Positions 1 to 64,000 of a stretch of 64,000 nucleotides of DNA are shown here, in pieces. The translations under genes were made by a program, and so were the position numbers. Origin of the DNA: Anaerolineae bacterium (lineage in GTDB: Bacteria; Chloroflexota; Anaerolineae; Aggregatilineales; Ch27); assembly GCA_013178165.1 (NCBI GenBank), contig JABLXG010000016.1, forward strand, positions 1-64,000, in the 5' to 3' direction. Below the pieces are notes generated by a model. That model saw nothing but the letters and a program-made list of their open reading frames with translations, searched no databases and was not told where the DNA came from. Within the stretch, counting starts at the first letter, position 1, and each line of letters starts with the position of its first letter.

Positions 1-117
1 GTCAATAGCCAGTTGGAGAAGATGGGTCTGCAACGCCTTCATGCTCGTACCAATGCTGGTGTTGCCCTGAAGGTCTTGGCCTCGCTCATCGCCTTGGCCT
101 TGACCAACGCTAACTAG
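1..117 (+). mobile_element. C-terminal tail of a transposase (partial, enters from the window edge)
   Basis: Frame 1 is open from the first base and ends at TAG 115-117. It encodes about 38 residues ending in an alanine/leucine-rich stretch (LASLIALALTNAN). This kind of tail is seen in DDE transposases of bacterial insertion sequences, but too little remains to name the family. Within about 10 bases of the stop codon the sequence changes into the conserved core of Csm3, in a different reading frame. The element end must therefore lie at about 118-128, and the element probably disrupted csm3. A contig or assembly edge next to a repeat could look the same. Confidence 0.6.
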
Positions 118-125
118 CAATCAAG

Positions 126-770
126 GTACCATATATTCCGGGGTCAAGTCTGCGCGGCAAGATGCGCTCCTCGCTGGAAAAGGCGATGGGGTTACCTCTG
201 AACCAGAAGATCGGGCAATGGGTCACAATCCATAGCGCGAAAAGTCAGCAGGATTATGACACCTCCCCCGTGTGCCAGCTCTTTGGCGTCACCGGCGAGA
301 ATGAATGGTCGCGCCCATCGCGCCTGCTGGTAAGGGACATACCGCTGTCAGAGGAAACGCGTCTGGCGATGGCAACGCGCCGGCTGGATATGCCCTTCAC
401 CGAAATCAAAGTCGAGGTTGCCATCGACCGGATAACGAGTGCAGCGGTGCCGCGCAACCTCGAGCGCGTGCCGGCGGGTTCTGTATTCGCGCCCGGGCAG
501 ATGGTGCTGAATGTCTACGAGAACGATCCTCCCGGTCTGTTCAATGTGCTTTACAACGGCATGCTGCTGGTTGAGGATGGATACCTGGGTGGCGGAGGAT
601 CACGTGGTAACGGTCAGATTCGGTTCCGCAACATCGTGATCAGCGCGCGCGCGACCACCGACTCCCAGGGTAAGTTGGCTTATGCGGAACGCAGAGAACT
701 GGCCAAAGCACCTTCACTCGCCGATTTCGGCCCGGTGATGGACCTGCCGAAACTGCTCGGCGGAGGCTGA
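126..770 (+). CDS. csm3: Csm3 (Cas7-family RAMP), 5'-truncated
   Basis: Csm3 is the repeated backbone subunit of the type III-A Csm complex. It lines the crRNA and normally cleaves target RNA at six-base intervals. The frame is open from 114, and homology starts at PYIPGSSLRGKMRSSLE, the signature that normally sits about 45-60 residues into Csm3. Glycine-rich RAMP segments follow (YLGGGGSRGNGQIRF). The first start codon in the remaining frame is ATG 162, giving 202 residues. The missing N-terminus includes the region that carries the catalytic aspartate (Asp33 in studied Csm3 proteins), so target-RNA cleavage is probably lost even if a product is made. The stop lies 3 bases before csm4, so the two were one operon. 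The truncation coincides with the transposase tail at 1-117. Confidence 0.85.
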   Translation, partial: VPYIPGSSLRGKMRSSLEKAMGLPLNQKIGQWVTIHSAKSQQDYDTSPVCQLFGVTGENEWSRPSRLLVRDIPLSEETRLAMATRRLDMPFTEIKVEVAIDRITSAAVPRNLERVPAGSVFAPGQMVLNVYENDPPGLFNVLYNGMLLVEDGYLGGGGSRGNGQIRFRNIVISARATTDSQGKLAYAERRELAKAPSLADFGPVMDLPKLLGGG

Positions 771-773
771 GCG

Positions 774-1841
774 ATGGACGCACACGTCTACCGCCTGAAG
801 TTCTCCGGCGGACTCCATACAGGGCGGCGTGGAGTTGGCCTGGAAGCGACCGATCATCGCCTGGCTTCCGATACAATTTTCGCCGCATTGCTCACGCAGC
901 TCGCAGAGCGCCATCCGGCCCTCGCCGATGAGCTGGTATCAGCGTTTCCGCGTCGAACCGGGGCGGATGGCACGACCTATAAGGCAGGTGATGCGCCATT
1001 TCTGATCAGCTCGGCGTTTCCGTTTGCAGGCGATGTGCTGCTGTTCCCTATGCCGGCTATTTCAAGAGTATCAGCGCCCAGCGCTGATAAGACGTTGAAG
1101 AAGGTGCGATACGTCAGCCAGGCGATCTTCCGCGCCGTACTCAATGGCGCAACGCTAGCCGATTTCGGCACGAAAGCCAGATCATACCAGCATGGCACAG
1201 TCTGGATCGCGACCGGCGACGAGCCAGGATTGCCGGGTGAATTACATCCGCACGAAGAAAACATAGACATCTGGCGCGTACGGCAACGTCCACGGGTGGC
1301 CGTTGATCGAGAGAGCTGGCGTTCCGCCATCTTTCATCATGGGGAAACGGTTTTCCGCCAGGGATGCGGACTGTGGTTCGCCATCGCCTGGCGCGATCCT
1401 GACAAGCGCGTTGGGGGATATTCACTCCGTGACCTGGTCGATAGCCTTCTGCAGGACCTTCAGGCGTTCGGAATCGGCGGCCTGCGGAGCTGTGGGCTGG
1501 GCGCGTTTGAGTTCGGCGATCCGCTAGTCTTGAACCTGCCGGATCCTTCCCCTCACGATACGGTAGTGACCCTAAGCCGTTTTTACCCGGCGCCGGATGA
1601 ATTGCACTACCTGGACCATCCGCAGGCGTCCTATCGCCTGACGCAAATTAGCGGCTGGATGCGGGCAGCCGGTGTCCCTGATCGTGAACGGCGCACGGTC
1701 ACCATGATTGAAGAAGGAGCCATCCTGACCAGCGGGCCGAAGGGTGGTGGATGTCTTGTGGACATCAGCCCGGACGGCGCACCGCATCCAAGCTGGCGTT
1801 ACGGGCTGATGTTTCCGGTCGGACTGGCGGGAGGGAACTAG
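774..1841 (+). CDS. csm4: Csm4 (Cas5-family RAMP, type III-A)
   Basis: Csm4 caps the 5' end of the Csm complex, binding the crRNA 5' handle and contacting Cas10. The protein has 355 residues, a normal length for the family. Its N-terminus (VYRLKFSGGLHTGRRG) is the typical first beta strand of a RAMP fold followed by a glycine-rich turn. A Csm4-type C-terminal glycine-rich loop is seen at GIGGLRSCGLGAFEFGD, about residue 237. It starts 3 bases after csm3 and stops 3 bases before csm5, so the three genes are co-transcribed. It appears intact. Its function now depends on whether csm3 and the missing cas10/csm2 exist elsewhere. Confidence 0.88.
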   Translation: MDAHVYRLKFSGGLHTGRRGVGLEATDHRLASDTIFAALLTQLAERHPALADELVSAFPRRTGADGTTYKAGDAPFLISSAFPFAGDVLLFPMPAISRVSAPSADKTLKKVRYVSQAIFRAVLNGATLADFGTKARSYQHGTVWIATGDEPGLPGELHPHEENIDIWRVRQRPRVAVDRESWRSAIFHHGETVFRQGCGLWFAIAWRDPDKRVGGYSLRDLVDSLLQDLQAFGIGGLRSCGLGAFEFGDPLVLNLPDPSPHDTVVTLSRFYPAPDELHYLDHPQASYRLTQISGWMRAAGVPDRERRTVTMIEEGAILTSGPKGGGCLVDISPDGAPHPSWRYGLMFPVGLAGGN

Positions 1842-1844
1842 ACA

Positions 1845-2978
1845 ATGAGCGCCATCCAGAAGATCTATCGCCATTTCGACGTAACACTGCAAGCAATCAC
1901 ACCGCTGCACATTGGCACCGGCAATGTGTTGATGAAGGGAATTGACTTCATTGACGATGGCAAGACCACCTGGCGGCTTGATGTGGATCGAATCCTGGCC
2001 GACCTGTGGGCGCCTGAATTCGGCAACGCGCATCCCGCTGAACTGCTGGAAAGCATCCCGCAGGCTGAACGGGACCAATACGTGATCTATTCTGCTAAGG
2101 GTGCGATCCGCGCCCAGCAGACGTCATCGAAACTCCGCGAGTGCATCAAAACCCCGGACTACCAGCCGTACATCCCGGGATCGTCGCTCAAAGGCGCCTT
2201 GCGCACGGCGCTCGCCTGGGCGGGATGGCCGGAGCAGGTAAAGGCAGTCCAGGCAAACGACATCAGAAAGAGCAAATCCTGGGCAGGGCAGACGCTCGAA
2301 GACCGCCTGTTTCGCCCAAAACGCAGTGATAAGGATGGCCCTAACAAGGATTTGCTGCGCGCGCTGCATATCGGCGACCTGCACCTCCAGACTGAGGGCG
2401 CGGTCTGGCAGATATTGAATATCCAGGTGGCCAAGAGTAGTTCCTTTGACAGTCCAATTGAGGTCGAAGCCATCGGCGCAGATACGGTATTTGCGGGGCG
2501 ACTGACCATCGATGACCACCTGTTCCAGCCACAAACAGACAGTGTTTTGGGTCTACATAGTTTGGAGCCATGGATCGTCACCGAGCTGGCACAGCGGGTT
2601 AATCAACACACGCTGGATCTCCTAGATCGCCGCATAGCGCGTAGTAGTCGGATGCAGCAGAATGGTGCTGCTAATGTCCGAAGATTTTTCACCGATTTGC
2701 GTGGGTATGTAACTGGATTACCCGCTAATAAATGCGTTATCTGCCTGGGCTGGGGCGGCGGCTGGGACAGCAAAACCTTCGGCTCCCGCCTGCAAGGCAA
2801 CCCAGCCTTCTTTGAGAAAGAGATCATCGACCGTTTCAAGCTGCACCGCGGCAAGGTAGCACGCAAAGCCGGTGATCCCTTCCCGCGCACACAGCGGCTG
2901 ATCGTCCGCCAGCGGGATAATGCCACAACCATTCGGGGCGCACTGGGTTGGTGTCTTCTGACCCTAGTTCCGCACTAG
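1845..2978 (+). CDS. csm5: Csm5 (Cas7-family RAMP, type III-A)
   Basis: Csm5 sits at the crRNA 3' end of the Csm complex and takes part in crRNA maturation. The protein has 377 residues. RAMP hallmarks are visible: an N-terminal strand with TPLHIGTGN, the PYIPGSSLKGALRTALAW motif around residues 107-124, and a C-terminal glycine-rich loop (GWGGGWDSKTFG) around residues 301-312. It is the last gene of the csm block and is followed by a strong hairpin at 3065-3095. No Cas6, Csm6 or repeat array follows, so the rest of the locus must lie upstream of the window or have been lost. Confidence 0.88.
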   Translation: MSAIQKIYRHFDVTLQAITPLHIGTGNVLMKGIDFIDDGKTTWRLDVDRILADLWAPEFGNAHPAELLESIPQAERDQYVIYSAKGAIRAQQTSSKLRECIKTPDYQPYIPGSSLKGALRTALAWAGWPEQVKAVQANDIRKSKSWAGQTLEDRLFRPKRSDKDGPNKDLLRALHIGDLHLQTEGAVWQILNIQVAKSSSFDSPIEVEAIGADTVFAGRLTIDDHLFQPQTDSVLGLHSLEPWIVTELAQRVNQHTLDLLDRRIARSSRMQQNGAANVRRFFTDLRGYVTGLPANKCVICLGWGGGWDSKTFGSRLQGNPAFFEKEIIDRFKLHRGKVARKAGDPFPRTQRLIVRQRDNATTIRGALGWCLLTLVPH

Positions 2979-3064
2979 CTGTAAGGTTTACAGCTATTCC
3001 TCTTGGGCAGAGTTTATCTGCCTTGTAAGGCACGCCGTTTTCAGTGGGCCTGCAACGAGAATCG

Positions 3065-3095
3065 GTTGGGCCGCGCATGTTTCGCGCGGCCCAAC
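3065..3095. terminator. Hairpin between convergent csm5 and GH42 operons
   Basis: A perfect 12-bp inverted repeat (3065-3076 and 3084-3095) with a 7-base loop lies between the two convergent operons. It has no clear T-run on either side, so it may act as a bidirectional rho-independent or stabilising hairpin. The flanking stretches 2979-3064 and 3096-3162 hold no gene. Confidence 0.6.
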
Positions 3096-3162
3096 TGTCA
3101 TTCCGCCAATTGGTCTATGCCTCTTTTCAACGAGTGGTAGCCTCACGGATTTCAGACTGCGC

Positions 3163-5160
3163 TCAAGATCGGGTTTCCCCTGGCGCCAGGATGGCCACGC
3201 CTTTCGGAGGCAGGGTTAGCACCGGGCCGACAGGCTGGTCGGTGATCAAGTCGACGTAGGGCTGCTCAAGGGCCACCTCGCGGGTGTCGCTGCTGTGGTT
3301 AAGCGCGAAGATCAGCGGTTGATCAGCCTGCCAGCGCAGAGCAATCTCAACGTCTTCGGGCGCCTTCAGCGGTGGGCGGATGTTGAGGGCGCTCAGCACA
3401 TATCTCACCACCGAGTCTACCAGGCGTCGGTCACCGACTGTTCCTACATAGAACGCCCGCCCTTTACCATAGCGGTTGAGGGTAATGGCCGGGCGACCCA
3501 TGTAGAAGTCGCTCCCGTATGTCGCCAGAACCTCTGCCGTTTCAGGAACCAGGATGTCACACCATACGGTTGCCGCGCCGGTGATGCCACTGTTTCCAGC
3601 CGCCTGGATCGGAATGCTGGAACCCTGGTAAAGCGAGTCGTATTCGTCCACTGTAGCTCCACACAGGGTACTGAGCAGGCCTGGCAGGGGCCGGTCAACG
3701 ACGGTGTTATGGAAGTCCTTGACACCGCTTCTGGTGGTAAGCACCACTGTTCCCCCACCTTCAACGAAGGCCTCCAGTTTCTCTGCCAGGTTGTCTGGCA
3801 GAATGTACAGCGCCGGGACAATTAGCATTCTGTAGCCAGAGAGATCAGCATGTGGCCCGACAATATCAACGGCGATATGCTGGCGGTGTAGAGCAGCATA
3901 GTAGTCGTAAAGATGTGTTGCGTAGTCGAAGTCCGGGTTATTCGGCTGGATCTGGAAGGCAAAGCGACTGTCGTACGACAGCAGCATAGCGACTTCTGTG
4001 CGGGTCTCCGTTGCTTCCAGCGCCGCGGCAATACGCTGCAGTTCGCTGCCCAGAGCGGCAACTTCGGCGTAGCGGCGGCGCGGCTGTCCGTCGTGATCGA
4101 GGATGCCATGCCAGAACTGCTCCGCGCCAAAGCGGGCAGTCCTCCAGCGGAAAAATACGATCCCATCTGCACCATGGGCAATAGCCTGATACGCCCATAA
4201 CCGGATCTCGCCAGGGCGGGGAGCGGCGCCCATTGTCTGCCAGCCAGTGATCCCACTCTGGCTTTCCATCACCCAGAAATTTTGCCGCTTCAAACCGCGC
4301 ATTGTCGCATGGCTGAGGGCCAGCAGTGCAGGAGGAGCGGCCTCATTGCTCCAGAAACCGCGCGGATAGTTATCCCAGGTGACCAGATCCAGAGGCTCGG
4401 CCAGATCAAAATAGTCCAACTTGTCATACTTGAAGCCCATGAAGTTATGAGTGATGAACTGATCCGGACATCTCTGGCGCAGGATAGCGATCTGCTCCTG
4501 CTGTAAGGAGACATAGGTAGCCGAAATGAAACGCCGGTAGTCGAGATCGAGGCCAGGGTTGGAGATCACGGCGTTGGCCAACGGTACAGGAATCTGTTCC
4601 CAGGCCGTATACTCATGACTCCAGAAGACTGTTCCCCAGCATCGGTTGAGCACATCTAGCGTCCTGTACCTTGCCCGGAGCCAATCCTGGAATGCCGCGC
4701 GGCAGTTCTCGCAGTAACAGCGATCCCCGAACTCGTTGTCGATCTGCCAGCCGATTACGTTCGGATTGGCGTGGTAGTGTTCAGCCATGGCCTGGGCGAT
4801 CTGGCGGGCATGAGTCCGGTAGAGGGGATGGGTCGGGCAGTATTCTCGCCGACCGCCATAGGTTGCCCGGCTATTGTCCTCCCGGACGAGGAACAATTCA
4901 GGCCGGTTATGCATCAACCAGGGGGGAGGCGAGGCCGTTGGTGTGCCCAGAACGACACGGATTCCATGCGCCGCCAGCACGTCAATTGCGCGGTCCAGCC
5001 AGGCAAAGTCATAGCGACCGGGTGCGGGTTCCATCTGGCTCCAGGCGAACTCTGCCAGTCGAACCACGTTAAAACCGGCCTGCTGCATCAGTCGGGCGTC
5101 TTGCGCCCAGCGATCTTCCGGCCAGTGTTCGGGATAGTAATCTGCACCGTAGTAGATCAT
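3163..5160 (-). CDS. Beta-galactosidase, glycoside hydrolase family 42
   Basis: The enzyme hydrolyses terminal beta-D-galactosides, here probably oligosaccharides brought in by the transporter encoded upstream. The 665 residues match the GH42 length. The protein has no signal peptide and should be cytoplasmic. The TIM barrel starts at residue 1 (DYYPEHWPEDRW). The acid/base is Glu143 in the IDNEFG motif and the nucleophile is Glu299 in VMESQSG. Cys108, Cys148, Cys150 and Cys153 form the four-cysteine zinc cluster seen in many GH42 enzymes. A glutamine-amidotransferase-like trimerisation domain and a small C-terminal domain follow. It is the last gene of the LacI-CUT1 operon, which suggests that the imported ligand is a beta-galactoside. 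The exact linkage cannot be told from sequence. Confidence 0.93.
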   Translation of the reverse strand: MIYYGADYYPEHWPEDRWAQDARLMQQAGFNVVRLAEFAWSQMEPAPGRYDFAWLDRAIDVLAAHGIRVVLGTPTASPPPWLMHNRPELFLVREDNSRATYGGRREYCPTHPLYRTHARQIAQAMAEHYHANPNVIGWQIDNEFGDRCYCENCRAAFQDWLRARYRTLDVLNRCWGTVFWSHEYTAWEQIPVPLANAVISNPGLDLDYRRFISATYVSLQQEQIAILRQRCPDQFITHNFMGFKYDKLDYFDLAEPLDLVTWDNYPRGFWSNEAAPPALLALSHATMRGLKRQNFWVMESQSGITGWQTMGAAPRPGEIRLWAYQAIAHGADGIVFFRWRTARFGAEQFWHGILDHDGQPRRRYAEVAALGSELQRIAAALEATETRTEVAMLLSYDSRFAFQIQPNNPDFDYATHLYDYYAALHRQHIAVDIVGPHADLSGYRMLIVPALYILPDNLAEKLEAFVEGGGTVVLTTRSGVKDFHNTVVDRPLPGLLSTLCGATVDEYDSLYQGSSIPIQAAGNSGITGAATVWCDILVPETAEVLATYGSDFYMGRPAITLNRYGKGRAFYVGTVGDRRLVDSVVRYVLSALNIRPPLKAPEDVEIALRWQADQPLIFALNHSSDTREVALEQPYVDLITDQPVGPVLTLPPKGVAILAPGETRS

Positions 5161-5241
5161 GACATTCTCGTTTCCACAGGCAGGTCTGCACAGCCACTAT
5201 ATGAAATTGCCAGCAGGCCCAACAGAAGGCAGGAATCTGGA

Positions 5242-6084
5242 TCAGCCTTTGATGGCCCCGGCAGTGATGCCTTCCATGAAGCGACGCTGCAAGATAAGAA
5301 ACAGGATCAGGAGCGGCACGACGCTGACCACCGCCAGACCCATCATCTCCCGGTAAGCGGAATATCCCGGCGGGCCAGAGAAGGTCATCATCTTAAGGGG
5401 AAGGGTAAACAGGGTAGGGGATTTCAGGTAGATCAGCGGGCCGAGATAGTTGTTCCACGATCCAAGATAGAAGATTAGGCCCAGGCTGGTCAGGCCAGGG
5501 GCAATGATGGGCAGCACTACCCGCCGGAAGACCCCGAATTCGCTACAGCCATCAATCCGGGCGGCATCAAGAAGTTCGTTGGAAACGCCGCTGATGTACT
5601 GGCGCATGAAAAAGATACCAAAAGCGTTGGCCGCCCCCGGCACAATCAACGGCAGGAACGTGTTGATCCAGCCGAATTCCTTCATGAGTACGTAGGAAGG
5701 TACCATGGTTACTGCACCAGGGATCATCATTGTTCCCAGGAGAAACATGAACAGGATACGGCGACCGGGGAAATTATACTTGGCAAAGCCATACCCCCCC
5801 AGGGAGCAAAAGAACAGGGCGAAGGCTGTGCTGGTGGTAGCCATGAATAATGTATTCCAGAAGGCTCTGAGCGCTCCAGCTTGCTCAAAAATGTATCGAT
5901 AGCCATCCAGACTCATGTTCTCGGAGATCAGGATTGGAGGGCGGGCGAAGACCTCCTCCTGCGGTTTGAAGGAGGTGCTCAGCATCCAGACAAAGGGGAG
6001 AATCATGAAGATCGAGATGGCAATCAGCAGGATGTGGATGCCGGCATCGATAAGTAGATTTTTGAGGCGGTCGCTTGTGGTCAT
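5242..6084 (-). CDS. CUT1 sugar ABC transporter permease, MalG type
   Basis: One of two inner-membrane subunits of a carbohydrate importer. The 280 residues contain six predicted hydrophobic segments, starting with LLIDAGIHILLIAISIFMIL. The cytoplasmic EAA loop that docks the ATPase is visible in the AARIDGCSEFGVFRRVVLP region, about residues 170-190. It follows the MalF-type gene with a 45-base gap and precedes the GH42 gene. No ATPase gene is present in the operon, so an ATPase encoded elsewhere must energise it. Confidence 0.9.
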   Translation of the reverse strand: MTTSDRLKNLLIDAGIHILLIAISIFMILPFVWMLSTSFKPQEEVFARPPILISENMSLDGYRYIFEQAGALRAFWNTLFMATTSTAFALFFCSLGGYGFAKYNFPGRRILFMFLLGTMMIPGAVTMVPSYVLMKEFGWINTFLPLIVPGAANAFGIFFMRQYISGVSNELLDAARIDGCSEFGVFRRVVLPIIAPGLTSLGLIFYLGSWNNYLGPLIYLKSPTLFTLPLKMMTFSGPPGYSAYREMMGLAVVSVVPLLILFLILQRRFMEGITAGAIKG

Positions 6085-6129
6085 GGGCCAGATCCCCTTT
6101 CTGGTGCAGCAGCCGGTATAGCGGGGGTG

Positions 6130-7077
6130 TTAGCCGGTATCACGATCAACGTACTTGAACTGGAGGTACGTCAATACGAATATCAACAGAGCGTAGACAT
6201 AAGCCTGGGCGGAAGCCCGGCCAAAACGAAAGTCGCCGAAAGCAACGTTGTAAATCTGTACCAGCGGCGTTGTGGTTGCCCGTACAGGACCGCCATTGGT
6301 GAGCGACATCACTTCGTTGAAGAGGCCAAACGTGCCAATGGTGGACAGGACAACCGAAAACAGGATGATCGGACGGAGCAGGGGAATGGTGATCCGAAAG
6401 AACGCCTGTACTGCTGAAGCGCCGTCAATCATGGCGGCCTCGGTTAACTCATGGGGGATGGTTTGCAGGCCGGAAAGCATCAGAACCATGTTGTATCCTA
6501 GCCAGCCCCAGACTACGAGGATGCATAACGACACGCGCGCCCACCAGATGTCTTCCAGCCAGGGTACAGGGTTGAGGCCGATGCCCTGTAACAGCAGGTT
6601 GAAAAGCCCACCATTATGCTGGAACATCAGGCCAAAGGTGATGCCCGCTGCGATCATGGTCGTGACGTAGGGGGCGAAAATCAGCGTCCGGTAGACCTGA
6701 AAGCCCTTCACCCGTGGCGAATTGAGCAGGACTGCCAGCACAATGGCCGTAAATGTCATGATGGGCACGTACATGACGAACAGGATGAGGCTGTTGGTGA
6801 TCGACTGCCAGAAGACGCGACCGCCCGCACCCAGCAGAAACTCAAAATTCTTCAGCCCCACAAACTCCATCGGCCGGACGCCGTTCCAATCCTGGAAAGA
6901 GAGAAACAGCGAGAATCCCACCGGGAACAGGCCGAAGATGATGAACAGCACATAGAAGGGCGAGATAAACACATACGCCCAGCGATTTCTGACTATCTCA
7001 CGCCACAGGTGATGCCACCTGCCGTGCCCTGACAAGGCTTGAGGTGCGACTGGTGAAGTGATCGGCTGTTGATCCAT
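6130..7077 (-). CDS. CUT1 sugar ABC transporter permease, MalF type
   Basis: The partner membrane subunit of the MalG-type protein encoded next in the operon. The 315 residues begin with a polar cytoplasmic stretch of about 30 residues and then show six hydrophobic segments, the first being YVFISPFYVLFIIFGLFPVG. The EAA loop reads TEAAMIDGASAVQAFFRITI, about residues 213-232. It is separated from the binding-protein gene by 69 bases that contain a perfect hairpin (7106-7129). Confidence 0.9.
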   Translation of the reverse strand: MDQQPITSPVAPQALSGHGRWHHLWREIVRNRWAYVFISPFYVLFIIFGLFPVGFSLFLSFQDWNGVRPMEFVGLKNFEFLLGAGGRVFWQSITNSLILFVMYVPIMTFTAIVLAVLLNSPRVKGFQVYRTLIFAPYVTTMIAAGITFGLMFQHNGGLFNLLLQGIGLNPVPWLEDIWWARVSLCILVVWGWLGYNMVLMLSGLQTIPHELTEAAMIDGASAVQAFFRITIPLLRPIILFSVVLSTIGTFGLFNEVMSLTNGGPVRATTTPLVQIYNVAFGDFRFGRASAQAYVYALLIFVLTYLQFKYVDRDTG

Positions 7078-7105
7078 GAGTTCCTCCCGCCCGGAGAGGT
7101 GCTAG

Positions 7106-7129
7106 GAGGGGGGCCGCGCGGCCCCCCTC
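7106..7129 (-). other. Intercistronic GC hairpin between binding protein and permease
   Basis: A 24-base perfect palindrome (each arm 12 bases, all G or C apart from one A/T pair) lies 17 bases after the binding-protein stop. There is no T-run, so it need not terminate all transcripts. A likely role is to protect the upstream binding-protein mRNA or partly attenuate the permease genes. The same arrangement recurs in the other three CUT1 operons of the window. Confidence 0.6.
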
Positions 7130-7146
7130 AGGCCGACAGGCGAGGG

Positions 7147-8460
7147 TTATTCGAGGTTGGCTGCAATCTCTTCCGCCGCCAGATCAAGCGCTTCCTGCGC
7201 AGACATCTGGCCGCTGGCGTACGATTGGATAGCCACGGATACCGCCCCGTTCATCATACTGTAATTGGGGCCGTAGACCGTGCCATCCGGGATTTTGTGC
7301 ACAACATCGGCGTAGATGAGCTTGGTCTGCTGACCGGCAAAGAATGGATCGGGTTCGGCAAAGGCCGGATCGTCGTAGGTTGTCTCCAGAGCAGGCACGA
7401 AACCGCTTTGTCGGAACATGGCAATCTGGCTCTCTTCGGTGCCGACAGCGAACTGAATGAACGCCCAGGCAGCCTCCTTGTTCTGCGACTGCTCAGGGAT
7501 CACAAAGGCCGAACCGCCGTCATTGGAAGCCCGTACCTGGCCCTCTTTGACCGCTGGCATATAGGCTACGCCCCACAGACCTTCAGTGCCGGGGGCAATC
7601 CAGCTCTTGAGGAAAACGTCCATCCACGAGGCCTCGATCAGGGTGGCGACTGGCGTGCCGCCCTCTTCAGGCAGAGCTGCAAATTCGGCGTACCAGGCGT
7701 CTGTCCATTCCAGATTATCGGTAACCAGATCCTCTTCCCAGAACTTGCCCAGCAGTTCCAGCGTGGCCACGTTCTCCGGGCTGTTGACCGTAATTTCACC
7801 GGTCTCGCGGTCGTAGTAGCCCAGGCCCTGTTGCCACAGGATCATCTCATAGAGACGGCCGTAGTTGTTAGCTTTGTTGTGGGCAAAGCAGTAGAACCCC
7901 GTCTCTTCCTTGATGGTCCGGCACATGTCTAGGTAGCCATCCCAGGTGGCTACCATCTCGGAGACAGCTTCAGGATCGCTCGGGAGTCCGGCCATGTCGA
8001 GCACATCACGGCGGTAGTACATCACCACCGGCCCGGAGTCCCAGGGCATCCCATAGTAACGGCCGTCCAGTTCTGCATTGGGCCAGCGGTAGGCATTGGT
8101 AATGGGGAGGTAGGGGGTAACCCATTCAGTGAGGTCGGCCAGCCCACCCAGGTGGACGAATTCACTCAAATGGCTATCTTCAACCAGGCAGACGTCGCAT
8201 GCGCCCTCACCGGCGGTCAGGGCCAGCGGAAGGTTGGTGTATACGTCCGCAGGCGGATAGTATACGATCTCCACTTCGACATTGGGGTAGGCTTCATTGA
8301 AGGCGCTGAGGACCCCGGCGGCTTCTAGGGTGTCGCGGATGGCTGCGGTCCAGCCCCAGACCACAATTTTCCCTGAGACATCGCTGCTTTGAGCACGGAT
8401 TGCTATCGCAGGAACCACGACAGCAATGACGATCAACAACAAGGCCAACTTTCTGAACAT
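7147..8460 (-). CDS. Extracellular sugar-binding protein, CUT1 family
   Basis: Captures the sugar outside the membrane and delivers it to the two permeases encoded downstream. The 437 residues start with a Sec signal peptide (MFRKLALLLIVIAVVVPAIA, probably cleaved after the alanine-rich end). The mature part begins with a beta strand typical of this fold (GKIVVWGWTA). No lipobox cysteine is obvious. It is encoded directly behind the LacI gene and ahead of the permeases and GH42 enzyme, so a galactoside ligand is plausible. Confidence 0.9.
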   Translation of the reverse strand: MFRKLALLLIVIAVVVPAIAIRAQSSDVSGKIVVWGWTAAIRDTLEAAGVLSAFNEAYPNVEVEIVYYPPADVYTNLPLALTAGEGACDVCLVEDSHLSEFVHLGGLADLTEWVTPYLPITNAYRWPNAELDGRYYGMPWDSGPVVMYYRRDVLDMAGLPSDPEAVSEMVATWDGYLDMCRTIKEETGFYCFAHNKANNYGRLYEMILWQQGLGYYDRETGEITVNSPENVATLELLGKFWEEDLVTDNLEWTDAWYAEFAALPEEGGTPVATLIEASWMDVFLKSWIAPGTEGLWGVAYMPAVKEGQVRASNDGGSAFVIPEQSQNKEAAWAFIQFAVGTEESQIAMFRQSGFVPALETTYDDPAFAEPDPFFAGQQTKLIYADVVHKIPDGTVYGPNYSMMNGAVSVAIQSYASGQMSAQEALDLAAEEIAANLE

Positions 8461-8517
8461 GGTGCTCTCCTTCTTGCCTAGATCGGGCAGTGCCCAGCAA
8501 CCGCAGGTGAGAATCGT

Positions 8518-9501
8518 TCAGGCCGAGGATCGTCTGATAAACTGCGTCTTGAATACAATCTCCTTTCTGTCCATCACTGGATGGCGAATTCTTTCCAGCA
8601 ACGTACGGACGGCGAAGCAGCCGATCTCGCGCATGGGCTGCCGTATGGTGGTCAATGGTGGGCAGGCAAAAGCTGCTGCCGGGATGTCGTCAAAGCCAAC
8701 GACGGCGACATCGTCCGGCACCTGGCGATTTGCATCACGCAGAGCTTGTATGGCCCCAATAGCCATCTGGTCATTCTGGGCAAAGACGGCAGTCAGGTCC
8801 GGGGCGATGCGTAGCAGGCGTTGCATGGCATCATAGCCGCTTTGGTAGGACCAATCTCCCCCCTGGACAAGGTCTGGCTCAAACGGTAACCCAGCTTCTG
8901 CCAGGGCGCGCTGGTAGCCAGTGGTACGACCATTGTCCACACCCGGGATCGTCCCGATTCGGCGGTGGCCTTGGCTCAGGAGATAACGGGTAGCCATGTA
9001 TCCGCCTTCGATGTTATCGACGTTGAGGGTGATCAGGCCGGGTTGGGGAGGGTGAGCTACTGCGACAACCGGTATACCCTGCTCGATCAGCCAGTCGATA
9101 TAGGCGCGATGGCTTAACTCAGGACTGGCGACAAAAACGCCATCGACTTGCCGCTCACTCACCGCACGCCATTCCTCGGAATCGGGCTTAGCATCCGGCT
9201 CGACAATCGATAACAGAAATACATAGCCATGGCGTCGCGCCTCTTGCTCCGCGCCAGCCATGACCTGCACATAGAAGTCCTCATCCAGGCTGCTTGAGAT
9301 CAGGCTCAAGGTGTGCGTGCGTTGGGAGACCAGACTGCGGGCTACAGAACTGGGGCGATAACCCAGCCTGTCAATGATCTGTTGAATGCGGTCACGGGTT
9401 TCCGGGGCGACATCTGGTTTGCCGTTGATAACGCGGGAGACTGTCTGGTGGGAAACGCCTGCCTGCCTGGCAACATCCTGAATGGTCACTCTTTTAGGCA
9501 T
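8518..9501 (-). CDS. LacI-family transcriptional regulator of the GH42 operon
   Basis: A sugar-responsive repressor of 327 residues from ATG 9501; a longer frame would start at a TTG at 9510. The N-terminal helix-turn-helix and hinge (TIQDVARQAGVSHQTVSRVI, about residues 5-24) is followed by the periplasmic-binding-protein-like sensor domain. It is the first gene of the minus operon, so it should repress itself together with the transporter and beta-galactosidase. A perfect palindrome right after the presumed promoter (9533-9556) is its likely operator. Confidence 0.92.
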   Translation of the reverse strand: MPKRVTIQDVARQAGVSHQTVSRVINGKPDVAPETRDRIQQIIDRLGYRPSSVARSLVSQRTHTLSLISSSLDEDFYVQVMAGAEQEARRHGYVFLLSIVEPDAKPDSEEWRAVSERQVDGVFVASPELSHRAYIDWLIEQGIPVVAVAHPPQPGLITLNVDNIEGGYMATRYLLSQGHRRIGTIPGVDNGRTTGYQRALAEAGLPFEPDLVQGGDWSYQSGYDAMQRLLRIAPDLTAVFAQNDQMAIGAIQALRDANRQVPDDVAVVGFDDIPAAAFACPPLTTIRQPMREIGCFAVRTLLERIRHPVMDRKEIVFKTQFIRRSSA

Positions 9502-9532
9502 AATGCCCAATCCAGTGTCTGTTTCTGGCTCC

Positions 9533-9556
9533 GTTAACGTTACCGTGAACGTTAAC
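9533..9556. promoter_or_regulatory. Probable LacI-family operator
   Basis: A perfect 9-bp inverted repeat, GTTAACGTT and AACGTTAAC, is separated by 6 bases. It lies between the presumed -10 box and the lacI start codon, where a bound repressor would block transcription. It could also touch transcription of the divergent gene at 9730. Confidence 0.75.
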
Positions 9557-9557
9557 A

Positions 9558-9586
9558 GTTTAACATGATTTGATTTTTTGAGTCAA
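9558..9586 (-). promoter_or_regulatory. Probable promoter of the LacI-CUT1-GH42 operon
   Basis: Read on the minus strand, TTGACT (9581-9586) is followed after 17 bases by the weak -10 box TTAAAC (9558-9563). The operator palindrome begins immediately downstream. The -10 match is modest, so the placement relies on spacing and context. Confidence 0.5.
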
Positions 9587-9729
9587 CTCTTTGGTCAGGA
9601 TATCCATGTCGGATGGAACGGGTTGAGTACAACCACTCAGGACATCTTTTCCCATACCGTCTAAACTGGCATTGTGGTTGGCAGGTGGCGATGGCAACTG
9701 TTCTGTTGCGGGCGAGGAGGCGAGCCGAT

Positions 9730-10314
9730 ATGCCAAATGCATTTGAGGAGTACCTGAGGGAACACGGCGATGAACTGCTTGCGCCGCTCAAGCAGGTGGT
9801 GAACTTCGCAACGACCCGCCGCTACGTGGCGGCTGCCTGGGAGGCGCTGGATATGCAGTCAGAGCCGCCACAAGACCTCCTCCAGCAGATCCAGCAACAG
9901 GTTGCCGAGTGTACGGCGTCCCGTCTGGTCATACAGTTGCTGCTCGAAATCGGCGGGAACGAACCGGTGTTCATGGGTTTCCTGGATGATATCACCGGGC
10001 GGTTGATGCTTACCTGTTCTCGGGATGATCTAATCGCGGCTGTGACTTTTGCTATCAACACTGCCTTCCTTGCCGAGACGCTGGCGGAAGAAGGGTTCGG
10101 CCTTCAGCAAGGGCTGGCAGGTTACCGCCGGGCCTTCATGGACCTTGGCAGGGCCGCCGCTGAATTGATCTCCGCCGGGGACGACGCTGCAAAGTCCCGG
10201 GCCATGGCGCGCCTGTCTGAGACTGTCAGGGCTTATCTCCCGCTGTTCACGGCCACCATTCAGGAAGAAGCTGAGCGCCAGGCTGGTGACGACGAGTCCG
10301 GCGAGTCTGGCTGA
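9730..10314 (+). CDS. Unknown helical protein, first gene of the giant aminotransferase locus
   Basis: I do not recognise a family. ATG 9730 is chosen because AGGAGG lies at 9715-9720; the frame extends upstream to 9613 but without a comparable ribosome site. The product has 194 residues and appears almost wholly alpha-helical, with no signal peptide or membrane segment and an acidic tail (GDDESGESG). It is divergent from the LacI operon and lies 283 bases before the SPFH gene on the same strand. The 10315-10597 gap shows no gene or clear promoter. A link to the two following genes is inferred from order only. Confidence 0.6.
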   Translation: MPNAFEEYLREHGDELLAPLKQVVNFATTRRYVAAAWEALDMQSEPPQDLLQQIQQQVAECTASRLVIQLLLEIGGNEPVFMGFLDDITGRLMLTCSRDDLIAAVTFAINTAFLAETLAEEGFGLQQGLAGYRRAFMDLGRAAAELISAGDDAAKSRAMARLSETVRAYLPLFTATIQEEAERQAGDDESGESG

Positions 10315-10597
10315 CGGCGTTCGTCACTCCCACAAGGGCATAATCTCCAGTCCGATCCGGGCAAACTGCTCAAGTCGGATTCGACTATCTTCAGGTACAA
10401 TAAATTCGCTTCATCAGCATTGCGGAGGCTGCGACTGCTTTGCCAGCTGGCCGCCGGATCTGATAGGTCCCTGACCGGTGTACTGAGGCAATCGAGCGGG
10501 GTGGACACACCCGGATTTCTGACGCTTTCAACAAGCCGCCAGTCGGATCAATGTAACCGTTGGCAGCCGGTTCCTTCGCTGCCGGAGGTGCAGAGAG

Positions 10598-11584
10598 ATG
10601 GATGTCATCCCCGGTATCATCATCGGTGTGTTGCTGGCAGGCGGCCTGCTGGTAGCTCTTTTTGAGCTTCGCCTCCGCCAGCCCGATGTGATTGTGCTCT
10701 ATGAGTCCAAGGGGCGGATCGGCGTCCGCAGGGGGCTGCTCTATCCGCGCCATTTCAGCCTGCCGCTCAAGCGCACGACTAGCCCGCTCCAGTTGACGGT
10801 TGAGGCCGCTGCGCTGGGGAACCTGACGGTCCGGGTCAAGCTGGTTGGCTCGGCTGCGCCATCGGTCGAGCATATCCAGGCGTTGATCCGGGTTGGCGGG
10901 TGGGATAGCGAGGCAGTCTCGCGCGCCGTTGACCAGGTCAGAATCCTGCTGATGGGGCTGGTCAAGGAATATACCGAACGCTCTGAGATCCATGCGATTT
11001 CCTCTCCTGCCCTGCAGAACCACCTGAACGAGCACCTCAAGCTGATTGAGGAGCGTTATGGTGTCGAGTTGATTTCGCTGGCCGTCCAGTCGCTGGAACC
11101 GACGGATCCGAAGATCGCTGAGGCGCTAAGCCAGCAGGAAGCGGCCCGGTTGCTGGAGCAGACCGAGCAGCTCAACCACCAGGCGCGGGTTGCCGCCGCC
11201 AAGGCTAAGTACAGAGCGGACGAGGAAATCGCTGCGATGGAGCACGCCCTCGAACTCAAGAAGTCCGAACTGAAGAAGGAGCAACTCCGGAGCGACGCGG
11301 AACTGGCCCGCCAGCGAATCGAAGAGGAACTGGCGCGTAGCCGCCTGCGCCTTGCCTTTGAAAAAGAGGAACTGGAAGTGCTCCGCCGCAACCCGGAGCT
11401 GTTGATGCTAACCCCTCAGGCCGCCCGCCTGGCGGAAGCCAGCCAGAGCCTGAAGAACGCCAGAACAGTGATCTCACTGACTCCACAGGAACTGGCCAAT
11501 GGTTCGGCGCTCTTTACCCTGTTCCGCAACCTGCTGCTGAAGGACTTGGAAACCAAGGACCTGGAAATCAAGGATGAGACGTAG
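10598..11584 (+). CDS. SPFH/band-7 domain membrane protein (flotillin/stomatin-like)
   Basis: SPFH proteins assemble into large membrane-bound rings and organise partner proteins. The 328 residues start with one membrane segment (about residues 4-24), preceded by a good ribosome site (GGAGG at 10586-10590). An SPFH-type domain follows at about residues 30-180. A long charged coiled coil rich in Glu/Lys/Arg runs from about 180 to 270 (for example ELKKSELKKEQLRSDAELA). A short C-terminal helical region closes the protein. It lies about 100 bases upstream of the giant aminotransferase protein on the same strand, so the giant protein could be its client. That is inference. Confidence 0.75.
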   Translation: MDVIPGIIIGVLLAGGLLVALFELRLRQPDVIVLYESKGRIGVRRGLLYPRHFSLPLKRTTSPLQLTVEAAALGNLTVRVKLVGSAAPSVEHIQALIRVGGWDSEAVSRAVDQVRILLMGLVKEYTERSEIHAISSPALQNHLNEHLKLIEERYGVELISLAVQSLEPTDPKIAEALSQQEAARLLEQTEQLNHQARVAAAKAKYRADEEIAAMEHALELKKSELKKEQLRSDAELARQRIEEELARSRLRLAFEKEELEVLRRNPELLMLTPQAARLAEASQSLKNARTVISLTPQELANGSALFTLFRNLLLKDLETKDLEIKDET

Positions 11585-11731
11585 CCTGAGCATCCATCTG
11601 TAGACTGGCTTGGGCGGAAGGCTCATTGCCCTCTGCCTGAGGCCAGCAGACTCTTTGATCTCTGAACCCGAGGCGGCCATCATTTGCTGCCTGCCAGCAC
11701 AACGGAAGCCCTTCCTGCGAGTGGCCATGCC

Positions 11732-14700
11732 ATGCCCCACCTGCCTGATCCCATGTCATTCTTCCGCCTGAAGCCGATCCGGGCGGCACGTGTATCGGAA
11801 GTCAGCGAGACCACCGCTGCGGCGCCGGTTCCAGCTGAAGAACGCATCAACTTTCACATCGGGAACCCGCTGCAGGACCCGCGGCTTTCGTCGGCGTTCC
11901 TGCGCACGGCGCTTGGCCTGGACATCGGCCAGGTGGAACTGAATGACGCGGAACCAGACGCGATTCTGGAGCATCTGGGGTGGGACGAGGCCGACAAACC
12001 CAAGCTTGAGTTCCTGATCCGCACGATTCGCAGAAGTGCCCCGTATATGCCCCGTGGCGGGTATTCGGTCAAGGCTCCCCATGCGCTGGTCAAAACCTTC
12101 TGCTCCTGGCTGGAACACCAGCAGGAAGCGCTGCACTATGACACCGGGGAACAATCCGGGCGGCGGGAGATCATCCTGGCTTCCGGCGGGGTTCAGGAAA
12201 CGCTGCGCGTCATCCTGTTCACGTTGTCTTCCAGCCTGGAAACGCTTCCGGCTCGCATCCTGTGCTACGGCTGTGATCTGCTGCCGCCATTGAAAGCGAT
12301 CCCCGGCCTGCTGTTTGAGAATCTGCCGGCGGATGAGCAGCGGGCCTGCATGCAGATCGAGCAAACGCTGGCGGCCTCCCCCCATACGCCAACGGTTGTG
12401 GTACTTGGTAGCGTGCCGGGGGAGGTGACGCGGCGCCGGCTGCGCGTGATGAGCCTGGAGCAGCCTCTGTTCTTCATCGAAGCCAACAACGCCCCCAACC
12501 ACCTTTCCCTTGCCCGCGAGGCCAAGCTTGTCCAGCGCGTCATCCGGATTCTGACGCCAGCCATTTTCTCGCCGCGCTGGCACACCCTCTCCACCGTATT
12601 TGTCGTGGGCAACGCCGACTTTCTCAGCGCGATTGAGAATGTTCATTTCAACCTCAAGGGGACACCCTCAGCGTCAGAGATCGAACTGCTGACATTTCTG
12701 CTCGACCAGCAACCTGCCAGCCCTGCTCAGGATTCCCCGCTGGCTATGCCACAGGCCAGGCCATCCTTTGAAGGGTTGGCGTTGAGCGGCGCTACGGAGG
12801 CGGCTCTGGTGCACCTTGCTCATGAAGCTGGGCTGCACCTGGAGGCACTGCTGGATGTTCACAACCAGACGGTCGAGCGCTCGCTGAAAGTGCTGGAGGA
12901 GAAGACCGACCTGTTTGCCCGGCGGATTCAGGGCGCCTGGAAGGACCGCCTTTTTGATGAATTCGCCGGTGTTGAGGTCAGAGAACTCCTCGATCTGGTG
13001 TTGCACAACCTTCATCGATCGGAAACCAGCCAGGCGCTTTTGCGCAGTTTCCTGAGCGTCTTTGTCAGGCATCAGCCACAGTACAGGCCGGAATCTTGCC
13101 TGGTCACCAGCGGCTCATCGCGCACGGCGCTGGGTATCCTGGGCTTCCACTGCGGGATCACCGAGGTGGTGATCCCCGATCTAAGCTGGTCTTACGAGCA
13201 GTGCTTCCCGCGCGTTCATGCTGTGCCGCTGACGGAATCGCTGGAGCTTGACGCCGAAGCGATGATCGCCAGGATTGAGGAGTTGTGCTGGCGCGATCCG
13301 TCATGGCCGCGGCGCGGCGCGGTGGCCATCAATAACCCGCATAACGCTACCGGACGCATCTTCCGCGAGGAGGCGGTCCAGCGGCTGGTTACCTACTGCC
13401 TGGAGCGCGGTATTTATGTCATTGACGATCTGGCTTACCAGAACGTCGCGCCGGTCAACGACCTGCCTGAGATCAAGACGATTCGCCAGATCGCGACCGA
13501 ACTGGTGCAGCTGGGACTCGTCGATGAGCACCACGCCGATCGGGTGATCACCGTGCATTCCATGTCGAAGACCGACTGCCTGGCCGGGGCCAGGCTTGCT
13601 GTCGTGGAGATCCGCGACTCGGAATTGCGGCAGCGTTTTGAAGAGGTCAATGCCCACATCCAGCCGAACCTGGCTGCTGTGTTGATCTGCTATCTGTTCT
13701 ATCGCGGCACAACGCAGGCGGTGCGTACCTACTGGCATTTGCGCAATGCCATCTACAGTGAACGAACCCATGCCCTGCTGACGGCCGTGGCCAATCTCCC
13801 GCCCGATCGCAATCCGTTCCAGTTGTCCATCATCCCGCCGACGGGGAGTATGTACCCATTGCTACGCATCGCGTTGCTCCCTGCCGGCCTGTCGCTGGAC
13901 TGGCTGGCTTCCTCGCTGGCGCGGCGCGGGATTGGCCTGTTGCCCCTGGCGACCTTCGCCCGCACGGAAAAGGGATTCGAAACCGGCAGGACGACTTTCC
14001 GCCTGACTCTGGGCGGCGTAGATAACGCGGCGACGCTCCTGGCCAAGACGCGCCGCCTGCTCATCGATCTCAACCGGCTGATCGCGGAGGAGGAGGCCCG
14101 CTATAACCGCAAGCGTCTGCCGGTCCGGGTACCGGAATCGGCGGGTAGTCGGTCCGCGGAACTGGCCCAGGCCATGGATGTCATCGCCCGGCGTCTCCTG
14201 CAGCATTGCGCTCACGATAGAACCTGCCGCCATCTGCTGGCGCTGCCGCTGCTGGACCCCGAGCGGGCGCAGCGCGACTTCCTGGAGCGCTATGCCCCGG
14301 AACGCCTGGAAGTATTCCGTCTCCGTTTGCTCGATCGGGCGCTCATCAACGACGAGCTTACCCGGCAGGCGCTGGCTAACAACGGCACCTGGCTTGCCGA
14401 AAGGTTGCAGCGCGAATTCATGAAGGACTCGCTGGAGCGTCGCCAGCAGTTGTTCCGGCTGCGCTCCTACGACCGGACTGTCCATCCCACGCAGATGTAC
14501 TCGCTGCAGGCGGAGCTGGCCCTAGACGCCATCCTGAACGCGCTGATTGCCGGTCAGCCGGTCGCCCCGGTGTTGATCGAGCGGGCGGCGCAGGAACTGG
14601 TGAAGGAATATTTGGGGCTGAACGTTAGCGTCAATTCGCAACAGGAAGCCGACGAAATCCTGCTTGATCTCGCCGCGCTCACCGCTGGTGAGCAGTACAG

Positions 14701-17347
14701 CGAGTTATTCACTGATGCACCGCTGACCTCCTTTCTATCTTTCTGGAGCGATTGGGATGGCAGCAGCAGACCGTCGGGGCAGGGGCATCAGCTGGCGGCA
14801 GCTGTAGTCATGGAGAATGTGCAGCGGATGGCACGCATCTTCAACCTGTTGCGGCAGGTTGACCCGGATGTTGCCGTCAGCCCTGAACTGCTGGCGGAGC
14901 TTGACCAGCTAGCGCAGCGTAACCAGCGCTTTAAGCGGCTCCTGAACGCCATCACCCAGCTTACCCAGCAACTGGAAGGTCGTTACCGGGGCGTCCTGCC
15001 TTTTGCTGTGGAGTCGACGCCGCTGCAGCGCCTGGCCGCGCGCTGGCACCTGCGCCGCGATCCGGCCAGGGCGCTATGGCAGCACAACGACCGCTACGAA
15101 CAGAAGATGCTGGAGCTGCGCCGGGAACGACGCCGGACGCTGGAATATTACTTTGCCCTGAACAAGCAACTGCGCAAACAACTGTACGCCCTCATTCCGG
15201 CTATTCAGGCAAACCGCGCTGCCGAACCTCTGTTGCGGGAGGTGGTGGGCTACCGGGATATTCTGCAGCGCGTGGTGATCACGCCGCGCATCCAGCAGGC
15301 CCTGATTACCGCCCGCGATCAGTTTGCCATTGATACAACCGTGTATAACATGCATGAGATTAATACCCTCTCCGGCAAGTACGGCAATCCGGGGATGACC
15401 CTGGCTGTCCAGATCAGCCTATCGACCAGACCGGACGCCTTGATCTCGCTTGACAGGAAGATGCGCACGCAACTGGAGCAGGCGCGGCGGGAAAACCCGG
15501 CGGTTGACCTGCCTTCTATCTGGCTGATTCCGCTGTTTGAAGACAGGGAGTCAGTCCGGAATGTGCGCGCCTATCTGGATCAGGTCTGGGATTACGCCAC
15601 CCAGAGCCGCCACACGGCTCAGTCCCCGCAGAACCGCTTTGCCGAGATGATTGATGAGATCTTCATCGCCGGTTCTGACCTGAGCCAGCAGATCAGTCAG
15701 GCTACAGCAGCACTCCTGTACCACAGGGCCAAGTACGATGTCCAGCTGTGGCTGGTGGAGCATGGCGTTGCCGAGCATGTGCGCATCAAGATGGGCAGCG
15801 GTGAGCCGATGCAGCGCCAGGGCGGGTACTACTCCCGTGTGGCAGGTCTGCCTGCTTTCCGCAATTCGGCGGAAAATCAGCACCGGTTCTCACGGCATCT
15901 GCTGGCGGCGGCGCGCAAGAGCACGGCCTATGCGGTGACGCCGTTGCAGGGGGTCTTTCTGGGCGGCGACCTGAGGACGTTTCAGAGCAATCTATCGGAA
16001 CAGTTGCGTTTCCTGCCCGTGCGTGATTTTGTCAGCCTGCTTCATCATGTGCGGGAGTCGCAGGAGATTCACCGCCGCGACCTGATCCGCGCTGCCGAGA
16101 TGACCGCCGAGAGCCGTCTGGTGGCCCAGAGCCGCAGCCTGCAGGAACTGGAACGGCTGACCGTCGGGACGATAGAAGCTGTCTACGAGCAGTTTCTGGC
16201 GGAACTGACCGATAGCTTCCGGCACATTCTCTATGGCCGGGAAGAAGATGTGTTTGGCATCCACATCATCTCCTACTTCATCGGTCGTTCCATCCCTCAG
16301 TTGCGTGACCGCCCCACCAGCCGGCGAACGCTGGAGACCGGCGCGGAGCGCGGGCAGCGTATCCTGGCGAATATCGCGGAAATCATCCCGCTGTCCAAAC
16401 AGGGGAGTCTGTTGCGGGCCATCGCGCATAACCAGGCGCAGACGGCAGTGCTCGGCGTCAACCAGCTCACCACCGGGCTGTTCCGCGCCCTGGAACGCTT
16501 TGCCCAGAAGACCTTCGTGGCAGCCGAGCAGGAGCGCATGATCGGGGAGAGGTTGTTGCCGTATCTGCCCGTGTACGAGATTCTCAGCACCCTGCGCGTC
16601 TACCACGACTACCGGGGTGAGTTTCTCCGCACCATCGAGACGGCCTTCCCCGCTGGCAATTCCGCTTTTGTGGCGCTGCGGGAGGATAACGACGCCCTGC
16701 AGCGTTATCTGCCGCTGTTCCAGCAGGAACTGCTGCGCCGCCATGGTGTGAATGTCAGCGATTTCTTTGCCAATGGCGTCTTTATCCCCGATCTGCTGCC
16801 TACCCTCCGGCCCGATCTGGCGGTGCTGTTGCAGAAGGACCTGTTCAACACCGATCTTGAGGTGATGCTGGAACAGGTGTCCGGTCGGATCGCGGACGAC
16901 TGGCGGACGGAGGTTGACCGGCTGCTACAGGTGCCGCGCCAGGTTCACTACTGGCGTTCGCTCATCTGGGAAGTGATCGGCGAATCGATCTACCAGCGTG
17001 TGCAGAGCTTCGGCGAGCTTGCTACCGCTCTGTACGCCTTTGCTGCTACACGCTCGTTCAGCGCCACACCGCCGACTGTCCGGGGGGCCAAGCTTTCGCC
17101 CGCCCTGGCAGGATTCTTCCGCACCGCCCGCGCTGATGACGAAATGCGCGACCTGCTGATTGGCGCGATCGAATATCTGAACGCACTGACGGAAGGTAGC
17201 TTTGAGATGCCCGTCAGCATCATCAGGGCGATGAACGACGTGGAGCGCCTGGCCCAGATTGAGGAAAGCGCCCTCCCGCCGGAAAAGCAAAACCTGTTCC
17301 GCCATTGCCTGCTGCAGATTGCCCGTCTGGTTGGCGAGAACGGGTAA
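11732..17347 (+). CDS. Giant fusion protein: two aminotransferase class I/II-like domains plus a PEP-carboxylase-like region
   Basis: From ATG 11732 the product has 1,871 residues. A TTG at 11684, with GAGG at 11670-11673, is an alternative start adding 16 residues. Residues of about 30-350 resemble a class I/II aminotransferase but lack an evident PLP lysine. Residues of about 400-800 form a complete fold-type-I PLP site: Asn535 in NNPHNATG, Asp566 and Tyr569 in IDDLAY, Lys613 in HSMSK and Arg621 eight residues later, with the spacing of aspartate aminotransferase. The remainder shows PEP-carboxylase-like landmarks in the right order: HPTQ (His918), IPLFED (Glu1270), AGSDLSQQ (Asp1316), GSGEPMQRQGG (Arg1362), LQGVFLGG, RPTSRR (about 1527) and RAI (about 1562). 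The spacing from His918 to Glu1270 (352) resembles His138 to Glu506 (368) in the E. coli enzyme. Several catalytic residues differ, for example the lysine of SDSxKD is Gln. The PLP domain is well supported. The PEPC relationship is read by eye. Confidence 0.8.
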   Translation: MPHLPDPMSFFRLKPIRAARVSEVSETTAAAPVPAEERINFHIGNPLQDPRLSSAFLRTALGLDIGQVELNDAEPDAILEHLGWDEADKPKLEFLIRTIRRSAPYMPRGGYSVKAPHALVKTFCSWLEHQQEALHYDTGEQSGRREIILASGGVQETLRVILFTLSSSLETLPARILCYGCDLLPPLKAIPGLLFENLPADEQRACMQIEQTLAASPHTPTVVVLGSVPGEVTRRRLRVMSLEQPLFFIEANNAPNHLSLAREAKLVQRVIRILTPAIFSPRWHTLSTVFVVGNADFLSAIENVHFNLKGTPSASEIELLTFLLDQQPASPAQDSPLAMPQARPSFEGLALSGATEAALVHLAHEAGLHLEALLDVHNQTVERSLKVLEEKTDLFARRIQGAWKDRLFDEFAGVEVRELLDLVLHNLHRSETSQALLRSFLSVFVRHQPQYRPESCLVTSGSSRTALGILGFHCGITEVVIPDLSWSYEQCFPRVHAVPLTESLELDAEAMIARIEELCWRDPSWPRRGAVAINNPHNATGRIFREEAVQRLVTYCLERGIYVIDDLAYQNVAPVNDLPEIKTIRQIATELVQLGLVDEHHADRVITVHSMSKTDCLAGARLAVVEIRDSELRQRFEEVNAHIQPNLAAVLICYLFYRGTTQAVRTYWHLRNAIYSERTHALLTAVANLPPDRNPFQLSIIPPTGSMYPLLRIALLPAGLSLDWLASSLARRGIGLLPLATFARTEKGFETGRTTFRLTLGGVDNAATLLAKTRRLLIDLNRLIAEEEARYNRKRLPVRVPESAGSRSAELAQAMDVIARRLLQHCAHDRTCRHLLALPLLDPERAQRDFLERYAPERLEVFRLRLLDRALINDELTRQALANNGTWLAERLQREFMKDSLERRQQLFRLRSYDRTVHPTQMYSLQAELALDAILNALIAGQPVAPVLIERAAQELVKEYLGLNVSVNSQQEADEILLDLAALTAGEQYSELFTDAPLTSFLSFWSDWDGSSRPSGQGHQLAAAVVMENVQRMARIFNLLRQVDPDVAVSPELLAELDQLAQRNQRFKRLLNAITQLTQQLEGRYRGVLPFAVESTPLQRLAARWHLRRDPARALWQHNDRYEQKMLELRRERRRTLEYYFALNKQLRKQLYALIPAIQANRAAEPLLREVVGYRDILQRVVITPRIQQALITARDQFAIDTTVYNMHEINTLSGKYGNPGMTLAVQISLSTRPDALISLDRKMRTQLEQARRENPAVDLPSIWLIPLFEDRESVRNVRAYLDQVWDYATQSRHTAQSPQNRFAEMIDEIFIAGSDLSQQISQATAALLYHRAKYDVQLWLVEHGVAEHVRIKMGSGEPMQRQGGYYSRVAGLPAFRNSAENQHRFSRHLLAAARKSTAYAVTPLQGVFLGGDLRTFQSNLSEQLRFLPVRDFVSLLHHVRESQEIHRRDLIRAAEMTAESRLVAQSRSLQELERLTVGTIEAVYEQFLAELTDSFRHILYGREEDVFGIHIISYFIGRSIPQLRDRPTSRRTLETGAERGQRILANIAEIIPLSKQGSLLRAIAHNQAQTAVLGVNQLTTGLFRALERFAQKTFVAAEQERMIGERLLPYLPVYEILSTLRVYHDYRGEFLRTIETAFPAGNSAFVALREDNDALQRYLPLFQQELLRRHGVNVSDFFANGVFIPDLLPTLRPDLAVLLQKDLFNTDLEVMLEQVSGRIADDWRTEVDRLLQVPRQVHYWRSLIWEVIGESIYQRVQSFGELATALYAFAATRSFSATPPTVRGAKLSPALAGFFRTARADDEMRDLLIGAIEYLNALTEGSFEMPVSIIRAMNDVERLAQIEESALPPEKQNLFRHCLLQIARLVGENG

Positions 17348-17394
17348 CGCCCCCGCCGGAAAAATTGATCTCCAGGTTGCAGACTGGCTCGCCT

Positions 17395-17420
17395 GCGCGG
17401 TGATGTGAGGAAAACCGCGC
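17395..17420 (+). terminator. Weak hairpin after the giant gene
   Basis: A 7-bp GC stem (17395-17401 with 17414-17420) with a 12-base loop lies 47 bases after the stop of the giant gene and before the next promoter. It has no T-run. It is a candidate terminator only because of its position. Confidence 0.3.
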
Positions 17421-17440
17421 CGGTGGCCGTTCATGCCTGA

Positions 17441-17470
17441 TTGACATGCAAAATGTTGCTATTCTATAAT
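17441..17470 (+). promoter_or_regulatory. Strong sigma-70-type promoter of the IclR-ALDH-CUT2 operon
   Basis: TTGACA (17441-17446) and TATAAT (17465-17470), both perfect, are spaced by 18 bases. They lie about 130 bases upstream of the IclR gene. The leader 17471-17606 holds no gene; an imperfect AATTTC/GGAATT pair near 17468-17490 could be part of the IclR binding site. Confidence 0.75.
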
Positions 17471-17606
17471 TTCAAATAGAGTTCGGAATTTTGCCATACT
17501 TGGCCCGTGTGGCCTGGGGCTGCGTCGCTCATCACGCTCAGGCATCCCTCCCCGCTCTTCTCTCCGTCCCCATGTCCCGGTTCCCTTAGCCCGGCGGATG
17601 GAAGCA

Positions 17607-18374
17607 ATGAGCACACAGTACAAGACATCCACGACTGTGGCCAAAGCCTTTGCCATCCTCGAATTGCTGGCCTCGGACCCCGGCGAGACATTTTCGCTGT
17701 CACAGGTGGCGGCTTCCCTGCAGGTTTCCAAGAGCACCGCCCACCGCTACCTGACGACGCTGGAAGACCTCGATGTGGTCACCAGAGATGAAAATGACAA
17801 CTTTGGGCTGGGTCACAAACTGATCGAGCTTGCCGGGGCCTTGCTCAGTGACTACGACCTTCGTAAGGAAAGCTTGCCCTTCCTGACCAGTCTCTCGGCC
17901 CAGACCCAGGAAACCGCCCACCTGGCTGTGCCATCCGCCAATGACGTTGTCTACATTGCCAAAGTGGACAGCCCTCATTCCCTGCGGCTGGCTTCCCGGA
18001 TCGGCGCTCGCAGCCCAATGCACTGCACGGCGCTGGGCAAAGCCGTGCTGGCGTATCTTCCCCCGGATCAGCTGGCGAAAAGCATTCAGCAAGGGCTGCC
18101 TAAACGGACACGTCACACGTTGACTTCACCTGAGGCGCTGTGCGCCGAGCTTGAGCGGGTGCGGCAACAGGGCTACGCCATCGATGACCAGGAGAACGAG
18201 ATCGGTGTGCGCTGTATTGGCGCTCCGATCTTTGACTATACCGGCCAGGTTATTGGTGCCATCAGTGTGTCCGGCCCGGTCAGCCGGATCACGGTGGAAA
18301 AGAGCCTGGAGTTCGCCCTGCTGGTGAGACAGGCAGCGCAGGCAATCTCCAGACGTATGGGATACCAGCCATAG
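17607..18374 (+). CDS. IclR-family transcriptional regulator
   Basis: A 255-residue regulator. ATG 17607 is preferred over the in-frame ATG 17598 because GGATGG sits just upstream. The N-terminal winged helix-turn-helix (about residues 5-65, including LSQVAASLQVSKSTAHRYL) is followed by the IclR effector-binding domain, with the typical RIGARSPMHCTALGKAVLAY segment. It heads a plus-strand operon with an aldehyde dehydrogenase and a CUT2 transporter and is therefore probably their regulator. The effector is unknown. Confidence 0.92.
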   Translation: MSTQYKTSTTVAKAFAILELLASDPGETFSLSQVAASLQVSKSTAHRYLTTLEDLDVVTRDENDNFGLGHKLIELAGALLSDYDLRKESLPFLTSLSAQTQETAHLAVPSANDVVYIAKVDSPHSLRLASRIGARSPMHCTALGKAVLAYLPPDQLAKSIQQGLPKRTRHTLTSPEALCAELERVRQQGYAIDDQENEIGVRCIGAPIFDYTGQVIGAISVSGPVSRITVEKSLEFALLVRQAAQAISRRMGYQP

Positions 18375-18432
18375 TTGCGCTGTCCTGACCTTTGTGGTTC
18401 GTGAGCCAGAACATCCAGATGGAGGAAGCGGT

Positions 18433-19884
18433 ATGAAGATGCTGATCGACAGCCAATGGGTCGAAGCCTCTGATGGTCGCTGGAAGGATGTGATCAACCC
18501 GGCCACCGGTGAGGTTATTGACCGGGTTCCCCTCGCGACGCTGGAGGACGCTGCGCGGGCGCTGGAAGCTGCCCAGCGCGGCAAGGAAGCGATGCGCCGG
18601 TGTCCTGCGCATGTGCGATCGGCGATTCTGGACCGCATCGCCGATGCGCTGACAGCCAACCTGGAGTCGCTCAGCCGGTTGCTGGCAGCGGAAAACGGCA
18701 AGCCCATCCGGCAGACGCGGGAAGAAATCGGCGCAACAATCCGGATCTTCCGGGGATTTGCTGAAGAAGCGAAACGCATCATGGGGCGTGTTGTGCCCAT
18801 GGATGCTGTCCCAGGGCAGGAGCGCCATCTCGCCATGACGATCCGGCAGCCGTTGGGGGTGGTGGCGGCGATTGTGCCCTTTAACTATCCGGTTGAGCTT
18901 TATGCGCACAAGGCGGCCCCGGCGCTGGCAGCAGGGAACGCGGTAATCACCAAGCCGCCCAGCGATTGCCCGTTGACGTTGTTGAAGATCGCCGAATTGA
19001 TGGAAGAAGCGGGGCTACCCAGGGCAGCTCACCAGGTCCTCACCGGGCCGGGGCAGCTTATCGGTGATTTTCTGGCGCGCAGCCCTGGCATCCAGATGGT
19101 CACAGTGACCGGTAGCACGCAGGTCGGTATCAGGATCGCGGAACTGGCTGCCAAGCATCTCAAGAGGGTGCATATGGAGCTTGGGGGGAACGATGCAACC
19201 ATCATCCTTGAGGATGCCGACCTGGAAAAAGCGGCAGAGGCGGTCATCCTGGGACGCCTGGCACGCGGCAACGGGCAGATTTGCTGCGCGGTCAAACGCA
19301 TCTTCGTTCACGCTTCGGTTTATGAGCGCGTCGCCGAGCTGCTGACGGCCAAAGCCAAGGCCCTCAAGGTTGGCGACCAGTTGCAGGAAGATACCGACGT
19401 GGGGCCGCTGATCAACGAAGCGGCAGCCATCCAGGTTGAAGCCGTGATTCGCGGCGCCGTTAAGGCTGGCGCTGTGGTGAGGGCAGGGGGGACCCGCCAG
19501 GGAGCTTTCATCACCCCGACAGTGCTCACCAATGTTCCCCCCAGTGTCGAGTTGTTCCGGGAAGAGACCTTCGGCCCGGTTGCTCCGCTGGTCGCCTTTG
19601 ATACGGTGGATCAGGCGGTGGCCATGGCCAACGATAGCCCCTATGGGTTGCAGGCGGCGGTGTTTACCCGCGATATCTCCCGCGCCTTTGATATCGCCTA
19701 CCGGTTGGAAGCAGGGGGAGTCATCGTCAACTGGTCATCCGCCCTGCGCGTGGAGAGCCTGCCCTTCGGTGGCATCAAGATGAGCGGCCATGGTCGTGAA
19801 GGGCTGCATGACACCCTTGACGAAATGACAGAGCAGAAGGTGATTCTGGTGCACAACGCGCTGACCGTGTTCGACCAGCAGTGA
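18433..19884 (+). CDS. NAD(P)-dependent aldehyde dehydrogenase
   Basis: Oxidises an aldehyde to a carboxylate. The start ATG 18433 is chosen for its GGAGGAAG ribosome site; the product has 483 residues, normal for the family. Key residues are present: Asn151 in the PFNYP motif, Glu249 in MELGG and the nucleophile Cys284 in GQICC. It lies between the IclR gene and the CUT2 ATPase gene, so the aldehyde is probably formed in catabolism of the imported compound (lactaldehyde, glycolaldehyde or a semialdehyde are options). Substrate specificity cannot be read from the sequence. Confidence 0.9.
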   Translation: MKMLIDSQWVEASDGRWKDVINPATGEVIDRVPLATLEDAARALEAAQRGKEAMRRCPAHVRSAILDRIADALTANLESLSRLLAAENGKPIRQTREEIGATIRIFRGFAEEAKRIMGRVVPMDAVPGQERHLAMTIRQPLGVVAAIVPFNYPVELYAHKAAPALAAGNAVITKPPSDCPLTLLKIAELMEEAGLPRAAHQVLTGPGQLIGDFLARSPGIQMVTVTGSTQVGIRIAELAAKHLKRVHMELGGNDATIILEDADLEKAAEAVILGRLARGNGQICCAVKRIFVHASVYERVAELLTAKAKALKVGDQLQEDTDVGPLINEAAAIQVEAVIRGAVKAGAVVRAGGTRQGAFITPTVLTNVPPSVELFREETFGPVAPLVAFDTVDQAVAMANDSPYGLQAAVFTRDISRAFDIAYRLEAGGVIVNWSSALRVESLPFGGIKMSGHGREGLHDTLDEMTEQKVILVHNALTVFDQQ

Positions 19885-19892
19885 GGCGCAGG

Positions 19893-21434
19893 ATGACAGA
19901 CTCTCCTTTCCTCCAGATGAGGGGGATCAGCAAGAGCTTTGATGGCACCCAGGCGCTGCGCAAGGTCGACTTTTCAGCTTCCAGGGGAGAAGTCCACGCC
20001 ATCGTCGGCGAGAACGGGGCGGGCAAGACCACGCTCATGAGAATCCTTGCCGGTGCTCTGCGCCCGGATGCTGGCGAGATTCGGCTGGCAGGCAAGGTGG
20101 TGGAATTGAACACGCCCCATGACGCCTTCCGGCTGGGCATCCGTACTGTGTACCAGGAATTCAGCCTTATCCCCCACCTGACCATCACCGAGAACATCCT
20201 GCTCGGCCAGATGCCGGTGAGCAAGTTGAGATGGTGGGTGGACTGGGCTGAAGCTCATCGCCGGGCGGAGGAAATCCTGCGGGAAATCGGCTTCACCGGC
20301 ATTGATGTGCGGATGCCGGTGTCCCGGTTGAGCGTGTCGCGCCAGCAGATGGTCGAGATCGCCAAGGCGGTAGCCGAACGGCCATCCATCCTGATCCTCG
20401 ATGAGCCGTCCGCTGTGCTTTCCCAGGAGGAACTGAAGCTTCTTTTCACCCTCATTCATAAGCTCAAGGAGGAGTCCGCGCTCATCATCTACATTTCCCA
20501 CCGTCTGGATGAGGTCTTTCAGGTTGCCGACCGGATCACTGTGCTCAGGGATGGCGAGGTGATGGGTACGGTGGTCGCCCGCGAGACGGACGAAGCGCAA
20601 CTGATCCGTATGATGGTCGGTCGGACGCTGGAGGAGTTCTACCCGACTCGCCGGGCCACACCCCAGCGCGAGATTCTGGCGGTCAGGCGTCTCAGTCGCG
20701 AGGGCGAGTTCAAGGATGTCTCTTTTTCGCTTGCCAGCGGTGAGATCCTGGGGTTGTTCGGGCTGGTGGGCAGCGGGCGCACGCAGCTGGCGAGGACCCT
20801 CTTTGGCGCCGATCCGCTGACATCCGGGGAGATCTACCTGGATGGCGCACCGTTCCGCCCGCGTTCGCCGGGGGATGCGGTGGCGGCGGGGATTGCGCTG
20901 GTGACTGAGGACCGCAAGCGCGATGGGCTGGTGATGAGCTGCTCGATTCTCGACAATACCAGTCTGCCCACCATGCAGCGGATGAGCCACGGAATCTTTC
21001 TGGATCGGCAGAAGCAGCATGGTCTGGTGCAGGCAAAGGTAGAGGAACTGAATATCCGTCCCCCGGTCGTTGATCGGCTGGTACGGACGCTCAGTGGCGG
21101 TAATCAACAGAAGGTCGTCCTGGCCAAATGGTTGCTTTCCGAAGCCAGGGTGCTGATCCTGGATGAGCCGACGCGCGGGGTAGATGTTGCCACCAAGGTT
21201 GAGATCTATCGCATCATTGGTGACCTGGCCGACCGGGGCGTTGGCATCCTGCTGATTTCCTCCGAATTGCCGGAGATTCTGGGGATGTGCGATCGAGCGC
21301 TGGTCATGAGGGAAGGCCGACTCGTTGGGGAGTTCGCTAGATCGGAGGCCAGTGAAGAGGGCTTGCTGGCAAGCGCCGCCGGGGTGATGCCAGCCATGCT
21401 GCAGACAGGAGGATACACCAGTGCCAACCGGTAA
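19893..21434 (+). CDS. CUT2 sugar ABC transporter ATPase (RbsA/MglA type)
   Basis: The energising subunit of the ribose-type importer. The protein carries two ATPase halves in 513 residues from ATG 19893, next to a GCAGG ribosome site; a GTG at 19881 would overlap the previous stop. The first half has a full Walker A (GENGAGKTT) and Walker B (LILDEPSAVL). The second half has the degenerate Walker A typical of this family (GLVGSGRTQ) but keeps the signature LSGGNQQKVVLAKWL and LDEPTRGVDV. The permease start overlaps its last codons. Confidence 0.93.
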   Translation: MTDSPFLQMRGISKSFDGTQALRKVDFSASRGEVHAIVGENGAGKTTLMRILAGALRPDAGEIRLAGKVVELNTPHDAFRLGIRTVYQEFSLIPHLTITENILLGQMPVSKLRWWVDWAEAHRRAEEILREIGFTGIDVRMPVSRLSVSRQQMVEIAKAVAERPSILILDEPSAVLSQEELKLLFTLIHKLKEESALIIYISHRLDEVFQVADRITVLRDGEVMGTVVARETDEAQLIRMMVGRTLEEFYPTRRATPQREILAVRRLSREGEFKDVSFSLASGEILGLFGLVGSGRTQLARTLFGADPLTSGEIYLDGAPFRPRSPGDAVAAGIALVTEDRKRDGLVMSCSILDNTSLPTMQRMSHGIFLDRQKQHGLVQAKVEELNIRPPVVDRLVRTLSGGNQQKVVLAKWLLSEARVLILDEPTRGVDVATKVEIYRIIGDLADRGVGILLISSELPEILGMCDRALVMREGRLVGEFARSEASEEGLLASAAGVMPAMLQTGGYTSANR

Positions 21435-22416
21435 GCCTGTTCAGCCGTTGCAGAATGCGGGCAGCGTACCTGTGCTGGTGAGGAAGTGGCTCGCTGGATG
21501 GGCGCATCGTCGCTGGGTTGACTATGCTTTCGTGGTGGGGCTTGTCATCCTGGCCATTGTGGTCGCCAGCGCCACGGATGTTTTCTTCACCCAACGGAAC
21601 ATCAGCAATCTGTTCCGGCAGATCGTTACAAATGGGCTGGTCAGCCTGGGGATGCTGGTGGTCATTCTGACTGGCGGTATCGATCTGTCGGTTGGCCCGA
21701 TCGTCGCCCTGACCGGCATCCTGGCCGCTGGCCTGACAGACCGAATCGGATTGGCGCCGGCGTTGCTGGTGGCGTTGCTGGTCGGTCTGGTGGCGGGGGC
21801 TTTGAACGGCTTCCTGATTGCCCGTTTCAAGTTGCCGCCGTTCATTGTCACCCTGGCAACCCTGAGCGCCTTCCGCGGCCTGATCTATGTTTACTCGGAG
21901 ACTCCCCAGACGCCTCAGAACCCCGCCTTTCGCAGCCTGCTGGGTGGCGGCTTTGTTGGCCCCATCCCGGTGGCGGTCATCGTCATGTTGATCTGCTACC
22001 CCCTGGTCTGGATATTCCTGAACCGGACGACGGTGGGACGGGCGATCGTGGCACTTGGTGGTAACGAGGAAGCAGTCAGGCTGGCGGGCATCAACGTCCG
22101 GCGTCATATCGTGCTGGCGTACATTATTTCCGGGTTCTTCTCGGCCATCGCGGGCATTCTGCTGGCTTCCCGCCTGGGGATTGCCCAGCCTAATGTCGGG
22201 AGCGGCTATGAACTGGACGCCATCGCGGCTGTTGTGATTGGCGGGGGTGTTCTGGGCGGCGGCGGTGGCGGGGTAGTCGGCACTTTTGGCGGCGTCCTGG
22301 TGCTGGGGGTGATTGATAACCTGCTGAACCTGTTCAATGTACAGTCCTACTACCAGCAAATTCTTAAGGGGCTGATCATCGTTTTTGCGGTGTTGGCCCG
22401 TCGAAGAGAACAGTAG
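21421..22416 (+). CDS. CUT2 sugar ABC transporter permease (RbsC type)
   Basis: The membrane subunit of the CUT2 importer, 331 residues with 8-10 hydrophobic segments. It starts at GTG 21421, 14 bases inside the ATPase gene, with GGAGG at 21409-21413, so translation is probably coupled. The family hallmarks ILTGGIDLSVGPIVAL and the glycine-rich IGGGVLGGGGGGVVGTFGG stretch are visible. Confidence 0.92.
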   Translation: MPTGKPVQPLQNAGSVPVLVRKWLAGWAHRRWVDYAFVVGLVILAIVVASATDVFFTQRNISNLFRQIVTNGLVSLGMLVVILTGGIDLSVGPIVALTGILAAGLTDRIGLAPALLVALLVGLVAGALNGFLIARFKLPPFIVTLATLSAFRGLIYVYSETPQTPQNPAFRSLLGGGFVGPIPVAVIVMLICYPLVWIFLNRTTVGRAIVALGGNEEAVRLAGINVRRHIVLAYIISGFFSAIAGILLASRLGIAQPNVGSGYELDAIAAVVIGGGVLGGGGGGVVGTFGGVLVLGVIDNLLNLFNVQSYYQQILKGLIIVFAVLARRREQ

Positions 22417-22540
22417 ACCATCGCTGGCAATAACCACGCCTGTGTGGCGCGGGAAAGGAGGGGGGCTATTGCAGTAAGGGTGTCCTGAGAAAAATGTACC
22501 GTCAGCTCTGTAGAGTCTCAGTTAAGGAGGAGGATACGCA

Positions 22541-23494
22541 ATGAACAAGACCCGCATCTTGGGACTCTTGTTGGTGGTCGCCCTGGTTGTCCTGGGTGGT
22601 CAGGCCGTGGCCCAGGAACCTGTTACCATCAGGATCGGGATGGTCAACTTCTCGCTGTGCTGCCCGTACTTCATCGGGATGTCCAAGGCCGTTGAAGAGG
22701 AAGCAGCGTACTACGACAACATCCAGCTGCTCATTACCGACGCCAATGGTGACGCTGAGAAGCTGACATCCGATGTTGAAGACCTGCTGGCGCAGGATGT
22801 TGACGGGTTGATTGTCAGCGGCGCCTGGCTGGAGGCAGCCCCGGCTGCTCTGGATGCCATCCAGCAGGCGGGTGTTCCGGTCGTCCTGGTTGACCGCAAG
22901 CTGAAGGGCGGCGACTATACCAGCTGGGTCGGCCCGGATAACTACCTCATTGGCGTGCAGGATGGCCAGTATATCGCCGACAGGCTCGGTGGTGAGGGCC
23001 TGCTGGTTGTCCTGCGCGGCGGCCCCGCGGACAACTCGATCGGTCTGGACCGGACCAACGGTATGCTCTCTGTAGTTGAAAAGACTAACATCCGCGTGGA
23101 GATGGCCCCGGACTTCGGCGGTTGGAGTTCCGATGGTGGCTTCACGCTGATGGAGGATATGCTGGCCCGCTTTGACAAGATCGATGCTGTCTTCTGTGAA
23201 AACGACTCGATGTGCCTGGGCGCGATGCGTGCCATCGCTGATGCAGGCCGCAGTGAAGAGATGTTCCTGTGCGGCGTCGATGGTGAGAAGGCTGCGCTGG
23301 AAGCCATCATGGCTGAAGGCTCCAACTACGCTTGCACTGGCCGCAACAACTCGGATCAGATCGGTCGCGCGGCGTTCCACCGGCTGATGGCCATCCTGGC
23401 CGGGGCCAACCCGCCGCATGACACCGTGCTGCCTTCGCCGTTGATCACGATTGACAACGTGATGCGGCACTACGATCCGGATAGTGTCTTCTAG
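22541..23494 (+). CDS. CUT2 substrate-binding protein (RbsB/periplasmic-binding type)
   Basis: A 317-residue extracellular binding protein. It has a Sec signal peptide of about 23 residues (hydrophobic core LGLLLVVALVVLGG, ending AVAQ) and a strong ribosome site (AAGGAGGAGG). The mature protein starts with IRIGMVNFSLCCPYFIG, the first strand and sugar-stacking loop of the type I binding fold. It is the last gene of the operon, 124 bases after the permease. The paired cysteines in the first loop are uncommon at that position. The ligand is unknown. Confidence 0.9.
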   Translation: MNKTRILGLLLVVALVVLGGQAVAQEPVTIRIGMVNFSLCCPYFIGMSKAVEEEAAYYDNIQLLITDANGDAEKLTSDVEDLLAQDVDGLIVSGAWLEAAPAALDAIQQAGVPVVLVDRKLKGGDYTSWVGPDNYLIGVQDGQYIADRLGGEGLLVVLRGGPADNSIGLDRTNGMLSVVEKTNIRVEMAPDFGGWSSDGGFTLMEDMLARFDKIDAVFCENDSMCLGAMRAIADAGRSEEMFLCGVDGEKAALEAIMAEGSNYACTGRNNSDQIGRAAFHRLMAILAGANPPHDTVLPSPLITIDNVMRHYDPDSVF

Positions 23495-23566
23495 GCAGAG
23501 GTTCGCTGTTTGAGCAGCAGGCGCCGGGAGCAAAGCCCTGCGCATAGCCCGGCCAGAAGATCGATC

Positions 23567-23605
23567 AGCCCCCGCAGTGTTGGCACGTTGGCCCCTGCGG
23601 GGGCT
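23567..23605. terminator. Hairpin between convergent operons
   Basis: A perfect 11-bp GC-rich stem (23567-23577 with 23595-23605) with a 17-base loop lies between the CUT2 operon (plus) and the following CUT1 operon (minus). It can serve both directions. No strong T-run follows. Confidence 0.6.
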
Positions 23606-23691
23606 TCATGTTGCAGTGACGTTCAGCGGGAAGATGCAGTCCGTGCCGGTTGCGCCGGGTGGCGTGTACCGGTTCAGGCGTAGAGTCCGGA

Positions 23692-24579
23692 CTACGCCTT
23701 TACCGATCCGCCGGTGAGACCCTGAATATAGTAACGCTGGAGCATCAGGAACATCAGGATGCTGGGCAGGATCGAGATGGTCACGCCGGCCTGCAATGCG
23801 CCCCAGTCCACCGCCCCGTACAGCCCGGTATTGACGCTGTTGAGCAGGATGGGGAAGGTGAACATCGATTGCTGGTTCATGAAAATCAGCGCGGCTAGAA
23901 ATTCGTTCCACGCATTCAGGAAGGCGTAAATCCCTGCTGTGATGATGCCGGGCAGCACAATCGGCAGCATGACGCGGTAGAGCAGGCTGACCGAGGAGCA
24001 GCCGTCCAGGAGGGCGGCTTCCTCCAGTTCCCGCGGGACAGTGTCAAACGAATTGCGCATCACAAACACGCCAAACGGCAACTGGAACGTGATATAGACC
24101 AGCGCCAGGCCGGGCAGCGTGTTCTGCAGTTTAAGGCGAGTCAGGATCAGGAACAGCGGCGTGAGGATAGACTGGAACGGGATCATCAGCGTGGCCAGGA
24201 TCATCAGGAACAGCACACCCTTGGCCGGGAATGAAAAGCGGGAGAAACCGTAACCGGCCAGTGTGCTGAGGATGATCGTCCCGACAACAGTCATCACCGA
24301 GACGCTGATGCTATTGAACAGGTAGCGTCCGGCGCCGGCCCCGAATTCGTTTAGCTTGAGGTAGTTATCCCAGGTGATGCGCGAGGGCAGGCCGGTCGGC
24401 GGGATGGCCGCCGCTTCCGCGGGGGGCTTGACGGACGTGATCACCGACCAGGAGATCGGAAACAGGAAGATCACCGCCAGGCTGATGAACACCAGGTATA
24501 GCAACAGCCTGGAAACCAGCCGCCGCCATGATATGGATCGACCCATGAAGAGAGAATGTGCAGTCATAGGCAGGGCCAT
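23692..24579 (-). CDS. CUT1 sugar ABC transporter permease, MalG type
   Basis: A 295-residue inner-membrane subunit with six hydrophobic segments, the first LLLYLVFISLAVIFLFPISW. The EAA loop reads EEAALLDGCSSVSLLYRVML. It starts 1 base before the MalF-type stop and is the last gene of the second CUT1 operon. Internal ATGs a few codons in are possible starts. Confidence 0.9.
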   Translation of the reverse strand: MALPMTAHSLFMGRSISWRRLVSRLLLYLVFISLAVIFLFPISWSVITSVKPPAEAAAIPPTGLPSRITWDNYLKLNEFGAGAGRYLFNSISVSVMTVVGTIILSTLAGYGFSRFSFPAKGVLFLMILATLMIPFQSILTPLFLILTRLKLQNTLPGLALVYITFQLPFGVFVMRNSFDTVPRELEEAALLDGCSSVSLLYRVMLPIVLPGIITAGIYAFLNAWNEFLAALIFMNQQSMFTFPILLNSVNTGLYGAVDWGALQAGVTISILPSILMFLMLQRYYIQGLTGGSVKA

Positions 24580-24580
24580 C

Positions 24581-25525
24581 TCAATAACTGATCTCGCGGT
24601 GCAACAGGCGCAACTGCAACATGCTCAGGATCACCAGGAAACCCATCAGGACAAGCGACAACGCCGCGCCGTAGCCCATCTTGAAGTAGGTGAACGAGTT
24701 GTTGAAGATCCAGTAGACGACGGTGATCGTCTGGTTGCGCGGGCCGCCGCGGGTCATGATGTAGAACTGGTCAAAGGCCAGGAACGATCCGATGACCGAA
24801 AGCACCAGGGCCAGGGCGATGGTCGGGCGTAGTAGCGGCAGGGTGATATGGCGCAGCCGCCCCAGGTAGCTGGCACCATCCACCATAGCGGCCTGGTAGA
24901 TCTCCTGAGGGATGGCCTGCATGCCGGTTAGCAGGAGCACCATGGTAAAGCCAACCGTCTTCCAGACTACTGACACGATGATGGCAAATAGAGCCGTGTC
25001 AAACGATCCCAGCCAGACCAGCGATCCCTGAAGCAGGTTGACCTGCCGCAGAATGGTATTGAAAGGACCAACACGGTCGTTGAGCAGCCAGACCCACAGC
25101 AGGCTGGATGCGCCAAGGCCGATCACCACAGGGATGAAGTACGCCGTCCGGAACAGGCCAACCCCACGCAGGGGGAGGTTGACCAGCAGGGCCAGCACAA
25201 ACGCCAGGATGAAAATCGGCGGGGTCACCAGCAGGGTGTAGCGGATGGTGAACCCCAGGCTTGTCCAGAACTGACGGTCGGCGGCGAGGGTGTCGTAGTT
25301 GCCCGAACCAATGAAGCTTGGCGTGCCGATCAGCGGCCAGTCGTGAAGCGACATCCAGATGGTCATCAGCAGGGGGATGATGAAGAAGAGCAGGGTGAAG
25401 GTGACCGCTGGCAGCACAAAGAACAGGCCGGCCAATTGCCGGCGAGAAGGCAGGTGCCTTGCCCGGTTACGTCCCTTGACAGCGGTTTCTGCGGGTCTGT
25501 TCCTGATGGTCTCCATTTCGCTCAT
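24581..25525 (-). CDS. CUT1 sugar ABC transporter permease, MalF type
   Basis: A 314-residue partner permease. ATG 25525 is chosen; the longer frame to 25588 would start at a TTG inside an intercistronic hairpin. A basic cytoplasmic tail is followed by six membrane segments, the first LAGLFFVLPAVTFTLLFFII. The EAA loop reads YQAAMVDGASYLGRLRHITL. It lies between the binding-protein gene and the MalG-type gene. Confidence 0.9.
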   Translation of the reverse strand: MSEMETIRNRPAETAVKGRNRARHLPSRRQLAGLFFVLPAVTFTLLFFIIPLLMTIWMSLHDWPLIGTPSFIGSGNYDTLAADRQFWTSLGFTIRYTLLVTPPIFILAFVLALLVNLPLRGVGLFRTAYFIPVVIGLGASSLLWVWLLNDRVGPFNTILRQVNLLQGSLVWLGSFDTALFAIIVSVVWKTVGFTMVLLLTGMQAIPQEIYQAAMVDGASYLGRLRHITLPLLRPTIALALVLSVIGSFLAFDQFYIMTRGGPRNQTITVVYWIFNNSFTYFKMGYGAALSLVLMGFLVILSMLQLRLLHREISY

Positions 25526-25557
25526 CTCTACTGCATTGCCGGGCCGGAATGTGGCCA

Positions 25558-25598
25558 GCAACTGGGTTTGACCCCCAAAGGCGGCCAAACCCAGTTGC
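25558..25598 (-). other. Intercistronic hairpin between binding protein and permease
   Basis: A perfect 13-bp inverted repeat (25558-25570 with 25586-25598) with a 15-base loop lies between the binding-protein stop and the MalF-type start. No T-run follows. It occupies the same position as the hairpins in the three other CUT1 operons and is a candidate for 3'-end protection or partial attenuation. Confidence 0.6.
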
Positions 25599-25627
25599 GT
25601 TCTTAAAGGTCGAGCAGCGGGGCCGGG

Positions 25628-26899
25628 CTAATCCTGGACCTGAGCCATGATCTCCGTGAACTGCTGCTGAGCATACGCAATGGCCTCGTCGATCTGGCCG
25701 TCAAAGACTGCCTGCTGGATCATCGCCAGCCAGGGGCCATTGGAGTCGTTAAAGAGCTGGTTGTAGACCAGGCTGTAGGGCGTCCGGCCAAGCGCCATCG
25801 CCTGGGCGTTGGTGGTCAGGCGCGGGTCCTCTTCAAAGTACTTGTTCTCCGCCAGGTCGGTGCGAACCGGCAGGGAAGCCGTCCGGGCGAACATCTCAAG
25901 CTGAACTTCGTCTGAGAGCACCCACTCGATAAACTCGAATGCTTCCTCAGGATACTTCGAACCGGCAGGAATGCCAATCGAGTCGCCACCGGCGAAGGAG
26001 GAGACGCCCCCTTCCTTGCCGGGCAGGAAGGTGATGCCAAAGTCGATCTCTGGATGTTCGTTCTTCAGGGTGCTGATCGAGAACGCGCCAGAACCCATCA
26101 TCCCGATCTTGCCGGAGAAGAACGCGCTCAGGAATTCTGCGCCGGCGTCAACCAGGGCGGTCTCTGGCATCAGCCCCTCAGTCCACATCTGATGGTAGAA
26201 CTCCAGCGCTGCCTTGACCATCGGATCGGTCAGTGTCGCTTCGGTGGCGTCTTCATTGAGGACATCACCACCGCTGGCCCAGATCAGGGGCAGGAAGGTG
26301 AAGGCGTTGCAGCCTGCGCAGGCGCCGGAGAAGTAGAAACCATCGATATCCTCACCCAGGGCGGAGATGGCTACTGCAGCGTCGTAGATCTCCTGCCAGT
26401 TAGTCGGTGGCTGCTCAGGGTCCAGGCCGGCTTGCCGGAACAGGTCCTTGTTGTACAGCAGCACCGAGGCTTCCGCGTTGAACGGCAGGGCGTACAGGCC
26501 GTCTTCATAGGTAGCCAGACGGATATGCGAAGGGCTGAGGGTATCAAAGAACGGCAGCCCGGCAGCAAGCTCGCTGATCTCGGTTAACTGCCCGGCAGCG
26601 GCGAACTGTGGCACGTAGATCAGGTCGATGGCCAGCAGATCCGGCGGCTCGCCAGCCGCGATGGCAGTCCCCAGCTTGGTGATGTATTCCGCAGCCGGGA
26701 TCAGGGTGACTTCGATCTGGTTGTCGTGGGAGGCGTTCCAGGCGTCAGCCAGGGACTGCACGAGTGCTGCGGCTGAGTCACGCGACCAGAAGGCGATGGT
26801 CACCGGCTCCTGGGCTGAGGACGGCAGGGACAACGCAAGGGTGGCCAGGAGGATCGCCAGCACGGCGACGACTCTGGCATGGCGGGACAGGCGTTTCAT
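25628..26899 (-). CDS. Extracellular sugar-binding protein, CUT1 family
   Basis: A 423-residue solute-binding protein with a Sec signal peptide of about 29 residues (core VVAVLAILLATLALSLP, then SSAQ). The mature N-terminus EPVTIAFWSRDSA is the usual first strand of the family. A CAGCNAF segment adds a vicinal pair of cysteines, about residue 205. Its operon encodes a putative glycoside hydrolase and a LacI regulator, which suggests an oligosaccharide ligand. Confidence 0.9.
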   Translation of the reverse strand: MKRLSRHARVVAVLAILLATLALSLPSSAQEPVTIAFWSRDSAAALVQSLADAWNASHDNQIEVTLIPAAEYITKLGTAIAAGEPPDLLAIDLIYVPQFAAAGQLTEISELAAGLPFFDTLSPSHIRLATYEDGLYALPFNAEASVLLYNKDLFRQAGLDPEQPPTNWQEIYDAAVAISALGEDIDGFYFSGACAGCNAFTFLPLIWASGGDVLNEDATEATLTDPMVKAALEFYHQMWTEGLMPETALVDAGAEFLSAFFSGKIGMMGSGAFSISTLKNEHPEIDFGITFLPGKEGGVSSFAGGDSIGIPAGSKYPEEAFEFIEWVLSDEVQLEMFARTASLPVRTDLAENKYFEEDPRLTTNAQAMALGRTPYSLVYNQLFNDSNGPWLAMIQQAVFDGQIDEAIAYAQQQFTEIMAQVQD

Positions 26900-26961
26900 T
26901 TTCCACTCTCCTTATCACTCAACTAACGTTCTTTTCGCGATGGTCGGGCTGGCCGGGGCCA

Positions 26962-28701
26962 TTAACCATCGTGACTACCCTCTGCTATGGCGCGGCAAAC
27001 CCGGACGACTTCGTCACGGTAGCGCTCCAGGGTGTCATCCACGATGCCCAGGGCGCGAATATGGCCGAAGGTCGGTTCGCGCATCGGGGCAAAGGTGAAG
27101 CCGCGCTCGTGAACGCCGGTGCTGACCGGGCCGGGCGCTCCTTCGGCAAGGTGTCCTAGCGCCCGTGCGTAACGGGTCAGCAGCTGCGGAAAACGATACT
27201 GCCGATCGACACCGAGCCAGCTCTGGTTAACCGGCAACAGGGCCAGCAGCGCATCCCACCAGCCCTCGCCAGCAATCAGCAGGCCCGGATGCCGCTGGTG
27301 CAACTCCGCAATCAACATCCGGTAGCCGTCGTAGAGGTTGTAGCGGGGATCGTTGAACCAGCAAGCGGATGTATCCAGGAAGACGCCCGGCACATTGTAG
27401 TCGTGTACTACCGCGCTGACCTGTTCCAGCAGATGCTGGCGAAAGACCGGCTCGCCAGGGTTCAGGAAGACCTGATCTTCCTCACCAAACCGATCGGTGT
27501 CCCAGTCCGGGCAATTCACCAGCTTGATGTACGAATCAGTGCGGCTGCGGAAGGCGGAACGCTCCCAGTCCGGGTAGACCTGAATGTTGGCCCCGTGCAT
27601 CCCGAACATGGGCATGACTTTGACGCCCAGTTCACGGGCTGTTTCTATGAGCTGGCGGAAGGCTGCCTCCCCGCCCAGGTCGGGGCCGGGTCGGTAATTG
27701 GGATAGGCGTAGTAGTAGCGTCCTTCCCAGCCGGGGATATAAGCCAGGATGTGCTCGCCGGGGATGTGCCGGGTGACGAAGCGCAGGGTTTCCGCCATCC
27801 GGGCGAAGGTGTTGAAGACATACCCCGTCCAGTGCTGGCCGTGCAGGTTCAGTACCAGCCGGATATCCCGCATCCAGGCCGGGACGTCTGGCCGGGTTTC
27901 CCAGCGTTGCAGGCCATAGGCGCTTTCAAGAAACGCCAGATGTCCCTCAAAGTCGGCTTCGACTTCCGCAAAGGTGTCGCATACGCGCAGGCGCATGTCG
28001 GGCGTATCGATCCGGTCGCCCCAGCGGGCAGCGTCTTCCTCAAAGATCAGTTCGACGATGGGTCGCTGGTGATTGTATGGCGGCTGGTGAACGTATAGCC
28101 GTTTGGCACGGACTTCCGGATCGCGGATGCTGACGCAGACAAACCCCTGGTCGTCGGTTTCGCCGGCGCAGGCCCAGGGCGTCAACCATTCCGGCCATGG
28201 ATAGCGCCAGCGCAGAGGCCGCAACGGCGTGGTTCGCCAGACCTCATTGGCTTCGCTGATCTGATCAGCCCCGAAACTGGCCTGGGTGGGCTGCGGGTTA
28301 TCTGCCTCGCGAGTTTCCCTGGCCGCCGAGGTGGGCTGCCACCAGCCCGCGGCCAGCGCCTTCTCCGGCAACCCCCGCAGCAACAGCTTGACGACCTTGA
28401 GCGGCTCGGTGTGCCGGGCGGAAATCCGCCAGTTCCACGCGCCATCCTGGCGGGTAAGGTAGACTTCGACGCGGCCATGGGCGCGTTGCTGTTGCCCGCC
28501 CCAGCTCAGCCCATCACATACCAGATGCAGGGATTGCCCATCCTCAGTAAGCCTGATCTGGGCCGGGGCCAGTCCGTACAGGTTGCGGGTCGTGAAAATC
28601 TGGACGCTCCACTGGGCGCCCGGCAGGCCCGGCAGGTCGAAGTACGGATCGCGGGGATCGTAACTGAGATCGTAAACAGTCACGGCCAGTCTTCTTTCCA
28701 C
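26962..28701 (-). CDS. Putative glycoside hydrolase (DUF6259-like TIM-barrel protein)
   Basis: A 579-residue protein without a signal peptide, hence probably intracellular. The first 240 residues look like a beta-sandwich with many aromatic residues. The second half resembles the TIM barrel of alpha-galactosidase-like hydrolases: HILAYIPGWEGRYYY, GVKVMPMFGMHG, then GVFLDTSACWF with a candidate nucleophilic Asp at the end of a barrel strand, and LLIAGEGWWD with a candidate acid Glu. The family assignment is from memory of DUF6259 proteins and is not certain. It sits between the LacI gene (12 bases away) and the binding-protein gene, so it should act on the imported sugar. Confidence 0.65.
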   Translation of the reverse strand: MERRLAVTVYDLSYDPRDPYFDLPGLPGAQWSVQIFTTRNLYGLAPAQIRLTEDGQSLHLVCDGLSWGGQQQRAHGRVEVYLTRQDGAWNWRISARHTEPLKVVKLLLRGLPEKALAAGWWQPTSAARETREADNPQPTQASFGADQISEANEVWRTTPLRPLRWRYPWPEWLTPWACAGETDDQGFVCVSIRDPEVRAKRLYVHQPPYNHQRPIVELIFEEDAARWGDRIDTPDMRLRVCDTFAEVEADFEGHLAFLESAYGLQRWETRPDVPAWMRDIRLVLNLHGQHWTGYVFNTFARMAETLRFVTRHIPGEHILAYIPGWEGRYYYAYPNYRPGPDLGGEAAFRQLIETARELGVKVMPMFGMHGANIQVYPDWERSAFRSRTDSYIKLVNCPDWDTDRFGEEDQVFLNPGEPVFRQHLLEQVSAVVHDYNVPGVFLDTSACWFNDPRYNLYDGYRMLIAELHQRHPGLLIAGEGWWDALLALLPVNQSWLGVDRQYRFPQLLTRYARALGHLAEGAPGPVSTGVHERGFTFAPMREPTFGHIRALGIVDDTLERYRDEVVRVCRAIAEGSHDG

Positions 28702-28713
28702 AGCGCCTGCCGG

Positions 28714-29751
28714 TCAATCCGGCGGCGCTCCACAGGAGAGACGCTTAACCAGCGTGCAGGGCACGCGGTGAATGACACGGTGGGGTGGTTCCCCCTGAAT
28801 GGCCTTTAGCAGCAGTTCGCCGGCCAGCGACCCCATTTCGTAAAGGGGCAGGGCGACGGTCGTCAGGGGCGGGCGTTGATAGCCGGAGAAGTAGCGGTTG
28901 TCAAAGCCGACAACCGCTACATCCTGCGGGATGCGCAGTCCGAGTTCGTGCAGGGCATCCAGTGCGCCGGCGGCCAGGCTATCACTGGCGCAGAAGATCG
29001 CGTCAGGCGGCTGCGGCAGCGCCATCAACTCGTGGGCCAGTTCGTAACCGCTCTGTTCGTTCCACTTGCCTGTTCGCACCAGTGCCGGGTCAAATGGGAT
29101 GCCGTGGTTTCTGAGGGCCTGCTGGTAGCCAATCAGGCGTTGCTGGCTGGCTTCGAAGTGCAGCGGCCCGTTGATGAACCCGATACGCCGCCTGCCCAGG
29201 TCCAGCAGGTGCCGGGTGCCCAGCGCTCCGCCGCCCAGGTCATCCGGGATGATGCAGGGCACGTCGACATCTCTGGTGTACTGATACAGGTAGACGACCG
29301 GCACGCGGCCTAGTTCCAGCGCTGGCGCGCCCCGTTCGCGGACCTTGTAACCGCTCATCAGGATGACGCCGCTGACCTGCTTGGCCAGCAGAACTTCCAG
29401 GTGAGCGCGTTCGCGGGACATTTCACCATAGCTATTGCAGAGAAAAACGCTGAACCCCTGGGTACTGGCCACTTCCTCGATGCTGCGCATCATGGCCATG
29501 GTGAAGACACCCTCAAGGTCGTCGGTGATCAACCCGATGGTCGCCGTGTGGCTCTTGCGCAGACTGCGGGCGATTACATTCGGGCGGTAGTTCAGCTTGT
29601 CGATCGCCGCCAGCACCCGTTGCCGTGTCTCTTCGCTGACATAGGGCACGTCATTGATGACTTTGGAGACGGTGGCCGGGGATACCTCAGCCAGCTGGGC
29701 GACATCGTGTATGGTGACGGCGTTGGCGGAACGCTTGCGACTCATGGTCAT
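28714..29751 (-). CDS. LacI-family transcriptional regulator
   Basis: A 345-residue repressor from ATG 29751. The longer frame to 29826 would extend across the promoter and is rejected. It has an N-terminal helix-turn-helix and hinge (TIHDVAQLAEVSPATVSKVI) and a sugar-sensing C-terminal domain. It is the first gene of the operon with the DUF6259-like hydrolase and CUT1 transporter, which it probably controls together with itself. Confidence 0.92.
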   Translation of the reverse strand: MTMSRKRSANAVTIHDVAQLAEVSPATVSKVINDVPYVSEETRQRVLAAIDKLNYRPNVIARSLRKSHTATIGLITDDLEGVFTMAMMRSIEEVASTQGFSVFLCNSYGEMSRERAHLEVLLAKQVSGVILMSGYKVRERGAPALELGRVPVVYLYQYTRDVDVPCIIPDDLGGGALGTRHLLDLGRRRIGFINGPLHFEASQQRLIGYQQALRNHGIPFDPALVRTGKWNEQSGYELAHELMALPQPPDAIFCASDSLAAGALDALHELGLRIPQDVAVVGFDNRYFSGYQRPPLTTVALPLYEMGSLAGELLLKAIQGEPPHRVIHRVPCTLVKRLSCGAPPD

Positions 29752-29793
29752 CTTCGCCAGGGAGGTTGAACCATAAATCGATTTACTATCTGT

Positions 29794-29822
29794 AGTGTAG
29801 GAAGATTTTGGTGTGATGTCAA
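29794..29822 (-). promoter_or_regulatory. Promoter of the second LacI-CUT1 operon
   Basis: On the minus strand a perfect TTGACA (29817-29822) is followed after 17 bases by TACACT (29794-29799). The lacI start codon is about 40 bases downstream. Its position rules out the upstream in-frame starts of the lacI frame. Confidence 0.75.
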
Positions 29823-29831
29823 GCAATTCGG

Positions 29832-29841
29832 AAAACGTTTT
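29832..29841. promoter_or_regulatory. Candidate LacI-family operator
   Basis: The perfect palindrome AAAACGTTTT with the central CG typical of LacI-family sites lies 9 bases upstream of the -35 box. A position upstream of -35 is less usual for a simple repressor, so it could also be one of a pair of sites or an activating site. Confidence 0.5.
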
Positions 29842-29925
29842 ATATTAGAGGTGTTGAGGGGGACACGGAGGGAGCCTTGCCAGGATTTCGCGGGTTGGTG
29901 CGCTGGGTACTGCCAGCATTCCCCA

Positions 29926-29974
29926 CAAAAACAAACGGCATCGCCTGCTGGCGATGCCGTCGGCGATGCCGTTT
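29926..29974 (-). terminator. Rho-independent terminator of the GntR-led operon
   Basis: Read on the minus strand, a stem of 11 bp with a 4-base loop (arms at 29935-29945 and 29950-29960) is followed by GTTTGTTTTTG. An extra copy of one arm (29962-29974) allows an alternative 13-bp stem. It lies 42 bases after the DUF362 stop codon. Confidence 0.85.
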
Positions 29975-30015
29975 TCAGTTGCGCCCGGCCTGACTTCCCC
30001 TGGCGGGCCTGCCAC

Positions 30016-31182
30016 CTACTTCGGCGCGGCTGGGATGTAGGTCACCCGCTTGAAGTCCGGCTCCCTGACCGGCATAACGTCGACCAGCGTGTACTCGCGA
30101 CTACCCAGACCCATGGCCTCGGCCATCGCCACCTGGGCGTATACGTCTTTGTATGGGCCGTGGATGTGCTGGAAGGGGTGGCCTTCCCGGGTGACGATCT
30201 CCATCATGCCCGGCAGGTTCTCCTCGATGATCGGCGTCTTGGCCAGCATATCCAGCGTGGCTTGCTCCAGCGCCACCAGATCGTCGGAGCCAAAGACGCC
30301 AGCGTCCGGCAACACCGGCAGGCCGGTGAATCCGAAGCAGTCGCATACCGGGGTCATCTGGGTCGCCAGGTTGATGAATACCGCCTGGCCTGGCTCGAAG
30401 GTATCCAGCACCAGCTTGGCCGCAATTACGCAGACTTCCAGGAAGGCCAGGAAGTTGCTGCGCTTGATCTCAAAGGCGCCCTTGGCGACGGCCTGGCAGC
30501 GCATGCACTGATTACACTGGTTGTAGTGCAGGTGCAACGCTCCGGGGTCTTGCTTGTCGTCCACAATTGCGCCATAGGGACAGGACTCTTTGATGGCGAT
30601 GCGGGTCGCCTCGTCCGGGCAAAGCTCCTTGTGGAAGTATGCGTCAAAATGGCAGGTGTCGTGCATCGCGCTGCGCGTCTTGCCGGCGAAGCAGCCCAGG
30701 GCTAAGTTTTTGAGGGCCGCACCCCAGCCTGAATCCGGGTGACCCTTGACATGCGCCAGGTCGATCAGGAAGTCGGCCTCCTTGATCGCGCCGCCCAGGA
30801 GGAATTCAGTCACGTTGCGGTAATGGTAGGGGATCCGCTCGACCCACTTCTCATCGAGGCCGGTGCTGGGATACAACGGACAACCCAGCGTTTCCGCCGT
30901 ATAGCCGCGGGTGTGTGCGTCCGCGACCGCGTGGGGCAGATCGGTGACAAACGGCTTACCGCCGCCATCCAGCACTGCCTGCACCACCCGCCGCACAAAG
31001 ACCGGATGCACCATAGAGTAACCGACATTGCCTCCCAGGTGCATCTTGATCGCCACGCGCTTGCCGCGCACCCGCTCGCGTAGCTTGAGTTGCTCCAGGA
31101 TGAGGTCCAGTTTGGCCGGTAGGGTTTCCGCGCTGTCCAGTTGTACCTGCCGGGGCGATCCCCAGTAAACGATGTTAGCCAT
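30016..31182 (-). CDS. DUF362-family iron-sulfur protein
   Basis: A 388-residue protein. The N-terminal two thirds match the DUF362 pattern: VAIKMHLGGNVGYSMVHP, then LIDLAHVKGHPDSGWGAALKNLALGC. A short ferredoxin-like insert carries cysteines in CPYGAI and CNQCMRCQAV (about residues 195-230), enough for one or two clusters. DUF362 proteins have no settled biochemical role. It is the last gene of the GntR-led sugar operon, 135 bases after the ceramidase-like gene. No signal peptide is seen. Confidence 0.85.
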   Translation of the reverse strand: MANIVYWGSPRQVQLDSAETLPAKLDLILEQLKLRERVRGKRVAIKMHLGGNVGYSMVHPVFVRRVVQAVLDGGGKPFVTDLPHAVADAHTRGYTAETLGCPLYPSTGLDEKWVERIPYHYRNVTEFLLGGAIKEADFLIDLAHVKGHPDSGWGAALKNLALGCFAGKTRSAMHDTCHFDAYFHKELCPDEATRIAIKESCPYGAIVDDKQDPGALHLHYNQCNQCMRCQAVAKGAFEIKRSNFLAFLEVCVIAAKLVLDTFEPGQAVFINLATQMTPVCDCFGFTGLPVLPDAGVFGSDDLVALEQATLDMLAKTPIIEENLPGMMEIVTREGHPFQHIHGPYKDVYAQVAMAEAMGLGSREYTLVDVMPVREPDFKRVTYIPAAPK

Positions 31183-31317
31183 GTAATCCCCCTTTTCCAG
31201 AAGCGTTATTGCTCAGAGTATCCCATGCCTGCTCCGATTCGGACAGGGGAATCTGTCAGGAATCTTTTGCGCCAGATCGCCTGACCGGATGTCGACTGGT
31301 TGGCTCTCAGCCAGGGG

Positions 31318-32616
31318 TCAGGCGCGTACCAGTGCCAGAGCTGACCTGACCAGCCGCTCGGCAATATCCGGCTGGAAGGGCGCGCCGCCGTAGACCGCTG
31401 CCGCCAGCCTGGCTGCATACCCTCCCCGCGCAAATTCACGGGCCGGAGGGATGTAGCCGACGATGCCATTAGCGTAGCAGGCCAGCAGGGTGTGCTCGAA
31501 CGGTGCCTCAGCGCGGATGGTCATGCCCTCAGCTGTGTAGACCTCGGCGGGGACAGCAAGCAGGACTCCCTGCTCGCCCAGGCAGAACGCCTGCAATTCC
31601 GCCTGGCTGTGGGCGGGCAGGTCGTTGGCGAGCAGGCGGCGTTCCAGGCTGCGGTAGTAACCCAGCCAGAAGCGCGGCATTTTCACCTCACCGGTGACTT
31701 CCTCAAACCGTTCCGGTTGCCTGCCAAGCTGCCGGGCTTCCGCCTGGAAATGGGCGATCTGCGCACGCACTTCTTCCAGTGAAGGCACCGCATAGGCCAT
31801 TTTCAGCGCACCCTGCCGCACCGCAATCCGGGGCGGCTCGACGGGAGTGGCCTTGCTGGCGGCGATCCACGCTGCTTCAGTCAGGCCCGCCCCGGCGGCA
31901 TCGACATCGTCGAACGTACCCTGGCCCCACACCTCCCGGTTGGTGACCGGATCGATGTCGCCGCAGGCGCCGTTGACGAACAGGACGACCGCGCCAGGAT
32001 AGCGCTGCGCCAGGTGCTGCCGGAGTGCGCCGGGATAATCCGCCGAAATGATCGGTTTTGGCCCCAGGATGACCGGGTGACAGGCATAATGCACCAGCAG
32101 CGCCAGTGGTTCCCCTGCGGCGCTTTCCACCCGCAGGACTTCCACCGTCGGGTCCACGACGCCGTCTCCGGTACGGTTCCAGGCCAGCGCCTCGTGGCGC
32201 CCCCGGCCAAAGCTCAGATGGGCGGGTTGCAGCTTGAGCGTTGCCGCCACAACCGCCCCGGCCAGATGCCGGGCGGCCATCCGCACGTAGCTGCGATCCG
32301 GCGATCCCCAGCTCTGGAACTGCTGGGTGGTGGGGGCAGTGTGGCTATGAATACAGGCGACCATCACCTGCGCCGGGGGAATACCTGTGCGCCTGTGGAC
32401 AAGCTGCCGCACCTGCCGGACAAATGCCTCTGACAGGGCGATCAGGTCGCAGGTTACGATGGCCACCCGCGTCTGGCCGTCATCCATGACCAATGCCTGG
32501 CCCATCAGGTGGTCGTGAATGTCGGTCGAGTAGCGCTGCAGGTTCGGCCCGTAACCCGCCAGTTCCACCCCGATCGGTGGCGTGATGCACACTTCTGCTG
32601 CGCCAGCTTTGAACAT
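31318..32616 (-). CDS. Neutral ceramidase N-terminal-domain-like hydrolase
   Basis: A 432-residue protein from ATG 32616, which has GGAGGGG just upstream. Motifs of the neutral/alkaline ceramidase zinc hydrolase domain are present: IHSHTAP with His90 and His92, HYACHPVILGP and NGACGDIDP. It has no signal peptide, unlike true secreted ceramidases, and lacks their C-terminal domain. The operon context (sugar kinase, transporter, DegT aminotransferase) suggests hydrolysis of an amide or ester on a sugar rather than of ceramide. A second, divergent paralogue lies at 39103-40380. Confidence 0.8.
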   Translation of the reverse strand: MFKAGAAEVCITPPIGVELAGYGPNLQRYSTDIHDHLMGQALVMDDGQTRVAIVTCDLIALSEAFVRQVRQLVHRRTGIPPAQVMVACIHSHTAPTTQQFQSWGSPDRSYVRMAARHLAGAVVAATLKLQPAHLSFGRGRHEALAWNRTGDGVVDPTVEVLRVESAAGEPLALLVHYACHPVILGPKPIISADYPGALRQHLAQRYPGAVVLFVNGACGDIDPVTNREVWGQGTFDDVDAAGAGLTEAAWIAASKATPVEPPRIAVRQGALKMAYAVPSLEEVRAQIAHFQAEARQLGRQPERFEEVTGEVKMPRFWLGYYRSLERRLLANDLPAHSQAELQAFCLGEQGVLLAVPAEVYTAEGMTIRAEAPFEHTLLACYANGIVGYIPPAREFARGGYAARLAAAVYGGAPFQPDIAERLVRSALALVRA

Positions 32617-32677
32617 GGTTCCCCTCCACATATGCGCTAACTGGGCGTTTCCGCCTGCTGGACGCTGGCCCGGCGCT

Positions 32678-33943
32678 TTACAACCCCAGATCCGCCGCTG
32701 CCTGGCGGAAGATGGCGATCAGGTGGTCGCAGGCTTCGTCGGTCAGGGCTGGCGGTACGCTCAGCAGGCTGGTGCGGCTGAACAGGTCGTCGGCCTGCTT
32801 CAGCGTGCCCCGTCCGTAGGTGTACCCGGCGGCAAAAGCGTTGGCAGGATCGGACCACGGCCGTCCGGCAGAATTGACGCCGCGCTTCTGGGTCAGGCTG
32901 ACGTTGTTGTAGTAGAGGTGCAGTCCCCACTCTGTCATGGGGATGTTGTTGATGCCCAGCGGGCCGGTGACCACGCCAGCGGCGCGAGTCGCCGCGACCA
33001 TCCGCTGGCAGGTTTCTGCATCAGGCCAGATCAGCAACACGAACGGCCCGCTGTCGCCTGCCGGGTCAAGTACGCGGCGGGGCCGCAGGCCAGCAATGCC
33101 GGCAAGGCCAGCATACAGTCGATGGTTCAACCGGCGCATGGCTGCTGTGATTGTGTCCAGCTTGCGCTCCTGGGCCACCAGCATCGCCGCACTCAGTTCA
33201 TTCATGCGGCTACCCTGACCCCACAGCTGGTATTCCGGCTGGTCGGTAACCAGTCGGCCCTGCGCGTTGCGCGGGTAGCCCAGATCATGGAATGCCACCG
33301 CCCGATCATAGAGGATTGGATCATCGCACACGATCATCCCGCCTTCTCCGGCGGTCATGTTTTTGTTGAGCTGGAAGCTGAAGATCGCCATGTCGCCAAA
33401 ACTGCCCAGTGGTCGCCCGCGGAAGGACGCGCCATTGGCCTGGGCAGTATCTTCCAGGACAAGCAGGTTATGGGCATGGGCGATCTCGACCACCCGATCG
33501 ATATGGCCGGTCGTGCCGCTCATGTTGATCGCCATCACGACTTTAGAGTGCGGGGTGATCTTGCGCTCCAGGTCGTCAGGGTCCATGAAAAAGGTGTCAT
33601 CGATATCGACCAGACGAGGGATAGCCCCGGCGCGTACCACCGCAGAGATGCACGATACCCACAGATAGCCCGGCAGGAGTACCTCGTCGCCGGGGCCGAC
33701 ATCCATAGCGCTCAGGGCAATCGACAGGGCTGCCGTGCCACTGTTGACCGCCAGGGCGTGGGCGCGTCCCAGCCGCTTGCGGTAGGCATCTTCAAGCTGG
33801 TCGACGTAATGCTGCAGGTCAGGCCCATAGAAGCGGAAAGGGCTGCGGGCCAGCAGCACTCTGGTGACCGCCTCGATTTCCTCTTCGCCAATGTAGTAGC
33901 TGCCGGGCCATTCGTAAGGAAGGAGGGGTGACTTTTCGGACAT
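32678..33943 (-). CDS. DegT/DnrJ/EryC1/StrS-family PLP aminotransferase
   Basis: Sugar aminotransferases of this family transfer an amino group to a keto-sugar, often for cyclitol or aminosugar pathways. The 421 residues show NSGTAAL (67-73) for phosphate binding, EDTAQA (164-169) and the PLP lysine Lys194 in QLNKNMTAGEGG. The N-terminal motif WPGSYYIGEEEIEAV is typical. Here it is encoded with a CUT1 importer and a sugar kinase rather than in a biosynthetic cluster, so a catabolic role on an amino-cyclitol or amino-sugar is possible. Confidence 0.9.
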   Translation of the reverse strand: MSEKSPLLPYEWPGSYYIGEEEIEAVTRVLLARSPFRFYGPDLQHYVDQLEDAYRKRLGRAHALAVNSGTAALSIALSAMDVGPGDEVLLPGYLWVSCISAVVRAGAIPRLVDIDDTFFMDPDDLERKITPHSKVVMAINMSGTTGHIDRVVEIAHAHNLLVLEDTAQANGASFRGRPLGSFGDMAIFSFQLNKNMTAGEGGMIVCDDPILYDRAVAFHDLGYPRNAQGRLVTDQPEYQLWGQGSRMNELSAAMLVAQERKLDTITAAMRRLNHRLYAGLAGIAGLRPRRVLDPAGDSGPFVLLIWPDAETCQRMVAATRAAGVVTGPLGINNIPMTEWGLHLYYNNVSLTQKRGVNSAGRPWSDPANAFAAGYTYGRGTLKQADDLFSRTSLLSVPPALTDEACDHLIAIFRQAAADLGL

Positions 33944-33971
33944 CGCTAGGGAACCTCTGATGGTAGGCCGG

Positions 33972-34880
33972 TTAACCTTTTAGACCGGAGAGCACAAAAC
34001 CCTCGATGAAATAGCGCTGGAAGAAGATGAACAGGACCAGGATCGGCAGGGTAGCCAGGGTGGAAACGGCCATAGCGACGGCCCACTGGGGCTGTGCGGA
34101 ATGGGGCTGGGTGAAAACCGTGATGCCCACGGGCACCGTGGTGATCGCCTCACTCTTGATCACGATCAGGGGCCAGAGAAAGTTGTTCCAGCTGAAGAGG
34201 AAGATGATCACCGCCAGGCTGGCCGACGCCGATGACAGCAGGGGGAAGACAATTTGCCAGAAGATCCGCACCTCGCTGGCCCCGTCCATGCGGGCTGCAT
34301 CCAGTAATTCGTTCGGGATGGCGTAGGCAAACTGGCGCATCATGAAGACGCCAAAGGCGTTCATGATTCCGGGGATGATCAGGCCGGCATAGGTGTCGTC
34401 CCAGCCCATGGAGTGAATCTGAATGAACAGCGGAACCAGCAGGATCTGGAAGGGCACCATGATCGTGCTGAGTACGAACAGGAAGCACAACCGCTTGCCC
34501 GGAAAATCAAACTTGGCGAACCCGTACCCTGCCAGTGCTGAGAAGATCACCGTCACGACGACGTCGATGCCTGCCATCAGGAAGCTGTTGAAGAAGTAGC
34601 GGGCGAGGGGAATCTCGGCGAAGGCTCGCTGGAAGTTGGTCAGCCCCTGGAAGTCCTGCGGGACCCAGTGCACCGGCGAGGCGAGCACCTCCTGATCCGC
34701 CTTGAAGCTGCTGCTGACCATGAAGTACAGCGGCAGCGCGAATACCGCGGCCACGAAGATCGCCAATAACACCAGCAGGATACGCTGCGGGTGCCGCCGG
34801 AGATCATCCCACCAGTGCGCGAGCCGCAGGGAAAGCGTTGGTTGGGACGAAAGCGTTGCGACGGGGGTCAGTCTGGTCAT
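33972..34880 (-). CDS. CUT1 sugar ABC transporter permease, MalG type
   Basis: A 302-residue membrane subunit from ATG 34880, with AGGAG upstream; the TTG at 34901 is rejected because it lies inside the previous gene. It has six hydrophobic segments, and the EAA loop reads DAARMDGASEVRIFWQIVFP. It lies 13 bases after the MalF-type gene and 28 bases before the DegT-family gene. Confidence 0.9.
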   Translation of the reverse strand: MTRLTPVATLSSQPTLSLRLAHWWDDLRRHPQRILLVLLAIFVAAVFALPLYFMVSSSFKADQEVLASPVHWVPQDFQGLTNFQRAFAEIPLARYFFNSFLMAGIDVVVTVIFSALAGYGFAKFDFPGKRLCFLFVLSTIMVPFQILLVPLFIQIHSMGWDDTYAGLIIPGIMNAFGVFMMRQFAYAIPNELLDAARMDGASEVRIFWQIVFPLLSSASASLAVIIFLFSWNNFLWPLIVIKSEAITTVPVGITVFTQPHSAQPQWAVAMAVSTLATLPILVLFIFFQRYFIEGFVLSGLKG

Positions 34881-34893
34881 AATCCTTGTGCTC

Positions 34894-35808
34894 CTACTCA
34901 AGTGAGTACTGCTCGCCCCGGCTCAAACCCAGCTGGAGGACGGTTACCAGCAGGATCATAGCGAAGAGCACTACCGAGACCGCTGCAGCGTCGCCCATGC
35001 GGTAGAACTGGAACCCGTATTTCCAGATCAGCAAGCCCATCGTGGTATTGACGTCAATCGGTCCACCGCGCCCTGGCGATATGGCCCATTGCAGGGTAAA
35101 TGCCTGAAAAGCGTTGATCGAGGATATCGCTGCCACAAATACAGCCGTCGGACGCAACAGTGGTAGCTCCACGTGCAGGAATGACTGAACCCGGTTTGCC
35201 CCGTCGACCAGCGCTGCGTCACGTAGCTCGCTTGGGATTCCCGTCAGTCCGGCCAGCCAGATCAGCATATAGAAAGGGATAGTTGTCCAGTCGTTGATGA
35301 TAATCATCGAGATGGGCGACAGGTCAGGTCTGCTCAGCCAGTTGACTTCCCCCAGCCCGGTGAAGGGCCGGGTCAACTGCGTCAACAGCCCGTTGGGTTG
35401 CATCAGGATTCGCCACACGATCGCCACAACGATCAGGGACGGCAGCACTGGCGTGAAGAACAACGTTTTGGTGAATTCGCGACCCGGAAAGCGCTGGTAG
35501 AACAACAGCGCGGCCAGCAACGATAGCACCCAGACCGGGACCGTGGTGCCAACCACATACCCCATGGTGACGCTCAACGACTTTAGAAACAGCCGGTCCT
35601 TCAGCAGGTCCTGGTAATTCTGCAGCCCGACCCAGACCGGCGGGCGCAGCAGGGTGAAATCGGTCAGGCTGAACAGCAGACCGCTGACGATGGGGTATAG
35701 GAAAAAGATGATGAAGAAGATCACCGTGGGCAGTACGAAGATCAACCCCCAGACCTGCCGCCGCTGGACGGAAGAACCTCTACCCAGGCTACGTAACGCT
35801 GAGAACAA
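34894..35808 (-). CDS. CUT1 sugar ABC transporter permease, MalF type (TTG start)
   Basis: A 304-residue membrane subunit. The frame runs up to 35889, but the upstream part crosses the intercistronic hairpin. TTG 35808 is chosen because GGGAGAG lies 6 bases before it. The first membrane segment is VWGLIFVLPTVIFFIIFFLY. The EAA loop reads RDAALVDGANRVQSFLHVEL. Confidence 0.85.
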   Translation of the reverse strand: MFSALRSLGRGSSVQRRQVWGLIFVLPTVIFFIIFFLYPIVSGLLFSLTDFTLLRPPVWVGLQNYQDLLKDRLFLKSLSVTMGYVVGTTVPVWVLSLLAALLFYQRFPGREFTKTLFFTPVLPSLIVVAIVWRILMQPNGLLTQLTRPFTGLGEVNWLSRPDLSPISMIIINDWTTIPFYMLIWLAGLTGIPSELRDAALVDGANRVQSFLHVELPLLRPTAVFVAAISSINAFQAFTLQWAISPGRGGPIDVNTTMGLLIWKYGFQFYRMGDAAAVSVVLFAMILLVTVLQLGLSRGEQYSLE

Positions 35809-35854
35809 GGTACTCTCTCCCTGAATAATGCCGAGCGTTGTGTCCGGAACAAGG

Positions 35855-35882
35855 CCGGGGGTGGGCGGTAGCCCACCCCCGG
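35855..35882 (-). other. Intercistronic hairpin between binding protein and permease
   Basis: A perfect 12-bp GC-rich inverted repeat (35855-35866 with 35871-35882) with the loop GGTA lies 15 bases after the binding-protein stop. No T-run follows. It occupies the same place as the hairpins of the other CUT1 operons. Confidence 0.65.
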
Positions 35883-35897
35883 CAAACACGGCATCGA

Positions 35898-37190
35898 TTA
35901 TCGACCGGCAGCGCGGGCCAGAATGTCGTTGACTTCCTGCTCCATTTCGGGCAGTACGACATCCATGCTTTCGCCGCCGACAATGATCCGGTCACGCCCA
36001 CGCATCAGCGCATCCGTGACTTCGAAGAAGGCCGGGATGCGCGGATGGTACTTGCTGACGCCCATGTCCGCCAGGAAGGTGGGCATGATCTCGTTTTGCT
36101 GGAAGTACTCGGATTCCACAAAGTCCTTCTTGGACTGGAACAGGCCGGCGACATCGAAGTACCGCTGCGGCTCTGAAGTCAGGAAGCCGGCCAGCTTCCA
36201 GGCAGCAGTCTGCACTTCCGGCGCGGCGTTCGCGTTCACCATGAAGAAGTAGGCGTAGTTGGCCATGGCATTGTTGCTGACGGCATTGGCCCAGCGCGGT
36301 TGTGGATGGAGCGTGTAGTTGATGCCAGCCTCCTCCACCTGTGGCACACCCCAGTTGCCCATGTCGCAGTCCATCGCCAGGTTGCCAGCCAGGAACGCGT
36401 TGCGTGTGAACTCATATTGCGGGCCGCCCAGCTTCCAGGTGTTGACCCAGTCATTCCAGTAGCTCATCACCTGCCGGACTTCCGGCGTGTCGATGTGCGC
36501 TACAAGATTGACCTCGTCGATCATGTCGCTGCCGAGCTGTTGAACCATCGGGTTGAAGATCAGCAGCATGAAGATCGAGTTGCTCCAGATGAAGTCGAAG
36601 CCGCGCTGAACCAGGGCGCCGCTCTCGTCACGGATGGTCAGCTTCTCGGCGACTTCTCTCATCTCTTCCCAGGTCTTGGGGAAGTCGGCCACCGGGTCAA
36701 GCCCGGCTGCCTCAAAGAGATCGTTGTTCGCGTAGCAGCCGTAAGCGCTCAGTTCGGTGGGCAGCCCATACAGCACGCCATCGAACACTGCGCCGGCCAG
36801 CAGGGACTCACCGAAAGCGTAGGCGTCAAAGATGGCCTGCTGATCGGCGTAGCCCGCGGCGACCGGATCAACCGGCGCCAGGATGCCCTGGTTGTAGAAA
36901 TCACCGATGGCAAAGGTCGCCTGGTTGAACAGGTCCGGGCCACCGCCGCCCGCCAGCGCGGTCGCCAGGGCGGTATCCCATTCCTGGTCAGGGATGGTGG
37001 TGTATTCCACGTTGATATCGGGATTTTCCGCTTCAAACTGGGCGATCAGTTCTTCATCCAGCGGAACCCGCGGCGGATGGACATGCATCCACAGCTTGAC
37101 GGTGACGGGGCCTCCCTGGCCATAGACGGTTGGCACCATCGCTGCGATCAGAAGAAGGGCGACTGCAGCAAGAACCAATCGACGGAACAT
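35898..37190 (-). CDS. Extracellular sugar-binding protein, CUT1 family
   Basis: A 430-residue binding protein with a Sec signal peptide of about 24 residues (core LVLAAVALLLIAAMVPTV). The mature start TVKLWMHVHPPRVP is the usual first strand and loop. It is encoded after the BadF/BcrA-type kinase gene and before the two permeases. The ligand is unknown; the kinase and DegT neighbours point to an aminosugar or cyclitol. Confidence 0.9.
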   Translation of the reverse strand: MFRRLVLAAVALLLIAAMVPTVYGQGGPVTVKLWMHVHPPRVPLDEELIAQFEAENPDINVEYTTIPDQEWDTALATALAGGGGPDLFNQATFAIGDFYNQGILAPVDPVAAGYADQQAIFDAYAFGESLLAGAVFDGVLYGLPTELSAYGCYANNDLFEAAGLDPVADFPKTWEEMREVAEKLTIRDESGALVQRGFDFIWSNSIFMLLIFNPMVQQLGSDMIDEVNLVAHIDTPEVRQVMSYWNDWVNTWKLGGPQYEFTRNAFLAGNLAMDCDMGNWGVPQVEEAGINYTLHPQPRWANAVSNNAMANYAYFFMVNANAAPEVQTAAWKLAGFLTSEPQRYFDVAGLFQSKKDFVESEYFQQNEIMPTFLADMGVSKYHPRIPAFFEVTDALMRGRDRIIVGGESMDVVLPEMEQEVNDILARAAGR

Positions 37191-37280
37191 AAGGCACTCC
37201 TCCTTTAGCTAACGGACTTCTGCGGTATACGTGGACAGAGCATCTGTGCAGTTGCTTGAAGGGTTCCCGGCACCTCCAAT

Positions 37281-38276
37281 CTACTCCGTATCGCTCTTTG
37301 AACGCGCAGCAGCGGGCAGGCTGGCCCGGATCGCCTCAATGGTTGTCCCGCTGATGCTGACACCGGCCTGCTGAAGCGCCAGCAGCAACGCTCCGACCAC
37401 TGGCGCGAAAGCCGCCTGCCGGACGCTGGAACACGGTGACGCATCACGCAGGGACGCCGCAAAGGGTTCCAGAAGCAACGGGCCAGCCTGGAAGACCCCG
37501 CCGGTCGGGTAGACCGCCATCCCACTCTCAAGCATCTCCAACCGGGCCAGCACCGCCAGGGCTGCGCGGGCAAGGGCCTGCCCGGCTTCAGCCAGCAGCA
37601 TCCTGGCGACGCCATCACCATCGGCAGCCGCCTGTGACACAACCCTGGCCAGGGCGGCGATCTGCGGACGGCTGACGGCGCCGCTGTAGATCAACGTGTG
37701 GAGTGCGTGCAGGTCGCCAGCGCCAAAGTACCCCGGAACAGCGTCCATCAGCATGGTGGGCGCGCCCCGCCCATCGGCGGCCTGGGTAGCAGCCCGCAGG
37801 GCCTGGATTCCGAGGTCGTAGGCGCTGCCTTCGTCGCCCATCAGGTACCCCCAGCCGCCGCTTCTAGCCCGCCGGCCGTCTGCAGTTTGCCCGTAAGCGA
37901 CTGCGCCGGTTCCGGCGATCACGACAACACCGGGCCGGGCGAGGCTGGCGCCGGCCAGTGCAGTGACCGTATCGTCGTCGGCACGGAGTCGGTCGCAGAC
38001 AAGGAATTCCCGCACGATTCCGGGAACGACTTCAGCACCGCCGGTCATCCCGAACCAGGCGCTGCTGACCCGATCGGCCGCCAGCCCGGCCTGCTGGAAG
38101 GCTCCGCTGATCGCTTCCTGCAGGGCGCGAGTCATGCGGGCCATGCCCCCCGGCTCGTGGACATGGTTGGCCGGGCCGCCCAGTCCGGCGCCCAGAACTC
38201 GCCCATCGAGCGTGGCAATGAGCGCCAGCGTTCGGGATTGGCCGCCATCGACAGCGAGCACCAGTTCGTCCGCCAT
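37281..38276 (-). CDS. BadF/BadG/BcrA-type sugar kinase (N-acetylglucosamine kinase-like)
   Basis: An ASKHA-fold ATP-dependent kinase of 331 residues. The phosphate-1 loop AVDGGQSRT (residues 8-16), the phosphate-2 loop IAGTGAVAYG (120-129) and the GGWGYLMGDEGSAYDLG segment (140-156) match eukaryotic-type N-acetylglucosamine kinases of the BadF/BcrA superfamily. It probably phosphorylates the imported sugar. It lies 3 bases after the GntR gene and 90 bases before the binding-protein gene. The exact substrate cannot be read. Confidence 0.88.
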   Translation of the reverse strand: MADELVLAVDGGQSRTLALIATLDGRVLGAGLGGPANHVHEPGGMARMTRALQEAISGAFQQAGLAADRVSSAWFGMTGGAEVVPGIVREFLVCDRLRADDDTVTALAGASLARPGVVVIAGTGAVAYGQTADGRRARSGGWGYLMGDEGSAYDLGIQALRAATQAADGRGAPTMLMDAVPGYFGAGDLHALHTLIYSGAVSRPQIAALARVVSQAAADGDGVARMLLAEAGQALARAALAVLARLEMLESGMAVYPTGGVFQAGPLLLEPFAASLRDASPCSSVRQAAFAPVVGALLLALQQAGVSISGTTIEAIRASLPAAARSKSDTE

Positions 38277-38279
38277 GGA

Positions 38280-39026
38280 TTATTCTCTCTTCAGATGCAC
38301 GTAGTAATCGTAGCGCTCCCCGCAATACCGTGAATAACCGCACTCAAAAGGCTTGCCCTCTTGATCGTAGGCGATGGTTTTGACCAGCAGGGCGGGGCTG
38401 TTGGGTGCAACGTTCAGCAACCGGCTTTCTTCTTCGCCGATCAGGGTGGCGCTGACGCGCTGGGTGGCGGTGGTCGGAATCACGCCATAGCGAGATTGCA
38501 GCAGCGCGTACAGAGAAGTCTCCGGAGTCCAGTCCAGTTGCAGCAGATCAGGGAAGCGGGCATGCACAGTCAGGGAGGTTTCCAGGCCGATCGGTACATC
38601 TCCTACAAAGCGCAGACGCTTGAGCAGGTTAACCGGGGCGTTCCGTCGCACCTGCAAAGCTCTGGCGGTTTCGCGATCAGCGGGCATGATTTGGGCATCA
38701 AGGACCTGGGAACGGCCTATAAGACCACGCTGGCGCAGAATATCGGTGAATCCGTACAGGGCACCGGTGACCCGCGTGACACGCGGATCGGAGACGAATA
38801 TCCCGCGGCCATGCGCGATCTCCACGACTCCCCGCGCCTGCAGGAGTCGCAAAGCTTCGCGGACGGTACTGCGGCCCACTTCCATCTGTTCCACCAGCCT
38901 GTCTACCGGCGGCAATCGTTGACCGGGCTGGTAGTGTTCGGCCCGGATTAATTCCAGCAGATCAGCCACGACCTGATCGGTCAGGCTGTTATGGCGTCGT
39001 GAGCCAGCCATTGCGGATTTGCCCAT
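38280..39026 (-). CDS. GntR-family regulator with UTRA domain (HutC subfamily)
   Basis: A 248-residue regulator. The N-terminal winged helix (about residues 15-80, with PPVDRLVEQMEVGRSTVREA) is followed by a UTRA ligand-binding domain ending in the typical CGYSRYCGERYDYYVHL. UTRA domains usually sense a phosphorylated sugar or small metabolite, here plausibly the product of the adjacent kinase. It is the first gene of an eight-gene minus operon. A palindrome at 39040-39054 is its likely site. Confidence 0.92.
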   Translation of the reverse strand: MGKSAMAGSRRHNSLTDQVVADLLELIRAEHYQPGQRLPPVDRLVEQMEVGRSTVREALRLLQARGVVEIAHGRGIFVSDPRVTRVTGALYGFTDILRQRGLIGRSQVLDAQIMPADRETARALQVRRNAPVNLLKRLRFVGDVPIGLETSLTVHARFPDLLQLDWTPETSLYALLQSRYGVIPTTATQRVSATLIGEEESRLLNVAPNSPALLVKTIAYDQEGKPFECGYSRYCGERYDYYVHLKRE

Positions 39027-39039
39027 ATGGATTCATGTC

Positions 39040-39054
39040 ATCAGGTGATCTGAT
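39040..39054. promoter_or_regulatory. Probable GntR operator
   Basis: The inverted repeat ATCAG-GTGAT-CTGAT lies 13 bases upstream of the gntR start and just downstream of the -10 box, so a bound dimer would block transcription. It also lies 48 bases from the divergent gene at 39103 and could control both directions. Confidence 0.6.
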
Positions 39055-39058
39055 CTAT

Positions 39059-39088
39059 ACTATAAGGAGTATCCTGAGGGCCTGTCAA
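39059..39088 (-). promoter_or_regulatory. Promoter of the GntR-led operon
   Basis: On the minus strand a perfect TTGACA (39083-39088) is followed after 18 bases by TATAGT (39059-39064). Transcription would start within the GntR palindrome. Confidence 0.7.
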
Positions 39089-39102
39089 GCAAAGGCGCGA
39101 AT

Positions 39103-40380
39103 ATGCTATCGGTCGGTGCAGCGCGTGTGCCTCTCCCGATGCCTATAGGCCTGCCGCTGGCCGGGTATCTGAACCGGGTCGGGGGAGCTACCGCCATCCA
39201 TGATCCGCTGTATGCACGGGCTTTGGTGGCCAGTGATGGGCTGGAGATGGTCTGTCTGCTCAGCGTCGATATCCTGTGCGTTGATGCCGAGTTCGTGGCC
39301 GGCGTCAGGGACAGGATTGCCGCCGCCAGCGCGATTCGTTCGGAAACTGTTATGGTCGCCGCCACACACACGCATTCGGCTCCGGCGGGTATCGCCCGCT
39401 TCGATCTGGATCGCGCTTCGGCTCTTTACCTGGGCACGCCGAATCCTGCCCTGCGGAGCCAGGCGCAGGCGGCGCTGGTACAGGCCGCTGTGCTGGCGCT
39501 GGCTCACCTGGCGCCCGTCCGCCTGTACAGCGGCAGCGGACACGCTGAGGATGTCGCCCGCAACCGGATTGCGGCCAATGGACCTTACGATCCGGAAATC
39601 CCTTTTGTCGTGGCTGTCAACCGGGATGATGAGGTTGTTGCAGCGGTTTTCAGCCTGGCTATCCATTCAACAGTTCTGGGGCCGGGAAATCTGGCTTACT
39701 CCGGTGATCTGATCGGGGAAGTCTGTCACATTCTGGAAAAGCGCTGGGGTGGCAGCGTGGTGGTTGGGCTGGCTGGTGCTGCGGGGGATATCAGCACGCG
39801 CTTCACCCGTCGGGAGGCGACATTTGCGGAGGTACAGCGGCTGGCTATCAGCGTGGCCGATGCCATTGCCGCTGAACGAAAGAGCCTGGAAATTGGCTAT
39901 CCGGTCAGGGCAGGGCGAGAGCTGGTGCGCCTGTCGTTACAACCCGCCGAAAGTCGGGATGCCCTGCAACAGCGGCTGACCAGTGCTGAAAGGAGGCTGG
40001 CCGATCTGGCAACATCGCCTCCTGCAGAGAGGCGTCCGGTTGAGGCGGAGATCGAAGGCTTACAGGTGGCGCTGGCGGCCGACCGGCAAGGGCCGGATCA
40101 TGTGTGGACTGAAGTGCAGGTGCTCAAGCTGGGCCGGGTGTTGACGGTTGGCTATCCGGGGGAGATGTTCGTGGAGTTTGGACAGGCGACGCGCCAGGCG
40201 CTGGCCCCATACCATGTACTGGTCGCCGGTTATGCGAATGACTACATCGGCTATGTCCCAACGCCGCAGGCCCACCGTGGATATGAGTCCACTGTCGCCC
40301 TTGTTGCTGCTGATAGCGGGGAGAAGCTGGTCGAACTGGCGTGTCGACTGGCAGGCGGCGAGGTTGCCGCCAGGACATGA
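39103..40380 (+). CDS. Neutral ceramidase N-terminal-domain-like hydrolase, second copy
   Basis: A 425-residue protein divergent from the GntR gene. It shares the zinc-hydrolase pattern of the copy at 31318-32616: ATHTHSAPAG with His89 and His91, AIHSTVLGPGNLAYSGD and LAGAAGDIS. The segment after residue 260 differs and contains a possible coiled coil (RLTSAERRLADL). No signal peptide is evident. A shared regulator with the minus operon is likely because the two promoters lie within about 60 bases of each other. Confidence 0.8.
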   Translation: MLSVGAARVPLPMPIGLPLAGYLNRVGGATAIHDPLYARALVASDGLEMVCLLSVDILCVDAEFVAGVRDRIAAASAIRSETVMVAATHTHSAPAGIARFDLDRASALYLGTPNPALRSQAQAALVQAAVLALAHLAPVRLYSGSGHAEDVARNRIAANGPYDPEIPFVVAVNRDDEVVAAVFSLAIHSTVLGPGNLAYSGDLIGEVCHILEKRWGGSVVVGLAGAAGDISTRFTRREATFAEVQRLAISVADAIAAERKSLEIGYPVRAGRELVRLSLQPAESRDALQQRLTSAERRLADLATSPPAERRPVEAEIEGLQVALAADRQGPDHVWTEVQVLKLGRVLTVGYPGEMFVEFGQATRQALAPYHVLVAGYANDYIGYVPTPQAHRGYESTVALVAADSGEKLVELACRLAGGEVAART

Positions 40381-40465
40381 AAGCAGCCTGAAGGTCAGTC
40401 TGCTGCCCGAATGCCGCACGGCCTGTTCGCTCCGGGCCGGCAAAGCCCGGTTCGCCGCAGCGGTA

Positions 40466-40509
40466 CTCTGTGGCCGGGGCAGATTGTGGTTCCGCCCCGG
40501 CCATCAGAG
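40466..40509. terminator. Hairpin between convergent genes
   Basis: A 15-bp stem (40466-40480 with 40494-40509, one bulged base) with a 13-base loop lies between the plus-strand ceramidase-like gene and the minus-strand Gfo/Idh gene. It probably serves both directions. No T-run is seen. Confidence 0.65.
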
Positions 40510-40518
40510 CACAGACGA

Positions 40519-41541
40519 TTACAGATCGACGGGCAGGCCGGTTTCTGTTGACTGGATGATCGCGCGCAGAACGCGTGTCACCAGCAGGCCATCTTCGCCT
40601 GTCGCCAGCACCGGGCGGTCATGGACAACGGCGTCCACAAACTGGCCGATTGCTTCCAGGACGAATCCCCCGATGCGCAGCGGGCTGGTGGGGATGACGC
40701 CCAGCACGTCAGGAAGCGAGCTGGTGGTGGCGGTGTACTTCTCCGTAGCCCGGTGGTCAGAGGTATTGGCGTAAATCGATCCCGCACTTCCAAGTAATTC
40801 GAACTTGAAATTGAAGACCATCGGCTCTGTCTCTGGCAAGATCCAGGCGTTCTCCAGGGTAGCCACAGCGCCACCCTTGAACTCAACAATGGCAATGTGG
40901 AAGTCCTGGGTATCTATGCCTTTTGCTTTCAGGATACCCGATCGGGTGACCGCATAGACACGCTTTGGCTCATCTTCCAGCAGCCAGTGCACGAGATCCA
41001 TCACATGGCTGCCCAGGAACCACAGCGCCGAAGTCCGGCTGCCCCAGCTCAGCATCTGCGTGGCCACATATGTGGTGTTACTCAAGCGAGCGTAGACATA
41101 CACCGGGCGGCCAACATCGCCAGCCTGAATAGCCTGTTTGGCATTGGTGAAGGCCGGGTTACAGCGGTTGTGAAAATCAACCATCAACTTAACGCCAGCG
41201 TCTTTGACGGCGGCCAGGATGGCCTCAGCATCTTCAACGGTGGTGGCCAGGGGTTTTTCGACCAGGATATGCTTGCCGGCCCGGGCGGCGGCGACGGCAA
41301 TGTCCCGATGCGCAAAGTCTGGCGTGGCGATCGAGACTGCCTTGATCTCCGGATTAGCCAGCAGTTCGTGGTAATCAGTCGTGTAGGCGCTGGCGCCATA
41401 CTTCCGGGCGACTTCTGCAGCTCTCTGCTCGTTAAGATCACAGACTGCGACCAGCCTGGCGTCTGGTAGACGACTGTAGGTCATGGCGTGAAGCTCGCCA
41501 AAGATGCCCACCCCGATGACACCGAAACCGACCTGATTCAT
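40519..41541 (-). CDS. Gfo/Idh/MocA-family NAD(P)-dependent oxidoreductase
   Basis: A 340-residue sugar or inositol dehydrogenase-like enzyme. It has a Rossmann fold at the N-terminus (GVIGVGIFGELHAM) and the conserved EKPLATT motif, about residue 95, whose lysine is part of the active site. The C-terminal sheet domain includes the usual Asp-x-x-x-His-type helix (GSHVMDLVHWLL). It is the last gene of the fourth CUT1 operon. The substrate is unknown. Confidence 0.9.
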   Translation of the reverse strand: MNQVGFGVIGVGIFGELHAMTYSRLPDARLVAVCDLNEQRAAEVARKYGASAYTTDYHELLANPEIKAVSIATPDFAHRDIAVAAARAGKHILVEKPLATTVEDAEAILAAVKDAGVKLMVDFHNRCNPAFTNAKQAIQAGDVGRPVYVYARLSNTTYVATQMLSWGSRTSALWFLGSHVMDLVHWLLEDEPKRVYAVTRSGILKAKGIDTQDFHIAIVEFKGGAVATLENAWILPETEPMVFNFKFELLGSAGSIYANTSDHRATEKYTATTSSLPDVLGVIPTSPLRIGGFVLEAIGQFVDAVVHDRPVLATGEDGLLVTRVLRAIIQSTETGLPVDL

Positions 41542-41565
41542 AGAGACAATCCTTTCTTGGGCTGC

Positions 41566-42393
41566 TCAGCCCTTGACAGCGCCGAAAGTAAGACCACGCA
41601 CAATGTAGCGACCAAGAAGCAGAAAGATGATCATCGGCGGAATCATCGTGACAATCGCTGTTGCGGCGATGTAGTTCCAGGTGACGCCGGTTGTGGCAAA
41701 GTAACTGAGTGTCCCCAGCGGCAAGGTAGCGGTGCGCTGGTTACTCAGCACCAGCGGGAAGACCGTATTGTTCCAGCTAAAAACGAAGGCAAACATGGAA
41801 GTGACGATGATACCTGGCAACGCCAGGGGCAGGGTGATACGCAGCAGGGCCTGCAGGCGGTTGGCGCCGTCAACCAGAGCGGCTTCTTCCAGTTCGTCGG
41901 GGACTTCATCAAAGAAGCTCTTGAGCAACCAGATCGAGAACGGAATAGTAATGGTTTGCAGCACGATAATCATGCTGGCATGGGTACCTACCCAGCCCAG
42001 ACGGGCCATCACCACGAAGTAGGGGATCAGAAAGACAATGGGTGGGGCCATCAACAGGCTGATATACCAGAGCATCAGGAAACGCTTGGCCCGTAACTGG
42101 AAGCGCGATAGCGCATACGCCGCCGATACTGAAAAGGGCAGGCTCAGCAGGGTTGCCCCGCTGCTGACAATGACGCTATTAAGTAGTTGGTTCCGGTTAT
42201 TGCCTGGCTCAAGAAATGTATACTCAAATGCCTTCAAAGTTGGCGTGAAGATGAACTGCGGCGGCACGGTAAAGGCGGTTTCCGGGGGGCGCAACGCCAG
42301 GGCAAGGAACCACAGAATGGGGCCAATGAAAAAGAGCAGGACCGGAAGCAGCGCCAGATAAACGAGCAGTTTTTGCTGTATTGAAGTGCGCAT
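41566..42393 (-). CDS. CUT1 sugar ABC transporter permease, MalG type
   Basis: A 275-residue membrane subunit with six hydrophobic segments (first LLVYLALLPVLLFFIGPILW) and the EAA loop EEAALVDGANRLQALLRITL. It abuts the MalF-type gene directly (42393/42394) and is followed after 24 bases by the Gfo/Idh gene. Confidence 0.9.
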   Translation of the reverse strand: MRTSIQQKLLVYLALLPVLLFFIGPILWFLALALRPPETAFTVPPQFIFTPTLKAFEYTFLEPGNNRNQLLNSVIVSSGATLLSLPFSVSAAYALSRFQLRAKRFLMLWYISLLMAPPIVFLIPYFVVMARLGWVGTHASMIIVLQTITIPFSIWLLKSFFDEVPDELEEAALVDGANRLQALLRITLPLALPGIIVTSMFAFVFSWNNTVFPLVLSNQRTATLPLGTLSYFATTGVTWNYIAATAIVTMIPPMIIFLLLGRYIVRGLTFGAVKG

Positions 42394-43281
42394 CTACCAC
42401 TCCCAGTCTTTGAAGGCAATGAGGATGTACACGTTGATGATGATGGTCACGATCACCACAATTAACCAGGTCATGGCCGCAGCCAGGCCAATGTTGTAGT
42501 TGACCAGCCCTTCATAGTACAGGTTGTAGCTCAGCGTTCTGGAGGCAGTGCCGGGACCGCCGCGAGTCAGCACAAAAACCAGGTCAAACATGTTAAAGAG
42601 CTGCATGAAGCGAATCATGATGATGATCACGGCGGTGGGCTTGATGAGCGGCAGGATTATTCGCCAGAACATCTGAACTCTGCTGGCCCCGTCTACGCGT
42701 GCTGCGTCAACGATCTCCTCCGGGACAGACAGCAAACCGGCATACAGCACAATGGCGAAGAATGGCGTCCACTCCCAGATGTCAGCGACAGCGATGCTGG
42801 CCAGGGCAGTCTGCGAACTACCCAGCAGCCCGCGCTCCGGTACAGCGAAGCCCAGGCTGGTCAACAGCCAGGAGAACAGGCCGCTGCCTTCATAGAACAT
42901 GTAGCGGAATAGAAAGCCTACCACAATCGGGGCGACAGTCGTGGGCATGATCAAAATGGTGCGGGCGATGGTCATGCCCCGCAACTGGCTGTTGAGCAAC
43001 AGCGCGATCCCCATACCAAACCAGAACTCAATGAAGGTCCCGCCGATGGATAGAATGAGGGTATTCCTGAGCGAATCTATGAAGGGCGTGATCTGGAACA
43101 CCATCTGGTAATTGCTCAGGCCGATGAATTGCACGGGGGATGGGCTGGTCTGCAGGTTCCAGAAGTAGAAGCTGTTGACCAGGGCAAAACCCATAGGGTA
43201 GATGATCAGAGAAAACAGCACAATCACAGACGGGGCCAGCATCAGGTAGGGCAACGGCTGGCGGGGTAAACGCTTGCGCAC
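42394..43281 (-). CDS. CUT1 sugar ABC transporter permease, MalF type
   Basis: A 295-residue membrane subunit (first segment YLMLAPSVIVLFSLIIYPMG). The EAA loop reads VDAARVDGASRVQMFWRIIL. It is separated from the binding-protein gene by 112 bases with a perfect hairpin (43344-43373). Confidence 0.9.
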   Translation of the reverse strand: MRKRLPRQPLPYLMLAPSVIVLFSLIIYPMGFALVNSFYFWNLQTSPSPVQFIGLSNYQMVFQITPFIDSLRNTLILSIGGTFIEFWFGMGIALLLNSQLRGMTIARTILIMPTTVAPIVVGFLFRYMFYEGSGLFSWLLTSLGFAVPERGLLGSSQTALASIAVADIWEWTPFFAIVLYAGLLSVPEEIVDAARVDGASRVQMFWRIILPLIKPTAVIIIMIRFMQLFNMFDLVFVLTRGGPGTASRTLSYNLYYEGLVNYNIGLAAAMTWLIVVIVTIIINVYILIAFKDWEW

Positions 43282-43343
43282 GCCATCGCTTCCTTTCGGT
43301 TGGCACGCGGCGGGTGAGATAGAATGGCAGGGACGGCCACTGT

Positions 43344-43373
43344 GCGGGGAGGCGTGGCAGAACGCCTCCCCGC
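43344..43373 (-). other. Intercistronic hairpin between binding protein and permease
   Basis: A perfect 12-bp inverted repeat (43344-43355 with 43362-43373) with a 6-base loop lies 20 bases after the binding-protein stop. It has no T-run. It is the fourth occurrence of this arrangement in the window. Confidence 0.65.
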
Positions 43374-43393
43374 TGATGGTTGTACAGCCAGGA

Positions 43394-44890
43394 CTATGCC
43401 TTGAGCGACTCGATCAACGCGATGGTGTTCTCCAGCGTGTCGTCGTAGCTCCCCAGCAGGTAGTTGGGCACGTACTGGTTCCCGGCCAGAATGTTGTTGA
43501 ACAGGACCTCGGTGGTGGCCAGGGCCTCTTCCGGTGAGGCCTCGCCGCTGAGCACGCGGTTAAGCTGCAAGCCGTAGACGCCTTCCAGCGAGGTATAGAT
43601 CGGGATGGGCGGGCGCGGGATCTTGCCATTGCCCTGGCGCATGATCTCCAGCTGGGCAGGCAGATATGGATAGATAGCCTGCAACTCGGGGTCCTGGTAG
43701 AGTGATAGACGACCGAAGTCGCTGAACTGGTAGTTGTAGTCTGGCACCAGCGCCATGGCCTTCTGGCCTTCGAAGCTGGTAGCCCACTTGACGAATTGCC
43801 AGGCTTCGTCCTGATTGTCGGAATATCTGGGGATGCCCAGGCTCCAGCCACCCAGGCTGACCACCTGCTGGCCGCCAGCTTCCAGGGTGGGCAGCACGCC
43901 GACATCGTACTTGTCGATGATCTCGGACGGTGTGCCGGTCATGTAACCGCTGTTCTTGACCAGGTAGAAGTAGGGCGTCCACCAGTAGAACATGCCAATA
44001 TCGCCCTGCGAGAAGCGCGTGCCGGCGTCGAACCAGACATAGTTGATCGCTTCAGGCGGCGAGGCGTCATAGAGCTTCTTGTAATCAGCCAGCGCTGCCT
44101 TATTGGCCTCAGAATTGATCGTCGTGGTGAAGTCCCAGACGCCGTTCTCGTTCACCTCCGGGAAGCTGGCGAACCAGCGCGTACCGTAGCTGGCGGCCAG
44201 CTGCGTGTACATGTGGACGATGGGGATCGGTTGGGCGCCACAGACGACCGTGCCGTACATCCTCTTGTCCCCCATGGTCATCCCATTGAGGGTGTTGATG
44301 TACTCCATATAGCGCGCCCAGGTCCACTCACCTGCTTCTGCGGGTGTCTTGGGCGGCATTGGCAGGCCAGCAGCCTCGAGCAGGTCCGTGCGGAAGATCA
44401 CGCCCTGGCCATAAGCACCGATAGGCAGCGTCCACAGGCGACCGCGCCAGGTATTGAGCGAATGCAGCACCTGAGGGATGAAGTCGTCGATCTGCGTATC
44501 GGAGTCAGCCTTCGCGTAGTCGTCAAGTGGGATGATCCAGCCATTGTCGGCGTACTGGCTGACCCACATCTGGTCGACAGTTACCACATCAGCATCGGGC
44601 GTTTGGCTGACGAACGAGGTGATCAGGCGTGCCTGCAGAGCATCGTATGACAGGTTCTCCAGGTTTACGCTGATGCCGGTCTTCTCAGTAAATTGATCGA
44701 GTACTTTGTCCAGAGCGAATTGGAAGGGGTCACCAACGACAAGAACGTTGATGGTCTTGGCTTGTTTCTTGAGGGTTCGCTTAGCGGTCGGCGCAGAGAC
44801 CTGTGGAAACCGCGCGAAGGTCAGGGCGCCGCCAGCCATACTTGTCAGCCGAAGGAACTCACGCCGGCTGATGCCTTTCATGCGAGCCAT
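43394..44890 (-). CDS. Extracellular sugar-binding protein with Tat signal, CUT1 family
   Basis: A 498-residue binding protein. Its N-terminus has the twin-arginine motif SRREFLRLT (residues 8-16), then a moderately hydrophobic stretch and a proline/alanine-rich end, which suggests Tat export of the folded protein. The three other CUT1 binding proteins here have Sec signals. The mature part begins with TINVLVVGDPFQFALDKV. It has a strong ribosome site (GGAGGAGG) and its own promoter at 45100-45129. Confidence 0.88.
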   Translation of the reverse strand: MARMKGISRREFLRLTSMAGGALTFARFPQVSAPTAKRTLKKQAKTINVLVVGDPFQFALDKVLDQFTEKTGISVNLENLSYDALQARLITSFVSQTPDADVVTVDQMWVSQYADNGWIIPLDDYAKADSDTQIDDFIPQVLHSLNTWRGRLWTLPIGAYGQGVIFRTDLLEAAGLPMPPKTPAEAGEWTWARYMEYINTLNGMTMGDKRMYGTVVCGAQPIPIVHMYTQLAASYGTRWFASFPEVNENGVWDFTTTINSEANKAALADYKKLYDASPPEAINYVWFDAGTRFSQGDIGMFYWWTPYFYLVKNSGYMTGTPSEIIDKYDVGVLPTLEAGGQQVVSLGGWSLGIPRYSDNQDEAWQFVKWATSFEGQKAMALVPDYNYQFSDFGRLSLYQDPELQAIYPYLPAQLEIMRQGNGKIPRPPIPIYTSLEGVYGLQLNRVLSGEASPEEALATTEVLFNNILAGNQYVPNYLLGSYDDTLENTIALIESLKA

Positions 44891-45099
44891 ATCCTCCTCC
44901 TTCTATCTATTATTTTGTTCACAGGGCGTTACAGATAAGTCTCAGATTGAGTGGAACCTTCCTTTCCCCTGTTCTCAACAGAGAGTTAGTGTGAGAAGCC
45001 ACAGGACCACCTGTCGATACCGGTCGGGGCGATTTGCAGGGGCGGCAACGGTGTCTTTGCTCTATCCCATCCGGTTGTTGCTCCCGACCTGCTATTTTG

Positions 45100-45129
45100 A
45101 ATCATACTTGATTCCGCGAATCACTGTCA
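45100..45129 (-). promoter_or_regulatory. Promoter of the fourth CUT1 operon with three overlapping half-sites
   Basis: On the minus strand TTGACA (45124-45129, perfect) is followed after 18 bases by TATGAT (45100-45105). Three alternating copies of the half-site GAATCA fill the spacer and -10 box: 45098-45103, its inverse at 45108-45113, and 45117-45122. The inner and outer pairs form perfect inverted repeats with 4- and 3-base spacers. This should be a strong repressor site. No regulator gene lies next to it. The rest of 44891-45228 holds nothing I can recognise. Confidence 0.75.
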
Positions 45130-45228
45130 ATCGTGATGATGCAGTATGCGCAACATGGCTGTGATGGTGACTGTGACAGGACCTTTGGCGCCCCCCATGA
45201 CAGCTGAGGAAGCCGGTTCCGGGAGCCG

Positions 45229-46203
45229 CTACTGGTGAAGTTTTACCGGTGTTCCCGTCACCGAAGATCGCTGGGCAGCCATCACAATCACCTGAGCACG
45301 CAGGGCCATCTGTCCGTCAAGCTCAGGAAAGCGCCCGGCTGCAACTATGTCCAAGAACTGGCGGAGCATCTCGGCGAGTGGATCGGTGCCCCAGTTGACC
45401 CAGCGTGTCGACGTCGTATGCAGGTCAACGTGTTGCCGAAAGGCGTCTACCCGGATCGAGCCAGCGTCGCCAATGATCTCGAGCTTCAGGTTTTCAGGAG
45501 CCGGGTAGGCTTCTGGCAAGGCCCAGCTTACGTCAGCGGTCGCATATGCGCCGTTGGCCAGGCTAAACGACAGCATACCGACGTCTTCTATGCCGGGATT
45601 GTTGCCCAACAACGCCATGCCAGTCTGGGCATAAACTTCGGTGATCTCGGTGTTCAGTAGCCAGCACAGCAAGTCAATGATGTGTGGCCCGCGGTAGAAG
45701 ATCGCACTGGCCGATGGTTCAGGCTCCGGCAAATCCATAGAGCGCTTGCCATGATAGCTGATCTTGACACTCAAGACCTGCCCGAGTCTGCGTTCATCCA
45801 GGACTTGCCTGAGCGTGCGCATGACCGGGGCATAGCGCAAGTACAGGGTTGGCTGAACCATTGTCCCATGTGTTTCACAGGCGGCAAGAGCAGCCCTGGT
45901 TTCTTCAAGCGTTGGGGCAAACGGAATGTCACACAGTAAGCAGGGTGTCGTTCCGGCAGCCAGGCGGATCAGCGCTGATCGGGCTGCTGGCTCCGCGCCC
46001 ACGATCACGGCGTCCACGCCCTGGTTCAGGATGTCTCCTGCTTCCTCGTATGGCGTGATCCTGAACTCTGCGCCTAATGCCTGTGCGCGAGCCGGGAGAG
46101 AGTCACTGACGCCAACGATGTACACGTCAGGACAGGCGCCCAGAATCCGCAGAGTCTGTCTGGTCTTGGCGCTCGCTGCGCCCAGCAACCCAATGCGCAT
46201 CAC
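45229..46203 (-). CDS. Gfo/Idh/MocA-family oxidoreductase
   Basis: A 324-residue paralogue with an N-terminal Rossmann motif (GLLGAASAKTRQTL) that is less canonical than usual. The region CDIPFAPT replaces the usual EKP lysine motif, about residue 95, so the catalytic lysine seems to be missing. GPHIIDLLCWLL marks the C-terminal domain. Its start overlaps the preceding Gfo/Idh gene by 4 bases, so the two are probably translated together and may form a hetero-oligomer. The variant motif suggests a non-catalytic or altered role. Confidence 0.82.
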   Translation of the reverse strand: MMRIGLLGAASAKTRQTLRILGACPDVYIVGVSDSLPARAQALGAEFRITPYEEAGDILNQGVDAVIVGAEPAARSALIRLAAGTTPCLLCDIPFAPTLEETRAALAACETHGTMVQPTLYLRYAPVMRTLRQVLDERRLGQVLSVKISYHGKRSMDLPEPEPSASAIFYRGPHIIDLLCWLLNTEITEVYAQTGMALLGNNPGIEDVGMLSFSLANGAYATADVSWALPEAYPAPENLKLEIIGDAGSIRVDAFRQHVDLHTTSTRWVNWGTDPLAEMLRQFLDIVAAGRFPELDGQMALRAQVIVMAAQRSSVTGTPVKLHQ

Positions 46204-47195
46204 ACAACCTCCAATCGGACAGGTTGCCCGGTACGCACAGACTGCAGTGCGGCGACTGCCAGGCGGACTGCCTCGATACCATCACGAGGTGAGACCCGGA
46301 ACTCCTGATCTTTCTTCAGGCAGGTCAGGAAGTGCTCTAGCTGGGCAAAATAGGGATCGTCATGTTCTGCCAGCGGTTCCTGGGGAAGCAGGGGGACACG
46401 GCGGTCTTCGCGCAGCGAAATCGCGAGTTGTTCGGCGGGCAGGCTATCATATTCCAGCAAACCGCGATCGCCAGCGATCAGGAAGCTCTGCCGGAAGCGA
46501 CCGTCCGTAACCATCCAGCTTCCTTCGATATGCCCCAGCGCCCCGTTTTTGAAACGGAGGATGACCAGGATATGGTCACCGGGGAAGGGCAGTGTCCTGT
46601 AGGTGATCCCGCGGGCAAAGACATGTTCCACCTCGCCCAGGCACCAGCGGGCATAGTCCAGATCGTGGACGCCGCCCTCCATGATTGTTCCACCGGCCTG
46701 TTCAACAGACTCAAACCAGGAACGACCCTGGGGGCCGGTGGGATGGCCTGCGCCGCGTACCAGGCGGATCAGGCCAGGCGTCCCGATCAGGCCTTCGTCC
46801 AGTAGCTGTTTGGCCCGCACATACTGGCGGAAGAAACGTAACACCTGCCCGACATACAATCGCACGCCGGCTTTTTCACAGGCCTCAGCCATAGCCTCGG
46901 CGTCAGCGGGGTAACGCGCCAGAGGCTTTTCGCAGAAGATATGCTTGCCCAGTGCGGCGGCCAGCAGTACGGCTTCTTTATGGAACGGGGTTGGCGAGCA
47001 AACGGTGACGATATCGACTACGCTGATCAGGTCTTCCAGGGTGGTGAAAGCTTTGCCGCCAAAATCTTCGGCAGCCCGGCGGCAGCGGTCTGCATCGGTA
47101 TCGTAGAAACCAATCAGTGCAACTGGCAGACGCTTCCAACGCTCAGCGTGCCAGCGCCCGATCCAGCCAGCACCGACGATGCCCACTCGTAACAT
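46200..47195 (-). CDS. Gfo/Idh/MocA-family oxidoreductase
   Basis: A 331-residue sugar dehydrogenase-like enzyme with a standard Rossmann motif (GIVGAGWIGRWHAE), the EKPLARY motif with the active-site lysine, and GGVHDLDYARWCLG in the C-terminal domain. Its stop overlaps the start of the next Gfo/Idh gene. It is the first gene of a short unit upstream of the fourth CUT1 operon. The substrate is unknown. Confidence 0.9.
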   Translation of the reverse strand: MLRVGIVGAGWIGRWHAERWKRLPVALIGFYDTDADRCRRAAEDFGGKAFTTLEDLISVVDIVTVCSPTPFHKEAVLLAAALGKHIFCEKPLARYPADAEAMAEACEKAGVRLYVGQVLRFFRQYVRAKQLLDEGLIGTPGLIRLVRGAGHPTGPQGRSWFESVEQAGGTIMEGGVHDLDYARWCLGEVEHVFARGITYRTLPFPGDHILVILRFKNGALGHIEGSWMVTDGRFRQSFLIAGDRGLLEYDSLPAEQLAISLREDRRVPLLPQEPLAEHDDPYFAQLEHFLTCLKKDQEFRVSPRDGIEAVRLAVAALQSVRTGQPVRLEVV

Positions 47196-47233
47196 ACGCT
47201 CTCCTTTGCCGGAAGCGGATCTTGTAGCTTTAT

Positions 47234-47248
47234 GATGATGGTATCATC
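47234..47248. promoter_or_regulatory. Inverted repeat upstream of the Gfo/Idh pair
   Basis: GATGAT and ATCATC separated by 3 bases lie about 40 bases upstream of the start at 47195, in the range of a promoter. It is a candidate operator only. The rest of 47196-47503 holds no gene or clear terminator. Confidence 0.35.
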
Positions 47249-47503
47249 GATACGCTGCCGTGTTGCACATCGGCCGCAAACTGAGGCCATCGGTGAAGAC
47301 AACCGCCCTTGATGGAGGACATCAGCGCATATACGCGCGCGGGCGGGGACGATAGCGAGCGATGGTCAGCGGCCTTCAAGAACTGGCGGCGGGTGTTCAT
47401 GAAGGCGGCGAGGGGATTCGTGTCAGGTTATTCCCCAACACGGGTTGAGTGTATTGGAATTCTCCGTTTACCGACTCCTTGTTGGCGCGCAAATCGGGGC
47501 AAG

Positions 47504-48139
47504 TCAGCCTTCCTCGACAGGTTCAAAAGGCCGGTGGCAGGCGTGGCAGATGATTTGGGTCGCCTCGAAGACACTGTGGTTGACCAGGATCAACCGCGGT
47601 GGCTGGCAAACGCAGCGCGCCAGCACCTGCGTTTTGTCGGAAGGAGTTACAACGGGCAGGCCATCAAGCAGTTCGGCGGCTTGAATCAGGACGGTGCTGC
47701 GGGCTATGGCCGTCCCCAGCGTGGTGAGAAACCGCTTCCACTGGCGCACAGCCGCCGGTGATAGTACCCAGCGGGCGACCCGCTGCGCCGGGCGGTCGCT
47801 GGATAAGACCAGGCCAAACGCTTCCGCAGGCAGTTTGTAGCACGGTGAGAACCGCCCGATGCGCTCGATAATCTCGGAGAGCATATTGGCGAGCACGATT
47901 TCCGCAGCCTGGTCGGGCCGGTTGAGGTCGGCTTCAGCGAACAGCAGGCCGATCTCTGGCAGTTCCGCCGTGACATCATAGGCGTCGCACAGGATGCCCC
48001 AGATCTCTGTGAGCGTGTCGACCAGGTCAACGTAGAGCACGATCAGGCTCCCCTGTTGTGGCCGCGTTGCCGGAGGGCCGTGTGGCAGGATCCCGATGCC
48101 ATGTGTCTTACTCCCCCCGGGACCAGGCCCTCTTACCAT
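47504..48139 (-). CDS. Unknown protein with a C-terminal four-cysteine site, last gene of the Hdr/Met cluster
   Basis: I do not recognise a family. ATG 48139 is preferred; it overlaps the end of the HdrC-HdrB gene by 32 bases, which suggests coupling, and the frame is open further upstream. About 211 residues. A hydrophobic stretch (LIVLYVDLVDTLTEIWGIL) is followed by a helical middle part. The C-terminus has CVC and, about 25 residues later, CHAC, spaced like a zinc ribbon or iron-sulfur site. Being the last gene of the operon, it may be an accessory protein of the complex. No function is proposed. Confidence 0.6.
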   Translation of the reverse strand: MVRGPGPGGSKTHGIGILPHGPPATRPQQGSLIVLYVDLVDTLTEIWGILCDAYDVTAELPEIGLLFAEADLNRPDQAAEIVLANMLSEIIERIGRFSPCYKLPAEAFGLVLSSDRPAQRVARWVLSPAAVRQWKRFLTTLGTAIARSTVLIQAAELLDGLPVVTPSDKTQVLARCVCQPPRLILVNHSVFEATQIICHACHRPFEPVEEG

Positions 48140-49592
48140 CCCGGGGGCCTTGCTGGTGTGAAGGCAGAAAGCCCTTTTCTCCCAGCAACGGACGCGGATC
48201 AACCAGATTCTTGTGCAACGCGGCGGCTTTCTCCGGCAGTCCCAGGGCCAGCGCCATCAACTGGGTGAAATACAGAATGGGCATGGGCTGCTCAAGGGTC
48301 ATCTGAAACTGGCGGGCGTCCAGGTTGGTGTGGCAGAGCGGGCAGGCGACCGCGATGGCGTCAGCGCCAGCTTCCTGAGCATGCCTGATCAGTTCGCCGC
48401 TCAACCTGATCACGATTTCCGGGCGGGTCAGGGAGTGGGCTGCGCCGCAACAACTTGTCTTGTACGACCAATCCACCACTTCCGCCCCCAGGGCAGCCAT
48501 CAGCTCGTCCATGTCGGTTGGATTTTCCGGGTGAGGGGCTTCGGTGACCTGCGGCGGGCGGGTGAGCAGGCAGCCATAGTAGCAGGCTATCCGTAGACCG
48601 GTCAGCGGGCGCTGTATCCGTTCGGTGATCTGACGCGGTCCAACATGGGTGATGATGGTCTGGAGCAACGTGCTGACGCGGACAGTATCCCGATAGGAAG
48701 CGCCGGGCACACTGGCAGGGGCGGCGGCCTGCTCAGCGTTGTGCCGGAATTCGTACTGGGCGGCTTTGTGCCGGTTAAAGCACGCCGCACAGGGCATCGT
48801 CACTTCTGTGAAACCGCTCTGCTCAACGAGGGCCAGATTCTCCAGGGGCAGCCGTAGGGCTAGCTCAGGATCGGCGCGGTGGGCCGCTGAGCTGCCACAG
48901 CATGTCCAGCCGCGTGGCTCGATCAGGGTTAGCCCCAGCGCCTCGCACACCGCCCTGGCGGAAACATCGAACTCCGTGGCTGTGGAATGGAGCGAACAGC
49001 CAGGATAGTAGGCGATGGCCCCGGTTGCACCGGGTACGGGGGCGATTTTGCGCCGTGGACGGCCTGTTCTGGGCAGCAGGGAAACCTTGCCTTTGCGCAA
49101 CATCTTGACGTAGAGGTCAAGATCCTCGGTGAGCGCCTCCGGATGCCGGGCGCTCAGGGCACGCAGCTTCAGTTCCACCATCAGTCCTGGCTCGTAAGCC
49201 CGCCCCCACAGGCGCACCTCCCGCAGAAAGGCTTTGTTGAAGGCATCGACTTCAGGGATCGGCGGCTTGATGTTCCGCACCAGCGCCTCGCGGGTCAGAA
49301 ACTCCATGATCCTGGCGATGTCCAGGCCCTGCGGGCAGCGCGTGGTGCAGGTCTGGCAGGAAGCGCACAGCCAGGGCGTTTCTGCCTGCAGGGCGATATC
49401 CTCCTGGCCCAGCTGCAGGGCGCGCATAACCTGGTTGGGCTGCCAGTCGAAGAAAGCGGCGACCGGGCAGCCGCTGGTGCACTTGACACACTGATAGCAT
49501 AGATAGACGTTTTGCCCGATCTCATCCATGACCCGGCGGGCTAGACCGGGGTTGATTGACCGCTGTTCGCCAACCTGCTGCTGGGCGCTCAT
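48108..49592 (-). CDS. Heterodisulfide reductase-like fusion, HdrC-HdrB
   Basis: One polypeptide of 494 residues joins two Hdr subunits. The HdrC part has two [4Fe-4S] motifs: Cys32, 35, 38, 42 and Cys76, 79, 82, 86. The HdrB part (from about residue 195) has two cysteine-rich CCG domains: PGCSLH, CCGSSAAH, PCAAC and YYGC, CCGAAHS, ACPLC. In methanogens these bind non-cubane [4Fe-4S] clusters that reduce a disulfide. Here the unit probably passes electrons between HdrA and a partner in the MetVF complex. It lies 11 bases after metF. No membrane segment is seen. Confidence 0.92.
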   Translation of the reverse strand: MSAQQQVGEQRSINPGLARRVMDEIGQNVYLCYQCVKCTSGCPVAAFFDWQPNQVMRALQLGQEDIALQAETPWLCASCQTCTTRCPQGLDIARIMEFLTREALVRNIKPPIPEVDAFNKAFLREVRLWGRAYEPGLMVELKLRALSARHPEALTEDLDLYVKMLRKGKVSLLPRTGRPRRKIAPVPGATGAIAYYPGCSLHSTATEFDVSARAVCEALGLTLIEPRGWTCCGSSAAHRADPELALRLPLENLALVEQSGFTEVTMPCAACFNRHKAAQYEFRHNAEQAAAPASVPGASYRDTVRVSTLLQTIITHVGPRQITERIQRPLTGLRIACYYGCLLTRPPQVTEAPHPENPTDMDELMAALGAEVVDWSYKTSCCGAAHSLTRPEIVIRLSGELIRHAQEAGADAIAVACPLCHTNLDARQFQMTLEQPMPILYFTQLMALALGLPEKAAALHKNLVDPRPLLGEKGFLPSHQQGPRDGKRAWSRGE

Positions 49593-49603
49593 AGGCTTGC
49601 CCC

Positions 49604-50629
49604 CTAACTTACCGGTTCGGCAATGACCGGGCGCGGCAATAATCCCGCGCCGCGGGTGATCGGCTCAACGGCTTCCTCCCATTCGATGGCCATAATGTGC
49701 ACGCCGGCCACGCCTTCGATGGTGCGGATTTCCTGGATCAACTCGATGCAGATCTGGATACCTTCGGCTTTCCATGCTTCGGCGCGGGCTTTTCGTTCTT
49801 CTTTGGTCAGTTCGTCCTTGCCCTTGCCGGCCCAGGGTGCGCCCGCCGCATTCATGCGCTCGATCAGGGCGTCGGGTACCAGCAGGCCAGGCACATTCTC
49901 CTTCATGTAACGCGCCATAGCCGGGCTTTTCAGGGGGCCGACTCCTGCCAGGATGTACGCCTGTTCGTGCAGGCCCAGACTGCGCACCTTCTCCATGAAG
50001 CGCTTGAACGCTTCAATATCGTAGATCAATTGAGTCTGGATGAAGTTCGCGCCGGCTTTGATCTTCTTGGCCAGACGATAGGGGCGAAAATCTACAGGCG
50101 CGGCGAAGGGCGCCGCTGCCGCCCCGATGAAGAAGCGCGGCTCCTGGCCGGTGAACTTGTCGCCGCACTGGAAGACGCCTTCATCGCGCATGGCGGCGAC
50201 CATCCGTACAAGCTGGATCGAATCGATGTCGAAAACGTTCTTGGCGGTGGGGTGGTTGCCAAAGGTTTGGTGATCACCGGTAAGGCACAGCACATTGCGC
50301 ATCCCTAGGGCGTAAGCTCCCAGCAGATCGCTCTGGATGGCCAGGCGATTGCGATCGCGGCAGGTCATCTGAATGACTGGCTCCAGCCCGGCCTGGAGCA
50401 CCAGCGCCCCCGCGCCGATGCTGGACATGCGCACGATGGCCGTCTGGTTATCGGTGATATTGACGGCGTCGCATAGCCCCTTGAGGAGCGCCGCCTTGTT
50501 GCGGATCACCGCCGCATCTGCGCTCTGCGGCGGGCCAAGCTCCGCCGTGACAGCGAAGTGCCCTGCTCGCAGGACACGCTCCAGGTTGGAGCCAGCGAGA
50601 TACCCATTGCCTGGTGCAGTGCCGGTCAT
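49604..50629 (-). CDS. metF: Methylenetetrahydrofolate reductase, MetF
   Basis: Reduces methylene-THF to methyl-THF using FAD, a step of the methyl branch of the Wood-Ljungdahl pathway or of methionine synthesis. The 341 residues form a TIM barrel with the active-site Glu30 in FAVTAELGPP, NITDNQTA and LCLTGDHQ. It lies 3 bases after metV. A co-located metV and hdr cluster is the arrangement of the Moorella-type MetVF-HdrABC-MvhD complex, where MetF is the catalytic subunit and takes electrons through MetV. Confidence 0.93.
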   Translation of the reverse strand: MTGTAPGNGYLAGSNLERVLRAGHFAVTAELGPPQSADAAVIRNKAALLKGLCDAVNITDNQTAIVRMSSIGAGALVLQAGLEPVIQMTCRDRNRLAIQSDLLGAYALGMRNVLCLTGDHQTFGNHPTAKNVFDIDSIQLVRMVAAMRDEGVFQCGDKFTGQEPRFFIGAAAAPFAAPVDFRPYRLAKKIKAGANFIQTQLIYDIEAFKRFMEKVRSLGLHEQAYILAGVGPLKSPAMARYMKENVPGLLVPDALIERMNAAGAPWAGKGKDELTKEERKARAEAWKAEGIQICIELIQEIRTIEGVAGVHIMAIEWEEAVEPITRGAGLLPRPVIAEPVS

Positions 50630-50632
50630 ATG

Positions 50633-51316
50633 CTAGTCCTCCTCGGCAGGCAGTCGCAGGTCCTGGCGGACAATCCGGCGTGGCCCGCCATCGCGCGCGG
50701 CGCGCCAATTCTTGGGCGGCTGGAGTTCCAGCAGCGTATCGAGCCGGTTCATGGCGCTCAGGCGGTCGTAAATCAACTGCCAGGCGCAGGGGATGTCCGG
50801 GCTGACTTCGCAATGCCCGCCTTCCGAGCCGCCGCAGGGGCCGTTGAGCAGCGACTTGGAGCAGCGGGCGATCGGGCAAATGCCACCGGTGATGCCCAGG
50901 ATGCAATCGCCGCAGGCAGCGCAACGCTCTGCCCAGACACCCTGTTCGGTGGGCAGGCCCAGGAAACTGGTGTTCAGACCCGGCACAACCCACGCGGCTG
51001 GGAAGTGTTCCACCATCGCCTGGACGCCAATGCCGCAGCCAAGCGAAACTACCACATCTACACTGCCGATTTCTCCGGCGATGGCATCCAGATACTCCCA
51101 CTCGCACTGGCGTTGCACGGTCACATCGGTGACTGCTTTGGCGACTCCATCCAGACGGCTGGACATGCGCAGCGACGCCGCCAGGATAGCGGCTTCCCGC
51201 GCCCCGCCCGCAAAACAGACGGTGACGCAGGTGCCGCATCCGACTACAAGGACGCGCTGCGCCTCCCCGACCAGTGATTTGATCTCCTGGAGAGGCTTTT
51301 GTTCGGCGACGATCAC
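50633..51316 (-). CDS. metV: MetV, zinc/iron-sulfur partner of MetF
   Basis: A 227-residue protein matching the methylenetetrahydrofolate-reductase C-terminal family (MetV). Cysteine motifs run along its length: VGCGTCVTVC near the start, SLGCGIG, and a dense block CAACGDCILGITGGICPIARC followed by GPCGG. These are expected to carry a zinc and [4Fe-4S] clusters. It sits directly before metF. The gap to the preceding MvhD stop is 148 bases, with no further gene. Confidence 0.92.
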   Translation of the reverse strand: MIVAEQKPLQEIKSLVGEAQRVLVVGCGTCVTVCFAGGAREAAILAASLRMSSRLDGVAKAVTDVTVQRQCEWEYLDAIAGEIGSVDVVVSLGCGIGVQAMVEHFPAAWVVPGLNTSFLGLPTEQGVWAERCAACGDCILGITGGICPIARCSKSLLNGPCGGSEGGHCEVSPDIPCAWQLIYDRLSAMNRLDTLLELQPPKNWRAARDGGPRRIVRQDLRLPAEED

Positions 51317-51464
51317 GTTCGCACCTCCTCACGCACTACCTGCGGGCAGTTTTTCCGGCGTACTTGGCTGGAAATGGCCGACTCCGGTTGACCAGCCCAT
51401 GCATCATCCCTCATCAACCTGCCCCAGTTTCCGATCTCTGGCGGCAGGACTGCACACCACATCC

Positions 51465-51893
51465 TCAGCCGTGGCCGGGCGGGCGCTTCAGCGGGTTGGG
51501 GCCAAGCGCTGCAACCTGCGCATGCATCTGCTCAACAGCTGCCACAAACTCTGCAGCCATGGCCGCCGACAGATTGACCATCCGCACCCGTTCCGGCTCC
51601 AGACCGATCTGCCTGAGCAATTCCTGCAGGTGTGCTATCCGGCGTCTGGCGTTGGCATTACCTTCCAGGTAATGGCATTCGCCGGGCAGTCAGCCCGCTA
51701 CCATGACGCCGTCGGCGCCCTGCTCCAGGGCGTGCAACAGCAGCAAAATATCCATCCTGCCGGTGCAGGGGACCTGCACAATCTTGACGGCCGGCGGATA
51801 CTGCAGGCGCAACCCTCCGGCCAGGTCCGCCGCCGCGTAGGCGCAATGCTCGCAGCAGAAGGCTACAATGTGGCACGGGTCAGTCTCTGGCAT
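51465..51893 (-). CDS. mvhD: MvhD/VhuD-type iron-sulfur protein, probable selenoprotein with in-frame UGA
   Basis: MvhD passes electrons between HdrA and a partner enzyme and carries a [2Fe-2S] cluster. ATG 51893 (GGAAGG upstream) opens a frame that meets TGA at 51690-51692 (codon 68) and then stays open to TGA 51465-51467, giving 142 residues. The stretch around the TGA reads GADGVMVAG-U-LPGECHYLEGN. The homologue encoded at 56488-57006 reads GADGVYLVA-C-PIGNCHHVRGN, so Sec replaces Cys in the CxxxxC motif. Both proteins share the C-terminal GPNPLKR. A hairpin resembling a bacterial SECIS follows the UGA. VhuD of Methanococcus is a known selenoprotein. The alternative is a nonsense pseudogene, which conservation after the stop argues against. 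An ORF caller would report only residues 1-67. Confidence 0.85.
51648..51692 (-). promoter_or_regulatory. UGA(Sec) codon and candidate bacterial SECIS element
   Basis: On the minus strand the UGA (51690-51692) is followed by 6 bases. Then come a 4-bp lower stem (GGCG with CGCC, 51680-51683 and 51648-51651), an internal loop, a perfect 7-bp upper stem (CATTACC with GGTAATG) and the apical loop TGGAA at 51663-51667. The distance from UGA to the apical loop is 22 bases, and a G lies in the first two loop positions, as in bacterial SECIS elements. SelB binding would have to be tested. Confidence 0.7.
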
Positions 51894-51912
51894 CGCCACC
51901 TTCCTTCCTGTT

Positions 51913-54900
51913 TCATGTCCCGGCGGCCAGGGCAACGCTCCCAGGGAAGCCCCGCAGGAGAGCGCTAACCTTGGCCCTCATCTGAGCGTCGGTGAAGTGC
52001 ATCAACTGGATGGCCTGGGCCGGGCATTCAGCGGCGCAGGAGCCGCACCCCTGGCAGACCGCAGGCTCGATAATCGCTGCGCCGCGGATGCCGCCAACGC
52101 CGACCAGTTCCGGCTCGATTCGCGGCACGCCGAACGGGCAGATCCGCACGCAGGTCAGGCAGCCGGTGCACTTTGTCTGATCGACTACCGCGATTCGCCC
52201 GCCTGCAGTCAGGGTAGCCTGGCTGAGCACCCGCGCCGCCCGCGCCGCCGCTGCCTGAGCCTGGATCAGCGCTTCATCGAGCAGCTTGGGGTAGTGGGCC
52301 ATCCCGGCCATGAAGACTCCATCGGTGGCAAAGTCAACCGGGCGCAATTTGACATGCGCTTCCAGGAAAAAGCCGTGGCTGTCAATGTTCGCCTTGAACA
52401 GATTCGCCAGTTTGCGGGCATCCTCACGCGGGATCACCGGCATGCTCAGCACCAGCACGTCCGGCTGCAGGGCCAGCGTGCGGCCCAGCGCCGGGTCATG
52501 GGCGCGGATGAGCAGCCGATCGGCGCAGGTGACTTCCGGGCGGTGTTCGTCATCGTAGCGGATGAAGATCACCCCCTGTTGGCGGGCCTTGTTATACAGG
52601 CGTTCCTTAAAGCCGTAGGTGCGGATGTCGCGGTACAGCACGACAACCTGAGCATCTGGTCGGCGCGCCTTGAGGGCCAGGGCGTTTTTGAGCGCCACTG
52701 TGCAGCAGATGCGGCTGCAAAATTGCTCGGCTGGCCCTACGCACTGGATCATGACCGCCGACTGTGGCAGGTCGTTCCCGGCCGCCAGACACACTTCGAA
52801 TTCCTGCTGGGTGAGGATGCGCGGGTCGGAGCCATAGCCATAATCCGGCCCCCGGTATTCCTGCGCGCCGGTCGCCAGGATGGTGGCCCCGTGGTCGATC
52901 CGGTGCTCCTGGCCATCTGCCCTCCGGATAGTGCTGTGGAAGTTGCCCATGTGCCCGGCGGTGGCGCTGACCACGCTGCGCAGATGGACTGTGATCGCCT
53001 GTTGCGCCTTCACCTGCGCGATCAGATGGTGCAGCACCTGCTGAGGGTCCCGGCCATCCCAGGCGGTGAACACGTGGCGCAGGTTGCCGCCCAGTTCTCC
53101 CTCCCGTTCGACCAGATGCACCGCAAAGCCCTGTTCCGCCAGCGATACCGCCGCCATCATCCCCGCTGCCCCGCCGCCGACAACCAGTGCCGTCTGTTGC
53201 ACGGACACCTCAACCGTGTGTTGTGGTTCCAGCCGCGCCGCGCGGGCGACCGCCATCCGCACCAGATCTTTTGCTTTGGCTGTGGCTGCCTCGCGGTCAT
53301 GCGAGTGCACCCAGGAACACTGGTTGCGGATGTTGGCCATCTCAAAAAGATAGGGGTTCAGGCCGGCGGAGCGCAGGCAATCCTGAAAGAGCGGCTGGTG
53401 CGTCAGCGGGGTACAGCTTGCCACGACCACCCGATTGAGGCGGCGGCTGGCGATCTCCCCGGCAATGTGGCGGATGCTATCCTGCGAGCAGGTGTACAGG
53501 TTCGCTTCCGCATGGCAGACTCCGGGCAGCCCGGCAGCATACTCGGCGACCGCGGGCACATCCAGATAGCCGCCGATATTCGATCCGCAGTGGCAGACAA
53601 ACACACCAATACGCGGCTCCTCGCTGCTGACATCACGCTCCGGGGGGTACTCAGGGGTCTTGGTCAGGCTGAAGCGCGCTGCGCGGAGGCGGGCGGCGGC
53701 GGAAGCTGCAGCGCCGCCTGCTTCCACAACTGATTCGGGGATATCCTTGGGTTCGCGGAATGGCCCGATGGCATAGATCCCCGGCCGGCTGGTTTCCAGC
53801 GGGTTGAACTGCACCGTGTGGCAAAATCCGTAATCATCCAGTTCGATGCCCAGGCGGCGGCCCAGCGCGCGCACCGATTCGGAAATCTCCATGCCTACCG
53901 ACAGCACCACCAGGTCGAACCGGCCGCTGGTGGGCAGGCCATCATCCGCTACATAGTGCAGGATCAGGTCCTGCGTTTCTGCATCTTCCTGCACGGCACT
54001 AATACGGCAGCGCGTATAGCGGATGCCGTAAAGGTTGCGGGCACGCTCAAAGTACTCCTGATAGCCTTTAGAAAAGGCGCGCATGTCCATCAGGAAGACC
54101 TGGATATCCAGGTCCGGCGCGTGCTCCTTGGCAATTACAGCTTCCTTGCTGGCATACATGCAGCAGACGGCGGAGCAATAATCATGCTGTTGGTCGCGCG
54201 AGCCAACGCATTGCAGGAAAGCGATTCGTCGCGGCGTGCGGCCGTCTGAGGGACGCCGAATCTGGCCCATCGTCGGCCCGGAAGCGGAGAGCAGCCGCTC
54301 AAACTGCAACGCCGTGATCACGTTCGGAAAGCGCCCCAGGCCGTATTCCTGTGAGAGTGTAGCGTTGTAGGTCTGGTAGCCGGGCGCCAGGATCACTGCG
54401 CCGACCTGTAGCGCCTGGTCTTGAGCGATCATGTCGTGGTCGATGGCTCCCACGCCACAGGCGAACGTGCAACTCATGCACTCCGAGCAGACACCGCAGG
54501 CCAGGCAGCGTGCCGCTTCCCGCTGGGCTGACCGGTCATCGTAGCCGCGCTCAACCTCCTCAAAACTGCTGATGCGCTGTGCAACCGGCAGCTCCGGCAT
54601 GGGCACGCGAGGCTGCGGCACGATCTCCCCGCGCGCAATACGGTCCTGGATCTCCTGAGCCGACAGACGTACCACCGGTAACTCTGGTCGGTGTGGCGGT
54701 TCGAGGTGTTCTCCCTGCAGGTAGCGGATGATCGAGCGGGCAGCAGTGTGGCCGCTGGCGACGGCTTCGATCACGAATGCCGTGCCGGAGACGCTATCTC
54801 CGGCGGCAAAGACGCCCTCCCGCGTGGCGGCAAGGGTGTTGGGATTGACGGCGATCGTCCGCTGGCGGGTTAGCCCCACGCCGGCGTCGTCGGGGATGAA

Positions 54901-56427
54901 CGCCAGGCCGGCCCGTTGCCCGACGGAGAAGATCACCGTGTCGCAGGGGATGATGTGGTTGGAATCCGGCACGCGCTCCACCGTCAGGCGTCCGGCGTCG
55001 TCGAAGTGGAAGGAGGCCACCCGCTGGCACTCAACGCCGCAGACATGCCCGCGCTCATCACCCACGATGCGCTCAAAAGAGCGTCCGGGGTGCAGGACGA
55101 CACCTTCCGCCTCGGCAGCTGCGATCTCCCAGGGATGCGCTGGCATCCGGTCGCGCTCCTCCAAGCAGGCCAGGTGGACCTCCCGGCCCAGGCGCAGGGC
55201 GCTGCGAGCGACGTCGATGGCGACATTGCCGCCGCCCAGCACCAGCACGCGCTGACCCAGCGGCGGGGCATCGGTTCCGCCCCCGGCGTAGCGCCCCAGC
55301 CGCACATCGCGCAGAAAGTGCGTGTTGATCAGCACACCGTCCAGGTCGGCGCCGGGGATGGGCAAGCGGATGCCCTCGTGCGCGCCGACGGCGATCAGCA
55401 CGGCATCGAAGCCCTCATCAAACAGATCGTCCAGGTTGTTGACCTGATGATTGAGCCGCAGGTCAACGCCGAGATCGATGATGTCCTGGACCTCGCGTTC
55501 GATGATCGCGGTCGGCAGGCGGTACTCCGGCACGCCCAGCCGCAGCATTCCCCCAGCGACGGGCATAGCCTCGAAAGCGGTGACGCCGTAGCCTGCCAGG
55601 ACGAGGTCCTGTGCGGCGGTGAGTCCGCACGGCCCCGCGCCGATGATCGCCACGCGTTCCGGATGCAGGCGTGGCGCTGGCGCAACCGGCTGGCGCGGCA
55701 TGGCGTAAACCTTGTCCGTGACGAAACGCTTGAGTGCCCGGATGTTGATCGGCTCATCCACTAGACCACGGTTGCAGGCCGTTTCGCAACGGTGGTTGCA
55801 GATGCGCCCGCAGATGCCGGGGAAAGGGTTGTCCATCTTGATCACGCGCAGCGCATCTTCCCAGCGGCCCTCACGGATGAGGGCGATGTAGCCCTGGGCA
55901 CGCTGTCCGGCGGGGCAGGCGTCTCGGCAGGGAGCGATACCGCGCTTTTCGATGGCGTAGGCGTTGGGTACCGCCTGCGGGTAGAGCTTGTAGGCCGCCC
56001 GCCGGGTTGATAGCCCTTCGTTGAACGAATCAGGGACGATCACCGGGCAGACTTTGGCGCAGTCGCCGCAGCCGATACAACGTGCCGGGTCGATATAGCG
56101 GGGATGCTGGCGTACATACACCGAAAAATTCCCGGCCTGGCCCCTGACCTCCAGGACTTCCGTGTTGGTCATCACGGTGATATTGGGATGACGCCCAACA
56201 TCCACCAGGCGGGGGGAAATCGTGCACATGGCGCAGTCATTGGTGGGGAAGGTCTTGTCCAACTGGGCCATCTTGCCGCCGATAGCCGACTGCGCCTCCA
56301 CCAGATAGACCCTGAAGCCCTGCTCAGCCAGATCCAGCGCGGCCTGCATACCGGCGATACCCCCGCCGACAACCAGCACGGCCCCCACTGGCGAGTTGTT
56401 GGGATGTTTGCCATCGGGGTTGCTCAT
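51913..56427 (-). CDS. HdrA-like flavoprotein with inserted GltD-type NAD(P)H module
   Basis: A 1,504-residue electron-bifurcating-type flavoprotein. Residues 16-45 hold the first FAD motif (VGAVLVVGGGIAGM), then cysteines 65 and 68 and a [4Fe-4S] motif at 117-127. From about 160 to 600 a GltD-like module is inserted, with its own cysteines (167, 171, 206, 210, 214, 218), a Rossmann motif IIGAGPCGLT at about 261 and GGGNVAIDVARSAL for NAD(P)H. The HdrA frame resumes with VCSECMSC cysteines, LQCVGSRDQQ and CSAVCC. A CHCG linker follows, then a second flavin-disulfide-reductase-like half, and two C-terminal ferredoxin motifs (CTGCLTCVRIC and CQGCGSCAAEC). Inferred role: take electrons from NAD(P)H and split them between low-potential carriers and the MetVF/HdrBC side. 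Confidence 0.9.
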   Translation of the reverse strand: MSNPDGKHPNNSPVGAVLVVGGGIAGMQAALDLAEQGFRVYLVEAQSAIGGKMAQLDKTFPTNDCAMCTISPRLVDVGRHPNITVMTNTEVLEVRGQAGNFSVYVRQHPRYIDPARCIGCGDCAKVCPVIVPDSFNEGLSTRRAAYKLYPQAVPNAYAIEKRGIAPCRDACPAGQRAQGYIALIREGRWEDALRVIKMDNPFPGICGRICNHRCETACNRGLVDEPINIRALKRFVTDKVYAMPRQPVAPAPRLHPERVAIIGAGPCGLTAAQDLVLAGYGVTAFEAMPVAGGMLRLGVPEYRLPTAIIEREVQDIIDLGVDLRLNHQVNNLDDLFDEGFDAVLIAVGAHEGIRLPIPGADLDGVLINTHFLRDVRLGRYAGGGTDAPPLGQRVLVLGGGNVAIDVARSALRLGREVHLACLEERDRMPAHPWEIAAAEAEGVVLHPGRSFERIVGDERGHVCGVECQRVASFHFDDAGRLTVERVPDSNHIIPCDTVIFSVGQRAGLAFIPDDAGVGLTRQRTIAVNPNTLAATREGVFAAGDSVSGTAFVIEAVASGHTAARSIIRYLQGEHLEPPHRPELPVVRLSAQEIQDRIARGEIVPQPRVPMPELPVAQRISSFEEVERGYDDRSAQREAARCLACGVCSECMSCTFACGVGAIDHDMIAQDQALQVGAVILAPGYQTYNATLSQEYGLGRFPNVITALQFERLLSASGPTMGQIRRPSDGRTPRRIAFLQCVGSRDQQHDYCSAVCCMYASKEAVIAKEHAPDLDIQVFLMDMRAFSKGYQEYFERARNLYGIRYTRCRISAVQEDAETQDLILHYVADDGLPTSGRFDLVVLSVGMEISESVRALGRRLGIELDDYGFCHTVQFNPLETSRPGIYAIGPFREPKDIPESVVEAGGAAASAAARLRAARFSLTKTPEYPPERDVSSEEPRIGVFVCHCGSNIGGYLDVPAVAEYAAGLPGVCHAEANLYTCSQDSIRHIAGEIASRRLNRVVVASCTPLTHQPLFQDCLRSAGLNPYLFEMANIRNQCSWVHSHDREAATAKAKDLVRMAVARAARLEPQHTVEVSVQQTALVVGGGAAGMMAAVSLAEQGFAVHLVEREGELGGNLRHVFTAWDGRDPQQVLHHLIAQVKAQQAITVHLRSVVSATAGHMGNFHSTIRRADGQEHRIDHGATILATGAQEYRGPDYGYGSDPRILTQQEFEVCLAAGNDLPQSAVMIQCVGPAEQFCSRICCTVALKNALALKARRPDAQVVVLYRDIRTYGFKERLYNKARQQGVIFIRYDDEHRPEVTCADRLLIRAHDPALGRTLALQPDVLVLSMPVIPREDARKLANLFKANIDSHGFFLEAHVKLRPVDFATDGVFMAGMAHYPKLLDEALIQAQAAAARAARVLSQATLTAGGRIAVVDQTKCTGCLTCVRICPFGVPRIEPELVGVGGIRGAAIIEPAVCQGCGSCAAECPAQAIQLMHFTDAQMRAKVSALLRGFPGSVALAAGT

Positions 56428-56487
56428 GGGGCATCCCCCTTGCGTTGATAGCTCGACCGGTTGTGGTGTGTTGGAAGCGGATTGGGG

Positions 56488-57006
56488 TCAGCGCCGCCCA
56501 GGAAGCGATCCGGTGCGTCTGCCCCGCCAGCCAATCTCGTCGTCGGGTTCCGGTTCAGAGGGGTGGGGTGCTTCGCCAGCCTGGCTGGCACGCTTAAGTG
56601 GATTCGGGCCAAGCGTCCTGATGCGGTCGGTCATCGTCCGGGCTGCTGCGGCGAAGGCCTGGGCCTGGCTGCCGGACATGAAGAATATCTCCAGCCGGTC
56701 CCCGCCCAGACCGATAGCGTCGAGGATTTGCCTGGCGCGTTGTACCCGGGCCAGCCCGCGCTCGTTGCCGCGCACATGGTGACAGTTGCCGATGGGGCAG
56801 GCGACCAGGTAGACGCCGTCAGCCCCTTGCTCAAAGGCTTCCAGCAAATAGCGGATGTCGGTCTTGCCGGTGCAGGGCAGCCGCACGAATTTGACATTGG
56901 CGGGATACTGCACGTCCATGATGCCGGCAGTGTCAGCGGCCATATAGCCGCAATAGATGCAATAAAAAGCGGTGATCTCCGGCTCAAACGGCTGTTGAGC
57001 GCTCAT
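56488..57006 (-). CDS. mvhD: MvhD-type iron-sulfur protein (cysteine form)
   Basis: A 172-residue homologue of the probable selenoprotein MvhD. CIYCGYMAADTAG at residues 16-28 and CPIGNC, about residue 76, provide the cluster cysteines. The tail after GPNPLKR is long, charged and variable. The start overlaps the HdrA stop as TGATG, so translation is coupled to HdrA. It provides the internal Cys reference for the Sec position of the other copy. Confidence 0.9.
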   Translation of the reverse strand: MSAQQPFEPEITAFYCIYCGYMAADTAGIMDVQYPANVKFVRLPCTGKTDIRYLLEAFEQGADGVYLVACPIGNCHHVRGNERGLARVQRARQILDAIGLGGDRLEIFFMSGSQAQAFAAAARTMTDRIRTLGPNPLKRASQAGEAPHPSEPEPDDEIGWRGRRTGSLPGRR

Positions 57007-60000
57007 CAGGTGGCCTCCCCCGGCATGGCGGCGGGCAGCCAGCTCCCCAACCCGCCGATGGGCCGGAGCATCATCTGGTCATCGGTGTAATGGACAAGCT
57101 GGATGGCGTTGGCCGGGCACTCAGCGGTGCAAGTGCCACAGCCCTGGCACTGAGCCGGATCGATGAACGCTGCGCCGCCTAGCCCGCCAACACCGGTCCG
57201 CCCCTCCTGCTGGATGACCTGGGGGATGGCAAAGGGACAGACACGGGTGCAGGTCAGGCAACCGACGCATTTCTGCGGATCGACACGAGCGACCACGCCG
57301 CCCAGGTAAAGTGATTGCTGGGCCAGGAGCGGCAGCGCCCGCGCGGCGGCGGCCAACGCATGGCTGATGCTCTCCTCGATGAACTTGGGGTAATGAGCCA
57401 TCCCCGCCAGGAAGATCCCCTCGCGCATAAAGTCCATGGGCCGCAACTTAATCTGTGCTTCGGCGAAGAAGTGTTCACTGGAGAGCGGCACGCGCAGCAT
57501 CTTTGCCAGCGCTTCCGTGCCTTCCGCCGGGGCAATGGCCATGCTCAGGGGTACCAGGTCAGCGGGTAGCTCCAGATCGCAGTTGAGCGAAAGGTCACGC
57601 ACCCGGACGCGCAGGCGCTGACCATCGTGGATGACCTGCGGTGGGGCATCATCGGTATAACGGATGAATACCACCCCGTGATTGCGCGCTTCGGTGTAGT
57701 AGGCCTCGCGGAATCCATAGGTCACGATGTTCTTGTAGAGCACACTGACCCGGCAATTGGGGTTGAATAGCCTGAGGCGCACGGCGTTCTTCATCGCATT
57801 GGTGCAGCAGACCCGCGAACAGTATTCGGGCGTATCTTCGGGTCGTACACACTGGATCATCACCACGTCGCGCAACCGGGCGATCTCCTCCGGCGCGTGA
57901 ATGATCTTCTCCTCCAGTTGTCGCTGGGTGATGACGCCTGGTAGTTCCAGCAGAGGGTGCTGATCGGTTTCGCGTCCGCCGGTTGCCACGATGGTCACGC
58001 CATACTCGATCTCGCGGTCTTCGGTGGAGCCATCAGGGTATGTGGTGCGCAGGACGACGCGGAAGAAGCCGACATGTCCCTGGTGGCTGATGACCTCGGT
58101 GCGCGTGTGGACCGTGATGCGCTGGTGCGCACGCACCCGGTTGACGAGATCGCGCAACAGACGCTGGGGGTGGTAGCCCTCGGCCACATAGTGGATCTGC
58201 AGCAGGTTGCCACCCAGCATCTCTGTGCGTTCAACCAGATGGACATGGTAGCCGCTATCGGCGATGGACAGTGCAGCAGTCATCCCGGCCACGCCACCGC
58301 CGATCACCAGGGCTGTTGGGCGGCAGCGGTGACGATCCTTGTGGACAGGTTGGGCCGCCATCACCCGCCCGACAGCTACCCGAACAAGCTCCTGTGCCTT
58401 GCGCTGGGCAAGGGCCGGTTGCTGGCGGTGGACACGGCTACACTGTTCCCGCAGGTTGACCACTTCCAGCAGGTAAGGATTAAGACCGACCATGCGGACT
58501 GCCCGCTGGAATAGCGGCTCATGGGTACGGTTGCTACAGGCGGCCACCACGATACGATTGAGCTTCTCATTCTGGATTCGCGCCTGGAGGTGTTCCAGCC
58601 GCTCGGGCAAACAGGCGAAGTCAATGACGCCAGCGGCGACGACGCCGGGCAGTCGTTCAGCCGCCTGGGCCAGGGCTGGCAGGTCGAGCACGGCGCTGAT
58701 GGTGCCGCCACAGGTGCAGGCGAAAACCCCAACGCGTGGCGGTTCGCCACTGACATCGCGTTCGGGCGGCACGCCATCAGGAGCCAGGAACGGCCATTCG
58801 CGGGAATAGGGGTGTGTGTTCAGTCGGTCGTTCAACAGGCGCATGGCTTCGGCGGCGGCGCCGCTGGCATCGATGATCGTCTCGGCGATCTCTTTGGGCG
58901 AGGAGAACGCGCCACAGACGAATATCCCCGGCCTGCTGGTTTGCAGGGGGGTGAATTTGTCTGTCTGGCAGAAGCCGTACTCGTTCAACTCGATACCGAG
59001 CAGATTCGCCAGGTGCCGCGCCCCTTCCGGCGGTTGCAGTCCGGCGGCCAGCACCACCATCTCGGCGGTCTCCTGGTGTAGCGTTCCGTCCGGTTCGGCG
59101 TAATCCAGGACAAGGTTGTGCGTGGTAGGGTCCTCATGGATTCCGGAAACACGGCTGCGGATGTAGCGGACGCCATGTTTCTTCCGCGCCCTGGCAAAAT
59201 AGGAACTGTACTCCTTGTTGAAGGCGCGTTCATCCATGATGAAGATCGTGCAGTTGACATCACTGCCTAAACGCTGCTTGGCCAGCATCGCCTCTTTGGT
59301 CGCCACCATACAGCAAATGGAGGAGCAATAGCGGTTTTGCTGATCGCGGGAGCCGATGCACTGCAGCCAGGCGATAGAGCGCGGGCGCTGATGATCAGAG
59401 GGTCGGATCACGATGCCCTCTGTCGGTCCAGAGCGGCTGGCCAGCCGTTCGTAATGCATAGCGTGCAGCACGTTGGGGTAACGACCGTAGCCCAGTTCTT
59501 CCAGTGGTGTGGGATCATAAATCTGGAAGCCCAGAGCCAGGATCAGAGCGCCCACTTCCACAGTCAGCAATCGGGGCTGTTCGGACAGATCGATAGCGGC
59601 GCTGGGACAGGCATCAGCGCAACGGTTGCAGGAGACGCAATATGGCCCCCGCTCGATCACGTAAGTGTCTGGCACAGCGCGGGCGGCTACTTTGTGGATC
59701 GCCTTGTGGGGGGTCATGCCCTGCTGGTAAGGGTCAGGAAGCTCAGCCGGGCAGACTTCAGTGCAACGCCCGCAACCGGTACACCGCGCCGGATCGACAT
59801 AGCGCGGGTCCTGGCGCAGTGAAACAGTAAAATCGCCGGCCTGGCCCTGCACGTCTAGGACGTGCGTGCCAGTCAGAACGGTGATGTTGGGATGCTGATT
59901 GTGGGGTATGTAAGCGGGGGAGATGGAGGGGCGGGTGCAGCCGTAACCATGATCCGGGGTACCCCGGCAGAGCACGCAATCGTGCTGGGGAAACATAAAA

Positions 60001-60164
60001 CCAAGTTGCGCTACCCGCCCGCCTAGACAGGGCGTTTGCTCCACAAGATACACGCGCAGCCCGGCATCCGCCAGATCCAGGGCGGCGCGCATACCCCCGA
60101 TGCCTCCACCGACGACCATCACAGCGCCGGTCGGTAGGCCTTCCCTCTGGTTTGCTGGAGCCAT
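57006..60164 (-). CDS. HdrA-like flavoprotein, first gene of the Hdr/Met cluster
   Basis: A 1,052-residue HdrA paralogue without a GltD insert. It has an N-terminal FAD motif (AVMVVGGGIGGM), a cysteine-rich insert (HDCVLC, then HGYGC) not present in the other HdrA, and [4Fe-4S] motifs CTGCGRCTEVC and CVSCNRCADAC. LQCIGSRDQQ and CSSICC, a CTCGG linker, a second flavoprotein-like half and two C-terminal ferredoxin motifs (CVGCLTCTRVC and CQGCGTCTAEC) follow. It starts about 60 bases after a strong promoter. Together with the MvhD encoded next it probably forms a second electron-transfer module of the complex. Confidence 0.9.
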   Translation of the reverse strand: MAPANQREGLPTGAVMVVGGGIGGMRAALDLADAGLRVYLVEQTPCLGGRVAQLGFMFPQHDCVLCRGTPDHGYGCTRPSISPAYIPHNQHPNITVLTGTHVLDVQGQAGDFTVSLRQDPRYVDPARCTGCGRCTEVCPAELPDPYQQGMTPHKAIHKVAARAVPDTYVIERGPYCVSCNRCADACPSAAIDLSEQPRLLTVEVGALILALGFQIYDPTPLEELGYGRYPNVLHAMHYERLASRSGPTEGIVIRPSDHQRPRSIAWLQCIGSRDQQNRYCSSICCMVATKEAMLAKQRLGSDVNCTIFIMDERAFNKEYSSYFARARKKHGVRYIRSRVSGIHEDPTTHNLVLDYAEPDGTLHQETAEMVVLAAGLQPPEGARHLANLLGIELNEYGFCQTDKFTPLQTSRPGIFVCGAFSSPKEIAETIIDASGAAAEAMRLLNDRLNTHPYSREWPFLAPDGVPPERDVSGEPPRVGVFACTCGGTISAVLDLPALAQAAERLPGVVAAGVIDFACLPERLEHLQARIQNEKLNRIVVAACSNRTHEPLFQRAVRMVGLNPYLLEVVNLREQCSRVHRQQPALAQRKAQELVRVAVGRVMAAQPVHKDRHRCRPTALVIGGGVAGMTAALSIADSGYHVHLVERTEMLGGNLLQIHYVAEGYHPQRLLRDLVNRVRAHQRITVHTRTEVISHQGHVGFFRVVLRTTYPDGSTEDREIEYGVTIVATGGRETDQHPLLELPGVITQRQLEEKIIHAPEEIARLRDVVMIQCVRPEDTPEYCSRVCCTNAMKNAVRLRLFNPNCRVSVLYKNIVTYGFREAYYTEARNHGVVFIRYTDDAPPQVIHDGQRLRVRVRDLSLNCDLELPADLVPLSMAIAPAEGTEALAKMLRVPLSSEHFFAEAQIKLRPMDFMREGIFLAGMAHYPKFIEESISHALAAAARALPLLAQQSLYLGGVVARVDPQKCVGCLTCTRVCPFAIPQVIQQEGRTGVGGLGGAAFIDPAQCQGCGTCTAECPANAIQLVHYTDDQMMLRPIGGLGSWLPAAMPGEAT

Positions 60165-60221
60165 GGTTCCCCCTGACCCTCAACGCATGGCCAGCCAGAC
60201 AGCAGTGCAACCGTATAATCT

Positions 60222-60251
60222 ATTATAGGGAAGAGTTTGCTTTCACGTCAA
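60222..60251 (-). promoter_or_regulatory. Strong promoter of the Hdr/Met cluster
   Basis: On the minus strand TTGACG (60246-60251) is followed after 18 bases by a perfect TATAAT (60222-60227). The HdrA start is 58 bases downstream. No internal promoter of similar quality was seen before 47504, so the cluster is probably one transcript. The stretch 60252-60493 holds no recognisable gene. Confidence 0.75.
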
Positions 60252-60493
60252 TTTGGGTGAGGATATTCACAAATGGAAATGGACCGTTCACGCAAGTGCT
60301 ATGCACCTGTAAGCCTGCGGACAGTGAGGATCGTGCCTGCTGTTGGCGCGGGGCGCAACAATACAGAGGCCCCGGCTCAGAGAGTAGATGCGCCGGGGGC
60401 GAACAACGTTGGTGTGGGGGCTCTTGTACTGCCGTAGCCTGACTGTCGGGGGGGAATTAAATGGGCCGGGCAACAGTCATGTTGAACTGCCGG

Positions 60494-60745
60494 TTACGGC
60501 TTATACACCTCCGTGTTACGGTTGACTTCCTCGATGACCCGGATAGCGACTTCGTCCCCCGCCTGTGCTGACGTGATGTTCTGGTGGTTGACCTGCATGG
60601 AGGTGACATCCTGCTCAAACAGGACAAAGCCGCGCTTGACAAACTGGACGTGGTCGCCAACGGCCAGAGGCCGCTCCAGCTGAACCACAGCCACACGGAT
60701 ACGGTCGAAGTAGTGGGTGACCTTGCCAACCCTGACGCCGGTCAT
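60494..60745 (-). CDS. Translation elongation factor-like protein (EF-Tu domain-2 fold)
   Basis: An 83-residue protein from ATG 60745, with CAGGAGG just upstream. The whole protein resembles the beta-barrel second domain of EF-Tu (GKVTHYFDRIRVAVVQL, then PLAVGDHVQF and SMQVNHQNI), without a GTPase domain. Such small proteins are often annotated as elongation factor-like; their role is not established. It appears to be a single-gene unit. Confidence 0.85.
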   Translation of the reverse strand: MTGVRVGKVTHYFDRIRVAVVQLERPLAVGDHVQFVKRGFVLFEQDVTSMQVNHQNITSAQAGDEVAIRVIEEVNRNTEVYKP

Positions 60746-61014
60746 GGCAGCCCTCCTGAACCTCACTGCTTTCTACCATTGTAAGGCTTTTTGCCTCAGA
60801 GATTGCGCCCGGATTTTGCCGCCAGCGCCTGGCGCTGGTAGTGCTGGTTTCGCTCACGATCGGCTGTCTGCCAGGGGCGCTTGAGGCCTTCTCCGGCGGT
60901 ATTCCGAATGCAGCGCTGATGCACCTGGCAGATGCCTGTTACGGAGGGCGGGTCGCCAGCAAGATGGCGCAGTCAGTATTCGGTGGAGTGCGGTATATTG
61001 CCCGAAAGCACAGA

Positions 61015-61070
61015 ATGAGTTCCGGCTCGCCAGGCGCACCGTCCTGGCCAGGCCGGAACTCATCTTTTTT
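61015..61070 (+). terminator. Strong rho-independent terminator on the plus strand with no known upstream gene
   Basis: A 12-bp stem (61015-61026 with 61052-61063), with a 6-bp inner stem (61029-61034 with 61043-61048), is followed by CTTTTTTG on the plus strand. On the minus strand no T-run follows the hairpin. All annotated genes nearby are on the minus strand, so the rightward terminator has no evident gene to end. It could insulate the serine hydrolase gene or end a small RNA starting after about 60770. The rest of 60746-61145 holds no gene. Confidence 0.75.
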
Positions 61071-61145
61071 GCGGAACTCCTTAGCGTCCGGGTACGGGTG
61101 CAGCGGGGGAGAACATACGTCCCGGCATTGTGGTTGGTCAGCAGA

Positions 61146-62501
61146 TTATTCGATACGTTTGTTGATCCGCGCGCCCAGCCGCAGCCAGCCAATGCGGCCA
61201 TCTTCCCTGCGGAGGAATTCCGCCCGTATGTCTTTATAGATGCCTTCGGTGAGGTATGCCTGGTCTTTGCCACACATTGCCAGTTTGATAGGCGGAGGCG
61301 CCGGTGGTTTTTCCTCTGTCTCCAGCTCGACGCTCTGCGAAATCGACACGAAGAGGGAGCCATCTTGCAGGGTGACATCAAAGCTCATCGCCGGGCGGGC
61401 GTATTTGCCCACATACTCCTGCAACTGCTCAGGAGTGACGTCGATGGGTGTGGGAGCAGGTTCCTCAACGCCGAGGAATTCCCTGAGCGCCAGCTTGACA
61501 CCCTCGTCGATGGGCATCCTGCCATGATCCCCGTTGGTCAAGATTGCTATGGCAAACTGCCGGGCGGGAGCGATCACCAGCCTGCTGTTCTGCCCCAGGG
61601 TGGTGCCGCCGTGTTCGATGAACTTGACGCCGTTGAGTGTCTTGATCCACCAGCTCAGACCCACATCGCCATCAAAGTCGTTGATGGGGAAGGTGGGCGT
61701 CTGCAGCAGCTGCATTGATTCCGGAGTTAACAGACACGTTCCGTCCTCTGTGGTCCCATCGCCCATGTAGAAACGGGCATAGCGCAGCAGGTCCCTGATA
61801 TGGCAGGTAATCCCGCCGGCAGGATTGACGGCGCGAGGGAGTTCCCAGGGGCGCTGAACCCGGGGAGCATTGTCAATGACGACATGCCCTACCGCGAACC
61901 GGAAGGTCAGCAGATCGCGCGCAAAAAAGAACGAGCGCTCCATGCCCAGCGGCGCAAAGATCAGTTCCTTGATCGCCGCCTCGTAGGTTTTGCCAGTCAC
62001 CTTCTCAATCAACAACCCGGCGATGCTGAAGGCGGCATTGTTGTAGGAAAACAGGGTGTCCGGCGGCGCCAGTTGTTCTACTCCGGCCAGCTTTTCCACG
62101 TAGGTTGCCAGCGCGTCATCGTTGGTACCGGTATCGGTGAAGACATCGCCATCCCACCCCGTGCTATGAGTCAGCAGGTGGCGCACCGTGGTGGTCGCAG
62201 CGACCGATTCATCGGCGACGCGGAAGCCGGGCAGGTAGTGCCGGACGGGCGCGTTAAGGTCGAGCTTGCCCGCTTCGACAAGGCGCATGACGGCCGTGGC
62301 AGTGAAGGTCTTGGAGATCGATCCGATCTGGAACAGGGTCTCGTCGGTGACTGCCAGCGGGTTGTCCACGCTGGTCACGCCCAGACCGGCTGTAAAGGTC
62401 TGATCGCCGTGGACAAGCCCTACTGCCACACCGGGCACATGATGCTCTTCCATCATGTTTCTGACAATCTGGACGACCTTCTCGAACTTTTCCTGGCTCA
62501 T
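61146..62501 (-). CDS. Serine hydrolase, beta-lactamase/class C penicillin-binding-protein family
   Basis: A 451-residue member of the class C beta-lactamase fold. The nucleophile is Ser61 in SISK (61-64), followed by the YNN motif in FSYNNAAFS, about residue 150, and an HGG motif (EHGGTTLG), about residue 293, in place of KTG. The C-terminal domain of about 100 residues is of the DUF3471 type. No signal peptide is evident, so the substrate is probably cytoplasmic, perhaps a D-amino acid ester or peptide. A related gene is cut by the window end at 63442-64000. Confidence 0.88.
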   Translation of the reverse strand: MSQEKFEKVVQIVRNMMEEHHVPGVAVGLVHGDQTFTAGLGVTSVDNPLAVTDETLFQIGSISKTFTATAVMRLVEAGKLDLNAPVRHYLPGFRVADESVAATTTVRHLLTHSTGWDGDVFTDTGTNDDALATYVEKLAGVEQLAPPDTLFSYNNAAFSIAGLLIEKVTGKTYEAAIKELIFAPLGMERSFFFARDLLTFRFAVGHVVIDNAPRVQRPWELPRAVNPAGGITCHIRDLLRYARFYMGDGTTEDGTCLLTPESMQLLQTPTFPINDFDGDVGLSWWIKTLNGVKFIEHGGTTLGQNSRLVIAPARQFAIAILTNGDHGRMPIDEGVKLALREFLGVEEPAPTPIDVTPEQLQEYVGKYARPAMSFDVTLQDGSLFVSISQSVELETEEKPPAPPPIKLAMCGKDQAYLTEGIYKDIRAEFLRREDGRIGWLRLGARINKRIE

Positions 62502-62605
62502 GAGTCCTCCTGTAGGTTGAGGGCAGGATTAATTGCCCATCAGGGCATCCAGGCGAATATGCTGTGCCGATACAGCAGCAGCCATTCCGAACCGGTCGAC
62601 AAGCG

Positions 62606-63436
62606 CTACGGTTGCGACTGCGGTTCCAGGCGCTTCAGGACATACCAGCCTCTTTCCTCCCGGGTCACGAAATCCACGGCGACATACCCTCGCTGGAATG
62701 CCGCCTGCATGGCCTGGCGTAACGCCAGTTGCCAGCGCTGGGCCAGGCCGATGTTGCTGCGTTTCAGGGCATTAAGCTGGTAGGGTATTTCGATGAAGCA
62801 GATGGAATGCTCAAATGCTGTCTCCGGGGAATAGATCAGCGTATCGCCCTCACTGGCGCGCAGGACAAACGCTGCTTTGTCAAATGGGATATCCGGTCTT
62901 TCCAGCGGCCGGTTTTCCGCTGAGGCTACCACGCGTTCATCATTGAGCAACCACCTGACTTCTAGCCGGTCGCTGGCCAGCCCGGCATTGATTTCGTCGG
63001 TCATCTCGCCATACAGATCGACATGGTAGGTATTGGCGATCGCTCCTAGATGGCGGAAATTGAAGTTGGCGTTGCCACGCTGCATGGGATCGAAGGTCCA
63101 GCCGATGACGGTAAAGCCATGTTCAAGCGCCCACTGGCGCTGCGCATGCTTGAGCCGGAAACCGACACCCTGGTCGCGGAATTCCGGCAAGACACCGGTC
63201 ATGTGTGACCAGAGCAGTTTGCCTTCATCCCGCCAGCCGACAAAACCGAAGCAGAATCCCACCAGCTGTCCATCGACTTCTGCGCCGATGACGACGCCAC
63301 CGTTGTGGACAACCGCGTTCATCACATACGGTGAGGTGGCCTCGCCAGGCGGCATCCCCCAGATGGCTTGCTGGAGTTCCAGCAACGCCCTGAACTCTGG
63401 CATGGTTCGAATTTCGCGGAGGATGAGGTTGCTCAT
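62606..63436 (-). CDS. GNAT-family acetyltransferase (COG3375-like)
   Basis: A 276-residue protein whose first 150 residues form a GNAT domain, with the acetyl-CoA motif VLPEFRDQGVGFRLK near residue 85. The C-terminal half is a separate domain. The pattern resembles predicted acetyltransferases of the COG3375 type, whose substrate is unknown. It lies 5 bases after the serine hydrolase fragment gene, so both are likely one operon. Confidence 0.82.
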   Translation of the reverse strand: MSNLILREIRTMPEFRALLELQQAIWGMPPGEATSPYVMNAVVHNGGVVIGAEVDGQLVGFCFGFVGWRDEGKLLWSHMTGVLPEFRDQGVGFRLKHAQRQWALEHGFTVIGWTFDPMQRGNANFNFRHLGAIANTYHVDLYGEMTDEINAGLASDRLEVRWLLNDERVVASAENRPLERPDIPFDKAAFVLRASEGDTLIYSPETAFEHSICFIEIPYQLNALKRSNIGLAQRWQLALRQAMQAAFQRGYVAVDFVTREERGWYVLKRLEPQSQP

Positions 63437-63441
63437 AGCTA

Positions 63442-64000
63442 CTACGCTTCAGTGGTCTGACCCTCTGAGACCGGCGCCGGAGAGGGCTTCCGGGTGAACT
63501 CAATGGCTTTCACGCCCGGCGCAAGCGGGAGCGTAACCGCACTGACCGATCCGTCAATGCCGATTGAGAAGGTAGTCGGCAGGTAAGCAGGGGTTAGTTT
63601 CGCTTTGGCCAGGAATACATCGTAATGATGATGGGTCAGCGGCATTTCCAGCCGGTTATAGATGGCTACCAGTTCCTCACCACGACATTCAACAGTCAGC
63701 ACGCCATAGCCGGGGTGCACATATTCGCCGGCGTAATCAGCCAGCGGGTGGGACGGTCTGGTATCGGGAATCCGGGAGTCCATCAGCTTCTGGTTAGCCT
63801 GCTCAGCGCCTTCCAGCATCTTGTTGTAGAAGTCCTGCCAGAGGGCGTTCCAGTCGATCGGCTGGAGGCCCAGCAGGAGATCCATGGCATGGCAGGTGAT
63901 CGGCAGCGCCGCCACCCCATCCAGATTCGTCAGGACGACCAGGCCGAGCTTTTCCTGTGGCAGCAATGACACCAGGGCGCAGAAACCATCGATATTGCCA
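63442..64000 (-). CDS. Serine hydrolase, C-terminal part (continues beyond the window)
   Basis: The frame is open from the right edge, beginning GNIDGFCALVSLLPQEK, which is the segment right after the HGG motif of class C beta-lactamase-like hydrolases. The C-terminal domain (DYAGEYVHPGYGVLTV) is of the DUF3471 type. A GTG at 63972 is not the real start. The catalytic SxxK and YxN motifs would lie outside the window. Confidence 0.85.
   Translation of the reverse strand, partial: GNIDGFCALVSLLPQEKLGLVVLTNLDGVAALPITCHAMDLLLGLQPIDWNALWQDFYNKMLEGAEQANQKLMDSRIPDTRPSHPLADYAGEYVHPGYGVLTVECRGEELVAIYNRLEMPLTHHHYDVFLAKAKLTPAYLPTTFSIGIDGSVSAVTLPLAPGVKAIEFTRKPSPAPVSEGQTTEA

Follow-up and report, generated by a model that had tools for sequence, protein, structure and literature searches.

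The Fusion Gene and Its Relatives

The window (the whole stretch of 64,000 nucleotides that was analysed) carries a pair of neighbouring genes, whose features are collected in Table 1: a very long reading frame for a protein in which aminotransferase and PEP carboxylase (PEPC)-like parts are fused and, directly upstream, a gene for an SPFH-like protein that had been missed in an earlier note on this DNA.

Table 1. Positions in the window of the partner gene, the fusion gene and the parts of the fusion protein (residue numbers are those of the fusion protein).
Feature	Position	Strand	Description or basis
Partner gene P0002, 328 aa	10598..11584	+	N-terminal hydrophobic helix, SPFH/Band-7-like domain, long coiled coil
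Fusion gene	11732..17347	+	1,871 aa; open frame; full length kept among relatives
Predicted degenerate aminotransferase large domain, residues 36-330	11837..12721	+	Strand/helix order in model as in second domain; sequence test not significant
Variable linker with long helix, residues 331-404	12722..12943	+	0-57% identity; low pLDDT at 328-362
Fold-type-I aminotransferase, active domain, residues 405-792	12944..14107	+	PF00155 1.9e-17; VIA Z 32.2 to LysN; invariant site residues
Lys613 codon, predicted PLP lysine	13568..13570	+	Invariant in full-length relatives aligned
Variable helical connector, residues 793-905	14108..14446	+	13-59% identity to relatives; helices in model
PEPC-like TIM-barrel core, residues 906-1420	14447..15991	+	Foldseek and VIA matches to PEPC; PF14010 E 0.06
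HPTQ, His918, end of strand 1	14483..14494	+	RTVHPTQ invariant; strand 913-916
Arg1186 in ITPRI, strand 3	15287..15289	+	An archaeal-type PEPC reads ITPRIPNP
Glu1270 of IPLFE, predicted metal ligand, end of strand 5	15539..15541	+	Profile alignments, invariance, model strands
Asp1316 of FIAGSD, predicted metal ligand, end of strand 6	15677..15679	+	Profile alignments, invariance, model strands
Arg1362 of GSGEPMQRQGG, after strand 7	15815..15817	+	Archaeal GSxPFRG; profile alignments, invariance, model strands
C-terminal helical part of PEPC-like module, residues 1421-1871	15992..17344	+	R1519, R1562 (LRAI), C-terminal Gly1871

The fusion gene is real and intact: its frame has no internal stop, the opposite strand is not open, and conservation in relatives bears out the earlier reading of a single polypeptide of about 1,870 residues. 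Outside the source genome (an assembly of 4.19 Mb), full-length relatives of 73-96% identity are spread over further genera and families within the order (the closest, at 96%, in the MAG Chloroflexi bacterium S1bins113), and relatives of 62-72% identity were found elsewhere in the class. In a scan of named genomes 47 loci came up. Nearly all were from Anaerolineae, and the rest from MAGs labelled Bacteroidetes, Ignavibacteria, Acidobacteria or Neomarinimicrobiota; when the phylum to which one of the Neomarinimicrobiota members belongs was searched, nine genomes had the fusion, the lowest identity being 34%. Relatives of the same layout came from about 50 genomes, most of them Anaerolineae (Chloroflexota), with Ignavibacteria, Neomarinimicrobiota and other MAGs besides. 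The layout is identical in all complete copies aligned, and the aminotransferase is joined to the PEPC-like half in every relative read across that junction, so that the fusion proposed from one sequence was upheld by the survey of homologues.

Compared with 79%-identical relatives, the gene differs at 16, 10 and 43% of first, second and third codon positions, respectively, and the protein is under strong purifying selection; this third-position bias, together with the conserved full-length relatives, rules out a pseudogene or an assembly artefact. Trees were built separately for three parts of the protein (N-terminal, aminotransferase and PEPC-like). Most of their strongly supported splits were common, and strong conflicts between one part and another numbered 0 or 1; the fusion therefore looks old and seems to have been passed on as a single unit. 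In the anatomy of the protein, taken alone, we have high confidence.

The Aminotransferase Domain and a Probable Dead Copy

The active domain is recognizable by sequence: Pfam Aminotran_1_2 (PF00155) matches residues 446-765, with a score for the protein of 63.9 bits against a cut-off of 19.7. In an AlphaFold model of residues 1-792 (pLDDT 88, pTM 0.85), VIA-align found aminotransferases as structural neighbors, up to the LysN match in Table 1 (376 residues, 21% identity). The class I/II residue set is present—the PLP lysine K613, N538, D566, Y569 and the phosphate and carboxylate arginines R621 and R757, the last of which (in FRLTLGG) completes the PLP site—and all of these, as well as S460-G461-S462 and W486, are invariant among relatives. 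Asp566, Tyr569, Lys613 and Arg621 had been named earlier and stand, while the asparagine, previously placed at 535, is Asn538, the second Asn of NPHNATG. The complete PLP site and the Z of about 32 are shared with class I/II aminotransferases such as LysN and AspAT (PF00155); these, however, are normally homodimers of ~400 aa, whereas in the fusion the domain follows a copy that lacks the lysine and is itself followed by the PEPC-like module.

That copy, residues 36-330, is probably a dead aminotransferase domain without the PLP lysine, because the order of its secondary structure elements in the model (E147, H153, E174, E193, H202, E221, H231, E246, E270, E289) matches that of the active domain (E456, H463, E478, E494, H508, E529, H546, E562, E605, E622). 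No lysine occurs at the expected PLP position, and hhalign gave no significant match between the two domains. The "aminotransferases" of the earlier note thus come down to one active domain and a second that is apparently dead. Aminotransferases usually take a partner tyrosine from the other subunit; here Tyr105, in the invariant Y105-x-PRGG of the N-terminal domain, could provide it. Active and dead fold-type-I domains are likewise paired in the glycine decarboxylase P-protein and in serine palmitoyltransferase LCB1/LCB2, but the reactions of these enzymes differ and they have no PEPC-like domain.

The Fold of the C-Terminal Half

No curated family in Pfam or NCBIfam matches residues ~823-1871, PF00311 included; searched against Pfam, NCBIfam and PADLOC, the whole protein returned only the aminotransferase and no defence family. 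Structure prediction had been set beforehand as the trial that could refute a PEPC fold here, and the AlphaFold model (residues 823-1871; pLDDT 81, pTM 0.80) came out in its favor. In a Foldseek search of the PDB all 17 matches with E<1e-3 were PEPCs (best 8.7e-8, probability 1.00), and the first chain of another kind appeared at E 0.23. VIA-align placed the archaeal-type PEPC 3ODM first (Z 19.1, 477 residues, 4.0 A, 16% identity) and gave Z 15-17 over about 550-640 residues to plant and E. coli PEPCs; the best non-PEPC match, itself an enolate-type barrel, reached 11.6, and other barrels of the malyl-CoA lyase/malate synthase type were at or below that value. Whole-chain rmsd to PEPCs was 4-6 A at 11-16% identity. 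As modelled, then, the C-terminal half has the PEPC fold.

The call rests on structure because the sequence scores from hhalign are weak: the C-terminal half aligned to bacterial and archaeal-type PEPC in a common register at P 0.01-0.03, and one of ten shuffled decoys scored similarly against the bacterial profile. A PDB sequence-profile search found nothing with an 8-row profile and, with a 39-row profile, only 3ODM at a no more than suggestive E of 0.61. The sole PF14010 match in the source genome falls in the fusion barrel (12.3 bits against a cut-off of 25). In each relative compared, conservation of the barrel core is about equal to that of the aminotransferase domain. Within the PEPC superfamily, we propose, the C-terminal half forms a third branch that has diverged strongly from the other two.

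Active-Site Residues

PEPCs are of two types, bacterial/plant and archaeal. For comparison we used 19 canonical PEPC matches from the class and the archaeal-type PEPCs of eight Chloroflexota loci; equivalences were drawn from motif order and predicted strands. The PEPC landmarks listed in the earlier note are all present and in PEPC order, with those of the barrel at the C-terminal ends of predicted strands (YDRT/VHPTQ, LSFWSD/WDG, VVITPRIQ, AVQIS, WLIPLF/E, EIFIAG/SD, RIKMGS/GEPMQRQGG; a slash marks a strand end within a motif). Judged from sequence and model strands, the invariant H918, R1186, E1270, D1316, R1362 and R1562 would have equivalents common to both PEPC types, as would the C-terminal Gly1871, and Arg1519 (or Arg1527) fits the remaining PEPC arginine. 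We take His918, Arg1186 and Arg1362 to correspond to E. coli PEPC His138, Arg396 and Arg587.

The likeness is closest to the archaeal type (PF14010, 3ODM). Its motifs (QHPD, ITPRIPNP or ITLRVPNP, IPLFED, VFLARSDPALN, GVGSAPFRG, LPRAI and a terminal Gly) run parallel to those of the fusion (VHPTQ, ITPRI, IPLFED, IFIAGSDLSQQ, GSGEPMQRQGG, LLRAI and a terminal Gly), with VFLARSD answering to IFIAGSD and GS..R common to strand 7; however, the archaeal-type enzyme is a stand-alone protein of about 500 aa, whereas the fusion module, of ~1,000 aa, is about twice as long and falls below the PF14010 cut-off. With the bacterial/plant type (PF00311) it shares the fold over about 600 residues, the module length, HPT after strand 1, PLFE and the spacing of the strand-7 arginine motif, but it lacks GRGGxxGRGG, Lys546 and Arg581, and PF00311 enzymes are not known to be fused to aminotransferases. 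Equivalents of bacterial Lys546 and Arg581 are missing from the fusion and from archaeal-type PEPCs alike; at the Lys546 and GRGGxxGRGG features the fusion reads Q1319 and S1356 instead. The changed catalytic residues, once read as a hint of a new reaction, are therefore mainly differences from the bacterial type that archaeal-type PEPCs also show, and they lose their weight as an argument for one. The archaeal type is regarded as a PEPC while being strongly unlike the bacterial/plant type (review, PMC8100219).

The strand-8 Gln of both PEPC types varies across the fusion family: Q1406 is present in the window's own copy but is replaced by L, M, I or R in distant members. The strand-2 (SFWSDWDGSxRPSGQG) and strand-7 (GSGEPMQRQGG) motifs are unlike both types and are nearly invariant in the family.

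A handful of Chloroflexota genomes contain true PEPC genes of the archaeal type (PF14010; L114-L121), among them a divergent one of 547 aa that reads GHSDSALGYG (L120). PF14010 matches at two contig ends (C31, C66) of one genome (G486) are probably one gene split by the assembly.

The SPFH-Like Partner

A co-directional partner gene of ~325 codons lies directly upstream of the fusion gene at 38 loci, almost all of those with a readable upstream region. Five further divergent loci all have a gene of 322-345 codons in this position, and its start reads as the partner family in at least four of them. At several loci (such as L157 and L064) the two genes overlap by a few bases, as in co-translated operons. 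With stomatin, flotillin and prohibitin the partner has in common the layout of helix, Band-7-like domain and coiled coil, and 10 of 16 partner members gave weak Pfam Band_7 matches (best E 7.5e-5); it differs from them as a divergent subfamily that is tied to the fusion enzyme and whose member in the window, P0002, scores below the Pfam cut-off (16.2 bits against 23.6).

Proposed Function and Alternatives

PEPC and transaminases sit where carbon and nitrogen metabolism meet, and since PEPC makes oxaloacetate, a standard aminotransferase acceptor, the two catalytic modules can be chained. Directly supported are the intact gene, the fusion, the folds by prediction, the conserved residues and the neighboring partner gene. 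From these we infer the substrates, the carboxylation, the order of steps, channelling, the membrane location and the pseudo-dimer of the scheme that we tentatively favor, with somewhat less than even confidence: a scaffolded two-step enzyme, in which the PEPC-like half would make a 2-oxo acid, probably oxaloacetate, and the PLP domain would aminate the product. In the C-terminal half, Mg2+ or Mn2+ (at Glu1270 and Asp1316), His918 and several arginines would act on a phosphoenol acid, most likely PEP, which with bicarbonate would give a 2-oxo acid (in the likeliest case oxaloacetate). This acid would then be aminated, most likely to aspartate, in the central PLP domain with its Lys613. The lysine-less N-terminal domain probably stands in for the second aminotransferase subunit, leaving one active site per chain, and the upstream SPFH-like protein probably forms a membrane ring or cage that seats the enzyme. 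The most specific version—a third PEPC class and a pseudo-dimeric transaminase in one SPFH-anchored chain, turning PEP, bicarbonate and an amino donor into aspartate or a related amino acid—is possible, although we would not expect all of it to hold.

A canonical PEPC (a true PF00311 member) is encoded elsewhere in the source genome (G000:C19), so a plain anaplerotic role for the fusion is not needed. Canonical PEPC was found in 9 of the 21 fusion genomes checked (the source genome and 8 of 20 further ones), which rules out the fusion as a replacement for a missing PEPC; with canonical PEPC in only some of its genomes, the fusion neither simply replaces that enzyme nor depends on it. It was found in 11 of the 298 genomes that were sampled in the class, a patchy occurrence that suggests an accessory role.

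The main rival to a route from PEP to an amino acid is a PEPC-like domain that has kept the enolate chemistry of the superfamily for a different substrate (another phosphoenol or 2-oxo acid) or for an electrophile other than bicarbonate, with the aminotransferase converting the product or supplying the substrate. The low identity to every solved PEPC, only 11-16%, the family's own strand-2 and strand-7 motifs and the presence of canonical PEPC beside the fusion, in the source genome included, all speak for such an enzyme, but of the catalytic residues that the two PEPC types share all are kept, bar the strand-8 Gln, and we rate it as a serious though rather unlikely alternative. We think a non-catalytic role of the PEPC-like half improbable, whether as a ligand sensor or as a structural part, by which it would regulate the aminotransferase or hold it in position on the SPFH scaffold: such a role would suit the degraded state of several canonical PEPC motifs, the want of a curated profile match and the large helical additions, but not a barrel core held as closely as the aminotransferase domain, nor the invariance of His, Glu, Asp and Arg of the catalytic type. 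A generic TIM barrel with added helices and chance motif matches, without PEPC kinship, is very improbable and largely refuted: sequence-profile scores alone are near background, but the structure search below E 0.001 gives only PEPCs, far above other barrels.

The folds of the individual parts are known ones; of the PEPC-like branch, of the fusion and of the fixed SPFH-like partner we found no earlier description. A full-text search of open papers, with most subscription journals outside its coverage, returned no description of the fusion and no report of a PEPC of either type fused to a transaminase. Although conserved across several phyla, some 1,000 residues of the protein carry no Pfam or NCBIfam annotation. 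Should the enzyme carboxylate PEP, nature would have a third type of PEPC and a way to go from PEP to an amino acid within one chain; otherwise an old fold would have taken on a new reaction. In a testable way, the near-constant pairing of the fusion and the SPFH-like gene would link SPFH scaffolds to a specific enzyme.

Other Genes of the Window

The genes downstream of the fusion (in the window an IclR regulator, an aldehyde dehydrogenase and a sugar-type ABC transporter) showed no conservation across the loci compared. Upstream of the SPFH-like gene, a 233-codon ORF (9613-10314, plus strand) had no Pfam match and belongs to no family common to three or more other loci. Sugar-type ABC binding proteins and permeases, a LacI regulator and a GH42 beta-galactosidase (3163-9510, 22502-26899, 35898-44890) mark a carbohydrate-utilisation region. 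On the minus strand lie two very large redox proteins of 1,504 and 1,052 aa (51913-56427 and 57006-60164) with several FAD/NAD and 4Fe-4S domains, one of which has more than one pyridine nucleotide oxidoreductase stretch; together with a CCG/4Fe-4S protein at 48108-49592, they resemble a complex of the heterodisulfide-reductase type.

Follow-up and report, generated by a model that had tools for sequence, protein, structure and literature searches.

Ceramidase-fold hydrolases in a candidate N-acylhexosamine catabolic operon of an Anaerolineae bacterium

The window, that is, the whole stretch of DNA analysed here, comprises 64,000 nt from an Anaerolineae bacterium (Chloroflexota; Aggregatilineales; Ch27; assembly GCA_013178165.1, contig JABLXG010000016.1, positions 1-64,000). 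Open reading frames and Pfam profiles place on its minus strand the gene order GntR-BadF kinase-solute-binding protein (SBP)-permease-permease-DegT-cerA-DUF362, with a second ceramidase-like gene, cerB, diverging on the plus strand (Table 1). A sugar importer, a kinase of an amino-sugar family and a UTRA-type regulator are all brought together in the operon; no gene for the ATPase of the importer lies inside it. A first-pass annotation had listed this set of families in one operon and had placed the second ceramidase-like gene across the same regulatory region, and both observations hold. Promoter, terminator and gene order fit a single predicted operon running from GntR through DUF362; since promoter-like and terminator-like sites are in total about as frequent as chance predicts (3 versus 2.5 and 6 versus 6.4, respectively), these two calls rest on position and conservation.

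Table 1. Features of the operon and of its divergent partner, in window coordinates
Feature	Position	Strand	Evidence
GntR/UTRA regulator, first operon gene	38280..39026	-	UTRA 120.5 bits, GntR 76.6 bits; kept in L107 and L108
BadF-type sugar kinase (NagK/MurK-like)	37281..38276	-	PF01869 117.9 bits
Solute-binding protein, CUT1-type sugar ABC importer	35898..37190	-	SBP_bac_1 130.2 bits; sugar-binding proteins as PDB relatives
ABC permease 1	34894..35868	-	BPD_transp_1 36.6 bits; UgpA-like 101.7 bits
ABC permease 2	33972..34874	-	BPD_transp_1 62.3 bits; UgpE-like 155.1 bits
DegT/DnrJ/EryC1/StrS aminotransferase, with PLP lysine	32678..33943	-	PF01041 245.7 bits
cerA, cytoplasmic ceramidase-fold zinc hydrolase (predicted)	31318..32613	-	PF04734 (Ceramidase_alk) 40.8 bits, cut-off 32.1
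DUF362 iron-sulfur protein, last gene before terminator	30016..31182	-	PF04015 112.6 bits, cut-off 24
cerB, divergent ceramidase-like hydrolase	39103..40380	+	PF04734 60.1 bits; kept in L107 and L108
Terminator-like hairpin, operon end	29934..29961	-	12 pairs and T tail; consensus match only
Promoter-like site TTGACA-18-TATAGT of operon	39059..39088	-	11/12 matches; both hexamers conserved in L108
Shared divergent regulatory region	39027..39102		38-bp stretch identical in L108

The region between GntR and cerB, which holds the 38-bp block identical in the window genome and L108, contains two palindromes recognised by eye, ATCAG-N5-CTGAT and ATACT-N6-AGTAT; a repeat finder with a minimum of 8 nt reported no repeats in the window. 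The motif TGGTNTNNACCA, which we take to be the DasR/NagR-type operator, has 24 matches in the window with at most one mismatch against 8.6 expected (palindromic patterns being counted on both strands), and none of these falls in the cerB-GntR intergenic region.

The window genome has no ceramidase relatives besides cerA and cerB. The cerA model (pLDDT 94.8) superposes on the neutral ceramidases of P. aeruginosa (2zws; Z 41.7 over 388 residues, rmsd 3.3) and human (4wgk; Z 39.2), VIA-align matches with Z below 8 being treated as noise. The columns that presumably correspond to the zinc ligands of ceramidase (89, 91, 179, 357 and 387) are kept in 108-109 of 110 alignment rows, and cerA keeps them. 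By comparison with the neutral ceramidases, with which cerA has the catalytic-domain fold and the zinc-site residues in common, the cer proteins are small (~430 aa), only ~20-22% identical and lack the C-terminal domain, the cerA alignment covering the ceramidase chain of >600 residues up to residue 485-487; no signal peptide was seen in either protein when the N-termini were inspected by eye, as the first-pass annotation had remarked. Where the neutral ceramidases have what we take to be the catalytic, nucleophilic serine, cerA has an Asp and cerB a Ser, the latter being found in 13 of the 110 rows. The NCBIfam neutral ceramidase profile (cut-off 1200 bits) gives 41.2 bits for cerB and no match for cerA. 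On the preferred reading, cerA would N-deacylate an amino sugar inside the cell and DegT would take off the amine so released; as cerA lacks the ceramidase nucleophile, its catalysis remains a proposal. Nor would cerA simply substitute for NagA, since classical NagA exceeds its cut-off in 15 of 15 genomes and one Chloroflexota locus (L043) has a NagA-like gene and a cer gene in the same operon.

The closest solved relative of the BadF kinase is an N-acetylmuramic acid/N-acetylglucosamine kinase (8zo3, E 1.6e-41). The residue preceding the catalytic Asp is itself an Asp in the kinases of the window clade and a Ser in those of most Clostridia clusters and of a paralogous operon described below; at this C4-contacting position, an Asp fits a substrate with a changed C4 substituent. 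The DegT protein, whose best solved relative is an amino-sugar transaminase (5k8b, E 7.3e-52), carries its PLP lysine in the motif KNMTAGEGG, K194 being invariant in three aligned relatives; sugar dehydratases carry a His in place of this lysine. It has fold family and PLP lysine in common with KdnA and other DegT amino-sugar transaminases but sits in an importer-led, apparently catabolic setting, whereas KdnA-type transaminases, like most characterised DegT enzymes, are biosynthetic. DegT relatives at 35-41% identity in Chloroflexota lie mostly in contexts without cer genes (of 20 stretches, one, L098, shows DegT adjoining a cer fragment) and thus do not define the unit. Classical NagB (TIGR00502) exceeds its cut-off in 10 of 15 genomes, is below it in the window genome (G000; 51.2 bits), G400 and G402, and is unmatched in G401 and G413. 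The idea that cerA and DegT rescue a genome devoid of NagB is weakened by a NagB-II-like protein encoded elsewhere in the window genome (235.9 bits, cut-off 430), because of which this genome may not need DegT for deamination.

Two closely related operons help to narrow the function. In a near-identical genome (L107), tblastn recovers the order GntR-BadF-SBP-permease-permease-DegT-cerA with divergent cerB at 91-98% identity; the same order is kept in Aggregatilineales D137 (L108) at 64-91% identity per gene, DegT reaching 91%. Conservation of the set as a unit, which the first-pass annotation had proposed to check, therefore extends to both genomes for all genes but DUF362, which tblastn does not find in the L108 operon; of the refuting observation it had named, homologous operons devoid of the hydrolases and of DUF362, only the second half occurs, L108, the nearest such operon beyond the near-identical genome, having both hydrolases. 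L108 also has a different gene beyond cerB and, between kinase and SBP, a gene for NanE, the N-acylmannosamine-6-phosphate epimerase (NF002231 282.8 bits, cut-off 189; PF04131 198 bits). Of the two closest operons, one thus has NanE and the other does not, profile matches and tblastn finding no NanE, NagA or NagB in the operons of the window and L107. The window genome itself encodes a paralogous operon, GntR-SBP-permease-permease-NanE-BadF-SIS, whose kinase is 42% identical to that of the window operon and after which come genes for an oligopeptide ABC transporter and a BshB1-like deacetylase; a further operon reads SBP-permease-permease-NagA-SIS. Based on NanE in L108 and on this paralogous operon, the window unit appears to be a variant form of operon for N-acylhexosamine catabolism; the class had earlier been left unassigned between aminosugar and cyclitol, a position that these genes and the NagK/MurK-type kinase no longer favour. 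The cer gene also travels alone: in two further closely related loci, L109 (57%, with a tandem pair of cer genes) and L110 (48%), nothing else of the operon was recognised.

Across 99 loci, counting as near any gene within four same-strand genes of a cer gene, cer genes are statistically associated with amino-sugar genes: all 21 NagS-like SIS genes are near, as are 14 of 17 BadF kinase genes, all seven GlcNAc 2-epimerase-like (AGE-like) genes and 12 of 16 DegT genes, many of the loci being from related Clostridia and Bacteroidota, a relatedness that the Fisher P values ignore. Gfo genes (5 of 19 near, 14 far) and permeases (10 of 35 near) are not enriched. The loci with a near DegT (7/99) and those with a near SIS gene (19/99) do not overlap. 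The counts come from a composition-scored ORF caller, the other caller having picked antisense ORFs in GC-rich loci; it fails on the AT-rich L112, where by tblastn DegT adjoins cer, a pair missed in the counts. L038 and L041 were left out as copies of L116 and L130; L055 and L171, apparently one contig (33,988 bases, identical gene order), were both counted. Read by eye, BadF-SIS-cer recurs in 13 Bacillota loci, and a Bacillota contig outside the 99 loci has DegT-cer-ROK. Three Chloroflexota loci (L043, L044, L048) read SSF-epimerase-NagB-SIS-NagA-cer and two Acidobacteriota loci cer-SSF-BadF-SIS (L143) and cer-GlcNAc 2-epimerase-like (L140). Many cer relatives, in Bacteroidota and others, have other neighbours such as DUF4861 and M28 peptidase, and with a strong cer match in only two of 291 genomes of one Bacillota class, the query's own included, the cer cluster is rare in that class.

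In comparison with catabolism of the NanE-NanK-NagA-NagB type, the operon has importer, kinase, GntR regulator and, in L108, the 2-epimerase in common; it lacks NagA, NagB and, in the window, the epimerase, and carries a ceramidase-fold hydrolase and DegT instead. With the NanE operon of its own genome it shares the kinase family and a similar gene order. NagS (UPF0309) is a SIS-domain GlcNAc-6-phosphate dehydratase (PDB 9eol) that works with the amidase NagA; homologues from Clostridium, Paenibacillus and Acidothermus showed negligible or no GlcNAc-6P dehydration (PMC12680351). The window operon has no SIS gene, but the SIS proteins that accompany cer genes in other loci, and the one in the paralogous operon, belong to the NagS family (2e-35 and 1.4e-28).

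We consider it about an even chance that the unit serves the inducible breakdown of an N-acylated hexosamine, or of a close derivative, and represents one version of the lineage's GntR-ABC-NanE-BadF-SIS operons; the first-pass idea that it takes up and degrades an aminosugar-type compound under regulation, with ceramidase-like hydrolases in the cytoplasm, gains support. We infer the substrate, reactions, step order and regulatory logic as follows. The sugar, taken up by the CUT1 importer, would receive a phosphate from the BadF kinase, with C6 the probable position; L108, the sister genome, would add a C2 epimerisation by NanE. cerA, as a zinc amidase of ceramidase fold, would cleave an amide-linked acyl group inside the cell, and DegT would remove the freed amine by transamination, a slot held by a NagS-like SIS protein or NagB in sister operons; cerB may take a variant substrate or remove a second acyl group. 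Repression of the operon and of cerB by the GntR protein would be lifted once its UTRA domain binds a sugar phosphate. A more tentative extension, rather less probable, is that small cytoplasmic ceramidase-fold zinc hydrolases form a new class of amino-sugar N-deacylases acting on kinase products and paired with a NagS-like SIS eliminase or a DegT transaminase; the result would be a deacylate-then-transaminate route for amino sugars unhandled by NagA/NagB, such as diamino or otherwise decorated N-acylhexosamines.

The kinase raises the question as to whether the unit salvages muramic acid or muropeptides, in which case the kinase would be a MurK, relatives would have a MurQ-like etherase as their SIS protein, and the cer enzyme would cut the lactyl ether-peptide amide rather than the N-acetyl group. 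Its best solved relative phosphorylates MurNAc as well as GlcNAc, and T. forsythia MurK has T94 (PMC10465942) at the position where most Clostridia-cluster and paralogous kinases have Ser; M20 peptidases in Clostridia clusters and the genes following the paralogous operon point the same way. The window-clade kinase, however, has Asp there, the operon lacks a SIS gene, and the NanE of L108 suits mannosamine better than it does muramic acid, which makes this unlikely. Aminocyclitol breakdown, in which DegT would be an amino-cyclitol transaminase followed by an inositol-type dehydrogenase and a dehydratase, with the hydrolases removing an acyl or carbamoyl group, can invoke the inosose aminotransferases of the DegT family, the xylose-isomerase-like TIM-barrel genes in two loci with DegT beside cer (L113, L116) and an inositol-dehydrogenase-like Gfo gene adjoining cerB. 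As that Gfo gene is part of its own ABC cluster, is replaced in L108 and belongs to a family not enriched near cer, and as both NanE and the NagK-type kinase favour a hexosamine, we regard this as quite improbable. That cerA and cerB are true lipid or sphingolipid ceramidases beside a sugar operon by chance, as Pfam name, fold and conserved zinc site might suggest, is very improbable given their conservation with the operon, the common regulatory block, the lack of any visible secretion signal and, in cerA, of the catalytic Ser and C-terminal domain.

DUF362 appears only loosely associated with the N-acylhexosamine unit, as a passenger. Its Cys 201/223/226/229 are nearly invariant among homologues, and solved structures gave no match up to E 1. 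The gene lies on the operon strand between cerA and terminator, a nickel-pincer isomerase (NF052515) is encoded close to a Clostridia cer cluster (L148), and DUF362 shares Pfam clan CL0471 with the nickel-pincer racemases (DUF2088; PMC11770544). That it contributes to function, by acting on an intermediate as redox partner or as an epimerase of the LarA clan, is nonetheless doubtful: the gene is missing in L108, and its close homologues (56-59%) occur, in surroundings devoid of recognised amino-sugar genes, in four genomes that do not belong to the 67 having a cer match, so that its earlier inclusion in the functional set is not borne out.

Among the bacterial loci analysed here, members of the neutral-ceramidase family repeatedly occupy settings devoid of an evident sphingolipid link, and in the literature searched no paper was found tying ceramidase homologues to such operons. 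The neighbourhood evidence would re-assign a subset of the family to amino-sugar catabolism and names its likely partners; it may also offer a lead on the role of the distant NagS homologues, such as those of Clostridium and Paenibacillus, which PMC12680351 left open.

The window comes from contig 16 of a genome 4.19 Mb in size and 98.6% complete, and its minus strand carries, in order, genes for a GntR/UTRA regulator, a BadF kinase, a solute-binding protein (SBP), two ABC permeases (perm), a DegT enzyme, the ceramidase-like hydrolase cerA and a DUF362 protein; cerB, the other ceramidase-like gene, is transcribed away from the GntR start on the opposite strand, and the two are the sole ceramidase-like matches in the genome (E 1e-20). 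Intergenic gaps are short throughout the operon, the widest (about 135 bp) separating cerA from DUF362. Sequence matches place a near-consensus promoter ahead of GntR, and DUF362 is followed by a T-tailed hairpin of 12 pairs, so this gene is probably cotranscribed with the others. The window also holds 24 TGGTNTNNACCA-like sites, slightly under three times the frequency in shuffled sequence, and none of these lies at the operon promoter.

When 84,980 species genomes were scanned with a three-sequence alignment of cerA relatives as the query, 80 loci were returned. The neighbourhood of one close copy (L107) is near-identical: cerA stands at 92%, and every gene is present, DUF362 and the LacI cluster past it among them. 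In a second copy, from Aggregatilineales isolate D137 (L108), cerB<>GntR-BadF-SBP-perm-perm-DegT-cerA is retained at 64-91% identity, DUF362 is absent and the genes outside the unit differ from those of the window. The set of ceramidase-like, DegT, kinase and importer genes singled out in the first-pass annotation is thus conserved as a unit elsewhere, with its order kept in both copies. Although both flanking genes have diverged, a 38-bp block between GntR and cerB is identical in the window and L108; it holds the promoter -10 element and two palindromes found by eye, ATACT-N6-AGTAT and ATCAG-N5-CTGAT, and would suit an operator acting in both directions. The unit is real, conserved and regulated.

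The same annotation had left the pathway unassigned, but its broad class can be assigned as N-acylhexosamine catabolism. Between kinase and SBP, L108 carries a 254-codon gene for N-acylmannosamine-6-phosphate 2-epimerase (NanE; 282.8 bits against a cut-off of 189, with a PF04131 match), and contig 3 of the window genome carries a paralogous operon that includes NanE and a NagS-like SIS-domain protein (SIS). The window kinase shares 42% identity with its contig-3 counterpart, compared with 25-31% for the other BadF kinases of the set (its L107 and L108 orthologues excepted), and among solved structures it matches a MurNAc/GlcNAc kinase best. On these grounds, the window operon is most readily interpreted as a divergent representative of this lineage's N-acylhexosamine operon family. 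The contig-3 operon itself resembles a second uptake unit for an amino sugar or muropeptide, and the genome encodes four NF002805 SIS proteins and three NagA proteins.

Features in the window and at other loci
Locus	Coordinates	Strand	Feature
Window	26962-28701		Protein of 579 aa that may be a glycoside hydrolase (a guess by eye), between LacI regulator and CUT1 binding protein; cluster retained in L107
Window	31318-32613	-	cerA
Window	39103-40380	+	cerB
Window	40519-44890		Inositol-dehydrogenase-like Gfo gene (below all NCBIfam cut-offs) with its own CUT1 importer, adjoining cerB
L109	10001-12589		Tandem pair of cerA-like genes (57 and 59% identity), without other operon genes adjoining
L148 (Bacillota)	3404-4660		Nickel-pincer isomerase group 22 (NF052515, 495.8 bits), adjoining GH20 and M20 genes, near a BadF-SIS-cer cluster; belongs to the clan that takes in DUF362
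L236 (window genome, contig 3)	2037-13303		GntR-SBP-perm-perm-NanE-BadF-SIS, then oligopeptide ABC transporter and BshB1-like (PIG-L type) deacetylase
L251 (window genome, contig 8)	4940-10123		SBP-perm-perm-NagA-SIS cluster

Genes were called in 99 loci around cerA relatives (cer genes), 80 from the scan and 19 from Chloroflexota, with two duplicates dropped, and the encoded proteins were clustered; genes at most four same-strand genes from a cer gene were counted as near (background 364 of 1,074). All 21 SIS proteins (NF002805 type) and all seven GlcNAc 2-epimerase-like proteins are near, as are 14/17 BadF kinases and 12/16 DegT proteins; in the same loci, Gfo oxidoreductases (5/19) and permeases (10/35) are not enriched. 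By eye, the commonest order in Bacillota is BadF-SIS-cer (13 loci), with M20 or ROK next; in Chloroflexota, the loci L043, L044 and L048 read SSF symporter-epimerase-NagB-SIS-NagA-cer, and an Acidobacteriota locus (L143) MurR/RpiR-cer-SSF-BadF-SIS. Since the seven loci with a near DegT and the 19 with a near SIS show zero overlap, and a Bacillota contig outside the 99 reads DegT-cer-ROK, gene order suggests that DegT may occupy the place of SIS. Many other cer relatives, for example in Bacteroidota, have unlike neighbours, and the amino-sugar link is therefore limited to a subset. In L113, L130 and L116, two or three DegT genes adjoin the cer gene, along with TIM-barrel or ABC genes, which hints at substrates bearing several amino groups.

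The predicted structure of cerA (pLDDT 94.8, from a 46-row alignment) superimposes on the catalytic domain of P. aeruginosa neutral ceramidase (Z 41.7, 388 residues, rmsd 3.3) and on human ceramidase (Z 39.2) but, unlike neutral ceramidase, lacks a C-terminal domain. Alignment to solved ceramidases placed a Ser, which we take to be the nucleophile, and conserved positions that presumably bind zinc. The latter are retained in 108-109 of 110 aligned relatives; Ser occurs in only 13 rows, including cerB and two cerB orthologues, and Asp in cerA and 22 others. On the simplest reading, cerA would be a zinc-activated-water amidase.

In the proposed scheme, the sugar would be imported, phosphorylated and perhaps epimerised, cerA would then remove its amide-linked acyl group and DegT the amine. 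The scheme draws on a recurrent theme in which an amidase is paired with an enzyme that removes the amine or carries out an elimination: NagA with NagB, NagA with SIS, cer with SIS and cer with DegT. The SIS partner is a member of the UPF0309/NagS family (9eol, 2e-35). According to PMC12680351, NagS converts GlcNAc-6P and ManNAc-6P by dehydration into an enamide, which is then deacetylated by NagA, and GlcNAc-6P dehydration is negligible or absent in distant homologues (from Clostridium, Paenibacillus and Acidothermus); a dedicated amidase beside such homologues would fit a different, related substrate. Against the scheme, NagA scores above cut-off in all 15 tested genomes, so the cer enzymes are not required for GlcNAc-6P. 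Classical NagB does so in 10 of the 15; in the window genome and the two relatives nearest to it, it falls below cut-off or has no match, but a NagB-II-like protein in the window genome counts against the scheme. In the kinase alignment, members of the window clade carry Asp immediately before the catalytic Asp, where most others carry Ser. The equivalent residue of T. forsythia MurK, T94, controls the room available near the lactyl ether; in most homologues it is an Asn, which binds the C4 hydroxyl (PMC10465942). The window-clade Asp is a weak hint of an altered C3/C4 region.

DUF362, counted in the first-pass annotation as part of the functional set, is better left out of it. It has a conserved four-Cys cluster, is missing from L108, and its close homologues (56-59%) occur in four genomes of the same class, all without a cer match and with no amino-sugar genes recognised nearby (in one of them, gene calling did not pick up the DUF362 gene); it is accordingly treated as a probable recent addition to the operon. 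The DUF362 clan also takes in nickel-pincer racemases (PMC11770544); PMC7955657 and PMC5742341 are relevant to DUF362 only. DUF362 homologues in L212, L215 and L226 each have one in-frame stop codon and are possibly pseudogenes or assembly errors.

Within the open-access collection searched, nothing turned up on operons pairing ceramidase homologues with DegT or SIS. The operon is not a new kind of system; its enzyme pairing is unusual and apparently undescribed, and it is of interest for the re-annotation of ceramidase-like proteins.
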